Below are positions 1 to 64,000 of a DNA stretch of 64,000 nt, in pieces. Position numbers and translations under genes: made by a program. The notes below the pieces were generated by a model. The model was not told the DNA's origin. It worked only from the letters and a program-made list of their open reading frames with translations, and made no database searches. Position 1 is the stretch's first letter. Each line of letters opens with the position of its first letter. The stretch is from Polyangium mundeleinium (GTDB lineage: Bacteria; Myxococcota_A; Polyangia; Polyangiales; Polyangiaceae): the NCBI RefSeq assembly GCF_028369105.1, contig NZ_JAQNDO010000001.1, positions 3,155,001-3,219,000 of the forward strand. Direction: 5' to 3'.

Positions 1-2776
<2,776 letters not shown>

Positions 2777-2906
2777 ATACCTCTAAGGCAACATTGAAGC
2801 TCGCGCGCGGAGTTCGGGTGACCGAATCCGCGCAGCTCTGAGCTGCGATAGGACGCGACCATGAAGAGAACCCCACCGCCACGGGGCCTTCGTGGACACC
2901 CAAATT

Positions 2907-3023
<117 letters not shown>

Positions 3024-3032
3024 TCTTTTTCT

Positions 3033-3067
3033 AAAGCCTGCAAGCATTCGCTTGCAGGCTTTTTTTT
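3033..3067 (+). terminator. Intrinsic terminator after 5S copy 1
   Basis: A perfect 13-bp stem (3033-3045 with 3050-3062) closes a 4-nt ATTC loop and runs into an unbroken T tract ending at 3067. It should end the main rrn transcript, which raises the question of how the second 5S gene is transcribed. Confidence 0.9.
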
Positions 3068-3290
3068 GCGAGCCTAGCGCTCGCGCTTGGATCGCACATC
3101 GGGTCTCGTGCCCCGCGGTCCTTTGTTGCTGGGACCGTTTAGGGTCCGTTAACCGAAGCGCCTGTTCGCGCGCGTCTGGTAAGTGATTCAGAGCGCTTCA
3201 TGTCCTGCGGACACGCGGTTTGAAGCTGCGATGAAGTCGCGACCACGAAGATTACCTCACCACAACGGGGCCTTCGTGAAGACACATAGT

Positions 3291-3407
3291 TTCCGGTGGT
3301 GATATCGAGGAGGCCACACCCGATCCCTTCCCGAACTCGGAAGTTAAGCTCCTTGGAGCCGATGGTACTGCTGGGGCGACTCAGTGGGAGAGTAGGACGC
3401 CGCCGGG
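3291..3407 (+). rRNA. rrf: 5S ribosomal RNA, copy 2 (tandem duplicate)
   Basis: This copy is nearly identical to the first over the whole 5S; I see one difference, 'CCCATCCCGA' versus 'CCCTTCCCGA'. It starts 384 bp after copy 1. The 60-70 bp before each copy are also related (both contain 'ACGGGGCCTTCGTG' and an 'AGCTGCGAT' block), so the duplicated unit includes leader and terminator. The spacer between the copies shows no coding signal. Confidence 0.94.
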
Positions 3408-3415
3408 TCTTTTCT

Positions 3416-3450
3416 AAAGCCTGCAAGTGAAAGCTTGCAGGCTTTTCTTT
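3416..3450 (+). terminator. Intrinsic terminator after 5S copy 2
   Basis: A 12-bp stem (3416-3427 with 3434-3445) has the same stem sequence as the terminator of copy 1 and ends in a T-rich tract. Only the loop differs, as expected if the terminator was duplicated with the gene. Confidence 0.88.
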
Positions 3451-3669
3451 TTCCATCACCTCGCATCCGCGCTCAGGTCGCGCTCGCGCGCTGGGTCTCC
3501 GAGCCTCGTGCCCCGGTCCGGAGGTCTTTGCCGCTTGGGCCGCTTCCTGTTCCTCGGCCGTCCGTCCGCGTGCTTGTCGAATGTGGTCCAGATCGCTTCG
3601 TTGATCTGCGGCTCGGCTTGCTGATTTATTTTCCTGCGGACAGGCGTTGCTACCCTAGGCAAGGGTTTC

Positions 3670-6027
3670 GTGGCTTCACGGCGCGTCAAGCTGGCACTGG
3701 CAGGAGGCGCGGTCGCAACGCTGGCGGCCGTGGTTTCCTTCGGTCCGATCGTGCGCCATGAGGCCGCGCGGGCCGCGGAACGTTATGGCGCCGTAGTCGA
3801 GATCGACGAAGTGCGTCCCTCGCTGCATGGCGTGAAGCTGCGCGGCGTGGAGGTCTCGCTGCCGGAAGTCCCCAGCGCGCACGTGCGCTTCGAGACCATC
3901 GACGTCGCACTCGGCTGGAGCGGCAAGAAGATCGCCCTGCAAGGAGGCGATGTCTCCGCCGTGGGGCCGCGAGACGTCGTGCTCCGCGAGGCCGAGCAGT
4001 GGCAGAAGCGCTACCTCGGGAGGTCCTCCACGGGCAGCGGGGAGAGCTCGAGCGGGGGCAAGACGGACGCCGAGTTCGAAGGGCTGCGTATCGCCTGGCA
4101 GGACCGCCGGGACGTACCCACCGAGTCCGTTCGCGCAAGTGACGTGAACTTCGCCCGCCAGGAGGGCAAGGTCGGGCTCTCGGCGGCCGAGGCGACGATC
4201 ACCGTCGGGCCCGTAGCGGTCGCCGTGCAGGGCGGGCATCTCACGCTGATCAAGCAGCAGGAAGGTGGGTACCGCGTCGCCGCCCTCTCGGCGCGTTCGC
4301 TCGAAGCGACCCTCACCCTGCCTGCTCCGCTCGAGGAAGCGAAGCCTGTCGAGGGCGCGCCGGCGGCGCCGAACGAGCCCCCGTCCCGCGAGGCGCGCGA
4401 GCCGGCTGCCAAGCACGGGAAAGCCTCGCAGCGAGGCGCGGCTGTGCGGGCGCAGCTCGTACGCGGCGCGACCTTGCTCGACGCCGTCCTCGAACAAGGA
4501 GCGAAGGTCGAGCTCGACAGCCTTCACGCGCAGGTTCGTCGTGGGCGCGACGCGCTGAACCTCGGCCCGGGATCGCTCGTGGTTCGGCGCGACGCGGGCC
4601 GCATGCTCGTCGAGCTCTCGCCGCGCGCGCACGCCGAAAAAGAAGAGCAAGCGCTCACCTTTTCGCTGAGCGTTCCGTTCGGCGAGGCGGACGGCGAGAT
4701 CATCGCCGACGTGAAGGGCGGGCCTCTATACCTGTCCACGCTGGGCATCCGCGACGGGGATTTGGGCCTCTTCGACGTGGCCAAGACCTCCCTGACGACG
4801 CGCTCGCATCTCGTCCTGTCCGCGGACGGCAAGCAGCTCCGCGTGGACGGAGACGGCCGCGTGCAGAACCTCTCGCTCCGCAGCGACGCGCTCTCCGACG
4901 AACCGATCGCGGGCCTCGAGCTCGCGTTCCGGCTGCGCGGCGAGACCGCGCTCGACGGCTCGTCGATCCGCGTCGACGAGGGCGAGGTCGATCTCGGCGC
5001 CGTCCGCCTGCTCGCGCACGGCCGCTACGACCGCGTGGGCGAGGGCCACCGCGTCCGCGCCGAGTTCGACGCGCCGCTCACGGCGTGCCAGTCGATCATG
5101 GACGCCGCGCCGCGTGGGCTCGTGCCGCGGATCGCGGGCATGCGGATGGCTGGGTCATTGGCGGTCAAAGGACATGCGCGCTTCGACACGGCGCGGCTCG
5201 ATCGCGACTTCGATGTCGCGTGGGATCTTTCGAACACGTGTCGGATCACCGAGGTGCCGCCCGAGGTCGACGTGGCGCGGTGGCGCAAGCCGTTCCGCCG
5301 CTCGGTGCTCGGCCCGGCCGGCGAGCGCGTCGAGATCGAGAGCGGACCCGGCACGGCGGGCTGGGTGCCGTACAGCGTGATCTCGCGCTTCATGGAGACG
5401 GCCGTTCTGACCACGGAAGACAGTGGCTTCCGGCGGCACGGCGGCTTCGACAACGAGGCCATCCGCAACTCCATCCGGGAGAACCTGCGCAAAGGCCGCT
5501 TCGTGCGCGGCGCGAGCACGCTCAGCATGCAGCTCGCGAAAAACCTCTACCTCGACCGCGTGAAGAACCTCTCGCGCAAGCTCCAGGAGGCGGTGCTCAC
5601 GACGTACCTGGAGCAGGAGCTCACGAAGGAGCAGCTCCTCGAGCTTTACCTCAACGTCGTCGAGTTCGGCCCGATGATCTACGGGATCGGCCCGGCCGCG
5701 CGGTACTACTTCAACACGTCGGCCTCCGAGCTCTCGATCGGGCAGGCGCTCTACATCTCGTCGATCCTGCCGAACCCGAAGCAGCAGCACTTCGCGATCG
5801 GCGGCGCCGTGAGCCCAGGCTGGATGAACTACCTGCGCAAGCTCATGGACGTCGCGCATCGCCGGAAGTGGATCAACGACGAGGAGCTCGAAGAGGGGCT
5901 GCGCGAGACCGTGGTCCGTGGGCAACCCGCTCCGGAGCGCGCCGCGCGCTCGCAAGAGGCCTCGGGGAGCGACGGGGCGCCGGCGAGCGAGGGCAACGGC
6001 GAGGCGCCGGAGCCGCCCGAGGACTAG
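3670..6027 (+). CDS. GT51 peptidoglycan glycosyltransferase with AsmA-like N-terminal region
   Basis: The C-terminal third (about 560-740 of 785 aa) is a family-51 glycosyltransferase, the enzyme type that polymerises lipid II into glycan strands. Visible motifs are motif 1 'EDSGFRRHGG' with the likely catalytic Glu583, motif 2 'GASTLSMQLAKN' (614-625), and the following 'RKLQEA...TKEQLLELYLN' block. There is no penicillin-binding transpeptidase domain, so it is monofunctional. One N-terminal membrane segment (about 6-28) anchors it, and residues 30-500 are a beta-rich region that resembles AsmA-like proteins, beginning 'VVEIDEVRPSLHGVKLRG'. Ordinary MtgA proteins are about 230 aa, so this is a much larger envelope-spanning form. 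The start is a GTG with a short AAGGG upstream. The stop overlaps that of convergent tadA by 4 bp. Confidence 0.9.
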   Translation: MASRRVKLALAGGAVATLAAVVSFGPIVRHEAARAAERYGAVVEIDEVRPSLHGVKLRGVEVSLPEVPSAHVRFETIDVALGWSGKKIALQGGDVSAVGPRDVVLREAEQWQKRYLGRSSTGSGESSSGGKTDAEFEGLRIAWQDRRDVPTESVRASDVNFARQEGKVGLSAAEATITVGPVAVAVQGGHLTLIKQQEGGYRVAALSARSLEATLTLPAPLEEAKPVEGAPAAPNEPPSREAREPAAKHGKASQRGAAVRAQLVRGATLLDAVLEQGAKVELDSLHAQVRRGRDALNLGPGSLVVRRDAGRMLVELSPRAHAEKEEQALTFSLSVPFGEADGEIIADVKGGPLYLSTLGIRDGDLGLFDVAKTSLTTRSHLVLSADGKQLRVDGDGRVQNLSLRSDALSDEPIAGLELAFRLRGETALDGSSIRVDEGEVDLGAVRLLAHGRYDRVGEGHRVRAEFDAPLTACQSIMDAAPRGLVPRIAGMRMAGSLAVKGHARFDTARLDRDFDVAWDLSNTCRITEVPPEVDVARWRKPFRRSVLGPAGERVEIESGPGTAGWVPYSVISRFMETAVLTTEDSGFRRHGGFDNEAIRNSIRENLRKGRFVRGASTLSMQLAKNLYLDRVKNLSRKLQEAVLTTYLEQELTKEQLLELYLNVVEFGPMIYGIGPAARYYFNTSASELSIGQALYISSILPNPKQQHFAIGGAVSPGWMNYLRKLMDVAHRRKWINDEELEEGLRETVVRGQPAPERAARSQEASGSDGAPASEGNGEAPEPPED

Positions 6028-6572
6028 CGGCCGGGGTCGGCCTTTTCTTTGCGGCGTGGGGCGAAGAAGGCGCGCAGGAGCCCGGCGCATTCGTCCGCGA
6101 GGACGCCGCCCTGGACCTCGTAGCGGTGGTTCAGGCGCAGGTCGCGGCCGATCGTGAAGAGCGTGTCGACGGCGCCGGCCTTGGGGTCCGTACAGCCATA
6201 GACGAGGCGCGAGACGCGCGCGTTAACGAGTGCGCCGGCGCACATGGGGCAAGGCTCGAGCGTCACGTACACCGTGAACCCGGCGAGCCGCCAGGCGCCG
6301 CGCTGCCTTGCTGCGTCCCGGAGGGCCTCGACCTCCGCGTGCGCCGTCGGGTCCTGGAGCAGCTCGCGCCGATTGCGCCCGCGGCCCACGATCGTGCCCG
6401 CCGCGTCCACCAGCACCGCGCCGACGGGCACGTCACCGGAGTTGGCAGCCGCCACAGCCTCCTCGATGGCCGCGCGCATGAATGCCGCGTCCCGTGCGAG
6501 GGCTTGCTCGTCGGCGGTCGCGGCGTCCGCGAGCGCTGTGAGGTTGTCCGAGCTCGTCATCGAATGACCCAT
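6024..6572 (-). CDS. tadA: tRNA-specific adenosine deaminase TadA
   Basis: A zinc-dependent deaminase that converts A34 to inosine in the anticodon of tRNA-Arg(ACG), so that one tRNA reads CGU, CGC and CGA. The cytidine-deaminase fold signature is complete: 'HAE' (zinc ligand His78, catalytic Glu80) and 'PCPMCAG' (zinc ligands Cys108 and Cys111). At 182 aa it is slightly longer than usual because of about 30 extra N-terminal residues; Met5 or Met32 are alternative starts. Its substrate tRNA-Arg(ACG) lies only 51 bp upstream on the same strand, so the two may be cotranscribed. Confidence 0.95.
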   Translation of the reverse strand: MGHSMTSSDNLTALADAATADEQALARDAAFMRAAIEEAVAAANSGDVPVGAVLVDAAGTIVGRGRNRRELLQDPTAHAEVEALRDAARQRGAWRLAGFTVYVTLEPCPMCAGALVNARVSRLVYGCTDPKAGAVDTLFTIGRDLRLNHRYEVQGGVLADECAGLLRAFFAPRRKEKADPGR

Positions 6573-6623
6573 CCGTCATACGAGCTGCTCGAAGCGCTCG
6601 AAAGGATGGGAATGGAGAGGGTT

Positions 6624-6700
6624 TGGCGCGCCCAGGAAGATTCGAACTTCCGACCCCCGGCTTCGTAGGCCGATGCTCTATCCAGCTGAGCTATGGGCGC
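6624..6700 (-). tRNA. tRNA-Arg, anticodon ACG
   Basis: All cloverleaf arms fold on the minus strand. The acceptor GCGCCCA pairs with TGGGCGC, the D arm is GCTC/GAGC, the anticodon arm TCGGC/GCCGG encloses the loop CTACGAA (anticodon ACG), and the T arm GGAAG/CTTCC encloses TTCGAAT. The discriminator is G (6627) and the 3' CCA is encoded (6624-6626), giving 77 nt. ACG is the anticodon that needs TadA, whose gene is the next one downstream. Confidence 0.97.
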
Positions 6701-6778
6701 AATCGTCAAGTTGTGCCGCGGGATACACGAGTTCCCCCGCGGGTGCGTCGCGTATTGCTGCGCGACAACGAGGTGGGG

Positions 6779-6807
6779 CGTTTAAGCGGCCCGGGCGGTT
6801 CTGTCAA
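6779..6807 (-). promoter_or_regulatory. Probable sigma-70 promoter for tRNA-Arg and tadA
   Basis: On the minus strand a perfect -35 TTGACA (6802-6807) is followed after 17 bp by TAAACG (6779-6784), which matches the -10 consensus at three of six positions. It would start transcription near 6772, about 70 nt before the mature tRNA. Only the -35 and the spacing are strong. Confidence 0.5.
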
Positions 6808-6829
6808 GAAGAAATCGTCCGGCCTTTCG

Positions 6830-6852
6830 ACGCCCCCTGTTTTTCGGGGCGT
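6830..6852. terminator. Terminator-like hairpin
   Basis: A 7-bp stem ACGCCCC/GGGGCGT has a T-rich loop and a short TTTCG tail on the plus strand. No upstream plus-strand gene is identified, so its role is unclear. Confidence 0.3.
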
Positions 6853-7350
6853 TTCGCGTGGAGATTTTTAAGCCATCTCCCGGACGTGGGGGAACAAAAA
6901 GCAACGCGCGGCGGTCCAGGGGAGCCGCCGCGCGCTTTGTACGCTCGTTCAAGGCCGTTCAAGCGATGTCGAGGGAGAGAGGCAAAGCCAAGAAGTCAGA
7001 CGATCAAGCCAAGCGTCAGCAAGCCAAGTGTCGTAAGCCAAGCGATCCGCCGGACGTAGCCCAACACCCGGGGGATAAGCGAAAGCAGCGGCCGAAGCCG
7101 GGGCTCTCGAGGAAAAGCGGTGCTGCAGAGGAAGTTAAGCGAACACCGCCGGAGACCGACGATGCAGCGACCTCGACTAGAGCAGCAGCCGTGCCATCGG
7201 ATCCGGTTTCCCCCGTCCGGCACGCGCTCTCCAAGGAATGCGCGCGTTTCTTCGCGGGTTTCGTGCTGGAACGGGTGACGCCGTTCCCGCGGATCCGGGC
7301 ATCGCTGTCGTGATCCCTGTCGAAGGCCGCAACGTTTGCGTACCTGGGGC

Positions 7351-7884
7351 TCAGCGCGCCCGACCGAAGACATGGTCGTCGGGCGCCTCGGCGTGGCAGC
7401 GCTCACACAAGGCGAGGCGTCCGCGTTGCTCGACCTGGCCGTCGGCACGTACGACGAGGTACTCCCATTCCCCACCCTGGGCCGGGGCCCGCTTGGCCAT
7501 CGCGAAGTAGAGGGCGACGTCCGAGCTGCCCGCCGTGTAGAGCGCCTCGACGAGGACCGCGCCGGCGGCGAGAGGTCGCTGCGGGCCGAGCGCCGGGTAG
7601 GCGGCAGCCTCGTCGTTCGCGAGGACCTCGGCGTCGTGTTCGCCCGCCAGATGTTGCGAGCGCGCCCGGGGCGTGGCCTTGCGGAGCGAGCTCAGCCGAT
7701 CGGCAAGCTCCCAGCGGTGCGGCGTCGTGGAGACGGTCGGGGCGGAGGAGGTCGGGCGCGGCGCGGCGCCTTCGGTCGACCAGGCGGAAGGATCGGCCGC
7801 GGAGGAACTGCTCGTGTCGGCGGAAGGCGTGCAAGCGGCCGTGAGCGTGGCGAAGAGGGCGAGCGCTCGGCAGGAGCAGCGCAT
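7351..7884 (-). CDS. Cytochrome P460-like lipoprotein
   Basis: A 177-aa exported protein. The N-terminus is a lipoprotein signal with lipobox Cys18 ('TLTAAC'), followed by a Ser/Thr/Pro-rich linker to about residue 55. The rest resembles the cytochrome P460 family: an 'EWEYLVV' strand near the end of the domain, then a c-type haem motif Cys160-x-x-Cys163-His164 followed by a short 'DDHVF' tail. P460 proteins oxidise hydroxylamine or sense redox ligands in the periplasm. I cannot see the cross-linking lysine with certainty, so the activity is not established. It is divergent from the PDZ-thioredoxin gene, with only 22 bp between the start codons. Confidence 0.72.
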   Translation of the reverse strand: MRCSCRALALFATLTAACTPSADTSSSSAADPSAWSTEGAAPRPTSSAPTVSTTPHRWELADRLSSLRKATPRARSQHLAGEHDAEVLANDEAAAYPALGPQRPLAAGAVLVEALYTAGSSDVALYFAMAKRAPAQGGEWEYLVVRADGQVEQRGRLALCERCHAEAPDDHVFGRAR

Positions 7885-7906
7885 GGCCGCATGCTACACT
7901 CGAACG

Positions 7907-8788
7907 ATGCAAAGCGCTGATTCCCGGGCGAAATCCCGCCGAGGACGGTCTCGGGCGAAGGCTGCCGTGCTCCGCGGGCTGCTCGGGATCGGGATCGTCA
8001 CGGCGATGACGATGGTCCCGGCGGAGCAGGCTTCGGCCGAGCATCAAGCGGCGCGGCGCGCGTGGATCGGGATCGAGCTCGCGCCGGGGCCGGCAGGCAA
8101 AGGGGTGGTCGCGAAGCACGTGGTGACGAGCTCGCCCGCGCGCTCGGGCGGGCTCGTCGATGGAGACGTGATCCTCTCGGCGGACGGCGTCGCGCTCGAC
8201 AAACCGGAGCAGCTCATCGCGCGCGTGGCCATCGTGGGGCCCGGCACGACGCTCAAGCTGCAGGTTCGTCGCGGCGCAGCCGAGCGCGAACACGTGTTGG
8301 TTCCGATCGCGCATCCCGGGGCGGACGAGGTCCTGCGGCTCGACAAGATCGGGACATTCGCGCCGACGTGGAAGCCGCTCGACAAGGTGGCGGGGAGCGT
8401 ACCGGACAACATCGGCAAGCTGCGCGGACGCGTGGTCGTGGTCGATTTCTGGGCTTCGTGGTGCATGCCGTGTCGCGCGATCTCCAAGGATCTGTCGCGA
8501 CTCCACGCAGCGTATGGCGACAAGGGGCTCTCCATCGTGGGGCTCACGGGCGAGCCTTCGGGGGTCGCGGAGAAGGCGGCGACGGAGCTCAAGATGAGTT
8601 ACCCCGTGGCCTCGGATCCCGACGATAAGACAGCCGCTCTGTACGGGATTCGCTCGCTGCCGACGATGTTCGTGGTCGACAAGAAGGGGATCATCCGCGA
8701 GGTCTTTGTGGGATTCGGGCCCGGCCAGAACGCGACGCTCGAGAAGATCGTCGCGAGCCTGCTCGCCGAGCCCTCGCCATCGGGCTGA
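7907..8788 (+). CDS. Exported PDZ-thioredoxin (TlpA/ResA-like) fusion protein
   Basis: A 293-aa protein. It has an Arg-rich N-terminus and signal/anchor helix (about 20-45), then a PDZ domain (about 48-130; 'SSPARSGGLVDGDVILSADG' is the carboxylate-loop and ligand-groove region), then a TlpA/ResA-type thioredoxin domain (about 145-285) with active site Trp185-Cys186-Met-Pro-Cys189 and the cis-Pro in 'SLPTMFVVD'. It is probably a periplasmic thiol-disulfide reductase whose PDZ domain picks partners. I chose ATG 7907 because the signal follows directly and it keeps a small gap to the divergent gene; ATG 7883 is in frame but overlaps that gene's start. The next gene begins 10 bp after the stop. 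Confidence 0.85.
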   Translation: MQSADSRAKSRRGRSRAKAAVLRGLLGIGIVTAMTMVPAEQASAEHQAARRAWIGIELAPGPAGKGVVAKHVVTSSPARSGGLVDGDVILSADGVALDKPEQLIARVAIVGPGTTLKLQVRRGAAEREHVLVPIAHPGADEVLRLDKIGTFAPTWKPLDKVAGSVPDNIGKLRGRVVVVDFWASWCMPCRAISKDLSRLHAAYGDKGLSIVGLTGEPSGVAEKAATELKMSYPVASDPDDKTAALYGIRSLPTMFVVDKKGIIREVFVGFGPGQNATLEKIVASLLAEPSPSG

Positions 8789-8798
8789 GCGAACGAGC

Positions 8799-10199
8799 GT
8801 GTTACGCGTCCTCGACGAGCTTCTGTGGGTGCTGCGCCGCGAGGGCCTGCCGGTCTCGACGGCGCAGGCCATCGACGCGGCGCGCGTGGCCGCGCTCGTG
8901 GGTTTTTCCGATCGGCAGACGCTGCGCGACGGGCTCGCCTCGGTGCTCGCGACGAAGAAGGACGAGCTCACGCTGTTCCAGGCGTGTTTCGACAGGTTTT
9001 TCGCGGAGGAGCGCGCGCACCTCGGGGACCTCTGGAGCCGGCTCCGGGTGCGAGGTTTCTCCGAGGCGGAGCTCGCCGCGTTGCGGGAGCTTCTGACGGC
9101 GGCGGCGCAACGCGCGTCGGGGGACGCGGCAGGGATGCTGGCGTTCACCGGGGAGGCGCTGGAGCTCGATCAGCTTCTTGCGTCGGCGGGGATCGGGCGC
9201 GCGCTCGCGCCGATGACGAGCGCGCTGCAGACGGGGTTTTTCACGCAGGAGGTGAACAAGAGGCTCGGGATCCCGGCGCTCGGGAGCGCGCTCGCGCGGA
9301 TGCGGGACGCGCTACGCGAGGCGCTCGGCGAGGAGCGGGGCAGCGCGCTCGCGGCGGCGCTGCGCGAGGAGCTCGACGCGATGAAGCGGCGTGTGCGGGC
9401 GCACGTGGAGGCGTCGCTCGCGCGCAAGCTCGGCGAGGCGGACGAGCAGGCGGCGCGGGCCGTCGATCGGCCGTTTTCGTCGCTGTCGCCGGAGGAGATG
9501 GCCGAGGTGCGGCGGGCGCTGCGGCGGCTCGCCGAGCGGCTGCGGGGCGCCGAGCGGCTGCGGAAGAAACGCAGCCGGCGAGGTCGGATCGATCCGCATC
9601 GCACGCTCCGCCGCAGCCTGCGCACGGGAGGGATCCCGTTCCGGCCGGCGCGGCGCGTGCGACGCCGGGACAAGCCGCGGCTCGTGCTGCTCTGCGATGT
9701 GTCGGACTCGGTGCGGCTCGCGTCGCGCTTCATGCTGGAGCTCGTCGCGGCCTCGCAGGAGCTCTTCGCGGAGACACGCTCGTTCGTGTTCGTGAGCGAC
9801 GTCGGCGAGACGACCGATCTCTTCCGGCGGAAGTCGTCCGAAGCGGCGCTCGCGGCCATCGAGAGCGGGCGCGTGGTCGATCGGACGCGCAACTCCAACT
9901 ACGGCCGCGCGCTCGTCGCGTTCGAGGAGCGGCTCGGGCGCAGCGTGGACCGGCGCACGACCGTCGTGATCTTGGGAGACGGGCGTACGAATTTCCTTCC
10001 GGAGGAGGTTTCGGTCGTGGAGCGGCTCGTCCGGCGCGCGGGATCGGTGCTCTGGATCTGCCCCGAGCCGCCTGCGACCTGGGGCACCGGAGACAGCGCG
10101 ATGCCGCGGTATGCGGCCGCAGCGAGCCGTGTCCTCGTGGCCCGGACCGCGGGTGAGCTCGAGGGCGCGGCGAGGGAGCTTTTGGCGCGGCGAAAGTAG
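8799..10199 (+). CDS. CoxE-like protein with von Willebrand A domain
   Basis: A 466-aa cytoplasmic protein of the VWA/CoxE family, in which an alpha-helical N-terminal region precedes a C-terminal VWA domain. The MIDAS metal site is intact: 'CDVSDSV' gives Asp300-x-Ser302-x-Ser304, and the later 'VVILGDGRTNF' supplies the second Asp. Residues 200-285 are Arg/Glu-rich and likely coiled. CoxE-type proteins usually work with MoxR AAA+ ATPases in metal-centre or complex maturation; no such ATPase is adjacent here. GTG 8799 is preferred because the domain begins with it ('LRVLDELLWVLRREG') and it lies 10 bp after the previous stop, suggesting one operon. Confidence 0.8.
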   Translation: MLRVLDELLWVLRREGLPVSTAQAIDAARVAALVGFSDRQTLRDGLASVLATKKDELTLFQACFDRFFAEERAHLGDLWSRLRVRGFSEAELAALRELLTAAAQRASGDAAGMLAFTGEALELDQLLASAGIGRALAPMTSALQTGFFTQEVNKRLGIPALGSALARMRDALREALGEERGSALAAALREELDAMKRRVRAHVEASLARKLGEADEQAARAVDRPFSSLSPEEMAEVRRALRRLAERLRGAERLRKKRSRRGRIDPHRTLRRSLRTGGIPFRPARRVRRRDKPRLVLLCDVSDSVRLASRFMLELVAASQELFAETRSFVFVSDVGETTDLFRRKSSEAALAAIESGRVVDRTRNSNYGRALVAFEERLGRSVDRRTTVVILGDGRTNFLPEEVSVVERLVRRAGSVLWICPEPPATWGTGDSAMPRYAAAASRVLVARTAGELEGAARELLARRK

Positions 10200-10217
10200 C
10201 GCTATGCCGCGCGGGAC

Positions 10218-11753
10218 ATGTCGCTCGACGATCAAAAGCTCCGTGACCTCTCCGCGCGCGTGGAGCGCGGAGGGGCGCCCAAGTACCACGAGAAAAACCT
10301 CGAGCAGGGGAAGCTCTTCGCGCGCAAGCGGATCGAGCTCCTCTTCGACGAGAACAGCTTCGTGGAGGACGCCGCGCTGGCGAACGCCGTCGATCCCGAG
10401 CTGCCCGCCGATGGCGTGATCACCGGGACGGGGACGATCGGCGGTCGTCAGGTCGCCGTGATGGCGAACGACTCGACGGTGAAGGCCGGGTCGTGGGGTC
10501 GCCGCACGGTGGAGAAGATCCTGCGCATCCAGGAGACGGCCGCGCGTCAGCGTTGCCCGCTGTTTTACCTCGTCGACTCTGCGGGTGCGCGCATCACCGA
10601 TCAGATCGAGATGTTCCCCGGCCGTCGGGGCGCGGGGCGCATCTTCTACAACGAGGTGCAGATGAGTGGGCAGATCCCGCAGATCTGCTTGCTGTTCGGG
10701 CCCTCGGCAGCGGGCGGCGCGTACATCCCCGCGTTCTGCGACGTCGTGGTGATGGTCGACAAGAACGCGAGCATGTACCTCGGGTCGCCGCGCATGGCCG
10801 AGATGGTCATCGGGGAGAAGGTGACGCTCGAAGAACTCGGCGGCGCGCGCATGCACTGCTCGGAGTCGGGCTGCGGCGACGTGCTCGTGAAGACCGAGGA
10901 GGAGGCGATCGCCTGGGCGAAGCGTTACCTCGCGATGATGCCGCAGAACTGCACGGAGACGCCGGCGCAGATCGCGGCGAAGCTGCCGAAGCCGGGGCAG
11001 AAGCCGCTCGAAGAGGTGATCCCCGTCGACGAGAACAAGCCGTTCGACATGATGGCCGTGATCGACGCCGTCATCGACGAGGGCAGCTTCGTCGAGATCA
11101 AGAAGCTCTGGGCGAAGGAGATCCTGACGGGCTTTGCGCGGATCGACGGGCGCGTCGTGGGCATCGTCGCGAACCAGCCGAAACACAAGGGCGGCGTGCT
11201 CTTCGTCGACTCGGCCGACAAGGCGGCGCGGTTCATCTGGCTCTGCGACGCGTTCAATGTGCCGCTGCTCTACCTCGCCGACGTGCCGGGCTTCATGATC
11301 GGTACGGTCGTCGAGAAGCAGGGCATCATCCGCGCAGGCGCGAAGATGATCGCCGCCGTGAGCGAAGCGACGGTGCCGAAACTCTCGGTCATCGTGCGCA
11401 AGGCCTACGGCGCGGGCCTCTACGCGATGTGCGGGCCCGCCTTCGAGCCCGACGCGTGTATTGCGCTCCCTCGCGCCTCGATCGCGGTGATGGGCCCGAG
11501 CGCCGCGGTGAACGCGGTTTATTACAACAAGATCCAGGCCGTCCCCGAGGGGCCCGAGCGCGACGCGATGGTGAAGCGGCTGCGCGACGAGTACCGCGAG
11601 GACGTGGATCTCGTGAAGCTCGCGAGCGAGATGGTGATCGACGGAATCGTGCCGACGACCGCGCTGCGCGACGAGATCGCGCGGCGATTCTCCCGCTACG
11701 CCGGGAAAGTCGAAGAGCGGCCGCGCAAGAAGCACATCGTGCCGCCCGTCTGA
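10218..11753 (+). CDS. Acyl-CoA carboxylase carboxyltransferase (beta) subunit
   Basis: A 511-aa carboxyltransferase of the propionyl/methylmalonyl/acyl-CoA carboxylase beta family, which moves CO2 from carboxybiotin to an acyl-CoA. Both crotonase-like halves are present. The N-terminal half has 'LVDSAGARITDQ' and the oxyanion-type 'GPSAAGGAYIPAF'; the C-terminal half has 'VPLLYLADVPGFMIG' and 'AYGAGLYAMCG'. Length is normal. Substrate cannot be read from sequence; propionyl-CoA, or the methylcrotonyl/geranyl type given 'SMYLGSPRMAEM', are both possible. No biotin carboxylase alpha subunit is next to it. The gene starts 18 bp after the VWA gene. Confidence 0.9.
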   Translation: MSLDDQKLRDLSARVERGGAPKYHEKNLEQGKLFARKRIELLFDENSFVEDAALANAVDPELPADGVITGTGTIGGRQVAVMANDSTVKAGSWGRRTVEKILRIQETAARQRCPLFYLVDSAGARITDQIEMFPGRRGAGRIFYNEVQMSGQIPQICLLFGPSAAGGAYIPAFCDVVVMVDKNASMYLGSPRMAEMVIGEKVTLEELGGARMHCSESGCGDVLVKTEEEAIAWAKRYLAMMPQNCTETPAQIAAKLPKPGQKPLEEVIPVDENKPFDMMAVIDAVIDEGSFVEIKKLWAKEILTGFARIDGRVVGIVANQPKHKGGVLFVDSADKAARFIWLCDAFNVPLLYLADVPGFMIGTVVEKQGIIRAGAKMIAAVSEATVPKLSVIVRKAYGAGLYAMCGPAFEPDACIALPRASIAVMGPSAAVNAVYYNKIQAVPEGPERDAMVKRLRDEYREDVDLVKLASEMVIDGIVPTTALRDEIARRFSRYAGKVEERPRKKHIVPPV

Positions 11754-11774
11754 GCCATGCGGTAAGATGGACCC

Positions 11775-14243
11775 GTGCGTGCCCGCCCGCTCCTCGCGTT
11801 CTCCGCGGCCCTGCCGCTGATCCTCCTCTCCGCTACGTTCGCCCGCGCCGACGGCGCGCCCGCGCGATCCCTCGTGCGGCTCCTGCATTCGCCGACGAAG
11901 GTCCACCCGCTCGCGGACGACTCCGGGCGCGTGGCCGTGAGCGTGGCGCTCCCGCCGGGCAAGGACGTGCGTTCGCTCGGGATCTTGGAGGTCGCGCCGG
12001 GCGTGGGCGCGATCCGGCTCGCGCCCGAGGAGGTCGACACGTTCGCCGCGGCGCACCCCGATCTCGCGCTCACCGTCTCGCCGCCGCTCATGCCGCTGCT
12101 CGACGTGTCGGGGACGTGGACGCGCGTCGGTGTGTTCCGCGCGGCGACGAGCATGGGTACGGGCAAAAACGTGGTCGTCGGGATCATCGATACGGGGCTC
12201 GACGTCGCGCACCCGGACTTCCGCACGGCGACGGGCCAGAGCCGCGTCGCGTGGATGCTGCAGTGGGGGAGGAAGCCGGCGGGGCTGCACCCGCAGATCG
12301 AGGAGCGCTTCGGCTGCATCGCCGAGAAGCAAGTGTCGTGCGCCGTGTTCTCGGGCGCGGATCTTGACGCGATGATGAGCGGGCAATCCAAGCTCGAGCT
12401 TCCGCGCGACACCGAGGGCCACGGGACGCACGTGGCGAGCATCGCAGCGGGCAACGGCGGGCTCATGAACGGGAGCACGCCAAAGTACGTGGGAATCGCG
12501 CCCGAGGCGACGCTCGTCATCGTGAAGCCTCCGTCGACGCGAGGCTTCAAGGAAACGGATATTCTCAACGCCGCGCGGTTCATCTTCGAGGTCGGCGAGG
12601 AGCTCGGCTTGCCGACGGTCGTGAACCTCAGCGTCGGTGGGGATTTCGGGCCGCACGACGGCACGAGCCCGGTCGAGAAGGGCCTCGCCGCGCTCATCGG
12701 CGACGACAAGCCGGGTCGCGCGATCGTGACCGCCGCGGGGAACAGCGGGGCCCTGTATGGGCGCGGCGATCGCGGGCCCTTCGGCATCCACACGGAGGTA
12801 CGCGTGACAGAGGGCGCGGAGGTGCGCGTGCCGATCGCGACGCCCAAATCGGAGGATGGAAAGGGCTACGTGTGGATCACGTTCCGGCCCGGCGACGAGG
12901 TGAGCGTTGGGCTCGAAGGCCCCGGCGGTGAGAGCTGGATCCGGCTCGTCGAGCCGGGCGACGAGCTCGGGTATGCGGGCGAAGGCAAGACGACGGCGGC
13001 CGTGATCAACCGCCTCGCGAACGGGAAGACGCCGATCACGGCCGATACGAACAGCGCGGTCGTGGCGTTCGACGGCGCGTGGGAGGAGGGCGCGTTCACG
13101 ATCCGGCTCTCGGGCCACGGAGACGCGCAGCTCTGGGTGACGGGGCAGGGGGACGTGTCGCCGTCGGGCGGGGCGGGGCTCGCGTTCGAAAAGGCCGTGC
13201 GGCAAGGGACGATCTCGATTCCCGCGAGCCACCCGGACCTGCTCGCCGTGGGCTGCACGTTGAACCGGATTGGCTGGGATCCGCTCACGATCGAGCCGAT
13301 CCAGCTCGTGCCGGCGAACGGGATCGACTGGCAGCCCGACGACGTCTGTTACTTCAGCGCGGCCGGTCCGACGCCGTTTGGCGTGCCGAAGCCCGAGATC
13401 AGCGCGCCGGGTGGGTTCATCGCGGCCGCGATGAGTCGGGACACCGATCCGCGCAAGGTCGCGGGCGGGCTCTTCGACGGGTCCGGCTGTCCCAAGGGGG
13501 AGCCCTGTTACGTCGTCGACGCGACGCACGCGATCACGGCGGGGACGTCGATGTCGTCGCCGCACGTGGCGGGTGCGGTCGCGCTCCTGTTCGAGCTGGA
13601 TCGGCAGCGCAACGGGCAATCCACGCTGACGCAGGCGCGCGTGACGGAGCTGCTCCAGGCCGGCGCGAGGTGGCCGACGGGGACCGTGCGGCACGAGACG
13701 CAGCTCGGCGTGGGCGCGCTCGATCTCGAAGGGGCGCGGCGCGCGTTCGAGGAAGAACAGGCGTCGTCGGGCCCGCCGAGCGTCGAGAAGAGCTGGTGGG
13801 TGCTGTCGAGCGCGTACGCGCGGCCCGACGAGACGTGGCCCGTGTGGGGGACGGTGGAGCTCCGGCGCGAGGACGGCGAGATCGCGAGCGGCATCGCCGG
13901 CACCGAGCTCGAGGTCTCGGTGACGGGCGGGGTCATCGTGCAGCCGATCAGGAAGGTGCGGCACGGGCTCTTCCGGTTCGCCGTCGCGGGCGAGCGCGGC
14001 AGGGCGGGCTCGAAGCTGATCGTCGACGTGCGGTACGCGGGCCGGTCGATCGAGTCGCCGCGGGAGCTCGCGATTGGCGAGGATGTTTGGAGGTCCAACG
14101 GTACGCTCGACGCGACCTCGGGCGGCTGCGCCTGGTCGGAGGAGGCGCGCACGTCGAGCAAGAGCCCGCTCGGGCCCTCGATCGGCGTGGCGCTGGCGGG
14201 GATCGGGCTGTGGCGCAGGCGGTCGCGGAAGTCCGCGGGCTGA
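11775..14243 (+). CDS. Secreted subtilisin-like (S8) serine protease with MYXO-CTERM-like tail
   Basis: An 822-aa exported protease. The signal peptide is residues 1-25 ('LAFSAALPLILLSATFARA'). The catalytic triad is visible: Asp139 in 'GIIDTGLD', His216 in 'GHGTHVAS', Ser592 in 'GTSMSSPHVAGA'; 'AAGNSG' supplies the oxyanion Asn. About 375 residues separate His and Ser, roughly double the usual gap, so a beta-rich domain is inserted. A C-terminal beta region follows, and the last 30 residues ('GGCAW...GVALAGIGLWRRRSRKSAG') look like a MYXO-CTERM sorting signal: a small-residue/Cys patch, one membrane helix and an Arg cluster. It starts with GTG and ends 5 bp from a convergent gene. Confidence 0.9.
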   Translation: MRARPLLAFSAALPLILLSATFARADGAPARSLVRLLHSPTKVHPLADDSGRVAVSVALPPGKDVRSLGILEVAPGVGAIRLAPEEVDTFAAAHPDLALTVSPPLMPLLDVSGTWTRVGVFRAATSMGTGKNVVVGIIDTGLDVAHPDFRTATGQSRVAWMLQWGRKPAGLHPQIEERFGCIAEKQVSCAVFSGADLDAMMSGQSKLELPRDTEGHGTHVASIAAGNGGLMNGSTPKYVGIAPEATLVIVKPPSTRGFKETDILNAARFIFEVGEELGLPTVVNLSVGGDFGPHDGTSPVEKGLAALIGDDKPGRAIVTAAGNSGALYGRGDRGPFGIHTEVRVTEGAEVRVPIATPKSEDGKGYVWITFRPGDEVSVGLEGPGGESWIRLVEPGDELGYAGEGKTTAAVINRLANGKTPITADTNSAVVAFDGAWEEGAFTIRLSGHGDAQLWVTGQGDVSPSGGAGLAFEKAVRQGTISIPASHPDLLAVGCTLNRIGWDPLTIEPIQLVPANGIDWQPDDVCYFSAAGPTPFGVPKPEISAPGGFIAAAMSRDTDPRKVAGGLFDGSGCPKGEPCYVVDATHAITAGTSMSSPHVAGAVALLFELDRQRNGQSTLTQARVTELLQAGARWPTGTVRHETQLGVGALDLEGARRAFEEEQASSGPPSVEKSWWVLSSAYARPDETWPVWGTVELRREDGEIASGIAGTELEVSVTGGVIVQPIRKVRHGLFRFAVAGERGRAGSKLIVDVRYAGRSIESPRELAIGEDVWRSNGTLDATSGGCAWSEEARTSSKSPLGPSIGVALAGIGLWRRRSRKSAG

Positions 14244-14248
14244 GCGGA

Positions 14249-15249
14249 TCAGGGCGCGCGCGACCCGACGTCGATCGTGCGCAGCGAGACGAGCCGCTCC
14301 TCGTTTACGCCTGGAAACCTCGCCCAGATGCTGATCTCGTAGAGCCCGGGTTTGCCCTCGTCGTCGAGGTAGGTCCCGAGCGAGAAGGTGCTCCCGAGGA
14401 GCGAGAGCACGCCCCGGGGGCGCGGGAACGGCGTCTTGAGGCGGCGCGGCAGGAAGGCCTCGTACGCCTCGGGGACGAGGTAGTCGCTTGTCTGGTTGAG
14501 GTCCTGCGGGGCGCGCGGGGCCGGCGCGTCGATCCGCGAAATGCCCACGATGGCGAGCTCGGCCGGCTCGTGAAGCTCGCCGCGAATGTCGATGAAGTCG
14601 CCGACCGAGATCTTCGGGGGCAGATGTTCGTACGTGCCCCAATCATCGACGAACTCCTGCGCCACGCAGGGGATGCGGCTGCCTTCGACCTGCGCCACGC
14701 CCACGCCCACCGCTGTGTGCCAGCGCGACAGGATGTTGCGGCGGTGGCCGTCGTGCGGGGGTTCTTCGTCCATGAACGCGCGCTGGAACCGATCGAGCCC
14801 CTCCGCCATGTAAGGCGCGTCGAGCGCGAGCGGCGAGGCGCTCGCGTCCACGAACAGCCGACGTTCTCGAAGGCGACGTCCTCGCCGCCGGCCTCGGTGT
14901 AGCGCTGCTCCGGCACCGAGCCGTCCGAGCCCCAGTGCGCCGTGAACCCGCGCGCCGCCATGTCCTCGGCCTGGCGCCGCGCCGCGCGCGCCGCGGTCTC
15001 GTCCCACGGGAGCGCCGGGAGGCCTTGCGCGGCGCGATCGCGGTTGATGAGGTCGAGCATGTAGCTTTCGGCGTCCGCGCGGCTCATGGGCCTGCCGGCG
15101 ATCGTGCTCCGGATCCCGATCGAGCGCTCGCCGGCGTTGTTTGCGTCGAGCGCAGGGGGGCTCCCGCAGCCTGCAGCGAGGGCCACGAGCACGAACGCCG
15201 ATCGGCGGCCTTCCGCCCCTCTGCCCGTTCGTTCGTCTCGGATCGCCAC
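14249..15249 (-). pseudogene. CAP/SCP-domain lipoprotein, interrupted by a -1 frameshift
   Basis: The first 130 residues (GTG start 15249) carry a lipoprotein signal ('ALAAGC') and the start of a CAP (SCP/PR1) domain: 'LDLINRDRAAQGLPALPWDE', 'HWG', then 'AFENVG'. After 14857-14860 the domain continues only in another frame: 'LFVDASAS', the diagnostic 'HDGHRRNIL', 'VGVGVAQ', and a C-terminal beta region to the stop at 14249. The span is 1001 bp, one base short of 334 codons, so adding one base to the GG at this spot restores a 333-aa protein. CAP proteins are secreted, with varied roles. This may be a sequencing error rather than a true pseudogene. Confidence 0.8.
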
Positions 15250-15335
15250 GCGCCTCGCGCCTCAGCATAAGCAATCGCGCGCCGCGTGGTAGCGGCGGAC
15301 GCCTTGCTCGGCTAACCCTCGCGCGAGACTCCCCG

Positions 15336-16445
15336 ATGCGACCCTCCGACCTCACCCTCCCGCAGCTCTGTGGACAGCTCATCGTCGGCGGATTTCCCGG
15401 CACGACCTTGCCCGATTCCTATGCCGAGGCCCTCGGTGCGGGCTTGCGCGGCGGCGCCATCCTGTTCCGGCGCAACGTCCCGGATGTCGTGACGACCCAC
15501 GCGCTCTGCTGCGCGATTCGCAAGGCCGCAGAGCCGTACGTCCCGCCGTTCATCGGCGTCGATCAGGAGGGCGGGCGTGTCGCGCGGATGCCGAGCCCGT
15601 TCCCGAAGCTCCCGCCCATGCGCTTGCTCGGTGCCGTGGGGGATGCGTCGCTCGCGCGCCGCGCAGGGAGGCTCATCGGCGAGGAGCTCGCGGCGATCGG
15701 GTTCAATTTGGACTTTGCGCCCGTGCTCGACGTCGATTCGAATCCGGACAATCCGATCATCGGGGATCGCGCGTTCGGGCGTGGCCCGGCCGAGGTCGCC
15801 GAGCTCGCGGTGGCCTTTGGCCTCGGCCTGGAGGACGCCGGGGTGCTCTCGTGCGGCAAGCATTTCCCCGGGCACGGCGATACCTCGGTCGACAGCCACG
15901 TCGGCTTGCCGATCATTCATCACGACAGGGAGCGCCTCGACGCGATCGAGCTCGCGCCGTTCCGCGCTGCCGCGCGCGCGGGGCTAGGCACGATGATGAC
16001 GGCGCACGTCGTGGTCACGTCGATCGACGCGAGCGTGCCGGCGACGCTCTCGCGCGCCGTGTGCACGGATCTGCTCCGCCGCGACGTGGGCTTCCGCGGC
16101 GTGCTTTTCTCGGACGATCTGGAGATGGCGGCCGTGGCCGCGCAGTACCAGGTCGAGGCGTCGGCCATCGCGGCGGTGCGCGCGGGCTGCGACGTGCTGC
16201 TCATCTGCTCGAACCTGGAGTGGCAAGAGCGCGCGCTCGCGGCGCTCGTCGCCGAGGCCGAGCGTGATCCCGCGTTTCGTGAGCGTTGCCTGGAGGCCGC
16301 GGAGCGCGGCATCGAAGCGCGCCTGCGGATGCTGCCGAAGCCCGCGCTCGAAGCGGAGGACCTCGCCTCGCGCGTGGGGCGACCCGCGTCGGTTTCGCTG
16401 TACGAGGAGATCTCGCGGCGCGCGGCCGAGGCGGGTATCGCGTGA
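15336..16445 (+). CDS. nagZ: Beta-N-acetylhexosaminidase (GH3, NagZ type)
   Basis: A 369-aa cytoplasmic glycosidase that removes GlcNAc from anhydro-muropeptides during cell-wall recycling. The GH3/NagZ signature 'KHFPGHGDTSVDSH' contains the His-Asp general acid/base dyad on its flexible loop. 'LFSDDLEM' carries the nucleophile Asp, and 'GVDQEGGRVARM' lines the substrate pocket. Length fits NagZ exactly, with no signal peptide. ATG 15336 is preferred because the family N-terminus starts there; the frame is open further upstream without homologous sequence. Its stop overlaps the hutI start (GTGA). Confidence 0.92.
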   Translation: MRPSDLTLPQLCGQLIVGGFPGTTLPDSYAEALGAGLRGGAILFRRNVPDVVTTHALCCAIRKAAEPYVPPFIGVDQEGGRVARMPSPFPKLPPMRLLGAVGDASLARRAGRLIGEELAAIGFNLDFAPVLDVDSNPDNPIIGDRAFGRGPAEVAELAVAFGLGLEDAGVLSCGKHFPGHGDTSVDSHVGLPIIHHDRERLDAIELAPFRAAARAGLGTMMTAHVVVTSIDASVPATLSRAVCTDLLRRDVGFRGVLFSDDLEMAAVAAQYQVEASAIAAVRAGCDVLLICSNLEWQERALAALVAEAERDPAFRERCLEAAERGIEARLRMLPKPALEAEDLASRVGRPASVSLYEEISRRAAEAGIA

Positions 16446-17701
16446 ACGCGCGTTCGTTCGTCCTTTTTGCGCGCCGGATCGTGACGTGTGATCCCACGCG
16501 GGCCACCGAAGCCGATCCGCTCGGCGTGATCGAAGACGGAGCCATCGCCGTCGAGGGAGGCGCGATCGTGGACGTCGGCTCGCGCGAGGACGTGCTCGCG
16601 CGTCGCGGCGCGCTCCCGGTCGTGTCCGGCGAACCCGCGCCGCTCGTGACGCCGGGCCTCGTCGATGCACACACGCATGCCCCGTGGGTCGGCTCGCGCG
16701 ACGGGGAGTATGCCCTCCGGCTCGCGGGCGCGGGGTACGAGGCGATCGCCGCGGCCGGTGGCGGGATCGTGTCGAGCATGCGCGCCGTGCGAGCGGCGAG
16801 CCCGGACGAGATCGACAGGGCGCTCTCGGCAAGGCTTCGGCGTATGGCCTCGCTCGGCGTCACGACTGTCGAGGCGAAGAGCGGCTACGGCCTCGACGAA
16901 GCCGGCGAGACGAAACAACTCGAGGCCCTCGAACGCGCCGCCGCGCGGCTGGATCTCCCGCGCGTCGTGCCCACGTTCCTCGCGCTCCACGCGATCCCGC
17001 CCGAGGCGCGCGCCGATCGCGCTGCGTACATCGAGGCCGTCCGCGAGCGCACCTTGCCGGCCATCGCGGCGCGGCGTCTCGCGCGGTTCGTCGACGTGTA
17101 CGTGGATCGCTCCGCGTTTTCGGTCGAAGAAGCGCGTCCCGTTCTCACGCGCGCGCGAGTGCTCGGGCTCGGCGTGCGCGTGCACGCGGGCCAGTTCGCC
17201 GACGTTGGGGGCGCGGAACTCGCGGCCGAGCTCGGCGCCGCGTCCGCCGATCACCTCGAACAGGTGAGCCCCGAGGGCGGGCGGGCCCTCGCCGTGGCCG
17301 GCGTGCGCGCCGTGCTCCTCCCCGTCGCGAGCTTCACGCTGCGGCAAGATCCGCCGCCGATCGCGCTCCTCCGCGCCGCGGGCGTCCGGCTCGTCGTGGC
17401 GAGCGACGCGAACCCCGGCACGGCGCCCACCGAGAGCCTACCGCTCGCGCTCGCCCTCGCGGCGCGCCTGTACGGCCTCACGGTGCCCGAGGTGATCCTC
17501 GGCGCGACCCGCGAAGCCGCGGCGTCGCTCGGGCTCGCAGACGTGGCGGGCGTGGTTCGTCCGGACGCACGTGCCGACCTCGTCGTATGGGATCTCCTGC
17601 ACGAGAACGCGCTCGTTCAACCCTGGGGCGTCTCGCGGGCCCTCACCGTCCTCCGCGATGGCGCGCCGATCGCTGCGCAAACGCCGTTTTCGCTCGGCTG
17701 A
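16442..17701 (+). CDS. hutI: Imidazolonepropionase HutI
   Basis: A 419-aa amidohydrolase for the third step of histidine degradation, opening 4-imidazolone-5-propionate to formiminoglutamate. Metal-site motifs are visible: 'VTPGLVDAHTHAPWVGSR' with the His-x-His ligands, 'KSGYGLD', 'HAGQFADVGG', and 'VASDANPGTAPT' with the catalytic Asp. The GTG start overlaps the nagZ stop codon, so translation is probably coupled. The other hut genes are not in the window. Confidence 0.93.
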   Translation: MNARSFVLFARRIVTCDPTRATEADPLGVIEDGAIAVEGGAIVDVGSREDVLARRGALPVVSGEPAPLVTPGLVDAHTHAPWVGSRDGEYALRLAGAGYEAIAAAGGGIVSSMRAVRAASPDEIDRALSARLRRMASLGVTTVEAKSGYGLDEAGETKQLEALERAAARLDLPRVVPTFLALHAIPPEARADRAAYIEAVRERTLPAIAARRLARFVDVYVDRSAFSVEEARPVLTRARVLGLGVRVHAGQFADVGGAELAAELGAASADHLEQVSPEGGRALAVAGVRAVLLPVASFTLRQDPPPIALLRAAGVRLVVASDANPGTAPTESLPLALALAARLYGLTVPEVILGATREAAASLGLADVAGVVRPDARADLVVWDLLHENALVQPWGVSRALTVLRDGAPIAAQTPFSLG

Positions 17702-17702
17702 C

Positions 17703-19073
17703 TCACTCCGTCTCGATCGTCACGTGCCCGCCTTCGTCCGGCATGACTGCCTGCGGATAACCGCCTCGCCGCGCGAGCCAGCGCCGGAGCTGCGTCCTGT
17801 GCATCCCGAGCGCGCGTGCCGCCGCCGACACGTTTCCGCATTCGCGGCGCAGGACCTCCGCGATCCGCTCGTCGTTTGGCTTCGACGCGTTCTGCGGCTC
17901 CGACTCGTTGTCGTCGACGAGCACGAGACCGGCGGAAGGGTCGAGATCCCCGGCCTCGACGACCGTACGGCCCGCGGCGAGCGCGTTCTCCGCGGCCTGC
18001 CGGAGCTCGTGCGAGAGCTCGCGGACGTTGCCGGGCCAGGCCCGGAGGGCGCAGGCTTCGACGAGCTGCGGATGCGGCTCGAGCGTCGCGCCTGATTTCT
18101 GAAGCGTCGCGCGGATCAGCCACGGCATCTCTTCGAGCCGGTCGCGCAGCGGCGGTAGGCGCACCTCGGGGTTGCCGATGCGGTAGTAGAGGTCCTCGCG
18201 GAAGCGGCCCTTCGCGGCCTCGGCGCGCAGGTTCTTCAGCGTCGCGCCGACCACGTGGATGTCGACCTTCACGGGCCGGCTCGCGCCGAGCGGTAGGATC
18301 TCGCCCACCTCGAGCAGGCGCAGGAGCTTCGGCTGCACGCCGCTCTCGAGCTCCGCGATCTCGTCGAGGAAGAGCGTGCCGCCATGCGCGGCTTGCGCGA
18401 AGCCCTCGGCGTCGTTCGTCGCGCCCGAGTACGCGCCTTTGCGCGCGCCGAAGAGCAAGCGTTCGGCGACGCCCACGGGGATGGTCGCGCAGTTGACCGC
18501 GACGAACGGGCCGCTCGCGCGGGGCGAGGACGCGTGGAAATGGCGCGCCGCGAGCTCCTTGCCCGAGCCGCTCTCGCCCGTGACGAGCAGCATGCTGCCC
18601 AGCGTGGCCGACCGGGCTACTCGCGCGAGCGCGTCGGCGAGGCGCGGGCCCACGATCATGTCCCCGCGCGTCGTCACCGTCCCCTGCTGGTACGGGCGGA
18701 CGTCGGCGACGAAGATCAAGAGCGTCCGGCCGATGCGCAGCACGCGGGGCGCATCGAACGTCGCCCTGCCCTGCATACGCGCGCCGTCCACGTAGGTGCC
18801 GTTGCGGCTCCCAAGGTCCGTCACGACAAACCGCCCGATCTCGTGCTCGACGCGCACGTGGAGCCGGGAAAGGCGGTCGTCGTCGAGCAGGGCGCCATGT
18901 GTGGTCCGGCCGAGCTCGATGGGCCCGCGGGCGAGGCTGAGCGGCACGAACTGCGGAGCCTTGCACGAGAAGATCCCGACGAGGCCGGGGATGGGCTCGC
19001 CCGCGGGCACGAGCGGCTCGCCCTGCTCCTCGATCGTCTCGTGCACCAGCGGCTTCATGACAGCCGAAAGCAT
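17703..19073 (-). CDS. FHA-domain NtrC-like regulator (AAA+, Fis HTH)
   Basis: A 456-aa transcription regulator. Residues 40-120 are an FHA domain ('LGRTTHG', 'RLSRLHVRV', 'DLGSRNGTYVDG') that would bind a phosphothreonine partner in place of a receiver domain. Residues 140-365 are the sigma-54 activator AAA+ ATPase: Walker A 'GESGSGKE' (166-173), Walker B 'GGTLFLDEI', and the sensor/Arg-finger region 'RFREDLYYRI'. The C-terminus is a Fis-type helix-turn-helix ('GNVSAAARALGMHRTQLRRWL'). The sigma-54 contact loop reads GAYSGA (213-218) instead of GAFTGA. This architecture is typical of myxobacteria. It is convergent with hutI, 1 bp apart. Confidence 0.92.
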   Translation of the reverse strand: MLSAVMKPLVHETIEEQGEPLVPAGEPIPGLVGIFSCKAPQFVPLSLARGPIELGRTTHGALLDDDRLSRLHVRVEHEIGRFVVTDLGSRNGTYVDGARMQGRATFDAPRVLRIGRTLLIFVADVRPYQQGTVTTRGDMIVGPRLADALARVARSATLGSMLLVTGESGSGKELAARHFHASSPRASGPFVAVNCATIPVGVAERLLFGARKGAYSGATNDAEGFAQAAHGGTLFLDEIAELESGVQPKLLRLLEVGEILPLGASRPVKVDIHVVGATLKNLRAEAAKGRFREDLYYRIGNPEVRLPPLRDRLEEMPWLIRATLQKSGATLEPHPQLVEACALRAWPGNVRELSHELRQAAENALAAGRTVVEAGDLDPSAGLVLVDDNESEPQNASKPNDERIAEVLRRECGNVSAAARALGMHRTQLRRWLARRGGYPQAVMPDEGGHVTIETE

Positions 19074-19191
19074 ACGGCTGCACAGGGGGGTTTTATAGGG
19101 TGGAGACGCGGAGCGCCCCCGAGCGGGAACAGGGATTCGGGGGCATCACGCGGCTTGTTCGAGCGACGCCCCCCGAGCGGGGGAAGGACGA

Positions 19192-21081
<1,890 letters not shown>

Positions 21082-21257
21082 CGACGAGTTCGGCAGATGC
21101 GCGCAGCGAACGGTCGATCGGCTCGTGTCCGCGTAGCATGGCGATGCGCTGCGTCAATCTTCTTCGCGCACGAAACATCCTGTTGCGAAAAGATTTCCGG
21201 AAAGGGCCGCTTTGCGATCGTCCCGACATACGTTTGGCTGCGATTGGGCTCGTCCGG

Positions 21258-22664
21258 TCAAGCGTCGGCGTCGGTGATCGCGGGGAGCGACAAGACGAAC
21301 CGCGCGCCGGCTTGGTGGGCGACGTCGAGCCACACGTCGCCGCCGAGGCTTCGCGCGATGCCACGCGCAATGGCGAGGCCGAGTCCAGCGCCGGGCCGGT
21401 CGTCGCCGCGGTCCCTCGTGCCCCGGTAAAACGGCTCGAAGATGTGGGGTTCGTCCTCCTTCGCGACGCCGGGGCCGCGGTCGATCACGGCGATCTCGAC
21501 GGAGGTGTCGCGGCGCGTGATCGTGGTGAGGACCGGCGATTCCGCGGGGCCATGCGCGACCGCGTTGTCGACGAGGTTCCGGAGCGCGCGGATGATCTCG
21601 CCCCGATCCCCGCGGACGAGCAGGGGCGCGGCGCTCGTGTTTTCCGGCGCCTGTTCGAGCGAGACGCGCCGCACCTCGGCCGGGCCGCGCGCCAGGCGGA
21701 GCGCGTCGGCGACGATGTCTCCGATGGCCATGACGTCGGAGCCCAGCGAGCGCGGCGCCTGCACGCGCGCGAGCGTGAGCAGGTCCTCGGAGAGGCGCGA
21801 GAGGGCCTCGACGTCGACGAGCGCCTCCTCGATCGTGCGCTGGTAGCCGGCGGCGTCGCGGGGCCTGCGCAGCGCGAGCTGGAGCTCGCCACGCAGCGTA
21901 GAGAGCGGCGAGCGGAGTTCGTGGGCCGCGTGCGAGACGAAGAGGCGTTGCGCGGCGACGAGCGCGCCGAGGTGCTCGATCATGTGGTCGAGATCGGCCG
22001 CGAGCGCATGCGTCTCGGCACTGCCGTGGGCACCGCCGCCGACGCGCGCTTCGAGGTTGCCGCGCTCGACCTCGCGGGCCACGCGCGCGATAGCTTGCAC
22101 GTCGCCCGCGAGGCGGCCGCCGAGCCAGCGGGAGAAGAGCGCGGTCGCGACGGTCGCCGAGAGGAACAGCACGCCGAGAGTGCGGTGCAGAAAGCTAGCG
22201 TCCTCGTCGACGGTCCGGCGCGAGGCGGCGTAGAGCAGTGCGGCGCCCCCGTTTCCGACGGGCACGGTGACGCCGCGGAGGGCCTTGCCGTTCACATCGA
22301 GATCGACCGGCACGCCCTCCGTGGGCAACACAGTCGAAGCCCCGAGGCTTTCGAAGCTCGGCACCTCGCTGCCGAAGTTCATCGTCGCCGAGAGGAGCGC
22401 GCCGCGCTCGTCGTAGACCGCGATGTAACGCTGGGTCGGGCGCAGGCTCTCGGGCACCTCGGCAACCCCGTCGAGCACAGCGGGCCGGCCCGGGTTCTTC
22501 GCGTCCGCGATCTGCGCGAGCGCGTGCGCCTGCGCCGCCAGGGCGAGGTCGAGATCGCGCGTCTCGTCGCGGCGTACGAGGACGTAGACCGTGAGGAACG
22601 AGGTGAGCAGCGTCGCGGCGCTGACGACCGTGACGGCGAGGCTCAAGCGGTTCTTGAGCTTCAT
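21258..22664 (-). CDS. Sensor histidine kinase
   Basis: A 468-aa membrane sensor. TM1 (about 8-30) and TM2 (about 160-180) flank a periplasmic sensor domain of about 130 residues; a HAMP linker follows (about 182-235). The dimerisation/phosphoacceptor box 'SHAAHELRSP' puts the phosphorylated His at 248, and the ATPase has N box 'NLVDNAVAHGP', 'DRGPGVAKED' and 'GAGLGLAIARGIA'. The start overlaps the regulator's stop by 4 bp (ATGA), so the pair is translationally coupled. The pair is divergent from the metal efflux operon, so I infer it senses periplasmic metal; no metal-ligand cluster is obvious in the sensor domain. Confidence 0.92.
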   Translation of the reverse strand: MKLKNRLSLAVTVVSAATLLTSFLTVYVLVRRDETRDLDLALAAQAHALAQIADAKNPGRPAVLDGVAEVPESLRPTQRYIAVYDERGALLSATMNFGSEVPSFESLGASTVLPTEGVPVDLDVNGKALRGVTVPVGNGGAALLYAASRRTVDEDASFLHRTLGVLFLSATVATALFSRWLGGRLAGDVQAIARVAREVERGNLEARVGGGAHGSAETHALAADLDHMIEHLGALVAAQRLFVSHAAHELRSPLSTLRGELQLALRRPRDAAGYQRTIEEALVDVEALSRLSEDLLTLARVQAPRSLGSDVMAIGDIVADALRLARGPAEVRRVSLEQAPENTSAAPLLVRGDRGEIIRALRNLVDNAVAHGPAESPVLTTITRRDTSVEIAVIDRGPGVAKEDEPHIFEPFYRGTRDRGDDRPGAGLGLAIARGIARSLGGDVWLDVAHQAGARFVLSLPAITDADA

Positions 22665-23329
22665 GGTCCGCTCGGGGAGAGGCGATAGCCGATCCCGCGC
22701 ACCGTCTCGATGAGGGCGGCGTTCGGGCCGAATTTTTCGCGGATGTTCTTCACGTGCACCTCGACCACGTTCGAGCCGGGATCGAAGCTCGTCTCCCACA
22801 CCTTCGCGAGCAGCTCCGTGCGCGGCACGACGCGGCCTGCCTCGCGCGCGAGGTAAGCGACGAGCGCGAACTCGCGCGGCGTGAGGTCGATGCGGCGCCC
22901 GTCCACCGTGGCGCGGCGATCGGCGCGATCGACGACGAGCGGGCCCACGCGGAGGACGGTGTCGACGAAGGAGGCGCGACGCCCGCGCGCGCGGACCCGC
23001 GCGAGCAGCTCGCCGAGATCGAAGGGTTTGGCGAGGTAGTCGTCGGCGCCGGCGTCGAGGCCGGCGATACGCTCGGGGACCTCGGCGCGCGCCGTGAGCA
23101 TGAGGATCGGCACCTGGCTGCCCCTCTGTCGCACCGTGCGGCACACCGAGAGCCCGTCCATCTCGGGGAGCATCCAGTCGAGGATTACGAGATCGTAGGA
23201 GAGCGCCTGGATCTGCTGGATCGCAGTGGCGCCGTCGGCGACCACGTCGACGGCGTAGCCCTCCTCGCTGAGCGCCCGAGACAAGAAGCTCGCGAGCTTC
23301 TTGTTGTCCTCCACGACGAGGATTTTCAT
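22661..23329 (-). CDS. OmpR/PhoB-family response regulator
   Basis: A 222-aa regulator. The receiver domain (1-120) has acidic residues Glu7/Asp8, the phosphoacceptor Asp51 ('VILDWMLPEMDG'), the conserved Thr in 'LMLTAR' and the Lys in 'LAKPF'. The C-terminal winged helix (125-222) has 'LTPREFALVAYLAREAG' and 'VVEVHVKNIREKFG'. This family binds direct repeats spaced 11 bp, and such repeats lie in the intergenic region just upstream (23430-23508), shared with the efflux operon. Confidence 0.94.
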   Translation of the reverse strand: MKILVVEDNKKLASFLSRALSEEGYAVDVVADGATAIQQIQALSYDLVILDWMLPEMDGLSVCRTVRQRGSQVPILMLTARAEVPERIAGLDAGADDYLAKPFDLGELLARVRARGRRASFVDTVLRVGPLVVDRADRRATVDGRRIDLTPREFALVAYLAREAGRVVPRTELLAKVWETSFDPGSNVVEVHVKNIREKFGPNAALIETVRGIGYRLSPSGP

Positions 23330-23429
23330 CAGGGTTCGAGCTTAGCGTGGCGCCGGGCGAGCGCCGTTCGCGCGCAGGCCGTGTTCCCCCTCGAACGCGC
23401 GGTTTTCCAGCGGCGGCGTGGAAGCGCAG

Positions 23430-23508
23430 ATGAAGACTTCTTCATTCGCGCTTCATCTTCCGTCGCAAGCGCACGAGAAGGCTGAAGGAATCTTCATCGG
23501 CCGTTCAT
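23430..23508. promoter_or_regulatory. Predicted response-regulator operator: two TTCAT-N6-TTCAT direct repeats
   Basis: TTCAT occurs at 23441-23445 and 23452-23456, and again at 23493-23497 and 23504-23508. Each pair is spaced exactly 11 bp start to start, the spacing OmpR/PhoB regulators recognise, and the two pairs are 52 bp apart, about five helical turns. The first is preceded by an inverted copy, giving ATGAAGA-CT-TCTTCAT (23430-23445). The position between the divergent two-component genes and the efflux operon fits autoregulated metal response. Confidence 0.55.
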
Positions 23509-23543
23509 GCTCGTCAGAGCCCAGGACCTTAGACGGTACGCCG

Positions 23544-24869
23544 ATGAGCATGGCCCACCGGAAACCCTGGCCCTGCGCGGCGCTCGCGCTCGCCGCGAGC
23601 TTGTCGTTCGCCTCCGCCGCGGGCGCCGCGAGCGCGCCGCAGGACGCCGCACTCCGCCCGAGCGCCGAGCTCGATCTCGGCGCGCTGGAGGCGCTCGTGC
23701 GTGCTCGTGCGCGAGGCGTGGAGACCGCTTCGCTCGAAGTGGATCTGGCCGCGGCCGAGGTGAAGAAGTCGCATACCTTGCCGAACCCCACGCTCGAAGC
23801 GAGCTGGGGGACGATCCCGATCGGACAGACGAACCCCCCTGGGCTCTCGTCGCCGATGACGCAGGTGCCGAACTACGGCGTCTCGCTCGCGTATACGTTT
23901 CCGCTCGGCAAGCGCGGACCGCTGCAGGATCGGGCGCGCGCGCTCGAACGCGCGGCGCGGGCCGGGCTCTCTGCGGACGTGCGCGTGCGGGCGCTCTCGC
24001 TTGCGCGGACGCTCGGCGTCCTCGCGGCCACGACGATGCGGCTCGAAGGCCTGCGGCGCATGGCCGACGAGGGGCGCAAGCAGGCCGAGCTCGGCGAGGC
24101 GCGCCACGCGGCCGACTTCGCGCCGGGGCTCGAGGTCGAGCGGCTCAAGATCGAGGCGAGCCGCCTGGAGCAGAGCGTCCGATCGGCCGAGAGCGAGGTG
24201 AGCACGGCGCTCGCCGACTGCACGGCGACACTCGGCGCTCCCTGTGAGCCCTTCGCGGACGCGGGCGCGGCGCGGACGTTCCTTGCGCGCTGGATCGAGC
24301 GCGTGGGCGCCGCCGGGCGCGTCGAGGACAGGCCCGACGTGCGCGCGCTCGCGGCGTACGGCGAGGCTGCGTCCGCGGAGGTGCGATGGGCGAAGGCGCA
24401 GGCGATCCCCGATCCCACCGTGCGCTTTGGCTACCTGCGGGATCAGTTCGTCATCTCGGGCAACCATGTGAACAGCCTGAGCTTGAGCGTGAGCATCCCG
24501 CTCCCGATCTTCGATCGCGGACAAGCCGAGCTCGCGGCCGCGGAGGCGAAACGCACGCGCGCCTCGGCCGAGCGGCAGAAGACCCTGGAGACGAGCCGCT
24601 CGCGGCTGCCCGTGCTCGAACAGCGGTTGGCCGCGCAGAAGAAGCGCCAGCGCTCGCTGTCGGAGGAGATCCTGCCGCGCGCGGAGGGGACGCTGAAGGA
24701 GCTCGCGCGCGCGGCGGAGGGCCGCCTCTTGCCGCTCACGGACGTGATCCAGGCCCGGCGCACGGTGAGCGAGCTCGTCGTGGCCGAGGCCGAGAGCTTC
24801 GCCGAAGCCTTCGATGCGGCGCTCGAGATCGCCGCCGAGCTTGGAAGGACGAACGAGGACCCCCGATGA
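23544..24869 (+). CDS. TolC/CzcC-family outer-membrane efflux protein
   Basis: A 441-aa outer-membrane channel subunit of a tripartite metal pump. After a signal peptide (about 1-27) come two outer-membrane efflux (OEP) repeats rich in long Ala/Glu/Arg helices, with the typical 'HTLPNPTLEASWG', 'VSLAYTFPLGKRG' and 'LSLSVSIPLPIFDRGQAELAAAEA' strand-turn motifs. ATG 23544 is chosen because the signal peptide starts there; upstream in-frame ATGs lie inside the predicted operator. The stop overlaps the next start (ATGA). Confidence 0.9.
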   Translation: MSMAHRKPWPCAALALAASLSFASAAGAASAPQDAALRPSAELDLGALEALVRARARGVETASLEVDLAAAEVKKSHTLPNPTLEASWGTIPIGQTNPPGLSSPMTQVPNYGVSLAYTFPLGKRGPLQDRARALERAARAGLSADVRVRALSLARTLGVLAATTMRLEGLRRMADEGRKQAELGEARHAADFAPGLEVERLKIEASRLEQSVRSAESEVSTALADCTATLGAPCEPFADAGAARTFLARWIERVGAAGRVEDRPDVRALAAYGEAASAEVRWAKAQAIPDPTVRFGYLRDQFVISGNHVNSLSLSVSIPLPIFDRGQAELAAAEAKRTRASAERQKTLETSRSRLPVLEQRLAAQKKRQRSLSEEILPRAEGTLKELARAAEGRLLPLTDVIQARRTVSELVVAEAESFAEAFDAALEIAAELGRTNEDPR

Positions 24870-26011
24870 CCCGATCACACCGAAGCCCCCGACGAACCCT
24901 TTCCGCCGTCTCGCTCGTGCTGCTCTGCGGGGCAGGCGCCGCGTGCCACAGGAGCCCGCAGGACAAGGCACGACCGCCGTTCTCGGCCGCCGAGGATGTC
25001 GTGGCCCTCGACCCGTCCACGCCGGGTCCAATGAAGTTCTCGACCACCGAGGCCACCGCGGGGGATCCTTTGCCGCTGCCGCCCGTGACGGCGCGCGTCT
25101 CCACGGTGGAGAGCCTGACGGCGCCGAGCTTCGCGCCGCTCGCGGGGCGCGTGGTCAACTTGAACGTGCGTCTCGGCGATCGCGTGGCCGAGGGGGATCG
25201 GCTGATCGAGGTACGTACCTCGGATCTGCCGACGCTCCAGCACGAGCGGCGTGCTGCCGAGCTCGCGATTAGGACGCGCAAGGCCGTCGTCGAGCGGATC
25301 GAGAAGCTCGTCGAAGCGCGCGCCGCGTCGCAGAATGAGCTCACGGTAGCGCAGAGCGAGCTCGACGAGGCGAGGCTCGCGGCGCAGATGGCGGCGGAAA
25401 AGATCCGCAGCCTCTCGATCAAGACCGCCGGCGCCACGTCGTACTGGGTGCTCGCGAACCGGGCCGGCACCGTCGTGCAGCTCGACGCGACGCCTGGCAA
25501 GCAGGTTGGGCCGGACGGGGACAAACCCATCGCCACGGTGGCCGATCTCGAGGACGTCCTGGTCCTCGCCGACGTCGCGCAGCGAGATGCCCCCGCCCTC
25601 ACGCCCGGGCGTACGGCCGAGATCCGCTTCCCGGACGGCGCGGCAGTCGGGATCTCCGGCACGATCGAGTCCGTATCGGACGTGGTCGATCCCGAACGGC
25701 AAACCGTGCCCGTGCGCGTGCGCGTGAAGAACGATCGGAAGTTGCTCCGGCCAAACGCCTTCGTGAGCGTGTTCTTCATGCCGCCCGGCGAGGCGACGGT
25801 CGTCGGGGTCCCCGCCTCGGCGATCGTGAGCGACGGGGCGCGATCGGTCGTGTTCGTGGAGACCGCGGCTGGCACGTACCAGCGACGCCACGTGGAGGTG
25901 GGCCGCCAATCGAAGGAGCGCGCCGAGGTCCTCTCCGGCGTGCGTGCCGGCGAGCGCGTGGTGAGCAGCGGCGCGCTCCTCTTGCTCAACGCGCTCGACG
26001 TCGAGGGGTGA
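24866..26011 (+). CDS. RND efflux periplasmic adaptor (CusB/CzcB family), lipoprotein
   Basis: A 381-aa membrane-fusion protein. The N-terminus is a lipoprotein signal ('LLCGAGAAC'). The lipoyl half-motifs 'FAPLAGRVVNLNVRLGDRVAEGD' and 'WVLANRAGTVVQLDATPGKQV' flank a coiled hairpin (about 120-185), followed by the beta-barrel and membrane-proximal domains. It links the inner-membrane pump to the outer-membrane channel and may pass on metal ions. No His/Met-rich metal-binding tail is seen. ATG 24866 overlaps the previous stop, and the pump gene begins 4 bp after this stop. Confidence 0.9.
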   Translation: MTRSHRSPRRTLSAVSLVLLCGAGAACHRSPQDKARPPFSAAEDVVALDPSTPGPMKFSTTEATAGDPLPLPPVTARVSTVESLTAPSFAPLAGRVVNLNVRLGDRVAEGDRLIEVRTSDLPTLQHERRAAELAIRTRKAVVERIEKLVEARAASQNELTVAQSELDEARLAAQMAAEKIRSLSIKTAGATSYWVLANRAGTVVQLDATPGKQVGPDGDKPIATVADLEDVLVLADVAQRDAPALTPGRTAEIRFPDGAAVGISGTIESVSDVVDPERQTVPVRVRVKNDRKLLRPNAFVSVFFMPPGEATVVGVPASAIVSDGARSVVFVETAAGTYQRRHVEVGRQSKERAEVLSGVRAGERVVSSGALLLLNALDVEG

Positions 26012-26015
26012 AGCC

Positions 26016-29000
26016 GTGTTCGAGAACATCGTGGCCGCGGCGCTCCGTCACCGCGGCGCCGTCCTGCTCGTCACTTTGATCGTGGCTGCGTTCGGGACCT
26101 GGGCGTTCACGGGCGTCACCATCGAGGCGTTCCCCGATCCGACCGACACCCAGGTCAACGTCATCACGCTCTACGCCGGGCAGCCCGCGGAGGAGATGGA
26201 TCGCCAGATCTCGGTCCCCATCGAGCGTGCTGTCAACGGCACGCCGGGGCTCGTGCGGGTCCGCGCGATCAACCTCTTCGGTTTGTCGTTCGTGACCCTC
26301 ACGTTCGGCGACGGCGTCGATCCCATCTTCGCGCGCGCGCAGACGACGGAGCGGCTTCGCAACGCCGAGCTGCCCGAGAGTGTGCGGCCCGAGCTCGGCT
26401 CGCTCTCCACGCCGATCGGCGAGATCTACCGGTACACGCTCTCGTCGGAGAAGCGCGACCCGCTCGAACTGCGCACGCTGCAGGACTGGGTCGTGCGCCC
26501 GCGCCTGCTCCGCGTGCAGGGCGTGGCCGACGTCGTGAGTTACGGCGGACTCGTGCGCGAGATCCAGATCCACCCGGATCCCGGGGCCATGGCGGCCAAG
26601 GGCGTCGGGATGAGCGAGCTCGTGCGCGCGCTCGAGGCCTCGTCGGAGAACGCGTCGGGCGGCATCGTGGAGCGAGGCGCCGAGGCGCTGGTCATCCGCA
26701 GCGAAGGCCTGTTCACGGGCGCCGCGGACATCGGCCGGATTGCGGTGACAACCCGCGGCGGCACGCCGATCTACCTCTCGGACCTCGCCAGCGTGCAGGA
26801 GGGGTGGACGCCGCGGCAGGGCATCGTGGGGCGCGCGGACGATCCGGACGTGGTCGAGGGTATCATCCTCATGCGGCGCGGCGAGAACCCGAGCGAGGTG
26901 CTCTCTGCGGTGCGGGCGAAGATCGACGAGCTGAACGGGAAGGTCCTGCCGCGCAGCGTGAAGATCTGGACCTTCTACGACCGCACGGAGCTCGTCTCGA
27001 AGACCCTCGAGACCGTGGCGCGGAACCTCGCCGAGGGCGCCGTGCTCGTCGTGCTGGTGCTCTTCGTGGTGCTGCTTGACCTGCGCGCGGCACTGATCGT
27101 GGCGTCCGTGATCCCGATGTCGCTGCTCTCGGCCTTCATCTACCTGAAGGCGCGGGGCATGAGCGCGAACCTCATCTCCATGGGCGCGGTGGACTTCGGG
27201 ATCATCGTCGACGGCGCGGTCGTGATCGTGGAGTCGATCGTGCACCGCATGTCGCACCACGAGCCCTCCGAGCCGCCCGCACGCGTACAGGAGCGCATCG
27301 AGCGGGCCGTCAGGGACGTGGTTCGTCCGACCGTGTTCTCGCTCCTGATCATCATCGCCGCGTACTTGCCGATCTTCCTCCTGCAGCGCGTCGAGGGCCG
27401 GATCTTCGCGCCGCTCGCGCACACGGTGGTCGCGGCGCTCGTGGGCAGCCTGCTCTTCTCGATCACGCTCGTGCCTGTGCTGGCGACGTTCGCCTACCGG
27501 AAGCCGAGGCCGCACCGCGAGTCGCCCGTGCTGCGCTGGGCGTCCCGGCTCTACGTGCCCGCGCTGCGCGCGTCCTTGCGGCGCCCGCTCGCGGTTCTGC
27601 TCCTCGCGATGGCTTCGCTCGGCGCGAGCGGGGTCCTGCTCGCCCAGCGCGGCAGCGAGTTTTTGCCCGAGCTCAACGAAGGAGCGCTCTACCTGACGTT
27701 TACATTGCCCTCCAACGTTTCGTTGAGCGAAGGGCGCAGGTTCGCGCCGATCATCGCGCGGATCGTCGACGCGTTTCCCGAGGTCGAGGCGCGCGTGAGC
27801 CAGCTCGGCCGCCCCGAGGACGGCACCGATCCGACGATGTCGAACAACCTCGAGATGTTCGTGAAGCTCAAGCCCGCCACGGAGTGGGGGCCGGACGCCC
27901 CCACGCTCGGGGCCCTCATCGCCAAGATGCAGACGTCGCTCTCGGTCATCCCCGGGCTCGAGGTGAACTTCTCCCAGCCTATCCGCGACAACGTGAACGA
28001 GAACATCTCGGGGCAGTTCGGGCAGGTGGCGCTCAAGATCTACGGCGACGACATGCCCAAGCTGCAGGAGGCCGCGGAGAACGCGAAGCGCGCGCTCGCC
28101 GACGTGCCGGGCATCGCCGATCTCGGCATCGTCAAGAGCGGCGAGGTGCCGCAGGTCCGCATCCGGCCGAGCCGCGAGGCGCTCGGGCGGTACGGTTTGT
28201 CGATGGAGGAGGTGCAGGGCTTCGTGTCCACGGCGCTCGGCGGGCGCGCGGTCGGCAAGCTCTGGGAGGGCGATCGATCCTTCGACGTGGTGCTCCGCTT
28301 CCCCGAATCCTCGCGGGACTCGCTGGAGCAGATCGAGAACCTGCGCGTGCCGACGTCCTCGGGCGCGCTCGTGCCCCTCTCGTCGCTCGGCGAGATCGGC
28401 GTCGATTACGGGCGCGCCTCGATTAACCGCGAGAACGGGCAGCGGTACATCGGCGTGCGCATGAACGTGCGCGGGCGTGACCTCGGGACGTTCGTGGACG
28501 ATGCGCGCAAGGCGGTGGAGGCGAAGGTGCCGCTCGACAGCGGCATGAGCGTCGAGTGGGGAGGGGAGTTCGAGTCGAAGGAGCGCGCGATGCGCAGGCT
28601 CGCGCTCGTCCTGCCCCTGGCGCTCCTGGTCACGCTGGGGCTCTTGTTCAACGCCTTCCGGTCGATGCCGCTCGCGATCCTCGTGCTCCTCAACGTGCCG
28701 TTCGCGCTCGTGGGCGGGGCCGTCGCGCTGTGGGCCTTCGACATGCCGGTCTCGATCGCGGCGGCCGTCGGGTTCATCGCGCTCGTGGGGCAGGCCTCGC
28801 TGAACGGTGTGCTCGTGCTTTCGGCGATCGTCGAGCGCAGGGCGCAGGGGCTCGGCCTCGACGAGGCGGTGATGGAGGGCGCGAAGGAGCGCCTGCGGGC
28901 GGTCTTGATGACGGCGGCGCTCGCGGCGCTGGGGCTCTTGCCGGCGGCCGTGTCGAAGGCGATGGGCGCGGAGACGCAGCGGCCGATCGCGGTCGTCATT

Positions 29001-29144
29001 GTGGGCGGCACGGTGTCGGCCGCGCTCCTCTCGCTCGTGGTCCTGCCCGTGATGTACCGGTTTGCGGTCGAACTCTCCGACCGGGCGCGCCGCGCCTTCG
29101 CCATGCGCACAGCGCCCGCGCAGGCCTCCGGCGACGCCGAATAG
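26016..29144 (+). CDS. Heavy-metal RND efflux pump (CzcA family)
   Basis: A 1042-aa proton-driven inner-membrane pump, of usual length for the HME-RND family. The N-terminal cue is 'TGVTIEAFPDPTDTQVNV'; two groups of six helices flank two periplasmic loops. The TM4 proton-relay triad is Asp393, Asp399 and Glu406 in 'DFGIIVDGAVVIVES'. This DFG...DGA...VE form is associated with divalent cations (Zn, Co, Cd, Ni) rather than Cu/Ag. 'SLNGVLVLSAI' near 930 is the TM10 counterpart. It is the third gene of the operon; the convergent recQ stop is 20 bp away. Confidence 0.95.
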   Translation: MFENIVAAALRHRGAVLLVTLIVAAFGTWAFTGVTIEAFPDPTDTQVNVITLYAGQPAEEMDRQISVPIERAVNGTPGLVRVRAINLFGLSFVTLTFGDGVDPIFARAQTTERLRNAELPESVRPELGSLSTPIGEIYRYTLSSEKRDPLELRTLQDWVVRPRLLRVQGVADVVSYGGLVREIQIHPDPGAMAAKGVGMSELVRALEASSENASGGIVERGAEALVIRSEGLFTGAADIGRIAVTTRGGTPIYLSDLASVQEGWTPRQGIVGRADDPDVVEGIILMRRGENPSEVLSAVRAKIDELNGKVLPRSVKIWTFYDRTELVSKTLETVARNLAEGAVLVVLVLFVVLLDLRAALIVASVIPMSLLSAFIYLKARGMSANLISMGAVDFGIIVDGAVVIVESIVHRMSHHEPSEPPARVQERIERAVRDVVRPTVFSLLIIIAAYLPIFLLQRVEGRIFAPLAHTVVAALVGSLLFSITLVPVLATFAYRKPRPHRESPVLRWASRLYVPALRASLRRPLAVLLLAMASLGASGVLLAQRGSEFLPELNEGALYLTFTLPSNVSLSEGRRFAPIIARIVDAFPEVEARVSQLGRPEDGTDPTMSNNLEMFVKLKPATEWGPDAPTLGALIAKMQTSLSVIPGLEVNFSQPIRDNVNENISGQFGQVALKIYGDDMPKLQEAAENAKRALADVPGIADLGIVKSGEVPQVRIRPSREALGRYGLSMEEVQGFVSTALGGRAVGKLWEGDRSFDVVLRFPESSRDSLEQIENLRVPTSSGALVPLSSLGEIGVDYGRASINRENGQRYIGVRMNVRGRDLGTFVDDARKAVEAKVPLDSGMSVEWGGEFESKERAMRRLALVLPLALLVTLGLLFNAFRSMPLAILVLLNVPFALVGGAVALWAFDMPVSIAAAVGFIALVGQASLNGVLVLSAIVERRAQGLGLDEAVMEGAKERLRAVLMTAALAALGLLPAAVSKAMGAETQRPIAVVIVGGTVSAALLSLVVLPVMYRFAVELSDRARRAFAMRTAPAQASGDAE

Positions 29145-29164
29145 CCGATGCCATGCGCGCGCGT

Positions 29165-30781
29165 TCACGCCTCGACGGCCTCCCCGCCGATCACCCGCAA
29201 AAAGCCCTGGCCATGCGCGGCGACGCGGCCTTTTCCCATGCCGCGGACGCCGAGGAGCTCCTCGGTCGAGGCGGGCCGCAGCATCGCCATCTCCACGAGG
29301 GCGCGGTTTGGCGCGACCACGTACGCGGGGACGCCGAGGGAAAGCGCGCGCGCCCGCCGGTAGCGGCGCAGCGCTTCGAGGAGCTCCGAAGGGACGCCAG
29401 CGGGCGCGGCGACGGGCCGTGGCTTCGAGGGGGCGGCGGGTTGTTCGTCGGGCGCCTTCGTCAGCGCCTCGTGGATGTCCTCGAAGCGCGGTGGATCCCG
29501 CACGGTGTCGGGAGGTGTGGCCTCGACGCAGACGTCGCACCGCCCGCAACCGCCGTCGATCAAGCGTGGATCGTCGCCGAAGTGCCGGAGCAGGATCCGA
29601 TGACGGCACATCTTGCCGTCGATGTACCGCACGAGCTCCGCGAGGCGCCCGAGCGCGCGCGCCGCCTCCGCGCGGGTCGCGGGCGCGCCGTCGGGGCCGA
29701 GGCGGCAGAGCCTGCGCCGGAGCGCGAGATCCTTCGGCGTCACGAGGAGCAGCCCGTGCGCGTCGAGCCCATCGCGCCCCGCGCGACCGACCTCCTGGTA
29801 GTAGGCCTCCAGCGAGCCGGGCGTCTCCGCGTGCACGACGATCCGTACGTCGGGACGATCCACGCCCATGCCGAACGCGTTCGTCGCGACGAGCACGCGT
29901 GTCTCGCGAGCCGCGAACGCCGCGGAGATCCGCGCGCGCTCCGGCGCGGCCGTCCCTCCGTGGTAGACGGGCGCGTCCCATCCGTCTGCGCGCAGCGCCG
30001 CGGCGAGGGCCTCGGCCGACTTGCGCGTCGCCGTGTACACGATGCCCGCGCCCGGCCCGGCGAGCGCCTCGGCGAGCGCGCGCCGCACCTCCCCGAGCAC
30101 CTCGCGTGGCGCCCGCGCCCGCGCCACGCGGAGCGTGAGGTTCGGTCGGAAAAACCCCCGCAGCACGGTGACGACCTTCCGCGGATCCCATCCGAGCCGC
30201 CGCATGATTTCCCCGCGCGCAGCCCGCGTCGCCGTGGCCGTGCACGCGATCATGCGGGTCGGTCCGCGCGCGGCGAGGGCCTCGCCGATGCGCAGGTAAT
30301 CGGGCCGGAAGTCGTGGCCCCACTGCACGATGCAGTGCGCCTCGTCGATCGCCACGAGCGACGTGCCCGCCGCGGCGAGCGCCGCCCAAAGCCCGGCATG
30401 CCCGAGCCGCTCGGGCGCCGCGTACACGAGCTTGAAGGCGCCCCGGCGCAGCGCGGCGAGGCGGCGTCCGTTTTCTTCGGCCGAGAGGGTCGACGCGAAA
30501 AACGTCGCCGGGATCCCGCGCGCTTCGAGGCTGCGGACCTGATCCTCCATGAGGGCGACGAGCGGCGAGACCACGAGCGCCGTGCCGGGGAGCGCGAGCG
30601 CGGGGAGCTGGTAACAGAGCGATTTGCCGCCTCCGGTTGGCGCGACAAGCAGCACGCGGCCGCCTTCGCTATTGGCGAGGAGCGCGCCGATCGCCTCGTG
30701 CTGGAAGGGCCGGAGTTCCGCGAAACCGAAGTGGGCCGCGCGCAGGGCGTCGAGATCGGGCAGGGGTGGTTTGGCGTTCAC
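29165..30781 (-). CDS. recQ: ATP-dependent DNA helicase, RecQ family (short form)
   Basis: A 538-aa superfamily-2 helicase. The core is complete: motif I 'APTGGGKSLCYQLPAL', motif II 'AIDEAHC', 'WGHDFRPDY', motif III 'ACTATAT', and motifs V/VI 'VATNAFGMGVDRPDVR' and 'QEVGRAGRDG'. A zinc-binding site follows (Cys in 'KMCRHRIL', then 'CGRCDVC'), and a C-terminal HRDC domain (about 465-538, 'LRRYRRARALSLGVPAYVV'). The winged-helix RQC domain between zinc site and HRDC appears missing, replaced by about 60 Pro/Ala-rich residues. GTG 30781 is chosen because helicase homology begins right after it; the frame is open much further upstream, where it only shadows the amidase gene. Confidence 0.92.
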   Translation of the reverse strand: MNAKPPLPDLDALRAAHFGFAELRPFQHEAIGALLANSEGGRVLLVAPTGGGKSLCYQLPALALPGTALVVSPLVALMEDQVRSLEARGIPATFFASTLSAEENGRRLAALRRGAFKLVYAAPERLGHAGLWAALAAAGTSLVAIDEAHCIVQWGHDFRPDYLRIGEALAARGPTRMIACTATATRAARGEIMRRLGWDPRKVVTVLRGFFRPNLTLRVARARAPREVLGEVRRALAEALAGPGAGIVYTATRKSAEALAAALRADGWDAPVYHGGTAAPERARISAAFAARETRVLVATNAFGMGVDRPDVRIVVHAETPGSLEAYYQEVGRAGRDGLDAHGLLLVTPKDLALRRRLCRLGPDGAPATRAEAARALGRLAELVRYIDGKMCRHRILLRHFGDDPRLIDGGCGRCDVCVEATPPDTVRDPPRFEDIHEALTKAPDEQPAAPSKPRPVAAPAGVPSELLEALRRYRRARALSLGVPAYVVAPNRALVEMAMLRPASTEELLGVRGMGKGRVAAHGQGFLRVIGGEAVEA

Positions 30782-30919
30782 GAGCGCCGTCCCAAAGCGA
30801 GCGCCGTGCCGCGCGGGATTCCCTTGGTTTGCGCGGGGTTCGTCGGGAGAACCGTTGGCCGCGGGGTGGCGCCGCCATGGCGGACCCTGGCGGCCGCCAT
30901 GTGCTTTACACTCCGCGCG

Positions 30920-32386
30920 ATGTCGTTCGCCGGTTCCGACGAGCTGCTCTCCGCCTCCGCCCTGAAGCTCGCGTCGCTCGTGCGCGAAGGAAACCTCTCG
31001 CCTGTTGATCTCGTCGACCTCTACATCGCGCGCATCGAAGCGGAAAATCCCGCCCTCAACGCCGTCGTCGCCGATCGGTTCGAGCACGCGCGGCGCGAGG
31101 CGAGGGAAGCCGCGGACAAACTTGCCCAGAGGACCACGAGCGAACCGTTGCCGCCGCTCTTCGGCGTCCCTTGCACGGTGAAAGAGGGCATCGCCGTCGA
31201 GGGCATGCCGCACACGGCGGGCGTCTTCGCGCGCAAGCACCTGCGCGCCGCCGAGGACGCCCGTGTCGTGCGCCGCGTGCGCGAGGCCGGCGCCATCGTC
31301 CTCGGCGTGACGAACATGCCCGAGGGCGGCCTCTGGCTCGAGACCGACAACCGCATCTACGGCCGCACGAACAACCCCTGGGACCTTGCGCGCATCCCTG
31401 GTGGATCGAGCGGCGGCGAGGCCGCGATCCTCGCGGCTGGCGCGTCTCCGTTCGGCATCGGCTCCGACATCGCCGGCTCGATCCGCATCCCCGCCGCGAT
31501 GTGCGGCGTGTTCGGCCACAAGCCCACGGGTGGCCTCGTCTCGAATCAGGGCTACTGGCCCGACGTGCCCGGCGCGCTCGACACGTTCCTCTGCACGGGC
31601 CCCATGACCCGCCGTGCCGAGGACCTCTGGCCGCTGCTCGGGCTCATGGCCGAGCGAGATCTCGAAGGGGATCCGGGCGCGATCGATCTGCGCGGCGTCA
31701 CCGTGTACCCGCTCGAAACGACAGGCGCAGCGCGCATCCGCCCGAGCAAGCGACAAGCCGTGCGACGCGCGGCAGCGGCGCTCGAAGCCCGCGGCGCGCG
31801 GATCGCTGAGCTCCGCACGCGGGGCCTTTCAAAGGCGCTCTTCATCTGGACCGCGATGATGGAGGAAGAGGCCGGCGCGCTGACGTACGGCGAGGTGCTC
31901 GGCAACGGCCGCCCGATCCGGATCGCACGCGAGCTCCTCCGCGCGCCGTTCCCCTCGGCGCCGCACACGGTCCAGGCGCTGATCGTCGCGGGCGTCGAGG
32001 CGCTCCTGAAGAGCGTGCCCGCGCCGATCGCCACCTGGTCTTCCGCGGGCAAACGGCTGCGCGAAGAGCTCGAAGCCGAGCTCGGCCCGCGTGGCGTCCT
32101 CCTGCATCCGACGTACACGCGCTCGGCGCCGCGCCACTGGGAGCCGCTGCTCACGCCCCTCGACTTCGTCTGCACGGCCCTCTTCAACGTGCTCGCGTTC
32201 CCCGTCACGCAAGTGCCCGCGGGCTTTGACGATCTCGGTTTGCCCCTCGGCGTGCAGGTCGCAGCAAGGCGCAACGAAGATGCCCTCACCATCGCCGTCG
32301 CGCGCGCCCTCGAAGAAGACCTCGGCGGCTGGACGAAGGCGCGCCGAAAGACGCGGCCCCCGCGCCGCGCTACGATCGCACCGTGA
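30920..32386 (+). CDS. Amidase signature family hydrolase (FAAH/GatA-like)
   Basis: A 488-aa serine amidase. The Ser-cisSer-Lys triad is visible: Lys88 in 'CTVKEG', Ser163 in 'IPGGSSGGEAA', and nucleophile Ser187 in 'GSDIAGSIRIPA'. The spacings of 75 and 24 residues match mammalian fatty-acid amide hydrolase. Substrate is unknown; the C-terminal half resembles FAAH-like enzymes more than GatA, and no gatB or gatC is adjacent. ATG 30920 gives the normal N-terminus. Its stop overlaps the next gene's GTG start. Confidence 0.9.
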   Translation: MSFAGSDELLSASALKLASLVREGNLSPVDLVDLYIARIEAENPALNAVVADRFEHARREAREAADKLAQRTTSEPLPPLFGVPCTVKEGIAVEGMPHTAGVFARKHLRAAEDARVVRRVREAGAIVLGVTNMPEGGLWLETDNRIYGRTNNPWDLARIPGGSSGGEAAILAAGASPFGIGSDIAGSIRIPAAMCGVFGHKPTGGLVSNQGYWPDVPGALDTFLCTGPMTRRAEDLWPLLGLMAERDLEGDPGAIDLRGVTVYPLETTGAARIRPSKRQAVRRAAAALEARGARIAELRTRGLSKALFIWTAMMEEEAGALTYGEVLGNGRPIRIARELLRAPFPSAPHTVQALIVAGVEALLKSVPAPIATWSSAGKRLREELEAELGPRGVLLHPTYTRSAPRHWEPLLTPLDFVCTALFNVLAFPVTQVPAGFDDLGLPLGVQVAARRNEDALTIAVARALEEDLGGWTKARRKTRPPRRATIAP

Positions 32387-33057
32387 CGAATCCGCGTTTC
32401 CTCTACCTGCACGGCTTCGCCTCCGGTCCCCGCTCCAAGAAGGGCGTCGCCGTGGCCGAGCACTACGGCCGTCGCGGCGTCGACATCGACCGCCTCGACC
32501 TGCGTTTGCCCTCGTTCGAGCACCTGCGCGTCTCCGCGATGATCACGGAGGTTCGTCGCCGCATCGGCGGCGATCGGGATCGCGCCGTCCTCTTCGGGTC
32601 GAGCCTCGGCGGCCTCGTCGCGAGCCGCGTGGCCGAGATCGACGCGCGCGTCGCGGCCCTCGTGCTCCTCGCGCCCGCCTTCGACCTCTCGCGACGCTGG
32701 CGCGCGCGCCTCGGCGAAGCGGGCATGGCGCGCTGGGCCGAGACAGGCTTCCTGGAGGTCGACGATCTCACGACGGGCGGCAAGGCCCGCGTCGACTACG
32801 GGTTTTTCCAGGACCTCGAAGCCGTGGACGGCAACGACGGCACGCTCCCCGATGTGCGTGTCCCGACGCTCGTTCTTCACGGCACGCGTGACGATGTCGT
32901 CTCGATCGATCGCTCACGCGACTTCGCGGAAGAACGCCGCCACGTCACGCTCCACGAGCTCGACGACGGCCACGAACTCGTCGCGTCGCTCCCTTGGATC
33001 CTCTCCGCATCGGAGTCCTTCCTCGCGGCATTCCTCGGCTCGGTCGCTCGCTCCTGA
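32383..33057 (+). CDS. Small alpha/beta-hydrolase, YqiA/UPF0227-like esterase
   Basis: A 224-aa alpha/beta-hydrolase. 'YLHGFASGPRSKKG' is the oxyanion strand-loop, 'GSSLGG' places the nucleophile at Ser74, 'LHGTRDDVV' supplies the acid and 'DDGHEL' the His. The size and the opening HGF motif fit the YqiA family of single-domain esterases. GTG 32383 overlaps the amidase stop (GTGA), suggesting coupled translation and perhaps linked substrates, for example ester and amide bonds of the same lipid or peptide; that link is inference. Confidence 0.85.
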   Translation: MTNPRFLYLHGFASGPRSKKGVAVAEHYGRRGVDIDRLDLRLPSFEHLRVSAMITEVRRRIGGDRDRAVLFGSSLGGLVASRVAEIDARVAALVLLAPAFDLSRRWRARLGEAGMARWAETGFLEVDDLTTGGKARVDYGFFQDLEAVDGNDGTLPDVRVPTLVLHGTRDDVVSIDRSRDFAEERRHVTLHELDDGHELVASLPWILSASESFLAAFLGSVARS

Positions 33058-33227
33058 GTTGCCGCTTCTTCGATCTTCCATCATGCTTGACCTTCCTTGC
33101 CCGCGAGGGCGATCATCACCGCGCGCGGCGCACGCTGTGTCGCGGGGACCTTCATCCAACCAACGCGTGCGGCCCGCGGGGCACGCGGCGAGCTCGTCGA
33201 CGTGATGCACGTTCGCGCCATGGAGCC

Positions 33228-34814
33228 ATGAACGACGGTCGCCTTTCGGATGCGGCGCTCAGCGTCTTCCCCGAGCCGATCGCCATCGTCGACCGAGCCC
33301 TTCTGGTCCAGAAGGCCAACACGGCCTGGACCACGACGTTTGTTGATTCCCCGCTCGCCGAGCCCTCCCTCGCCGCCGCCCTCGCGAAGGTCCTCTCGGG
33401 CGAAACCACGCGCGCCGAGGTCACGCTCGAGACCCGCTCCGCGGAGCACGCCGTGACGATCGTGCCCGTGCCCGACGGCGACACGCGCGCCGCGCTCGTG
33501 CACGCGCGCCCCGTGCCCGTACGCGAGCCTGCGCCCCGATCCAGCGACGATCGGCTCCCCGCCACGCTCCTGCGCCGTGTCCTCGATCGCCTGCCCGTGA
33601 CGGTCTCGCTCGTCGACGCCGAGGGCCGGAGCCTGTTCTCCAACGAGACGCGCGCCCGCTTGCTCGGCGCCGCTGCCAAGGAAGAGCGCGAGAGCGGTAC
33701 GCGCGCGCTCTTGATCGACCCGGCCGACGCCGACTTCGTGCGCGAGGTCGAGGCGCGTGTCCTCGCCACGGGCACCGAGGAGATCATCACGAGCGACGTG
33801 CCCACCGCGCTCGGCACGCGCTCGATGTTCTTCCACCTCGTCCCCGTCGACGGCGAGGGCGCCGAAGAGCGGCTCGTCCTCTGCGTGGGGCAAGACGTCA
33901 CCGAGCAGCTACGCGCCGAGCGGGATCTGCGCGAGCAGCAAGATTTCATCCGTCAGGTCATCGACTGCGATCCGAACCTGATCTTCGTGAAGGACGACTG
34001 CGGCACCTTCCTGCTCGCGAACAAGGCCTTCGCCGACATCTTCGGCAAGACGGCCGAGGAGATCGTCGGCCAGCACGAGCGCGCCCTGAACGAACACGCG
34101 CGGGCCGACGGCTTCCTGAGCATCGACCAGCAGGTCTTCGCCACGCTCGAGGAGCGCACGGTCGAGGAGGAGATCCTCTGGCACACGGGGGAGCTGCGCT
34201 GGTACCAGACGACGAAGCGCCCCCTCGTCCGGCCGAGCGGCGAGGTGCACGTGCTCGGCTGCAGCGTCGACATCACCACGCGCCTGGAGACCCACCGCAA
34301 GCTCGAAGAGGCGGCCACCGAGGTCGAGCGTCGCGCCGTCGAGGCTTTCCGGCAGGCCGAGGCCAAGGCCGCGCTCGTCGAGGAGCTCGACCAGAAGCTC
34401 GGCATCATCGAGGCCCAGCACCAGGAGATCCTCACGCTTTCCGCCCCGCTGCTCGAAGTGGCGGGGGGCGTGCTCGCGGTCCCCATCGTCGGCGCGATGA
34501 CGCAGACCCGCGCCGAGGAGATCATGCACCGCCTGCTCGCGGCCATCGTCGAGCGGCAGGTCGCGAGCGTCGTCCTCGACCTCACGGGCCTCGAGACGAT
34601 CGAGACCCACACGGCCGATCACCTGATGAGCATCGTGCGCGCCATCCGCCTGCTCGGCGCCGACGCGGTCATCAGCGGCATCCGCCCCGCCGTCGCACAG
34701 ACCATCGTCGAGCTTGGCATCGACCTCTCCGGCTTCGTCACGAAACGCACCCTGCGCGCGGCGATCTTCTCGCGCGAGGTGGCCCGGAGCGCGGCCCCGC
34801 CGCGTCGGCGCTGA
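33228..34814 (+). CDS. PAS-STAS sensor protein (RsbR-like)
   Basis: A 528-aa cytoplasmic protein. Two or three PAS-like domains are seen: a degenerate one at about 10-90, one at about 110-230 ('LDRLPVTVSLVDAEGRSLFSNE') and one at about 245-355 ('VIDCDPNLIFVKDDCGTFLLANKAFADIFGK' region). A coiled coil (about 355-405) leads to a C-terminal STAS domain (about 410-515) with 'VVLDLTGLETIETHTADHL', the segment that in RsbR holds the phosphorylated Thr. RsbR-like proteins form stressosomes that relay signals to a switch kinase. No RsbT-type kinase is adjacent. ATG 33228 follows 170 bp of non-coding sequence. Confidence 0.85.
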   Translation: MNDGRLSDAALSVFPEPIAIVDRALLVQKANTAWTTTFVDSPLAEPSLAAALAKVLSGETTRAEVTLETRSAEHAVTIVPVPDGDTRAALVHARPVPVREPAPRSSDDRLPATLLRRVLDRLPVTVSLVDAEGRSLFSNETRARLLGAAAKEERESGTRALLIDPADADFVREVEARVLATGTEEIITSDVPTALGTRSMFFHLVPVDGEGAEERLVLCVGQDVTEQLRAERDLREQQDFIRQVIDCDPNLIFVKDDCGTFLLANKAFADIFGKTAEEIVGQHERALNEHARADGFLSIDQQVFATLEERTVEEEILWHTGELRWYQTTKRPLVRPSGEVHVLGCSVDITTRLETHRKLEEAATEVERRAVEAFRQAEAKAALVEELDQKLGIIEAQHQEILTLSAPLLEVAGGVLAVPIVGAMTQTRAEEIMHRLLAAIVERQVASVVLDLTGLETIETHTADHLMSIVRAIRLLGADAVISGIRPAVAQTIVELGIDLSGFVTKRTLRAAIFSREVARSAAPPRRR

Positions 34815-34877
34815 TACTCGATTGACGCCTCCTGACCCTTCCGATGTTCTCTCCGGGGGAACTTCGGAGGCAGAGGG

Positions 34878-36464
34878 ATGCAAAAATACGATGTCATCGA
34901 ATGGTCCCGCCGTGTCTTGCCCGTGCTCGGCGGGATGGCGCTCGCCGGGTGCGGCGGGGGCGAGCCGGTCGAGGCCGAGGGGCTCGTTTGTGCGGCGCCT
35001 GCCACGAGCCCGCTCCCGGCGAGCCCGGCGAGCCCCCTCTCCTGGAAAGGGCCGGGGGGCCCGGCGCAGACGTATTCGACGGACGTCCTCGGGGTCAATT
35101 GCGCGTTTCTCGATGGCGGCCCCGAGGACGACAAGGATCACCACAACACCGTCACCATGCTCGACGGGTACCTCGTCATGCCGTGGGCGCCCGAGTGGGG
35201 CGGCGGCGGCCTCTCCACGTTCCGCTTCGACGATCCCTGCGCGCCCGCGCCCGTCGGCACGAGCTTCTCGCCGCTCATGCGCGAGACCCACGCCGCCGGG
35301 TTTGCCCGGATGAACGGCTGGAGGGCCGTCGTCAATGGCGTGAACGGCATTCAATTTTGGGATCTCGGCAACCCCGCGGCGCCCGTGGTCACGAGTGATC
35401 TCTCGTTCAAGGGCGTCTTCTGGCCCGACGCGTATGCGCGTGTCGTCCTCTCGGTCTTCTGGCAAGCCCCGTACGTCTACGTCGCCGCAGCCGACAATGG
35501 CATCTTTGTCGTGGACGCGAGTGACCCGGCCAAACCCGTCCCCATCACGAAGTTCAAATTCGATCCGCCGCTCCGCGCCGGCGCGATCTTCGCCGTGGGC
35601 AACCTGCTCGCGGTCATGGCCGCCGAGGGCTCGCGCACCGTGCTGCTCGACATTGGCGACCCGGCGCGGCCCACGCCCATCCCGGGCGGCACGTTCGAGA
35701 TCCAGGACGGCGCGGGCGTCCGGCAGGAGGCCTATCACGCCCATTTGAACGGCGACAAGGCCTGGTACGCCCGCAAATCCATGGGCGGTGGCGTCATCAT
35801 CTACGACATCGCGAACCCCGAGGCACCCAAGTACCTCGGCGATTACCACGCGCCCGACGGGAACGGTGGATACGTCTTCCTCAAGGAGAACGTGGCGTTC
35901 ATCGGCGAGAGCCATTTCGCCGAGGCCGTCGACGTCTCCGATCCGACGAAGCCCTCGCTCCTCCGCCGCTTCAATCTCACGGGCGACCTCGATACGATCA
36001 TCCCCATCGGCAACGTCGTGGTCCTCAGCGTCGACGACGAAGCCGAGAAGGACCAGGGGAGCGCCGTCGCGCCCTTCCTCGAAGCCCCGGACACGCGCGG
36101 GCCCGAGGTGACCATGGTGAACCCGCGCGACAGCGCCAGCGCGCAGCCGCTCACGACCCGGATCGGCCTCACGTTCGGCGAGTTCGTTGATATCGGATCG
36201 TTATGGGAGGGCTCGTTCCTCGTCCGCAAGGTCGGCACGACCGAGCCCATCCAGGGCCAGTATTCGGGGCAGGAAGGCATCGTGAACTTCTGGCCCGCCT
36301 CGCCGCTCGAACCCGACACCGAGTACGAGGTCGTCGTCCCTGCCGGCGGGGTCGTGGATTTCAACGGCAATCCCACGCAGACCGAATTCCGCTCGACGTT
36401 CAAGACCGGCCCCTGCGCCCTCCCGCCGCCGCCACCGCCCTACTCGGAAGAGGAGGAGGAATGA
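34878..36464 (+). CDS. LVIVD-repeat beta-propeller lipoprotein with Ig-like C-terminus
   Basis: A 528-aa exported lipoprotein (lipobox 'GMALAGC', Cys about 25). The body is a propeller of LVIVD-type repeats; each ends 'DxxDPAxPxP', for example 'IFVVDASDPAKPVPI', 'TVLLDIGDPARPTPI', 'VIIYDIANPEAPKYL' and 'AEAVDVSDPTKPSLL'. A bacterial Ig-like domain follows (about 410-510, ending 'YEVVVPAGGVVDFNGNPTQTEF'), then a Pro-rich linker and an acidic SEEEEE tail. No catalytic motif is seen, so it is likely a binding or scaffold protein on the outer membrane. Its acidic tail codons form the Shine-Dalgarno of the next gene, and the stop overlaps that start (ATGA). Confidence 0.82.
   Translation: MQKYDVIEWSRRVLPVLGGMALAGCGGGEPVEAEGLVCAAPATSPLPASPASPLSWKGPGGPAQTYSTDVLGVNCAFLDGGPEDDKDHHNTVTMLDGYLVMPWAPEWGGGGLSTFRFDDPCAPAPVGTSFSPLMRETHAAGFARMNGWRAVVNGVNGIQFWDLGNPAAPVVTSDLSFKGVFWPDAYARVVLSVFWQAPYVYVAAADNGIFVVDASDPAKPVPITKFKFDPPLRAGAIFAVGNLLAVMAAEGSRTVLLDIGDPARPTPIPGGTFEIQDGAGVRQEAYHAHLNGDKAWYARKSMGGGVIIYDIANPEAPKYLGDYHAPDGNGGYVFLKENVAFIGESHFAEAVDVSDPTKPSLLRRFNLTGDLDTIIPIGNVVVLSVDDEAEKDQGSAVAPFLEAPDTRGPEVTMVNPRDSASAQPLTTRIGLTFGEFVDIGSLWEGSFLVRKVGTTEPIQGQYSGQEGIVNFWPASPLEPDTEYEVVVPAGGVVDFNGNPTQTEFRSTFKTGPCALPPPPPPYSEEEEE
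36449..36460 (+). promoter_or_regulatory. Shine-Dalgarno inside the upstream gene's Glu codons
   Basis: The sequence AGAGGAGGAGGA, which encodes the acidic tail of the LVIVD protein, sits directly before ATG 36461. With the ATGA stop/start overlap it points to strong translational coupling and fixes the start of the cytochrome gene. The nearest AGGAGG has a short spacing to the ATG. Confidence 0.65.
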
Positions 36465-38704
36465 GACGCGCGCGTGCCGGGATTCCCCTCGCGACGTTCC
36501 TCGCCGGGGCAGCCCTCGCGTCTTGCGGCGACGGGACCTCGGAAAAACCCCCGACGCCCGAGCCGTTCGCCCTGAGCACGATCGAGGGCCCCGCGGTCGC
36601 CTACGTCGGCGAAAATACTTGTTTTTCGCTTGCCGTCAAGGGCGGCCCGAGCGCCCAGGTCGCCTGGAACCTCGGCGACGGGACGGCCTTTCCCCCGGCC
36701 GTCCTGTTCACGAAGGTTTGTCACGTCTATACGACGCCCGGCCGACGGCTCGTCGGCGCGACCGCGATCTCCGAGGGGCAGAAGCTCGTGGTCACGCGCG
36801 GCGTGGCTGTGGTGCAAAAGCCCATGGCGATCCGGCCGAATGCGTCGAGCACGATCGTCCTCGACCCCAAGCACAGCGATCTATGGGTCGCGAACACCGA
36901 TCACGATCACGTCGCGCGGCTCGAAACGGAGCTGCCGCCCGTCCCTCCAACGCCGCAGGTGAGCTGCGACGCGCCGCGTACGCTCGCGATTTCGGGCGCG
37001 ACCCTCGCGGCGGCTTGTCAGGGCGACGGCACGGTCGTCTTCTACGACCTCGACAAACAAGCGACGAGCGGAAAAATCGAATTCGGGCCGGGCAGCGCGC
37101 CCTTCGGCATCGTCGCCGATCCGCGCAGCGAGGGCGTGTTTTTCGTGACGCTCTCCGGCACGGGCGAGCTCGCCGCCGTCCGCGCCGAGGGGAACCAGGT
37201 CCTTTCGCGGATTCCCGTTTTTCCGGACGTACGCGGCGTCGCGGCCATCGCGGACGGGACGGTGCTCGTCACGCGCTGGCGCGCGACGGCCGAGGGCGCG
37301 AACGTGGCCGTGATCGACGCGACGAACCCCGCGGCGCTCAAGGCGGGCGAGCCGCTCCTGCTCCCACCCGACACCGGGCTCGACAGCGACACGAACAACA
37401 GCGGCGTGCCGAGCTTTTTGAACCAGATCGTCCCCTCGCCCGACGGCGGCCGTGCGCTCGTCCCCTCGCTCCGCGCGAACACCGTGACGGGAATGTACAG
37501 GACGGGCAAACCGCTGAGCTTCGAGACGACCGCGCGCGCGATCCTCACGGAGATCGAGCTCGGCGGGCCCACGGAAAAACCGTTCGAGCGCAAGGCCGGG
37601 CGGTATGCATTCGACGACCTCGATTTCGCCTCGGCGGTCGTCTTTTCCCCCGAGGGCGACGTGATCTACGTGGCGATCCAGGGCGCTGAGCGGGTCGAGG
37701 TGCGCGACGCCGTGAGCTTCGACGTCGCCGGCTCGATCGACGACGTCGGCCACGCCCCCGACGGCCTCGTCCTGAGCGAGGACGGCAAGACGTTATGGGT
37801 GCACGCGTCGCTCTCGCGCGAGGTGCGCGTCTACGACGTGCGTGATCTGTCGAGCCCGCCCGTCCCACGCGGCACGCTCGCCACGGGGGACAGCGAGCCG
37901 CTGTCCGACGAGGTTTTGCGGGGCAAACAGATCTTCTACAGCAGTCGCGACCCCCGCATGAGCCGCACGAGCTACATGTCCTGCGCCACGTGCCACCTCG
38001 ACGGGGAAGGGGACAACCTCGTATGGGATTTCACCCAGCGAGGTGAGGGCCTGCGCAATACGATCCCGCTCGCGGGGCGGGCGGGCACGGCGCACGGGCC
38101 CCTGCATTGGAGCGCCAATTTCGACGAGGTGCAGGACTTCGAGCACGACATCCGCGGCCCCATGGGCGGGGCGGGATTTCTGCCGGACGATGTCTTCCAT
38201 TCGGGGATGATCGATCAGACGCTCGGCGCCCCGAAGGACGGTTTGTCCCCGGAGCTCGACGCGCTCGCCACCTACGTCGCTTCACTCGGCGCGTTCGGCA
38301 AGAGCCCGTACCGCTCGAACGACCCCTCCGCGCTGGCCTCACGCCAGAAGGGCAAGGACATCTTCTTTTCGGCCGAGGCTGGTTGCTCGACGTGCCACGC
38401 GCCGCCGCGCTTCACGGACAGCGCGCTCGCGGCCGACAAGAACTACGTGCTCCACGACGTCGGGACGCTCGGACCCGGCTCCGGGTCGAGGCTCGGCGGC
38501 CCGCTCCCAGGGCTCGATACACCCACGCTGCGCGGGCTCTGGAAGAGCGCGCCGTATTTGCACGATGGCTCCGCGCTCACGCTCCGCGCCGTGCTCCGCG
38601 ATCGGAATGCCGCGGACCAGCACGGCAAGACGAGCCACCTCGGGGACGCCGATCTCGACGACCTCGAGCGATATTTGCTCACCCTCGACGACGACGAGCC
38701 CTGA
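36461..38704 (+). CDS. Exported propeller-dihaem cytochrome (MauG/cytochrome c peroxidase-like)
   Basis: A 747-aa lipoprotein (lipobox 'GAALASC'). Residues 30-120 look like a PKD domain ('WNLGDGTAF...FTKVCHVY'). Residues 125-480 form a YVTN-like propeller ('LDPKHSDLWVANTDHDHVARL', 'VVFSPEGDVIYVAIQGAERVEV'). The C-terminal region (490-747) carries two c-type haem sites, Cys508-x-x-Cys511-His512 and Cys642-x-x-Cys645-His646, placed as in dihaem cytochrome c peroxidase/MauG proteins. It is probably a periplasmic redox enzyme paired with the LVIVD lipoprotein. ATG 36461 has the excellent ribosome site AGGAGGAGGA directly upstream. Confidence 0.87.
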   Translation: MRRARAGIPLATFLAGAALASCGDGTSEKPPTPEPFALSTIEGPAVAYVGENTCFSLAVKGGPSAQVAWNLGDGTAFPPAVLFTKVCHVYTTPGRRLVGATAISEGQKLVVTRGVAVVQKPMAIRPNASSTIVLDPKHSDLWVANTDHDHVARLETELPPVPPTPQVSCDAPRTLAISGATLAAACQGDGTVVFYDLDKQATSGKIEFGPGSAPFGIVADPRSEGVFFVTLSGTGELAAVRAEGNQVLSRIPVFPDVRGVAAIADGTVLVTRWRATAEGANVAVIDATNPAALKAGEPLLLPPDTGLDSDTNNSGVPSFLNQIVPSPDGGRALVPSLRANTVTGMYRTGKPLSFETTARAILTEIELGGPTEKPFERKAGRYAFDDLDFASAVVFSPEGDVIYVAIQGAERVEVRDAVSFDVAGSIDDVGHAPDGLVLSEDGKTLWVHASLSREVRVYDVRDLSSPPVPRGTLATGDSEPLSDEVLRGKQIFYSSRDPRMSRTSYMSCATCHLDGEGDNLVWDFTQRGEGLRNTIPLAGRAGTAHGPLHWSANFDEVQDFEHDIRGPMGGAGFLPDDVFHSGMIDQTLGAPKDGLSPELDALATYVASLGAFGKSPYRSNDPSALASRQKGKDIFFSAEAGCSTCHAPPRFTDSALAADKNYVLHDVGTLGPGSGSRLGGPLPGLDTPTLRGLWKSAPYLHDGSALTLRAVLRDRNAADQHGKTSHLGDADLDDLERYLLTLDDDEP

Positions 38705-38708
38705 ATCG

Positions 38709-38753
38709 AAAAAAAGGCCGCGGCCGGGCACGATGCGCGCCCCTGCCGCGGCC
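38709..38753 (-). terminator. Intrinsic terminator for the KGG-protein gene
   Basis: On the minus strand a 9-bp GC-only stem (GGCCGCGGC/GCCGCGGCC, 38745-38753 with 38716-38724) is followed by seven T residues (38715-38709). It is well placed to end the gene at 38787-38987. On the plus strand the same hairpin sits after the cytochrome gene but lacks a T tract. Confidence 0.85.
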
Positions 38754-38786
38754 ATGCTTCACTTGGCCGTATCAGCTCGGCCGAAT

Positions 38787-38987
38787 TCACCTCTTGTTCG
38801 AGCTGCCGCCGCCGCTGCCTCCCTCTTCGGCCTGCTTGCCTTCCTCGATGAGCTCGCGCACGCGCTGGCCGCCCTTGTGGCCGATCTCGGAGTAGAACTC
38901 GGAGCCGCGCTCGTCACGGACGGTCTCGCCGCCCTTGCGCCCCGCCTCCTCGACCGTCATTTGGCCCTTTTTCTGCTCCTGTGCCAT
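38787..38987 (-). CDS. KGG-motif stress-induced hydrophilic protein (GsiB/LEA-like)
   Basis: A 66-aa, highly charged protein without hydrophobic segments. Two KGG repeats are seen, 'EAGRKGGETVRDERG' and 'EIGHKGGQRVRELI', then a Gly/Ser tail. This is the pattern of Bacillus GsiB and plant Em-type (LEA_5) proteins that accumulate under stress and drying. ATG 38987 has an AAGGGAG ribosome site; the frame is open 31 codons further upstream with no family resemblance. The small gene with its own strong terminator should give a separate, abundant mRNA. Confidence 0.8.
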   Translation of the reverse strand: MAQEQKKGQMTVEEAGRKGGETVRDERGSEFYSEIGHKGGQRVRELIEEGKQAEEGGSGGGSSNKR

Positions 38988-39189
38988 GACGCACTCCCTT
39001 TCGAGTTGAAGGTCGTTCGGCGCGGCGTCCACGCGAGCGGCCCGTCCGCCCGTCGTTTCCCCCCACGCCACCTTCCACACGCGTTCTCTGGGGTGCGCTC
39101 CCTAGGACGTCGAGCGGCCGCCCCGTCGATTCGAGCGTCGTTTCGGGTCGGTCGGTTGGTTTGTCCGGGGACACCCGGGACCGTTTGCG

Positions 39190-39876
39190 CTAGATCCGGC
39201 GCGTCCGGCGGAGCTCGGCCCCAATGGCCATTTCGAGCGCGCTGCCGAGGTCGGCGCGCAGGATCGCCGGCGCGAAATCGAGCCCCTGCTCCGCGGCCGT
39301 ACGGGCCGCCGCCGCCGAGACGCCGCAAAGCACGACGCGTGCCCCGAGCAACGATAGCGCCCGCGCGATTCGCACGAGGCCCGCGGCCACGACGGGATCA
39401 ATCGCCGTGGCCCCCGTGATGTCGAGGATCACCGTGCGCGCGCCCGCCACGGAGACCTGCGCGAGCACGCGCCCCTCGGCCTGCGCGAGCATCGAGGCGT
39501 CGAGCGCCCCCGCCATCGGAACGAGCAAGACGCCGCGATACACCTCGAGGACAGGCGCGGAGAGCTCCCGGACCGCCGCGAGCAGCCGCTCCTGCTCCGC
39601 GCGCGCCTCCTCCAGCTCCTTCACGCGCGCTTCGAGCTCTTTGCGCCGCGCCTCGTCCCGCTCCCGGCCCCGGCGCAGCTCCCGCGCCACGCGGGCCACC
39701 ATGTTCGCCACGATTCCAAGCTCGTCCGTGCGCTCGATGAGGGGGAGTTCCTCGTATCGACCGAGCAGGACGCGGCTCATCCGCGCGCCAATCCAGCGGA
39801 GCAGCTCCATCTCTTCGTCGAGGAGCCGCGCGGCGAGCGTCGACTTTTGTTGTTCGGCCTCTGCCTTTTCGCTCAT
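39190..39876 (-). CDS. STAS-domain protein with HAMP-like and coiled-coil N-terminus
   Basis: A 228-aa cytoplasmic protein. Residues 35-70 resemble a HAMP or related dimerisation segment ('LIERTDELGIVANMVARVAREL') without membrane helices, followed by a long charged coil (about 65-110). The C-terminal STAS domain (about 112-215) has 'VILDITGATAIDPVVAAGL', close in pattern to the STAS region of the PAS-STAS protein at 33228-34814 ('VVLDLTGLETIETHTADHL'). It is probably an RsbR-like signalling component. ATG 39876 is chosen over an upstream ATG that would overlap the preceding gene; it lies 10 bp after that gene's stop. Confidence 0.8.
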   Translation of the reverse strand: MSEKAEAEQQKSTLAARLLDEEMELLRWIGARMSRVLLGRYEELPLIERTDELGIVANMVARVARELRRGRERDEARRKELEARVKELEEARAEQERLLAAVRELSAPVLEVYRGVLLVPMAGALDASMLAQAEGRVLAQVSVAGARTVILDITGATAIDPVVAAGLVRIARALSLLGARVVLCGVSAAAARTAAEQGLDFAPAILRADLGSALEMAIGAELRRTRRI

Positions 39877-39886
39877 CGGATGGCGC

Positions 39887-40462
39887 TCATTCCTGCCATC
39901 GCGTGTCGAGTGTGCAGAAAGGGGCACCGTTTCGGATGCACGTCGAATGCGTGATCTCCACGTCGTATCCGTCGAGCGCCTCGATGAACCCGCGCAGCCC
40001 GCCGGCCTCGAAGTGGCAGTTGAAGGGCTGACGCGACTCGACGATCGCGTGCCGCGCGCCCTTCATCGTGGCGTGCCACGTGCCACTGTCGCCCCGGGTG
40101 GCAAAGGTCCACATGGCCGGGAGCTGGACCATGAAATCAGTCGCGGTCTTGATCCCGAGCTCGTGGAGCTGGGTACGGAACATGAAATAGATGTTCCGGC
40201 CGATGAGCTCCGGAAGCGCGGGATCCCGGTCTTCGAGCTTGTTGAGGATCGTCTCGAGATCCTGGCCGAGATACCAGGCCGCAGGGTCGATGTCGCGGCA
40301 CGCTGCGACGTATTCCGGCGGGACGTCATCCCCGCCGACAGTCACGAGCATGGTAAACAGGCTTCCCAGCGTCAGCGTCGGCCCGGAGCGGTCTTCCGTC
40401 CCGGGATCGGGGTGGGCCTTCAGCTCCAGCGGCGCATAACGCGAAAACCGTTGCATACGCAC
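39887..40462 (-). CDS. V4R/haem-NO-binding-like sensory protein
   Basis: A 191-aa cytoplasmic protein I cannot name with certainty. The C-terminal region 'CHFEAGGLRGFIEALDGYDV' then 'TCIRNGAPFCTLDTRW' fits the V4R/HNOB-like small-molecule-binding fold, where Cys residues in this place bind ligand or metal. The central region 'LHELGIKTATDFMVQLPAMW' also fits that family. Many myxobacterial genomes encode such stand-alone modules. Its position 10 bp upstream of a STAS protein suggests it is the sensory input for that protein; this is inference. Confidence 0.6.
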   Translation of the reverse strand: MRMQRFSRYAPLELKAHPDPGTEDRSGPTLTLGSLFTMLVTVGGDDVPPEYVAACRDIDPAAWYLGQDLETILNKLEDRDPALPELIGRNIYFMFRTQLHELGIKTATDFMVQLPAMWTFATRGDSGTWHATMKGARHAIVESRQPFNCHFEAGGLRGFIEALDGYDVEITHSTCIRNGAPFCTLDTRWQE

Positions 40463-40519
40463 GATCCTTTCGCCGCATAGGATCCGGCGTCAAGGAAAAA
40501 TGCGTCGTTCGGACGGGAA

Positions 40520-40753
40520 TCAGTAATGTTGGTCGAGGATGGCGGGATCCGCCGTCACGGAGAATACTTCATTGCAGCGGCGACAGCGGTATTTCACCTT
40601 CGTCGGCCGTGCGGAGATGCCGAAGAAGAGGCGGAGATACCCGGATATGGTGTAGACGCCCTCGGGGCTCACCAGGTGGTGCTCGCGGCCATGGCCGCAG
40701 GCGCAGGTCCGGGCCTTCGATTCGGAGGAGGCGATCGTGGGTTCCTGGGTCAT
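40520..40753 (-). CDS. Small zinc-ribbon-like protein
   Basis: A 77-aa protein with two metal-ligand pairs: 'CACGHGREHH' near residue 17-26 and 'YRCRRCNEVF' near 55-64. The spacing suits one structural zinc. There is no signal peptide and I recognise no family. The gene starts 2 bp after the stop of the exported lipoprotein gene and is the last of the ABCG/TonB-receptor operon. ATG 40753 is preferred because upstream sequence in this frame is an antisense-like shadow of the lipoprotein gene. Confidence 0.7.
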   Translation of the reverse strand: MTQEPTIASSESKARTCACGHGREHHLVSPEGVYTISGYLRLFFGISARPTKVKYRCRRCNEVFSVTADPAILDQHY

Positions 40754-40755
40754 GG

Positions 40756-41832
40756 TCACTCCACTCGGATATAGCGCTGCACGTAGGTCGAGCCACCACG
40801 CGTGTCGCGAACGACCCCCCAAATCTGATAAAGGCCGGGCTCGGCGGGCGGGATCCATTTCGTGCTGTGCTCGTCTTTGTAGCCCTCGGTCACGCCGCTG
40901 ATGAGCGAGATTCCGCCGCCCGTGAGGTCGCCTGCTTCGACCAGCCAGTCGACCCAGACCGCCTCGTAAATCTGCTCGCCGCCGACCATTTCGCCGGGAT
41001 CGATCTCGGCGATCGTGGGCTCGACGATGAGGTCGAGCTCGTGCTCGGGGCAATTCTCGTAGGGGTCGCCCGCGAAGCACCCGACGGCCCGGCGCTCGTC
41101 GACCGTGGAGGGGCAAGCCTTGATCGTCGGCGCCTCGGTGAAATCCTCGGGGATGGGCTCGCCGTCGAGCGTCATGCCGGCGACGGGCGGGTTCTGGTTC
41201 GTCCGGCCGTCCTCGAAAGTGTAAATCTGCGAGAACCCGGGGACGAAGCTGTCGGCGGCGAGGCGATTGCCCGCGGAATCGAAGCAGCCGAACGGGAAGA
41301 AGCCCGCCTTGCCCGAAGGGTCGAGCTCGATCGGCTTGATCTCGCCGGCGCAGGCGAAGAAAAACACGAATTGCAGGCCGTACTTCGAGCCGCCGTCGGG
41401 CGTCGGGCGCTGGGAGAGGATGTCCTCGGGAATGGTGGTCGTGAACGTCGGCCCGAAGCCGATGAGCCCGGGCGGGAGGTTGCCGCCGCTCTCGCCGAGG
41501 CTCTGGAAGGTCTTCAAGAGCTGCGGGAAGCAGCCATAATAGAGGTCGCCCGGCGGGTTGTAGCAGCCGCCGATCCAGAGGATCTGGACGGGGCGCGGGC
41601 CGTCGCCCTCGGGGTCGGGGTAGCCGTCGTAGAAGGACATGTCGAAGCGGACCTCTTCGCCCGGCTGCGCGTAAGGTTTGTCCGCAGTGACCGAGAAGAC
41701 CCGCAGGCCATTGACGAGGTTCGACGACACCCAGCCAGGCGAGCAGCCGCTCGCAGAGGCGATCGGGGCGGCGAGCGTCGCGGCCGCGAGCGCCCCGAGC
41801 ACGTGACGTCGGAAGGAGCGCGTGTACTTCAT
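40756..41832 (-). CDS. Exported lipoprotein of unknown function, TonB-receptor partner
   Basis: A 358-aa protein with a Tat-like or Sec signal ('RSFRRHVLGALAAATLAAPIASASGC'; lipobox Cys30). The body is beta-rich with eight or more Cys residues, for example 'GGCYNPPGDLYYGCFPQ' and 'VGCFAGDPYENCP', and two strands that look like Ig-type domains ('VFSVTADKPYAQPGEEVRF' at the start, 'PAEPGLYQIWGVVRDTRGG' at the end). It follows the TonB-dependent receptor by 24 bp, as SusD-like surface partners do, although it does not resemble SusD. It may be the substrate-capture lipoprotein of that receptor. Confidence 0.75.
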   Translation of the reverse strand: MKYTRSFRRHVLGALAAATLAAPIASASGCSPGWVSSNLVNGLRVFSVTADKPYAQPGEEVRFDMSFYDGYPDPEGDGPRPVQILWIGGCYNPPGDLYYGCFPQLLKTFQSLGESGGNLPPGLIGFGPTFTTTIPEDILSQRPTPDGGSKYGLQFVFFFACAGEIKPIELDPSGKAGFFPFGCFDSAGNRLAADSFVPGFSQIYTFEDGRTNQNPPVAGMTLDGEPIPEDFTEAPTIKACPSTVDERRAVGCFAGDPYENCPEHELDLIVEPTIAEIDPGEMVGGEQIYEAVWVDWLVEAGDLTGGGISLISGVTEGYKDEHSTKWIPPAEPGLYQIWGVVRDTRGGSTYVQRYIRVE

Positions 41833-41856
41833 CCCATTCCCTCCTCGCGAATCGGC

Positions 41857-44558
41857 CTAGAAATCACCACGAATGCCGAAGCTCGGCAGGATCGGCACGC
41901 CCGTCACGTATTGCCGCGCGGTGTAGTTGAAGTTGTAATCGATCCCCTCGACGTTCTGGCTGTTGTAGACGTTCTGGACGTCGAGGTAGAGCGAGAGCTG
42001 CCAGCTCTTGAAGCGGAACCGCCGATCGAGGCGAATGTCGAGCTGGTGGAACATGGGGAATCGCTCGCTGAACGGGCCGCTGTACGGGATCGCCACGTAG
42101 GTGCCGACGGCGGCGTTGTAAATGGAGTTCGCGCGATTTGGGATGCAGCCTTCTTGCTCGAAGTTGCAGACGTTCGGCGTCGTGAGGTTGCCAGAGACGA
42201 GGCGGAACCGCGCGCCGAACTCCCAGCCGCCGCCGAGGCGATAACTGCCGAGCGCCGTGAGGATGTGCGTCTGGTCGAAGGAGATAGGCTGCTCGTCGGC
42301 GCCGGGGAGCGGCGTGCGGAGGCTGCGCGAGAGGGTGTAGGCGACCAGCCGAAGAAGTTCGCGTCGGCCTTGTACTTGAGCAGGAACTCGGCGCCGAAAA
42401 TACGGCCCTTGCCGAGGTTCCCGCGCTCGGTGCTGCCCCCGACGGCCGCGGGCTGCTGGGAGATGAGGCGATCGAGCTGCTTGTAAAAGCCTTCGACGCT
42501 GAGCTCGATGTTGCGCGAAAATTCCTGCTCTGCGCCGATCGCATAATGAATGGCGCGGTTCGAACGGAGCCCGGGCGTGCCGAACGGAGGGATCGTCTCC
42601 TGCGGCTGCGGCGGTTGGGTGTACGCGCCCACGCCGCCCTTGAGCGTCGAGCGCGGGAACTTGGAGGTGAGGTCGATGCGCCCATTGACGCGCGGAGAGA
42701 TGTCGATGCCGTCCACGCGGTTGTAGCCGTCGACGCGAACACCCGGGACGAGCTTGGCCCGTCCCGTCGGCGCGATCTCGAGCTCGACGTAGCCGGCCGG
42801 GCTGACAATCCAGCCGCTGAACTCGGATTCGATGAGGGGGCGCGTGGAGAAGGGGCCGCCCGAGGGCTCGCCCGCGCGCGGCGGCGCAGGGCCGCGGTAC
42901 TTCGCGTCGGCGTAGTTCGTGAACACGTCGAGGCCGGTGTTCAGCGTGAGGCCCTTGCTGATGCGGCGCGTGTACTCGGCTCGACCGCTGATGCTGTAGT
43001 TCGTGAGGTTGAAGAAGAAGGGGCCGACGCCGAAATCGAGCTGGTCGATGCCGACCGCAGCGACCGCGGAGAAGCGGTTCTTGTCGTCGATGTCGTTGTC
43101 GTAGCGGAGCTGGATGCGGTGAAAGCCCGTGTGAAACCCCGCGTTGCCGCTGATCGCAGGCTCGCCGGGCGGAGGCTGGTCGGCGATGAGCGCGATGGAG
43201 TCGTCCGCGCCGAAGAAGGTGAGGCGCACGCTCGAGCTCGGCGTCGGGTTCGCCTCGAGGCCGAGCTGATAGTCCCAGTAGACGGGGAGCTGCGTGATGC
43301 CCGCGCCCGCGGCGTCGAGGGCGAGGCCGAGCGTGGCGTCGAGGTAGCTGCGCCGCGCGCCCGCGATGAAGCGGACCTTGTTCTTCGTGCCAGGCACGGG
43401 GCCCTCGGCGATGAAACGCGCGTCGACGAGGTCGGCCTGCGCCATGCCGTGGTACTTGCCGTCGTTCTTGGGCGCGCGGACCGCGACGTCGACGATGCCG
43501 CCCATGACGCGGCCATACTGGGCGCTGAAGTTGCCCGGGAAGAAGTCGATGCGCTCGATCATCTCGGTCGGGACGACCGAGGACAAACCACCGAAGTGGT
43601 AGATGAGCGGGATCTGGGTGCCGTCGAGGAACGTCTGCGTATCCTGCGGGGCCGAGCCACGCACGAGCAGGATGCCCGCGATGGCAGGCGGGCGCGCGAC
43701 GCCGGGCAGGTTTTGCAGCGCGCGGAGGGCGTCGCCGTTCGTGCCCGGGATGCGGAGCATCTCGCGTTGTTCGAGCGTCCGCTTCGTGACCTCACGCGGC
43801 GCGCGCGCGCCACGCACGACGACTTCGAGGCCGTCGCTCGTGGCGACGAGGCGGTACTTGACCTCGATGGACTCGCCCGCGGCGATCTCCTCGGTGACGT
43901 CGAGCGCGTCGTAGCCAGGCGCCGTGATGATCACGCGGTACTTGCCCGGCCCGAGCGCGTCGAAGCGGAAGTTGCCGTCGCCGTCGACCGTGGCTTCGTT
44001 CTGCCCGGAAGGGCCGCTGAGCAGGACCGTGGCGCCAGCCAGCGGGACGTCGCCGCCGCTCGCGAGCACGACGCCGCGGAGCGCTTCGCTGGCCTGCGCG
44101 GCGGAGGGTTTGTCTCCGGAGCCGGCGTCGGGCGGAGGCTCAGCCTTCTTCAGCGCGAACGAGTAGCGGTAGAGGATGCGCGCGGCCGCAGGCGTGCCGT
44201 CGGCCTTGCGCGCAGGCTCGAACTCAAGCTTCTTCGCGGCCTCGACGGCCGACTCGTCGAAGCCGTGCCCCGCGGGCTCGATGACGACGACGTTCTTGAC
44301 CTTGCCGGTCTTGTCGATGTCGAGCTGGAGGGTGACGGTGGCTTCGAGCCCGGCCTTCTCGGCCTCGGGCGGATACACCGGCGGCTGGTAGTTGAGCGGC
44401 CGGGGCATCGCGGCCCCCGTGGGCGCGGCGGGCGCGCTCGGGGAAGGCGCGTCGCCGGGCGGGGCAGGCTGCGCGAGGGCAGGGGTGGAGAAGGTCCCGG
44501 CGACGAACCCCGCGAGGACGAGGGCGAGGGCGCTCTTCTGGCAAGGAAGCAGGTTCAC
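41857..44558 (-). pseudogene. TonB-dependent receptor with N-terminal TonB-CTD-like domain, -1 frameshift
   Basis: An outer-membrane active transporter of about 900 aa if intact. The signal peptide is about 1-29. Residues 55-140 resemble the TonB C-terminal domain ('PPVYPPEAEKAGLEATVTLQ', 'AAKKLEFEPARKADG'). A carboxypeptidase-regulatory-like domain follows (about 158-240), then the plug (about 245-380, 'LRIPGTNGDALRALQNLPGV') and the barrel. After 'ANFFGW' the frame changes: barrel sequence resumes as 'AYTLSRSLRTPLPGADE' and runs to 'GIRGDF'. The span of 2702 bp is one base short of 901 codons; adding one G at 42345-42346 repairs it. Sequencing error is likely. Start is 4 bp after the ABCG gene. 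Confidence 0.85.
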
Positions 44559-44562
44559 GTGG

Positions 44563-47500
44563 TCATACCGGATCGCGGCGCTTCAAGATGATGCAAAGGA
44601 CGACGACGAGGGAGATCGTGAAGCCCCCGAGCACCGCGAAGGGCAGCCACGTGTTCTCGTAGTTCGTGAAGCCCCAGCCGCCCGCGAGGTTGTCGGAGGC
44701 CATCTGCGCGATCGAGCACTTGAACTTGCCAGCCTCGATGAAGTCGGCAGGCGCGCTCTCGGTGCGGCCGAGATCGATGACCCACGAGGGATCCTCCTTG
44801 AGCGCGATGCGCTCATGGACGATGGAGCCCTCGAAGCCCCAGCGGGCGGGCATGATCATCATGAGGGGCTTCAGGTGGGGGACCGTCGTCATCGGGACCA
44901 TGAGCCCCCCGAGGACTACCTGAGGGATGAGCGCGAGGGGCGTCAAGGCCATGGCCGCCTCGGAGGAGGTGACGACGGTCGAGAGGAGGAGCCCGAGCGC
45001 GACGGCCGCGAGCGAGGTGGCCACGAGCGAGGCGAGCTGCATCAAGAACGCAGCGGGGCCGCCATGGAAGCCGAGCGTGAAGAACACGATCGCGAGAAGG
45101 ATCGTGCACTGCACGATGCAGAAGAACGCGAGCAGGATGTACTTCGAGAGGACGTAGTTGAGCAGGCCCAGGGTGACCATGCGCTCGCGCATGTAGATGG
45201 CCCGCTCGGCCACGATCTCGCGCGCCGAGTTGGAGGTGCCGAACCAGACGGCGGCGACGACGAGGAAGAAGATGGCGCCGGTGTTGTCGGCGGTGGCCGT
45301 CATGCTCTTCAAGATGTTGTCGGTGCTCGTGTTGCCGCCGAACTTCTTGCCGAGCTCCTGGAGCGCGCCGAGGCACCACGCAGGGACGGCCTTCTCCTGC
45401 CAGCCGAACACGATCGCGAGCAGGACGCCGATGATCGGCGCCTGCGCGAGCATGATGGCCGTGCCGGCGGTGTCTCGCATCTTCGTCTTGAAGTAACGCG
45501 AGAGCAGGAGGCCGAGCTGGCCCTTCGTGGTGGCGCGTCGCTCGGGGATCGCGCGCTGTCCCTGGCCGGCGCCTATCTCGCGCCGGCCCGTGTACATCTT
45601 CCGGTAGGTGGGGTTCTGATCGCTGAAGTACTCGCGGCGCCACTCGAGCGCGGCGTTTTTCCTCGCGGTCCCGCGCGGCACGTTCGGATCGCGCGCGCGC
45701 ATCGCGTCGTAGAGGGCCTTCTCGCGCGAGGCGATCATCTCGAACATGTCGCGCGGGTTGTCGATGTCGTTGCGCTGGCCGGCGCGCTCCTTCCACGTGC
45801 CGAAGAAGCGGTACGACTCGCCTTGCGTGGGGCCGAAGAAGATCGGCACGCCGCCGTAGCCCATGGTCAGCGTGTGCGTGAACTTCTCGTACTCGTCCTT
45901 CGCCGGCTGATGGATCGTCATGATGATCGTCTTGCCGGTCGCCTTCGTGAGGTCGTGCAAGAGCGTGATCAGCGCGGTGGTGTCGTCGGCGGCGAGGCCG
46001 GAGGTGGGCTCGTCGAGGAAGAGGATGACGGGGTCGGTGACGAGCTCGAGCGCGATGTTGACGCGCTTGCGCTGACCACCGGAGAGGATCTTCTTCTCGG
46101 GCTTGCCGATCTGGAGGTTCTTCACGCCCTCGAGGCCGAGGTCCTTGATCGTCTGCTCGACGCGCGCGTCGATCTCCTCCTCGGAGTAGTCGGGCGGGAG
46201 GCGGAACTTCGCGCTGTACTTCACGGCCTCGAAGACCGTGAGCTCGGGATGCACGAGGTCGTCCTGCGGGACGTAGCCGATCGAGCCGCGCAGGTTGTCG
46301 TAGATGTTGTAGAGGTCCTCGCCGTTGATGCGGACGACGCCGGAGGTCGGCGGGAGGTAGCCGTTCAACGTGAGCAAGAGCGTCGTCTTGCCCGCGCCCG
46401 AAGGGCCCATGAGCGCGATCATGTCGCCCGGGAGCGCCTTGAACGAGACGTCGTCGAGCAGGCGCTTCATCTCGCTCGGGTTGTCGCGATCGGGGACCTC
46501 GAGGACAAGGCTCCACGCCTCGATCTCGTAGAGAGGTTTGCCCGCCCAGCGATCGGCCGAGTACTCCTCCTGGACGACCTGGACCGCGCCCGAAGAGCCG
46601 AGCTCGATCTGGAGCGGCATCGGGCCGATGAAGAACTTCTCGCCGCTCTGGATGCCGATCTTCTGGCCCGGCGGGATGCGCTGGCCGCGGACGTACGTGC
46701 CGTTCGCGCTGCCGCGATCCTCGACGAAGAGCTGCCCGCTGATCTGGTGCACGAGCGCGTGGCGGCTCGAGACCTGCGGCTGCTGAATGACGATGTCGTT
46801 GTCGGGCGTGCGGCCGATGCTCTTCTGCCCGCCGCCGCTCGGCCCCGCGAAATCGAGCTGGCCAAGGACGGTCTTGTTCTTCTTGCCCGGCGCGCCCGCG
46901 GCCGGCGCAGCACCCGAGACGGGCGGATATCCTTGCGGCTGCGCGGGCGGGTAGCCCTGCGCTTGTGCAGGCGGATAGCCCTGCTGCGGCATCGAGACGT
47001 TCGTCTGTGGCATGGGCGCCGAAGGCTGCTGCGCATACGCGCCGCTCGGCACGGGCGCGACGCCGCCACGCGAGGCCTGCGCGAGGCGCGCGAGGAGCTC
47101 GACGGGAACAGGCACGGGGCCAAACGCGACGACGCCGCTCGGATCGATCGGCGTGGGCTGCGCAGCCTGGATCTTCGTGGTGCCGACGTACGTGCCGCTC
47201 GTCGAGCCGTTGTCGACGACGAGCATGCGATCGAGCATCACGGTCGCGTGCTGGCTCGACACGCTCGGGTGTTGAAGGACGAGCGAGGCGCGCGCCGGAT
47301 CCCGGCCGATCACGAGCTGCCCCGCAGGCGCAGGCGTGCTGCCCGTGGTCATGATCGACAGGATGATCGCGGGGTGGCTGAGCGGGACGGGCGCGCGGCC
47401 GACGACGAACTGGGTGCGGAAGTCGAAGGGGACTTCTTCACCCGGGGCGAGCTGACGGTTGTTCGCGAACGAGGGCGCCGCGCCGCCGCCGATGAACACG

Positions 47501-47625
47501 AGCCTGCCGCCGCCCTGATGGACGAGGCGCGCGTGTTCGGGCGCGACGCTGGGATCCGCGATGACGACGTCGCACGTGGGAGCGCTGCCGATCGTGAGGG
47601 TCTGCTTGCCGAAGCCGGGGACCAT
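44563..47625 (-). CDS. ABCG-type ABC exporter with N-terminal FHA domains
   Basis: A 1020-aa half-transporter with fused ATPase and permease. FHA-like domains lie at about 1-95 (degenerate), 118-175 ('LVIGRDPARASLVL...SSQHATVM') and 262-340 ('SIGRTPDNDIVI...SSRHALVH...GSANGTYVRG'), with a Pro/Gln/Gly linker between the second and third. The ATPase has Walker A 'GPSGAGKTT' (about 406), signature 'LSGGQRKR' (about 515), Walker B 'VILFLDEP' and 'IMTIHQPAKDEYEKF', the WHITE/ABCG pattern. Six or seven C-terminal helices form the ABC-2 permease. FHA domains bind phosphothreonine, so export is probably gated by a Ser/Thr kinase and reversed by the PP2C phosphatase encoded just upstream. Confidence 0.92.
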   Translation of the reverse strand: MVPGFGKQTLTIGSAPTCDVVIADPSVAPEHARLVHQGGGRLVFIGGGAAPSFANNRQLAPGEEVPFDFRTQFVVGRAPVPLSHPAIILSIMTTGSTPAPAGQLVIGRDPARASLVLQHPSVSSQHATVMLDRMLVVDNGSTSGTYVGTTKIQAAQPTPIDPSGVVAFGPVPVPVELLARLAQASRGGVAPVPSGAYAQQPSAPMPQTNVSMPQQGYPPAQAQGYPPAQPQGYPPVSGAAPAAGAPGKKNKTVLGQLDFAGPSGGGQKSIGRTPDNDIVIQQPQVSSRHALVHQISGQLFVEDRGSANGTYVRGQRIPPGQKIGIQSGEKFFIGPMPLQIELGSSGAVQVVQEEYSADRWAGKPLYEIEAWSLVLEVPDRDNPSEMKRLLDDVSFKALPGDMIALMGPSGAGKTTLLLTLNGYLPPTSGVVRINGEDLYNIYDNLRGSIGYVPQDDLVHPELTVFEAVKYSAKFRLPPDYSEEEIDARVEQTIKDLGLEGVKNLQIGKPEKKILSGGQRKRVNIALELVTDPVILFLDEPTSGLAADDTTALITLLHDLTKATGKTIIMTIHQPAKDEYEKFTHTLTMGYGGVPIFFGPTQGESYRFFGTWKERAGQRNDIDNPRDMFEMIASREKALYDAMRARDPNVPRGTARKNAALEWRREYFSDQNPTYRKMYTGRREIGAGQGQRAIPERRATTKGQLGLLLSRYFKTKMRDTAGTAIMLAQAPIIGVLLAIVFGWQEKAVPAWCLGALQELGKKFGGNTSTDNILKSMTATADNTGAIFFLVVAAVWFGTSNSAREIVAERAIYMRERMVTLGLLNYVLSKYILLAFFCIVQCTILLAIVFFTLGFHGGPAAFLMQLASLVATSLAAVALGLLLSTVVTSSEAAMALTPLALIPQVVLGGLMVPMTTVPHLKPLMMIMPARWGFEGSIVHERIALKEDPSWVIDLGRTESAPADFIEAGKFKCSIAQMASDNLAGGWGFTNYENTWLPFAVLGGFTISLVVVLCIILKRRDPV

Positions 47626-47731
47626 GCGGGCTACCTTTCACCACGAACGTCCGCGGAGAGCAACGGGGACGGCCGCGCCTCGCGTGACGGAAGCAGGATA
47701 GGCGCGCCGGGGCGGCGTTCGCCAGCGGTGT

Positions 47732-49099
47732 TCAGCGCAGGAAAAGCGCCCAGATGAGCAGGAGGAGCAGCACCGCGATCACGGCCGACATGCCGATGAT
47801 CACGTACACGATGCCCGCCTGGGAAGGACGCCCGCGGGTCGCCACGGAAATCGGCACTGACGGGACGGGCGAAGGGGCCTCCGGCGGGTGCGTCTTCGAG
47901 GGGCCCTGGCCCGAGACCTGGGTGGCCTGGGGAGGCGCATAACGCGCCGAGGGCGGCGGCAAGGGGAGCTGGGCCGCGAACGGCGCGAGGCGCGGCTGCT
48001 CGGGCATCGTGGGCGAGGGCGCGACGGGGCGATCCACGGCCGTCGGCTGCACCGGGGCAAAACCCGGCGACGAGGGCGAAGGCGGAGGCATGGGCAGGCC
48101 GCTCTGATCTGGCGCGGTCGGCGCCGCGGAGGAGGCGGCAGGCGAGAGCAAGGTGGGGACCGGCACGGGCGGGGGCAGGCCGAGCTTCGTCCCCGTCGCG
48201 GTCTTCGCCGTGTCGACCGCGGTCATCGGTCGCGTCTCCTGCGGGGGCGCGGGCCGCGGGCTCGTAGGCTCCGGCGCGTTCGCGGGCGCCTGCGGGATGG
48301 TGTGCGACGCGCGCGGCGCGTGCTCGACGATGCGTACCATCTGCACGGTGATGTTGTCGTGGCCGCCGCGATCGTTCGCGAGGTTGACGAGCTGGTTGCA
48401 AGCGTGCGGGAGCGCGCCCGAGGCGAGGGCCTGGCGCACGGCGCCGAGGATGTCGACGCCGAGGACGAGGTCGGTGAGGCCGTCGCTCGACTGGAGCAGG
48501 ATGTCGCCCGGGAACATCTCCATCGGCTCGGGGCGAACCTCGACCTCGACTTCGGGGCGCATGCCGAGGGCGCGCGTGATCTTGTTCGCGTCGGGATGCC
48601 CGATGGCCTCGGCCTCCGTGAGCATGCCGGCGTCGATCATGCCCTGCACCATCGAGTGGTCTCGCGTGAGTGGGTAGATCTGGCCCGCGCGGATGCAGTA
48701 GGCGCGGCTGTCGCCGACGTGCGCGACGTCGAGGCCACGATCACCGATGAGCATGGCGACGACCGTCGAGCCGGGCCGCCCGCGGTTCTCGGGCGGCCCG
48801 CCGAGCTGGTACACGCGACGCCCGGCCTCCTCGATCGCGGCCTTGAGTGCGGCCGCGGCCGTGGCGCCGGGCGGGGCTTGATCGATGACCTCGAAGATCG
48901 TGGCGATCGCGGTGCGGCTCGCCTCCCGGCCTCCGTAATGCCCGCCCATGCCGTCGCAGAGGACGACGAGGTGGCCGAAGCGCGTCTCGGCGTACCCGCA
49001 CGAGTCCTCGTTGACCTGCTTGTTCGGATCGCGGCCAGGATCGCTGGCCTGGGCGAACTCGATCCGGACGCGGGTGCCGAGGGCCTGAGGGTCGCTCAT
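47732..49099 (-). CDS. PP2C-family Ser/Thr protein phosphatase, membrane-anchored
   Basis: A 455-aa phosphatase. The catalytic domain (about 10-265) has the metal-binding motifs 'NEDSCG', 'VLCDGMGGHYGG', 'VAHVGDSRAY', 'SSDGLTDLV' and 'GGHDNITVQMV', as in PstP/Stp-type bacterial PP2C. A long Pro/Ala/Ser linker (about 275-425) ends in one C-terminal membrane helix ('GIVYVIIGMSAVIAVLLLLLIW' region), so the enzyme faces the cytoplasm from the inner membrane. It lies between two FHA-domain membrane proteins on the same strand and is the obvious eraser of their phosphothreonine marks. Confidence 0.94.
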   Translation of the reverse strand: MSDPQALGTRVRIEFAQASDPGRDPNKQVNEDSCGYAETRFGHLVVLCDGMGGHYGGREASRTAIATIFEVIDQAPPGATAAAALKAAIEEAGRRVYQLGGPPENRGRPGSTVVAMLIGDRGLDVAHVGDSRAYCIRAGQIYPLTRDHSMVQGMIDAGMLTEAEAIGHPDANKITRALGMRPEVEVEVRPEPMEMFPGDILLQSSDGLTDLVLGVDILGAVRQALASGALPHACNQLVNLANDRGGHDNITVQMVRIVEHAPRASHTIPQAPANAPEPTSPRPAPPQETRPMTAVDTAKTATGTKLGLPPPVPVPTLLSPAASSAAPTAPDQSGLPMPPPSPSSPGFAPVQPTAVDRPVAPSPTMPEQPRLAPFAAQLPLPPPSARYAPPQATQVSGQGPSKTHPPEAPSPVPSVPISVATRGRPSQAGIVYVIIGMSAVIAVLLLLLIWALFLR

Positions 49100-49150
49100 C
49101 GCGGAAGGGCCGGGGGGTGGAGGCCGGGACGACGATCGTTCGAGTGTAGA

Positions 49151-51337
49151 CTACTCGAAACGGACGTTGAACTCGATGGGCCCGAAGCGGAGCATCGCGC
49201 CGGGCGAGACGGGCGTCCACACGAGCGGCGGGATGCGGTTGCCGTTGATGCTCGTGCCGTTGTTCGAGTTCTCGTCACGCACGAAGAGCTGGCCGTTCTC
49301 GAACTTGACGACGGCGTGGCTGCCGGAGACGCGCGGCTCGTTCACCACGATCTGACACGTCGCGGCGTCGCGGCCGACGCGCATCTCCGTGCCGGGGTTG
49401 AACGTGAAGATGCCGAGCGAGCCGGAGAGCACCGCGCGGTTCGCGGCGCCGCCCACGGGGCCGCCACCCATCGGAGGAGGACCGTACCCGCCGCCGAAGT
49501 CCGGGCCGCCCATGCCGGGCATGCCGCCGCCCATGGGCACGGCGGGCGCGTAGCCGCCGCCCATCGGAGGCGAGCCACCGCCAGGACGCGGGGCCGTCGT
49601 GGGCGCGGGGCCTGTGCGGCGCTTGTTGCCGCCGCTGCGGAAGATCGAGACGGCGAGCAGGACGAGGACGACGCCGCCGAAGGTGATGGCGCCGATGAGC
49701 AGGTAGGGCAGCGGCGCTTCTTTCGCCTTCACCGTGATGATCTTGTCGGCGGTGATGGCGCTCGTGCGCTTGGCCTGGTTGTCGTAGACGACGAGGCGCG
49801 CGGTCATCTGATCGCCCTTGCCGGCGAGGAACTTGTCCGTGTTCGGAAGTTCGAACTCGACCATGCTCTCGCCGGCCGTCGTGGCCTTGCCGCGCATGCC
49901 TTGCTCGATGAGCGTGCGCTGCGCCTTCTTCGCGTCGTCGATGCTGCCGCCCTGGAGCGAGGCGGGCGCGGGCTGGTTCTTCGGGACCATGTAGAGCTCG
50001 GCCCGCTGCGTGTTGCCGCCCCAGCAGAAGTTGCCGAAGACCTTCACGGTCCCGCCCGGGTGAACCGGATCCTTCTGCGCGGCGCGCTCGGTGGCTTCAC
50101 GATCGATGTCGAGCGGCCACTGCGAGGGGTCGATGCCGACGGGCACGTTCTGGAACGTCGCGTCGCCGGCGATCAACGGATCGGTGTTGAGGAACGCGAG
50201 GCGGAAGGTCTGCGTCAAGCTCAGCGCGACACACGAGACGCGCCACTTGACGATGTGCATCTTGTTGAAGCGCGAGCGCACCGCGTTGACGATGTTGACC
50301 GCGCGCGATTCCTGCCTGTCGCGCAGGATGCTGTAGTAGCCGCCGATCTCGGGGTTCGAGAGCCCTTCCATGAACTCGCGCGAGTTCGCGGCGAACTCCT
50401 CGACGAGCTTGCTCGGGAACCAGACCGAGATGACCGGCACCGGCGTCTTCGGGAGGACTTCGTTGTTCTCCGGGAAGCGGCCCTTCGTGAGGTAGTCCTT
50501 GAGCAGGTTCGAGGCCGCGGAGTTCGAGCTCGGATCAGCGCCAGCCGCGCCGTTCGAGAGCACGACCATGGCTTGGTGCATGGGCACGACGACGTTCGTG
50601 CCGACGTTGCCGAGCTCCTTGAAGCCGTCGGTGGCCGCGGTCTTGATGATGTTGAAGAGCGGGCGCGTGCGGCCCTGCGTGGGGAACGTGTTCTTGACGC
50701 TCGAGATCGTCTGGAGCGCCGTCTGCTTGTTGTTCACCCACTTCGAGTCTTCGACGACGCTCTTGTCGTTGAAGAACATCACGTCGACGATGTCGTTCGG
50801 GCCCATCGCGTTGACGAACGCGGTGGCGACGGACTTCGCTTCGTCGAAGCGCGTGCCCATCGAGGACGCGGCGTCGATGAGGATGAGCCATGCGGTGCCC
50901 ACGCCGGGCTGGCTCGTGCTCTCACCCCAGCGCGCCTTCGACTCGAACCGGGCCACGGTGTCGGAGCCGTCGACGACGACGGTGAGCACCGCGTTCTTCT
51001 CCGGGAAGTCGAACGACGAGTAGAGCGCGTTCGGCTGCTCGACCGCGTTCGCCACGCAGTCGTAGAACGCGTCGCCGTTCAGCGCCGCGCAGGGCCGCGT
51101 CGCGTCCGACATGCGCTTGTTCTGGACGAGGTCGATCACGGTCGTGAGCACGGGCGAGCCGTCGACCGTGCTCGTGCGCGGATCGATGCGGAGGATCTTG
51201 GCCTCCGGAGCGGCGAAGGAGGGCGCGGTGGCGAAGAGGATCGCCGCGAGCGCCGCGAGCGCGGGGAGCGCGAACAGGGGAGCTTTGCGCGCCGATCGAG
51301 CGACGGCGCGGGCGGCTCCGTGGGGCAACGGGTTCAT
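49151..51337 (-). CDS. VWA-domain membrane protein with C-terminal FHA domain
   Basis: A 728-aa protein. The N-terminus has a signal or anchor helix (about 22-42). A von Willebrand A domain (about 140-345) begins 'WLILIDAASSMGTRF': the MIDAS reads D-x-A-S-S, so the usual first Ser is Ala and metal binding may be altered. A beta domain (about 400-560) leads to a membrane helix (about 562-585), a Gly/Met/Pro-rich linker (about 595-650), and an FHA domain (about 655-720, 'RVGRDAATCQIVV', 'RVSGSHAVV', 'ENSNNGTSING'). The VWA part would be periplasmic and the FHA part cytoplasmic, linking envelope ligand binding to phosphothreonine signalling. Confidence 0.88.
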   Translation of the reverse strand: MNPLPHGAARAVARSARKAPLFALPALAALAAILFATAPSFAAPEAKILRIDPRTSTVDGSPVLTTVIDLVQNKRMSDATRPCAALNGDAFYDCVANAVEQPNALYSSFDFPEKNAVLTVVVDGSDTVARFESKARWGESTSQPGVGTAWLILIDAASSMGTRFDEAKSVATAFVNAMGPNDIVDVMFFNDKSVVEDSKWVNNKQTALQTISSVKNTFPTQGRTRPLFNIIKTAATDGFKELGNVGTNVVVPMHQAMVVLSNGAAGADPSSNSAASNLLKDYLTKGRFPENNEVLPKTPVPVISVWFPSKLVEEFAANSREFMEGLSNPEIGGYYSILRDRQESRAVNIVNAVRSRFNKMHIVKWRVSCVALSLTQTFRLAFLNTDPLIAGDATFQNVPVGIDPSQWPLDIDREATERAAQKDPVHPGGTVKVFGNFCWGGNTQRAELYMVPKNQPAPASLQGGSIDDAKKAQRTLIEQGMRGKATTAGESMVEFELPNTDKFLAGKGDQMTARLVVYDNQAKRTSAITADKIITVKAKEAPLPYLLIGAITFGGVVLVLLAVSIFRSGGNKRRTGPAPTTAPRPGGGSPPMGGGYAPAVPMGGGMPGMGGPDFGGGYGPPPMGGGPVGGAANRAVLSGSLGIFTFNPGTEMRVGRDAATCQIVVNEPRVSGSHAVVKFENGQLFVRDENSNNGTSINGNRIPPLVWTPVSPGAMLRFGPIEFNVRFE

Positions 51338-51593
51338 GCTTGAGCCTCCAACATGGGGGGTCCTCGGCGGGCCGGCGCAGGCGCGGGGTGACGAGCACCT
51401 TCGCGCGCGCGCGTGGTCCACGAGCGTGGCCGCCGCGTGCTCTCGTGCGTCGAGGCAGGGAAGCACGTCCGCCCTGCGCGATGAGCGCGGGGGACGGCTG
51501 CCTCGGGCGACGCGAGCGCGCGGGGGCGTCATCTCGTCGAGGAGCTGGATAGGGTGAAAAGGGCGTTTCGCACGGGGCTTCTCCGCGCGACCC

Positions 51594-52871
51594 CTAGGTC
51601 CGAGCCGTCACGATGATGGTGATGACGCTGAAGCCGCCGAAACGGATCTTGTCGCCGTCACGCAGCTCGCGCCTGCCCTTGAAGCCGATGGCTTCCTCGT
51701 TGTGGAAGGTGCCGTTCGTCGAGCCGAGATCACTCAGGATGAACCTCCCACCTTCGCAGTCGATCGTCGCGTGATGCGTGGACGTCGTGCCGTGCGCGAT
51801 CTCCACGTCGACCTTTTGACCCGTGTCCGCGCGGCCGACCGAGTTCTTGCCCTGCCAGAGCGGCCAGAACTTACCGAGCGGATCCTCCTGGTAGCTCACC
51901 AGGAAGCCTGCGAGCGCGCGGCGGCCGTCGGGGCTCGGCGCGGCTCCTTGCCGACCGGGCATCGGCGGAGGGGTCCCCGGGACCGCGGTCGCGGCGTTTC
52001 CGCGCCCAGGCCCCCGCGGCGGCTCGAAGCTACTTTCGGGCTTCGGCGGAGGCCCGTACCCCTCGAGTTTGTCCGGCATCGGCGGCGCGCCGAACGCCCG
52101 GGGTCCAGGCGGCGGGGGATACCCACCGGCCGCGGGCTCCGGCGGAGGCGGCCCGAAGCCTGGGGGCGCAGGCGGAGGCCCGAAGCCTGGGGGCGCAGGC
52201 GGAGGCCCGAAGCCGGGGGGCGCAGGCGGCGGCCCGAAGCCACCCGGGGCCGGAGGCGGACCAAAACCCGCGGGCTCCGGCGGAGGCGGCCCGAAGCCTG
52301 GGGGCGCAGGCGGCGGCCCGAAGCCTGGGGGCGCAGGCGGCGGACCAAAACCGCCCGGCGGGGAAGGCGGCTCGGGGGGCGGCCCGAAGCCTGGCGGCGC
52401 AGGTGGCGGCCCAAAGCCGGCCGGCGACGCAGGTGGCTCGGGAGGGGGCCCGAATCCAGGCGGCGCAGGCGGGGGCCCGAATCCACCGGAAACCCCCGGC
52501 GCCGCCGGGGGCGGCCCGAACGCGGGGGGCGGCGGAGGCGGTCCGAAGCCACCCGGCCCGGGGGGCGCGCCGAACGCAGGAGGCGGCGGAGGTCCGAACG
52601 CAGCGGGGTTTGCTGTGGGCGAGGGGGGCGGCCCGTAGCCGCCGCCGAAGCCGGGTGGAGCCGGCGGGGGCGGTCCGAAGCCCGGCGGCTCGGGAGGCGG
52701 TCCGAAGCCCGGCGGCCCAGGCGGAGGTCCGAAGCCCGGCGGTTGCCCGAAGGCGGGAGGGGGCGGAGGAGGACCAAAGGCGCCGGGCCCCGGAGGTCCG
52801 AGCGGAGAGGCACAGATCGCGCAGAACTTGTCGGCGGGTGTGGCAGGCGCGCCGCAACGCGGGCAGTTCAT
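51594..52871 (-). CDS. Zinc-ribbon/FHA protein with long Pro-Gly-Phe repeat
   Basis: A 425-aa protein with three parts. An N-terminal zinc ribbon has Cys3, Cys6, Cys17 and Cys20. A low-complexity region (about 24-270) is built on the nonapeptide PGFGPPPAP and variants. A C-terminal FHA domain (about 345-425) has 'NSVGRADTGQKVDVEI', 'TSTHHATID' and 'DLGSTNGTFHNE'. It has no signal or membrane segment. The repeat may act as a flexible spacer or phase-separating region. ATG 52871 directly precedes the zinc ribbon; upstream codons show no homology. It is the most upstream of the FHA genes. Confidence 0.88.
   Translation of the reverse strand: MNCPRCGAPATPADKFCAICASPLGPPGPGAFGPPPPPPAFGQPPGFGPPPGPPGFGPPPEPPGFGPPPPAPPGFGGGYGPPPSPTANPAAFGPPPPPAFGAPPGPGGFGPPPPPPAFGPPPAAPGVSGGFGPPPAPPGFGPPPEPPASPAGFGPPPAPPGFGPPPEPPSPPGGFGPPPAPPGFGPPPAPPGFGPPPPEPAGFGPPPAPGGFGPPPAPPGFGPPPAPPGFGPPPAPPGFGPPPPEPAAGGYPPPPGPRAFGAPPMPDKLEGYGPPPKPESSFEPPRGPGRGNAATAVPGTPPPMPGRQGAAPSPDGRRALAGFLVSYQEDPLGKFWPLWQGKNSVGRADTGQKVDVEIAHGTTSTHHATIDCEGGRFILSDLGSTNGTFHNEEAIGFKGRRELRDGDKIRFGGFSVITIIVTART
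52130..52800 (-). repeat. 27-bp tandem-like repeats encoding PGFGPPPAP
   Basis: The coding sequence repeats a 27-bp unit (on the plus strand GCGGAGGCCCGAAGCC followed by TGGGGGCGCAG) with point changes and short insertions, more than fifteen times. It is strongly purine/pyrimidine biased between strands (plus strand G/A-rich), which could give replication slippage and length variation. Confidence 0.85.
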
Positions 52872-53237
52872 AGTGTCCTTCTCGTGTTGACGGACCAAAG
52901 ACCTCGTCCGCCTCGGCGGCAGCATACCGTGGGGGCCGGACCGAGGATCAAGAAGAAGTACTCTTTACCCTCGGCGAGGTGCACGAGGCACCTCGGAGCA
53001 CGACGCAGCGCAGCACGTCGAAGGGCACTCGTGCCGGAACCCGGAGCGACGACGGAGCGCCGCAGGCGCGTGGAAAAAGCACGGACCGACGCGGAAGGGC
53101 GCAGGACCGAGATGCGTGAACGGCTGAAATACGAAAGGGTGTCCTGGGCTGAATCAGCCCTGGGACACCCTTCGCAATGCGTTCGACGAGAGCGGGAGAG
53201 AGCGGAGACGGGAGGCCCCGAGGTGGGGCCTTCCGGA
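52872..53237. other. 366-bp intergenic region
   Basis: The region lies between rplS and the zinc-ribbon/FHA gene and should contain that gene's promoter. Apart from the long hairpin at 53135-53172 I see no further feature; the open frames here look like chance. Confidence 0.6.
53135..53172 (-). terminator. Long hairpin downstream of rplS
   Basis: An 18-bp stem (53135-53152 with 53154-53172) has one bulged base and a minimal loop. It begins AAGGGTGTCC on one arm and ends GGACACCCTT on the other. It lies 65 bp after the rplS stop and is followed on the minus strand by TTTCGTATTT, a weak U tract, so it probably terminates or stabilises the rplS mRNA. Confidence 0.6.
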
Positions 53238-53594
53238 TCAGCCGTCCTTGGCGTCGCGCACGCGGGCGGCCTTGCCGGCCAGCGAGCGGAGGTAGAACAA
53301 GCGCGAGCGACGAACGACGCCGCGCGAGACCACCTCGATCTTGTCGATGCGGGGGCTGTGCGTCGGGAAGATACGCTCCACGCCCACGTTGAAGCTCACC
53401 TTGCGGACCGTGAACGTGCTGCGCGCACCAGCCCGATGTTGCTTCAAAACGACGCCCTGGAAGACCTGGATACGCTCCTTCTCGCCCTCGACGATGCGGT
53501 AGTGGACCCGGACGGTGTCGCCGACCCGGAACTCCGGGAGCCCCTCGCGGAGCTGCGGGGTTTCGATCTTCGCAAGTACGTTCGAGGTGAGCAT
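53238..53594 (-). CDS. rplS: 50S ribosomal protein L19
   Basis: A 118-aa ribosomal protein at the 30S-50S interface. '[20 protein letters not shown]' and 'QVFQGVV' are the conserved beta core, and '[18 protein letters not shown]' with 'RRSRLFYLR' the C-terminal signature. Length is normal. In most bacteria rplS follows rpsP-rimM-trmD; here it stands alone with a strong promoter of its own, downstream of jag. Confidence 0.97.
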
Positions 53595-53674
53595 GTCGCG
53601 GTCCTTCGACTGGGGATGGTCCCGGCTGTTGGGGCAAACGGCTCCACGCCTGCCGGAGACGACGAGGGAGCGGC

Positions 53675-53702
53675 ATTATGCATACCGTCCCCACGCTGTC
53701 AA
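53675..53702 (-). promoter_or_regulatory. Sigma-70 promoter of rplS
   Basis: On the minus strand a perfect -35 TTGACA (53697-53702) and a -10 CATAAT (53675-53680, five of six consensus bases) are 16 bp apart. Transcription would start near 53668, giving a leader of about 74 nt before the rplS start. It is the best consensus promoter I see in the window. Confidence 0.68.
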
Positions 53703-53776
53703 CCGATCATGGAGCGTGTGGATGCGGTGGATCGCGGGGCGACGAACTCACCGCCCCGTACGATCGCTTCGGACAA

Positions 53777-54376
53777 TCAACGGCGAACGGGGATGATCTG
53801 CACGCGGCGCGCGTCGCCTTCGCCGTCGCTCTTCGTGACGACGCCGGGGAACTTCGCGAGCGCGAGGTGCACGACGCGGCGATCCTGCGGGTTCATCGGC
53901 TCGAACGTGATGATCTTCCCCTCCTCGACGGCCTGCTTGCCGAGGCGACGGGCCATCGAGGTGAGCGTCTCCTCGCGGCGCGCGCGGTAGCCCTCGGCGT
54001 CGATGATCACGTGGCGACGCTGCTTGCCAGGCCGGTTGATCACGCGGTTGGCGAGGAACTGCAGCGCGGCGAGCGTCTGGCCCTTCTTGCCGATGATGCG
54101 GCCGGCGTCCCTGCCCTCGATCTCCAGCCGGATCTCCTCGGGCGGATCTTCCGGCTCGTTCTCGAGCAGGTCCACGGTGCAGTCCATGCCCATCGCGGCG
54201 AGCGTATCGATGACGAAGTCGAGCGCTTGATCGGCGCGACCATCCTCCTCGAACGGGGCTTTCGCCTCGGCGGCGCGCTCGTCGCGCTCGTCGTCGTCGT
54301 GCCGGGTGCCTTCGGCGTTCACGCTGGTCTTCCCGGGAGCTCCATTATCCACGGACACGTGCCTTTCCCTTTCCAA
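53777..54376 (-). CDS. jag: Jag/KhpB RNA-binding protein (KH and R3H domains)
   Basis: A 199-aa RNA-binding protein encoded with YidC in most bacteria and linked to envelope and cell-division control. After an acidic N-terminus (1-45), the KH domain (about 80-140) has the loop 'GRIIGKKGQTL'; the R3H domain (about 145-199) has 'EPMNPQDRRVVHLAL', with the R-x-x-x-H motif. The start is uncertain: ATG 54376 overlaps yidC by 32 bp, and GTG codons at 54358 or 54352 preceded by GGGAAAGG would shorten this overlap. Confidence 0.9.
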   Translation of the reverse strand: MERERHVSVDNGAPGKTSVNAEGTRHDDDERDERAAEAKAPFEEDGRADQALDFVIDTLAAMGMDCTVDLLENEPEDPPEEIRLEIEGRDAGRIIGKKGQTLAALQFLANRVINRPGKQRRHVIIDAEGYRARREETLTSMARRLGKQAVEEGKIITFEPMNPQDRRVVHLALAKFPGVVTKSDGEGDARRVQIIPVRR

Positions 54377-56129
54377 GAGCAGGCGCCGACTTGGTTTCGT
54401 CGCCCGAAGATTTCGCTGGCTTCTCGCGCACCTCGATGCCGGCGGGGCCCTGCGTCTTGCGGCTCAGGTAGCGCTCGACCGCGACCTGCTGGGCGATGCC
54501 GAGCCACGTGTTGGTCAGCATGTACACGCCGAGGCCTGCGGGCAGGTAGAGCATCATCACCACGAAGATGCCCGGCAGCATGTACTGCATCATCTTCTGC
54601 TGCATCGGGTCGCCCTGCGGTGGCATGAGCTTCTGCTGGAAGAAGCTCGACGCGCCGAGGATCACGGGGATGACGAAGTAGGCGCCCTTGTCCGAGAGAT
54701 CCGGGATGATCCGGGCCGACAGGAAGGGCACGTGGTAGAGTTCGACCGCCGTCTGTAAGGCCTGGTAGAGCGCAAACCACACGGGCATCTGGAGCAGCAC
54801 CGGGATGCAGCCGAGCACCGGGTTCGTCACGCCGTGCTTGCGCCAGAGCTCCTGGAGCGCGAGGCCGCGCTGCGCGGGGTCGTCCTTGTAACGAGCGTTG
54901 AGCTCGTCCATCTCCGGCTTGAGGCGGCGCATCGCCGCGCTGCTCTTGATCTGCGAGATGCTGAGCGGGAAGAGCAGCATGCGCACGGTGATCGTGAGCA
55001 GCGCGATCGCCCATCCCCAGCTCCCCACGGCCTTGTGGAGGATCTTCAGGTAGCCGACGAGGACCTTCGCGATCGGCGAGAACGTGCCGAGATCGATCAC
55101 CTCGGTGATGCCGGGGCCGGCAGCCGCGAGCACCTCGCGCTCCTTCGGGCCCGTGAAGCTCAGGACCTTGTACGTCTGCGTCGCCTGCGGCGCGAGCTCG
55201 ACCTCGGGGTACGCGAGGCGCGCGCGGTAGACGTGACCGTGCGTGTCCTTGTCCTTCTCGCGATCCGCCGCGTTGTACTTGGCGCGGTTCCAGTCCTCTT
55301 CGATCTGCGTCTCGGCAAACGCCGCGGGGCCTTCGACCGGGATCGCGGCCTTCGTGAAGTAGACGCTGCTGACGGCGACCCACTTCGCGGCGCCGGGGCT
55401 GCGGCGCCAGAGCTCGTTCGTGAACTCCTTGTCCTTGAAGTCCTTCGGCTCGAACGCGTCGGCGTGCAGGCGATCGACCTTCTCCGTCGTCGCCGCGACG
55501 ACGTCCGTCATGTGCTCCGAGATGCGGCCGAGGCTGCCCTTGGTCTCCTCGGTCGTGCGCCACGAGGTCTGGTCCACCGTGAGCCTGTGCTTGAGCGGCT
55601 CGGCGGAGAGGTTCTTCACCTCGAGCGTCATTTCGAGTTCGAAAGGTTTGCCCGTCTCGCGCACAACCTTCGTGAGCTTCGAGGACGCGTCCTCGTAGAC
55701 GAACGTGCACGACTTGCCGTCCTGCGCTGCGAGCGTCCAGTCGAGGTTGTCGTAGGGCGTCTGCTGCTTCGCGACCCCGGGCAAACGCAGGTCCGTGCGC
55801 AACGGCTGGCGCCACTCCTGCGAGGTCGTGACGAGATCGATCGGCTTGCCGGCCTTCGAGTACTTGCCTTCATCGGTGAGCCGAAGGTGGCGCAGCGAGC
55901 CGCCACGCGAAGACAGCTCCGCCTCGAAGCGCGGACCGTTGATCGTGCAAATCTGCTCCGGCTGCCTCTTGTCGTCCGGCAGCCGATCGGCGTCGTAAAA
56001 CGTGTTCGGCTGGACGTCTTCGTTGCCCTTGCCGAACAGGCTGCCGCCGAACTGCCAGAACAGGATGGCAGCGATGCCGATGAGCACCCACTGAACGATT
56101 TTGCCGCGTTCCATGAAATCCTTCGGCAA
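54345..56129 (-). CDS. yidC: Membrane protein insertase YidC
   Basis: A 594-aa insertase that places proteins in the inner membrane, alone or with SecYEG. The first helix (about 12-30, 'IVQWVLIGIAAILFWQF') is followed by the large periplasmic beta-sandwich domain (about 55-345) typical of Gram-negative YidC. The conserved core (about 365-570) has 'GSWGWAIALLTITVRMLLFPLS', which includes the positively charged groove Arg, 'CIPVLLQMPVWFALYQAL' and 'MMQYMLPGIFVVMMLYLPAGLGVYM'. The tail is Lys/Arg-rich. Gene order rpmH-rnpA-yidD-yidC-jag is the conserved one. Confidence 0.97.
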   Translation of the reverse strand: MPKDFMERGKIVQWVLIGIAAILFWQFGGSLFGKGNEDVQPNTFYDADRLPDDKRQPEQICTINGPRFEAELSSRGGSLRHLRLTDEGKYSKAGKPIDLVTTSQEWRQPLRTDLRLPGVAKQQTPYDNLDWTLAAQDGKSCTFVYEDASSKLTKVVRETGKPFELEMTLEVKNLSAEPLKHRLTVDQTSWRTTEETKGSLGRISEHMTDVVAATTEKVDRLHADAFEPKDFKDKEFTNELWRRSPGAAKWVAVSSVYFTKAAIPVEGPAAFAETQIEEDWNRAKYNAADREKDKDTHGHVYRARLAYPEVELAPQATQTYKVLSFTGPKEREVLAAAGPGITEVIDLGTFSPIAKVLVGYLKILHKAVGSWGWAIALLTITVRMLLFPLSISQIKSSAAMRRLKPEMDELNARYKDDPAQRGLALQELWRKHGVTNPVLGCIPVLLQMPVWFALYQALQTAVELYHVPFLSARIIPDLSDKGAYFVIPVILGASSFFQQKLMPPQGDPMQQKMMQYMLPGIFVVMMLYLPAGLGVYMLTNTWLGIAQQVAVERYLSRKTQGPAGIEVREKPAKSSGDETKSAPALGKGKARVRG

Positions 56130-56226
56130 TCTCCTTGCCGTGAAACCCTACTGGTCCTTGCCCCGCCCCGTGACCGCGTGATCCCCCCGGACGGACTCGC
56201 TCGCCTGGCGAGCATGCGAGGGGAAA

Positions 56227-56589
56227 CTAACCAGCCTCATGGACCGCGCCACTGCTCCACGGCGAAACTCGAGCGTCGTCGTGGGAAGAAAGGTTCGTAC
56301 TTCCCACCCTTTGATCCGGGCCGTGCCGCGCGGGCTCTTCCGTACGCGAGCGGCCGATCCGTGGAGGCGGCGGAGGATCGTAGCCGCCCGGATGGAACGG
56401 GTGGCACTTACACAGGCGCTTCACTGAAAGCAAGCTCCCGCGCAGCGCCCCATGACCCGCGATGCACGCGGCGGCGTACCGCGAGCAGGAGGGTTCGAAC
56501 CGACAGACGGGGCCGAAGAGCGCGAGCAGCACCTTCGAGAGCGTCAGCTGGTAGACGCGGATCAACAGGAGGAGGAGCTTGGCCAGCAT
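56227..56589 (-). CDS. yidD: Membrane protein insertion efficiency factor YidD
   Basis: A 120-aa protein that assists YidC. The first 70 residues have the family signature: an amphipathic start 'LLLLIRVYQLTLSKVLLALFG', then 'CRFEPSCSRYAAACIAGHGA' and 'CKCHPFHPGGYDPPP', with the conserved Cys residues. The C-terminal 45 residues after the Pro run are not conserved. It sits in the expected place between rnpA and yidC. Confidence 0.93.
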   Translation of the reverse strand: MLAKLLLLLIRVYQLTLSKVLLALFGPVCRFEPSCSRYAAACIAGHGALRGSLLSVKRLCKCHPFHPGGYDPPPPPRIGRSRTEEPARHGPDQRVGSTNLSSHDDARVSPWSSGAVHEAG

Positions 56590-56712
56590 GATGCAGGGCG
56601 CGGAGGACGACGCCGGAGGGCGCGAGGTGTGGCGAGGCAGGACGCGTCGGCCGAGGCTCCCATCACGAGATCGCGAGGCGAAGCTTGGGGGCCCGCGTTC
56701 CTGCTTGCAAGG

Positions 56713-57150
56713 TCAAGGGCCGCCTTTGCGCCCGTCGTCGGAGCGGTTTCTCGGGTCCACCTGCGCGTTCGGGTTCGGCTTGCCGCTCGCTCGCTTGTGT
56801 ACGAGCGGCAGCACAGCCTGAATCTCCGCTTCGAGCTCTCCGCAGGCGAGCTCGTCCACGCCCGGACGCACGATCACCACGACGTCGACGCCACGCGGAA
56901 ACGACGCCACGTTCCGGCGAAAGACATCACGGAGCAGACGCTTGGCCCGGTTGCGCTGCACAGCGCACCCCACCTTCCGCGACGCCACCACGCCGAGGCG
57001 TGTGGTCGTGTCGTCGGGGCGGGGTGCGATCAGGATCAGGAGGTGACGCGTCGTGACCCGAGCGCCGCCCTCCTGAACGCGCAGGAAATCAGGGCGGCGC
57101 CGTAACCGCTGGGCTCGCGTGAATGTCTGTCGAGGGCGTGGTTCGCCCAC
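56713..57150 (-). CDS. rnpA: Ribonuclease P protein component
   Basis: A 145-aa basic protein that, with RnpB RNA, cuts the 5' leader from pre-tRNAs. The family signature 'RNRAKRLLRDVFR' is clear, preceded by 'LGVVASRKVGCAVQ' and the N-terminal 'TFTRAQRLRRRPDFLRV'. GTG 57150, 4 bp after the rpmH stop, is chosen; an upstream in-frame ATG would overlap most of rpmH. The C-terminal 25 residues are an Arg/Asn/Pro-rich extension beyond the normal fold. RnpA acts on tRNAs such as the tRNA-Arg at 6624-6700. Confidence 0.94.
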   Translation of the reverse strand: MGEPRPRQTFTRAQRLRRRPDFLRVQEGGARVTTRHLLILIAPRPDDTTTRLGVVASRKVGCAVQRNRAKRLLRDVFRRNVASFPRGVDVVVIVRPGVDELACGELEAEIQAVLPLVHKRASGKPNPNAQVDPRNRSDDGRKGGP

Positions 57151-57154
57151 GACT

Positions 57155-57304
57155 TCACTTCTTGTAGATCGACGTGGCGAGGCGCGCGCGGCCCTTACGC
57201 CGGCGGTTGTTGATGACCTTGCGGCCACCGCTCGTGGCCATGCGCGCCCGGAAGCCATGGGTACGCGCGCGGCGGGTGTTGTGGGGCTGGAACGTGCGCT
57301 TCAT
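57155..57304 (-). CDS. rpmH: 50S ribosomal protein L34
   Basis: A 49-aa, very basic protein of the large subunit. The opening '[20 protein letters not shown]' and the closing '[12 protein letters not shown]' match L34 throughout. It is the first gene of the rpmH-rnpA-yidD-yidC-jag cluster. A GAAGGG ribosome site and a probable promoter lie upstream. dnaA, often next to rpmH, is not adjacent. Confidence 0.98.
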
Positions 57305-57659
57305 CGTAGGACCCTTCGGAACCCTTCGTTTTTCGGGGCGCGCAAAGAAAGCACAGGTCCGCCTGCTGGTCAAGACCGCGAAACGGCCTGGATCGCGCGT
57401 CGTCTGTCTGACCTGATCCTGCCCCCCTGTCAACGCTCGGGGCTTCGCTCGGGCGAGCCAAGCTACGCCCCCGAAACCCCCGGCAAGGGAAGAGACGGGC
57501 TCGTGCTTGAGGCTCCTCCCCACATCGCAAGACATTCCATGTGCCCGCACGCCTGGTGTAGCCTCCGCTTGCACGGGGGGGCCCGGTGATCTTCGCGCGG
57601 CAAGCGCACCCGGGCCTCTCGCTTCCGCGCGCAGTGCGCGCCGAGGAGACGCCGAAGAC
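57305..57659. other. 355-bp divergent intergenic region between rpmH and the OmpA gene
   Basis: It contains the probable rpmH promoter, and presumably the promoter of the OmpA-family gene, which I cannot place. I searched for DnaA boxes (TTATCCACA-like) and AT-rich unwinding sequence because rpmH often flanks oriC, and saw none. Confidence 0.6.
57345..57373 (-). promoter_or_regulatory. Probable promoter of the rpmH cluster
   Basis: On the minus strand TTGACC (57368-57373) is followed after 17 bp by TTTCTT (57345-57350), with TGTGC just before the latter, as in an extended -10. Transcription would start near 57338, about 34 nt before rpmH. The -35 is strong, the -10 weak. Confidence 0.45.
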
Positions 57660-59477
57660 ATGGCCCAAGTCGACCATCCCCGAGCCCGACCGCCCGCCGG
57701 TGATCCCGCGGTGGAAGGCACCTCCGACGCGCGCGCGGCCACGCCCCGTCGCCCGTCCCTCCTGCGCCGCGTTGCCTCGGCTTGCTCGGCCGCGATCGCG
57801 GCTGCGGCCTGCCTCCTCGCGCCCGCCGAGGCCGACGCGCAGCAGTCGACGATGTACCTCGATCGCCTGTTCATGGGCGGCGCGCCCGAAGACGCGATCG
57901 GACTTTGGCGTCCGCAGTTCAACCCGCAGACGCGGTTCTTCGGCCAGCTCGGCATGGGCTTCGCGCTGAACCCGTTCCGCATCGAGAACCACCAGGACGA
58001 TCCGCGGAAGGCCGGCATCTTCAGCCAGCGCAGCAGCGCGCCTGTTGGCCCGCAGCTCATCAGCTACCTCGACGTCGGCATCGAGGTCCTCGAGCGCTTC
58101 TCGTTCCAGGCGAACTTGCCGATCATCCTCTTCCAGGACGGCGGCACGACGTACCTCGCGCAGGTCTCGGGATCGAACGCCGTCAGCATGCGGACCGTGG
58201 CGCCCATGGATCTGCGCCTCGATGGTCGCGTGCTCCTTTGGCGGAACCCCGCGCGTAGCTTCAAGCTCGGCCTCGAAGGCGCGGTCTGGCTCCCGACGGG
58301 TGACAACGACTCGTTCGGCGGCGACTCGAGCGCGAGCGGCGGCTTCCAGCTCGCGGCCGAGTACGACCTCAAGAGCTTCTTCTTCGTCTTCAACACGGGC
58401 CTCCAGTTCCGGCCCTCGGGCGGCGTGAACGACTTCAAATCCGGCTCCGAGTGGCGCTGGGGCATCGGCGGCTTCCTGCCGCTGCGCGGCGGCGCGCTCC
58501 GCCTCGGCGCGCAGATCTTCGGCTCGACCGGCATCACCGACGCGACTTTCTTCGACGTCGACAACACGCCGATCGAGTGGATGATCGAGGGGCGTTACGC
58601 CTTCGATCAGAAGAAGCGCGCGTGGCTCGGCGTGGGCGGTGGCACGCGCATCACGCCTGGATATGCGCCGGATTTCCGCGCCGTCGCGACCGTCGGGTAC
58701 GCGTTCCCGATCAAGGACACGAACCCGCCGTCGCCTGGAAAGCGCTTCAAGACGGGACGCTACGCCGAGCACGGCGCGGACACGGACAAGGACGGCTTGC
58801 CGGACGACGTCGATTTGTGCCCGACGGATCCCGAGGATCACAAGCCGCCGAACACGGACGACGGTTGCCCGCAGCCGCCGGATCGCGACGGCGACGGCAT
58901 CCCCGACAACGTCGACAAGTGCCCCGACACGCCCGAGGATTTCGACAAGGTCGACGATCAGGACGGCTGCCCCGAGGACGATCCCGACAAGGACGGCATC
59001 AGCGACGCGAAGGACGCTTGCCCGAAGGAGCCCGGCGACGCGAACCCCGACGCGGAGAAGAACGGCTGCCCGACCTTCATCCGCAGGGTCACCGGCTCGA
59101 ACGAGATCCAGATCCTGAAGAAGGTCGAGTTCCTCACGGGCAAGTCGACCATCTTGCAGCAGAGCTACCCGATCCTCGACGAGGTCGTGCGCCTGCTCAA
59201 GGTGAACCCCGAGATCCAGCACCTCGCGATCGAGGGCCACACGGACAACCGCGGCTCGGATGATCTCAACGAGAAGCTCTCGTCCGATCGCGCGAACGCC
59301 GTGATGGAGTACCTCATCAAGAAGGGCGGCATCGCCGCAGAGCGTCTGAGCGCCGCCGGCTTCGGCCCGCGCAGGCCCATCGCCGACAACAACACGGCCA
59401 ACGGGCGGCAGACGAACCGGCGCGTCGAGTTCCACATCCGCGACAAGGCGGCGGATGTCACGCCCCCTAGTCAATAG
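57660..59477 (+). CDS. OmpA-family protein with beta-barrel and thrombospondin type 3 repeats
   Basis: A 605-aa outer-membrane protein. The signal helix (about 35-60, '[20 protein letters not shown]') follows an unusually long Arg/Pro-rich N-terminus, so the true start may be later. Residues 65-365 look like an outer-membrane barrel ending in '[13 protein letters not shown]'. Calcium-binding thrombospondin type 3 repeats (about 378-475) repeat D-x-D-x-D-G, for example '[20 protein letters not shown]' and '[20 protein letters not shown]'. The C-terminal OmpA domain (about 485-595) binds peptidoglycan; '[17 protein letters not shown]' and '[10 protein letters not shown]' are its signature. The stop lies 23 bp inside the next gene. 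Confidence 0.93.
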
Positions 59478-59766
59478 CGGCCTCGCCGCGCTCCTCCTCG
59501 TGCTCGCCGCCGTCCTCGGCGCAGGGTGCGAGAAGGAGCGCGGCTCGCCTTACGCGTGCACTTGTACGTTCCTCACGGACTTCGATGACAACTCCGGGAG
59601 CGAGGTGACCGTGTGCTCGCCTTCTGCCGAGCGTGCCCCCGATTTCGCCCGGGGCTGCGCGCAGTCCGGGGCGCCGGCACCGGTGGAAAGGTGTGCCTGC
59701 AAGCTCGAACGAGGGTCCGGGACGTGTGAGGTCGGGCTGTGTCGGAATCGACCCCGCGGCGAGTGA
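59455..59766 (+). CDS. Small Cys-rich lipoprotein
   Basis: A 103-aa exported lipoprotein (lipobox 'AVLGAGC', Cys25). The mature part has eight more Cys, several in close pairs ('CTC', 'CAC'), which suggests a disulfide-rich fold. I recognise no family. The ATG lies inside the 3' end of the OmpA-family gene (23-bp overlap), so the two are probably cotranslated and may work together at the outer membrane. Confidence 0.7.
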   Translation: MSRPLVNSGLAALLLVLAAVLGAGCEKERGSPYACTCTFLTDFDDNSGSEVTVCSPSAERAPDFARGCAQSGAPAPVERCACKLERGSGTCEVGLCRNRPRGE

Positions 59767-59812
59767 AATCCGCGTGCATCGCGGCTCCACGCGGGCCGTC
59801 GAACGAGGCAGA

Positions 59813-60472
59813 ATGATCATGATGAAGTACGCCTCCGCCCTGGTGCTCGCCCTCGTCGTCCCCGGCGTCGCGCTCGCTGCCGAGGCGACGCGTCCCGAGC
59901 CGGCCCCGAAGCCCGACGCCTCGCGAGCGAACGGCTTCGTCACCGTCGCTTGCAACCCGGGCTGCGAGGGCGTCTTCCTCAACGGCCGCTCGCTCGGCCC
60001 TTCTCCGATCGTGCGTGCTGAGCTCCCGCCGGGGACGCACAAGCTCACGCTGCGCCGCAAGGGGTACGAGGAGAAGAAGGTCGAGGTCGTCGTGAAGGCG
60101 GGCGAGACGGCGCTCCTCAACGTACAACTCTCGCAGCAAGCGGCGCCGCCGGCCGAGCCTCCGCCGGACATCGCGGCGCGTGTCGCGGCGAAGATGATCA
60201 AGGCCGACGGGTTTCTCTCGCTCGTCTGCGATCCGGCCTGTGATCAGGTGATCGTCGACGGCAAGCGCAGGCTCGGCCCCGCGCCGCACACGAACGTGTC
60301 GCTCCCCCCGGGCAAACACGAGATCACGATCCAGCGCAAAGGTGCGCCCGACAAGGTGATCACCGTGAACCTGGTCCCCGGACAAACCACGGCGTTCAAG
60401 GTCGCGATGCAGACCGAGGCGGAGCGCACCATCCCCGCCAAGGCGCCCGCCCCGCCGCAGCCGCGGCGCTGA
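59813..60472 (+). CDS. Exported protein with two PEGA domains
   Basis: A 219-aa protein with a signal peptide (about 1-23, ending 'GVALAAEA'). Two PEGA domains follow, about 35-100 ('CNPGCEGVFLNGRSLGPSPI', 'LPPGTHKLTLRRKGYEEKKVEV') and about 130-200 ('CDPACDQVIVDGKRRLGPAP', 'LPPGKHEITIQRKG'). Each begins with a C-x-P-x-C pair that could form a disulfide. PEGA domains are beta modules of surface-layer and signalling proteins. It lies 46 bp after the Cys-rich lipoprotein and is probably cotranscribed with it. The start could be any of three nearby Met codons. Confidence 0.88.
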   Translation: MIMMKYASALVLALVVPGVALAAEATRPEPAPKPDASRANGFVTVACNPGCEGVFLNGRSLGPSPIVRAELPPGTHKLTLRRKGYEEKKVEVVVKAGETALLNVQLSQQAAPPAEPPPDIAARVAAKMIKADGFLSLVCDPACDQVIVDGKRRLGPAPHTNVSLPPGKHEITIQRKGAPDKVITVNLVPGQTTAFKVAMQTEAERTIPAKAPAPPQPRR

Positions 60473-60475
60473 TCG

Positions 60476-62560
<2,085 letters not shown>

Positions 62561-62628
62561 GCGAGAGCACCTAGGGCATCGTGCACCCGGCGGGAAGGTG
62601 AATTCCCGGCTTTCCCCGAGGCCTGGTT

Positions 62629-63870
62629 TTAAGCTTTGCCGAGCACGAGCGCGCAGTTGTGCCCGCCGAAGCCGGCCGAGCACTTCGCCGCCCAGCCGAC
62701 GGGTGCGGCCCTTCGGTCCCGCACGACGTCGAGCGCGCCGAGCTCTGGATCGAGCTCGTCGACGTTGATCGACGGGTGCAGCACTTGATCCCGCAGCGAA
62801 CACACGACCGCGATCGTCTCGGCCGCACCGGCGCCGCCGAGCAGGTGGCCGATCATCGACTTCGTCGCCGAGATCGGGATCTGCGAGAGCCGCTCGCCGA
62901 AGACGCGGCGGAACGCGAGGATCTCGGCCAGGTCGCCCTGCGGCGTCGAGGTCGCGTGCGGGTTGATGTAATCGATCGCCTCGGGGCCGATGCCGGCCCG
63001 CTGGATCGCGCGTTCCAGCGCAAGCGCGAGTCCGAGGCCTTCGGGGTGCGGGCGCGTGAGGTGCTCGGCGTCGGTCGTCATGCCAAAACCGCCGACGACC
63101 GCGAGCGCCTTCGCCCCGCGCCGCTTCGCGTGTTCTTCCTCTTCGAGCACGAGCACGCCCGCGCCCTCGCCCATGACGAACCCCTGGCGCCGCTTGTCGA
63201 ACGGCCGGCTCGCGCGGGTCGGATCTCCCTCGAACGCCTTCGAGAGTGCGCGCGCATTGCCGAAGCCCGCCACGGTGTTCATTCGCGTCGCTGCTTCCGC
63301 GCCGCCCGCGATCATCACGTCGGCCTCGCCCGCCTCGATGAGGAGCGCGCTCGTCGCGATCGAATGCGTGCCCGTCGCGCAGGCGCTCGCCAGGCTGTAG
63401 GACGGGCCCATGAAGCCATAACGCATCGAAATGAGCGCGGCCGCGCCGTTTGGCATGACGCCCGGCACGAAATACGGTGACACCGCACGCGGGCCGCGCT
63501 CATTGCTTCGAGCGATCTGCTCCTCGAAGATGTCGACCGATCCCATGCCGGTCGACATCAGGCAGCCGACGCGTGATCGCGCGGCGCCAGACTCCTTGTC
63601 GAGCCCGGCCATGAGCACAGCCTCGACGGCCGCGCCGAGGCTGAAATGCGTCACGCGGCCGTAGACCTCGGCCTCTTTCGGGGACATGTACCGCGAAACG
63701 TCGAAATCGCTCACGCTCGCGGCGATGTCGCTGCGGAGTTTGTCGGTGGGGAACTCGCGGATGTACGAGACGCCCGAGCGCCCGGCGAGCAGGCTCTCCC
63801 AGAAGGTCGGGACGTCGACGCCCACGGGGCTCACGACGCCCATTCCGGTCACGACGACGCGGCGGGGCAT
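62629..63870 (-). CDS. fabF: 3-oxoacyl-[acyl-carrier-protein] synthase II
   Basis: A 413-aa condensing enzyme that elongates acyl-ACP with malonyl-ACP in fatty-acid synthesis. The Cys-His-His triad is visible: Cys164 in '[10 protein letters not shown]', His in '[11 protein letters not shown]', and His in 'FGGHNCALV'. The opening '[17 protein letters not shown]' is typical and the length is normal. The acyl carrier protein gene ends 10 bp upstream on the same strand, the common acpP-fabF arrangement. A polyketide ketosynthase is unlikely because the neighbours are an ACP and no other PKS domain. Confidence 0.96.
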
Positions 63871-63880
63871 GGGGGCTGGA

Positions 63881-64000
63881 TCAGCCGCCGGCGGCGAGCC
63901 GGTCCTCCACCTTCTTGCAGAGATCGCCGACCGTGGTGAGCTCGACGAGGTCCTCGTCCGGGATCACGATCCCGAGCTCGGTCTCGAGCTCCCCGACGAT
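63881..64000 (-). CDS. acpP: Acyl carrier protein, C-terminal part (runs off the window)
   Basis: The last 39 codons and the stop of a small acidic protein are present. The residues 'VGELETELGIVIPDEDL' then 'LTTVGDLCKKVEDRL' match helices II-IV of acyl carrier proteins. The Asp-Ser-Leu phosphopantetheine site lies beyond the edge and cannot be checked. The position directly upstream of fabF supports a fatty-acid-synthesis ACP. Confidence 0.85.
   Translation of the reverse strand: MVGELETELGIVIPDEDLVELTTVGDLCKKVEDRLAAGG

Follow-up and report, generated by a model that had tools for sequence, protein, structure and literature searches.

Four FHA, VWA-FHA, PP2C and FHA-ABCG genes of Polyangium and relatives: probably a phosphorylation-switched exporter, much like Rv1747, beside an unrelated receptor gene pair

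Do seven neighbouring genes that bring together phosphothreonine readers, a phosphatase, an ABCG exporter and a TonB-dependent receptor form a single system? The question is raised by positions 40520-52871 of the window (i.e., the whole stretch of 64,000 nucleotides that was analysed), where a preliminary description had placed seven consecutive minus-strand genes. These genes (A to G) are real. The spacings of 4 bp (D-E), 24 bp (E-F) and 2 bp (F-G) are found again, except that the 24 bp is valid only in a shifted frame of the receptor. Pfam detects the expected FHA, PP2C, ABCG and TonB-receptor domains in A, B, C, D and E. There is one FHA domain in A, one in B and three in D; 5 of the 77 FHA matches of the genome fall in this cluster, within 5.2 kb. 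The genes tested, B to H, are under purifying selection (dN/dS 0.125-0.237). The features are the following:

51594-52871, minus strand: gene A, soluble FHA protein with zinc-ribbon-like N-terminus, Pro/Gly-rich repeats and C-terminal canonical FHA domain (51636-51842)
49151-51337, minus strand: gene B, with N-terminal TM/signal, VWA-like domain, TM segment (547-565), linker and canonical FHA domain (49181-49381)
47732-49099, minus strand: gene C, PP2C phosphatase (catalytic motifs conserved) with Pro-rich linker and C-terminal TM segment (431-449)
47810-48325, minus strand: linker of C between PP2C core and TM segment, TxxD/E-enriched, with the sites TAVD, TAPD, TAVD and TMPE
44563-47625, minus strand: gene D, ABCG-type half transporter preceded by three fused FHA domains
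47431-47595, minus strand: FHA1 of D, degenerate
47119-47313, minus strand: FHA2 of D, without the Asn
46627-46821, minus strand: FHA3 of D, canonical
41857-44558, minus strand: gene E, TonB-dependent receptor (TonB_C, CarboxypepD_reg, Plug and barrel), frame broken in the window
40756-41832, minus strand: gene F, exported lipoprotein partnered with E
40520-40753, minus strand: gene G, 77-aa Cys-containing protein
39887-40456, minus strand: gene H, weak V4R match below the cut-off, seen only in Polyangium loci

The comparison of gene order in relatives leads to the conclusion that the cluster consists of two modules: (i) A-B-C-D (FHA, VWA-FHA, PP2C and FHA-ABCG); (ii) E-F (receptor and lipoprotein). 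D orthologues are present in 24 of 27 same-family (f1) genomes. A-B-C-D is contiguous in 12 of the 23 same-family D loci read (G086, in which D is split over contigs, was left out). Eight of the remaining 11 have the block in part or with an interruption. An insert lies between C and D in four loci (A is beyond the stretch read in two of them), and the remainder are three loci without B, one without C, two with D alone and one cut by a contig end. In family f8 the block is complete in 2 of 3 loci, the third being cut, and the order holds there though B is only 29-34% identical. The combination of readers, eraser and ABCG exporter is thus a conserved four-gene block present in two families. Families f3, f5 and f6 were covered by 17 genomes, and B was found in none of them. 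In f6, all 11 loci show a D orthologue with A-C absent from the stretch read, thus the transporter can work without A-C. Two inserts, named from their sequences alone, were judged unrelated to the block: a copper ATPase with toxin-antitoxin-like genes (L078) and an oxidoreductase with a histidine kinase (L089). L077 is a further locus with an insert.

The module E-F behaves differently. F is partnered with E in 32 of 32 loci read (chosen loci, a subset of the F matches), and all 27 same-family genomes have the pair, including the three that lack D at the cut-off. It adjoins D in 5 of the 23 loci of the same family and in 0 of 3 f8 loci, and is elsewhere in most genomes. These distributions bear on the reading of the locus as one seven-gene system, in which phosphothreonine signalling would govern the ABCG exporter and the TonB receptor alike. 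That reading draws on the short same-strand spacings of D-E (4 bp) and E-F (24 bp), on the D-E-F adjacency in four further Polyangium loci and on its retention in three genera, E being just 48-61% identical to that of the window in the other two. However, on the tree this adjacency is limited to a single clade (three genera) and was lost once, and G is found only in Polyangium (in the window and 4 of 5 relatives). A single seven-gene system is therefore rather improbable. The four-gene order is conserved as had been expected of the whole cluster, whereas the seven-gene order is not, and the receptor and lipoprotein, described before as outputs of the circuit, are a pair of their own, unrelated to the four-gene set. 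E-F would be a separate outer-membrane uptake pair, which in one clade came to lie directly downstream of D, where it may be co-transcribed with it.

The receptor domains announced for E are present, but in the window the reading frame of E is interrupted by a missing G at 42345-42346 (GG in place of GGG); in five Polyangium relatives the GGG is complete and the receptor ORF runs through. The stretch behind the frameshift has a dN/dS of 0.16, thus the frameshift either arose very recently by mutation or is an error of sequencing. Pfam detects the Plug in the window, where the barrel is split by the frameshift, and both Plug and barrel in the intact orthologue L109. F has no Pfam family (1 of 24 members matched, DUF6658 at E 0.053), its profile has no match among solved structures, and AlphaFold, given five near-identical Polyangium sequences, reaches a mean pLDDT of 34.5, for which reason this model was set aside. 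G had been taken for a small zinc-ribbon protein: it does contain Cys in its 77 residues but has no Pfam match. Behind G, two further genes lie on the same strand, i.e., H, weakly V4R-like, and a STAS protein 10 bp behind H. H is probably outside the first module.

The conservation of A-B-C-D could also be one of place. The four genes would then be neighbours of the L19 region, held together by slow rearrangement and having no joint function, with FHA proteins and PP2C that serve different kinases. An L19 gene does lie upstream of A, in the window as well as in 10 more loci, thus the order may be partly inherited; B has moved away in some genomes, B and D are not always together and the four C-D inserts point the same way. 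B and D are uncoupled in G092 (D without B) and in G007 of f8 (B without D at the cut-off). Among the three f1 genomes without D at the cut-off, G032 and G069 are also without B and G076 has B. The cases of B without D (G076 and G007) slightly lower the explanation preferred here and slightly raise that by place. On the contrary, the order is kept in f8 despite the divergence of B and also in same-family loci without L19 in the stretch read (e.g., L083); moreover, a phosphothreonine chemistry is shared and the linker of the phosphatase carries FHA-ligand motifs. Conservation of place without joint function is thus considered unlikely, and an exporter switched by phosphorylation remains the preferred reading of A-D.

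D carries ABC_tran and ABC2_membrane (Pfam), and its best solved-structure matches include ABCG chains. It is an N-terminal FHA part fused to an NBD-TMD half transporter. In FHA3, residues G271, R272, S286, H289 and N308 are invariant (23/23); the canonical residues are absent from FHA1 and FHA2. The FHA part matches 6cah and 6ccd, both solved FHA domains of Rv1747, but these matches are unspecific since ArnA and GarA score equal to or above Rv1747. Conservation in D is highest in the ABCG core, whose nucleotide-binding motifs are invariant, thus transport is under selection. This last result argues against a further reading, in which the VWA-FHA protein and the PP2C would act in a complex for assembly or stress, similar to ArnA-ArnB, with the ABC transporter as a mere membrane scaffold. 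That reading is suggested by the match of the FHA regions of both B and D to ArnA and by the FHA-vWA interaction reported in PMC6509490 for ArnA-ArnB; it is considered very improbable.

No TM segment was found in A, and its zinc ribbon is under the Pfam cut-off (20.7 vs. 27 bits). B has two TM segments, and we infer that its VWA-like domain lies in the periplasm. For the VWA assignment made before, the results diverge: Pfam does not detect the domain in 17 of 17 orthologues (E 0.01), whereas profile-profile comparison (hhalign) with 21 VWA domains of the genome gives 94.7% (E 6e-8), against 0.3% for two controls. The metal site is altered in Polyangium, i.e., DAASS and LSNG vs. DxSxS and LSDG. 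The MIDAS motif DxSxS is not intact in the other same-family rows either (from DADAR to DASSG); f8 rows have DASSS at this position. AlphaFold of residues 46-600 of B, with five near-identical Polyangium sequences as input, has a mean pLDDT of 35.1, a quality too low for this model to be used.

C is the membrane-anchored PP2C that had been announced, with a single C-terminal TM segment. Its residues D49, G50, D130, D206, D248 and N249 are the same in all 19 rows aligned. The PP2C domain is above the Pfam cut-off; model NF033484 gives 188 bits, under its cut-off of 230. TxxD/E is a signature of FHA ligands. With one linker of C for each of 14 genera, TxxD is observed 13 times vs. 3.9 expected (0/2000 shuffles) and T-x-[ILVFM]-[DE], a hydrophobic form picked after the data were seen, 13 times vs. 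1.4 (0/2000); it must be noted that the rows share ancestry and that the shuffles thus exaggerate their independence. In the first set, 5 of 19 linkers were left out, being without a defined end motif; in the later sets the near-copies L109 and L039 were removed, then one linker per genus was kept, then the window was removed. The last set still gives TxxD 10 vs. 3.7 (10/5000) and the hydrophobic form 11 vs. 1.3 (0/5000). In the controls, SxxD/E is 1 vs. 6.8 expected and AxxD/E 10 vs. 13.7. In 27 background Pro-rich segments the hydrophobic form is 2 vs. 2.6, TxxD/E 22 vs. 16.6 (85/1000) and [DE]xxT 24 vs. 16.6 (36/1000). The spacing is not exclusive: +4 is raised too in the C linker (16 vs. 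8.1; 6/2000), and +4 and +5 are raised as well in the whole tail including the TM segment.

TxxD/E occurs in the C linker of 8 of 11 same-family genera tested. It is absent in 3 of the 14 genera (L073, L078 and L089), and TxxD is absent in the three f8 genera. Clear enrichment of TxxD was not seen in the linkers of B and D; the hydrophobic form in the B linker (2 vs. 0.2; 41/2000) has too few sites for use. An excess of T...[DE] in the D linker (9 vs. 1.6) was set aside, as it appears to trace to the invariant stretch around T252 with which FHA3 begins. The enrichment of an FHA-ligand signature in the juxtamembrane linker of the phosphatase is the new and testable point, and this pattern of motifs suggests that the eraser C is itself docked onto the FHA readers. 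A self-limiting switch can tentatively be drawn from it: the TxxD/E sites of its disordered linker, once phosphorylated, would be a bait to which the exporter, A and B bind through their FHA domains; exporter, FHA proteins and phosphatase would thereby come together in a single membrane cluster, which the phosphatase so recruited would dissolve. If true, this would be a reader-docked-eraser circuit that controls an exporter.

No kinase was found in the window, and of the 150 kinase matches listed among 329 candidates none falls in it, in keeping with the missing writer of the preliminary description. The genome has at least 150 kinase matches. Of 26 loci of f1 and f8, three have a Hanks kinase next to the block or within it. 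The leads are two kinases in L072 and the divergent kinases of L082 and L091, 72% identical; those of L071 and L085 are several kb away from the block. The f8 kinase, searched in 31 same-family genomes, gives matches of 49-54% at E 1e-70 in at least 13 genomes, and none in the genome of the window, with 65 of 344 candidates scored. In the five of these genomes for which the contig of D is known (G063, G051, G038, G080 and G086) the match is on another contig than D. A cognate Hanks kinase in the same operon is missing here; A-D is therefore said to work like Rv1747 and is not filed under that operon type.

From the observed genes, domains, catalytic and FHA residues, conservation and motif enrichment, it is somewhat probable, by analogy, that A-D is a phosphothreonine-switched ABCG exporter working like Rv1747, phosphorylated by a Hanks kinase encoded elsewhere and reset by the PP2C. 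The kinase would phosphorylate Thr in flexible segments of the A-D proteins, probably including the TxxD/E sites of the C linker. The canonical FHA domains (FHA3 of D, those of B and A) would bind the phosphorylated sites, so that the exporter, the VWA-FHA membrane protein and the soluble FHA protein would cluster at the inner membrane, in the orientation presumed here, and export of a putative substrate would change. The tail-anchored PP2C would undo the phosphorylation; its recruitment via its own phosphorylated linker may give negative feedback. In B, the VWA-like domain may serve to signal the state of the envelope. To our knowledge, few kinase circuits of myxobacteria have been wired up. 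With this block, a set of readers, an eraser and an output can be named at once in a genome rich in kinases and FHA domains; short peptides (TAVD, TLVD, TVID and similar) are directly testable as FHA ligands; and the conserved module being told apart from its lineage-specific neighbour, tests can begin with four genes, not seven.

Several known systems can be compared. TerY-P type triads combine vWA, PP2C and kinase, the vWA protein occurring with PP2C and zinc ribbons; here no kinase is linked, and FHA and ABCG are in its place. In a search of openly licensed papers, TerY was not found alongside two of PP2C, FHA and von Willebrand, and no description of the A-D block was found. E shares with the MxcH-type myxobacterial siderophore receptor (NF038079) the N-terminal TonB_C region (model positions 2-107; 91 bits vs. 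a cut-off of 925), the rest being unmatched. According to PMC6509490, an FHA and a vWA protein, ArnA and ArnB of Sulfolobus, cooperate under phosphorylation; there, two separate proteins control archaellum expression, whereas B unites both domains in one protein, on either side of a TM segment.

The closest parallel is Rv1747-PknF-PstP of Mycobacterium tuberculosis. According to PMC3908365, PMC5549992 and PMC9312465, Rv1747 is an ABCG-type half transporter with N-terminal FHA and disordered linker, under Hanks-kinase control with reversal by a phosphatase; the same control is proposed for A-D. PknF phosphorylates Rv1747 and modulates it positively (PMC3908365), and condensates of its FHA region are reversed by PstP (PMC9312465). 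The earlier statement that no system of this composition is described is thus too strong, since this one is comparable (PMC3908365, PMC9312465). The differences are that: (i) D has three FHA domains and Rv1747 two; (ii) the kinase is unlinked in most loci here, while the PP2C gene is linked and its product tail-anchored; (iii) A-D has extra FHA and VWA-FHA genes, a Gram-negative envelope and TxxD/E sites in the linker of the phosphatase.

The cluster of minus-strand genes A-G (40520-52871) consists of two modules, A-B-C-D and E-F. It belongs to a genome of 13.25 Mb, and its gene calls in the preliminary description were mostly right. The gene order, read 5' to 3' on the minus strand, is A-B-C-D-E-F-G:

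A, minus strand: zinc-ribbon-like N-terminal start, Pro/Gly repeats, FHA
B, minus strand: TM, VWA-like domain, TM, FHA
C, minus strand: PP2C, linker, TM
D, minus strand: three FHA and ABCG half transporter
E, 41857-44558, minus strand: TonB_C, CarboxypepD_reg, Plug, barrel
F, minus strand: lipoprotein (97% identity to P. fumosum)
G, minus strand: 77 aa, Cys-containing

By hydropathy, C ends in one TM segment and B has two; the VWA of B would be periplasmic, and its FHA would be cytoplasmic like the PP2C of C. The PP2C residues of C are unchanged across the 19 aligned rows. In D, FHA3 is canonical in 23/23 orthologues, while FHA1 and FHA2 are non-canonical. Residue T252 of D (46870-46872), directly before FHA3, is invariant in the same 23 orthologues, f6 (another family) included; it may be a phosphorylation site or simply belong to the first FHA strand. 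Profile comparison supports a VWA-like domain in B at 94.7% (0.3% for two controls); a Pfam search of B detected no VWA domain, and the metal site is degenerate in Polyangium. VWA and FHA matches also occur together at two other sites of the window's own genome (G000:C1:636020-637468 and 783580-785061). At each site both matches have one open-frame length (649 and 981 aa), thus the VWA-FHA architecture probably recurs there. One more FHA protein of the window is an FHA-containing sigma-54 activator (17703-19058).

D was found in 50 of the 96 genomes of the order (E <= 1e-60), including 24/27 of the window's own family (f1). The f1 loci read are 23 (window, L039-L042, L071-L079, L081, L083-L090); in the 24th f1 genome with D, G086, it is split over contigs and lies outside this set. 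These loci comprise: (i) contiguous A-B-C-D (12/23); (ii) A-B-C, an insert, then D (2/23); (iii) the same arrangement, but A beyond the stretch read (2/23); (iv) A-C-D without B (3/23); (v) A-B-D without C (1/23); (vi) D alone (2/23); (vii) one locus cut by a contig end. Of the three loci in family f8, two carry A-B-C-D and one is cut. In f6, A-C are absent from the stretches read at 11/11 D loci, some of these stretches being short. A search of 30 genomes detected B in 10 (f1 7/10, f8 3/3; 0/17 in f3, f5 and f6). Both genes are missing from G032 and G069. B occurs without D at the cut-off in G076 (f1) and G007 (f8); the reverse, D without B, is seen in G092. Upstream of A are L19, KH-R3H (KhpB/Jag-like) and YidC genes (53238-56114); L19 is upstream of A in the window and 10 further loci. 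A promoter-like site (11/12) precedes the window's L19.

F was found in 37/96 genomes, including 27/27 of f1. E adjoins F in all 32 loci read, a subset of the F matches (30 genomes: 26 f1, 4 f8). E-F directly follows D in only 5/23 f1 loci and 0/3 f8 loci, and on a D tree of 34 rows two changes, i.e., one clade and one loss, explain this adjacency. The core of the proposal, readers combined with an eraser and an exporter, stands as a four-gene module of conserved order; its extension to the TonB receptor does not hold. The D-E-F order is also present in four more Polyangium loci. G occurs in the window and 4/5 Polyangium relatives (in L109 it is not among the predicted genes) and H, the gene behind G, in 5/5; neither was found in the other 31 loci of the E-F set. 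H encodes a weakly V4R-like protein; 10 bp behind it on the same strand lies the gene for a STAS-domain protein, and the two directly follow G (39190-40456).

The frame of E is broken in the window: one G is missing from a GGG run (42345-42346). Five Polyangium relatives have this base and an uninterrupted receptor ORF. The stretch behind the frameshift has a dN/dS of 0.16, i.e., it still evolves as protein. It must be noted that the N-terminus of E (41857-44558) is itself a TonB C-terminal domain, ahead of CarboxypepD_reg and Plug; alignments of most relatives reach this region.

Two kinases used as queries gave no kinase homologue in the window, and none of the 150 kinase matches listed for the genome (of 329 candidates) is in it. 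In L072 an insert between C (PP2C) and D (ABCG) holds two Hanks kinases, one on either side of an MFS/TLC-like protein (weak match; L072:11405-16916). L082 and L091 each have a divergently transcribed Hanks kinase beside A, the two kinases being 72% identical. These kinases are leads only, since each genome has many and chance neighbours are expected.

A scan for phosphothreonine sites revealed TxxD/E in the Pro-rich linker of C. A known FHA ligand is phosphothreonine with Asp at +3, e.g., pTEAD of Rad53, and pT+3 selectivity is discussed for FHA I of Rv1747 in PMC5549992. Linkers were taken one per genus (14 genera, 129 Thr, rows related) and compared with shuffles.

Motif counts in C linkers and comparison sets (observed vs. 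expected)
14 genera: TxxD 13 vs. 3.9 (0/2000 shuffles as high); T-x-[ILVFM]-[DE], picked after the data were seen, 13 vs. 1.4 (0/2000); TxxxD/E 16 vs. 8.1 (6/2000); SxxD/E 1 vs. 6.8; AxxD/E 10 vs. 13.7
Window excluded: TxxD 10 vs. 3.7 (10/5000); T-x-[ILVFM]-[DE] 11 vs. 1.3 (0/5000)
Window excluded, six residues each at six distances from Asp: T at +3 strongest, 10 vs. 3.5; T at +5, 7 vs. 3.6
17 whole C tails with TM, near-copies removed: +3 most raised, 44 vs. 19.1; +4 (30 vs. 19.1) and +5 (32 vs. 18.9) raised too
27 Pro-rich segments of other proteins: T-x-[ILVFM]-[DE] 2 vs. 2.6; TxxD 13 vs. 9.3; TxxD/E 22 vs. 16.6

Against the motif, TxxD/E is absent in three genera and TxxD in f8.

The listings and passages of the literature search contained no paper describing the A-D block. 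The claim that no system of this composition had been described fails, as Rv1747 is comparable (passages of PMC3908365 and PMC9312465). Rv1747, an ABCG-type exporter carrying two FHA domains, shares an operon with the kinase PknF, which phosphorylates and positively modulates it (PMC3908365, in part); its FHA region forms condensates, promoted by phosphorylation and reversed by PstP (PMC9312465, in part). D matches both solved Rv1747 FHA domains, ArnA and GarA matching equally or better. The Polyangium block lacks the linked kinase. Its additions are two FHA partners and a linked, anchored PP2C that has FHA-ligand-like sites. Most likely, it works like Rv1747.
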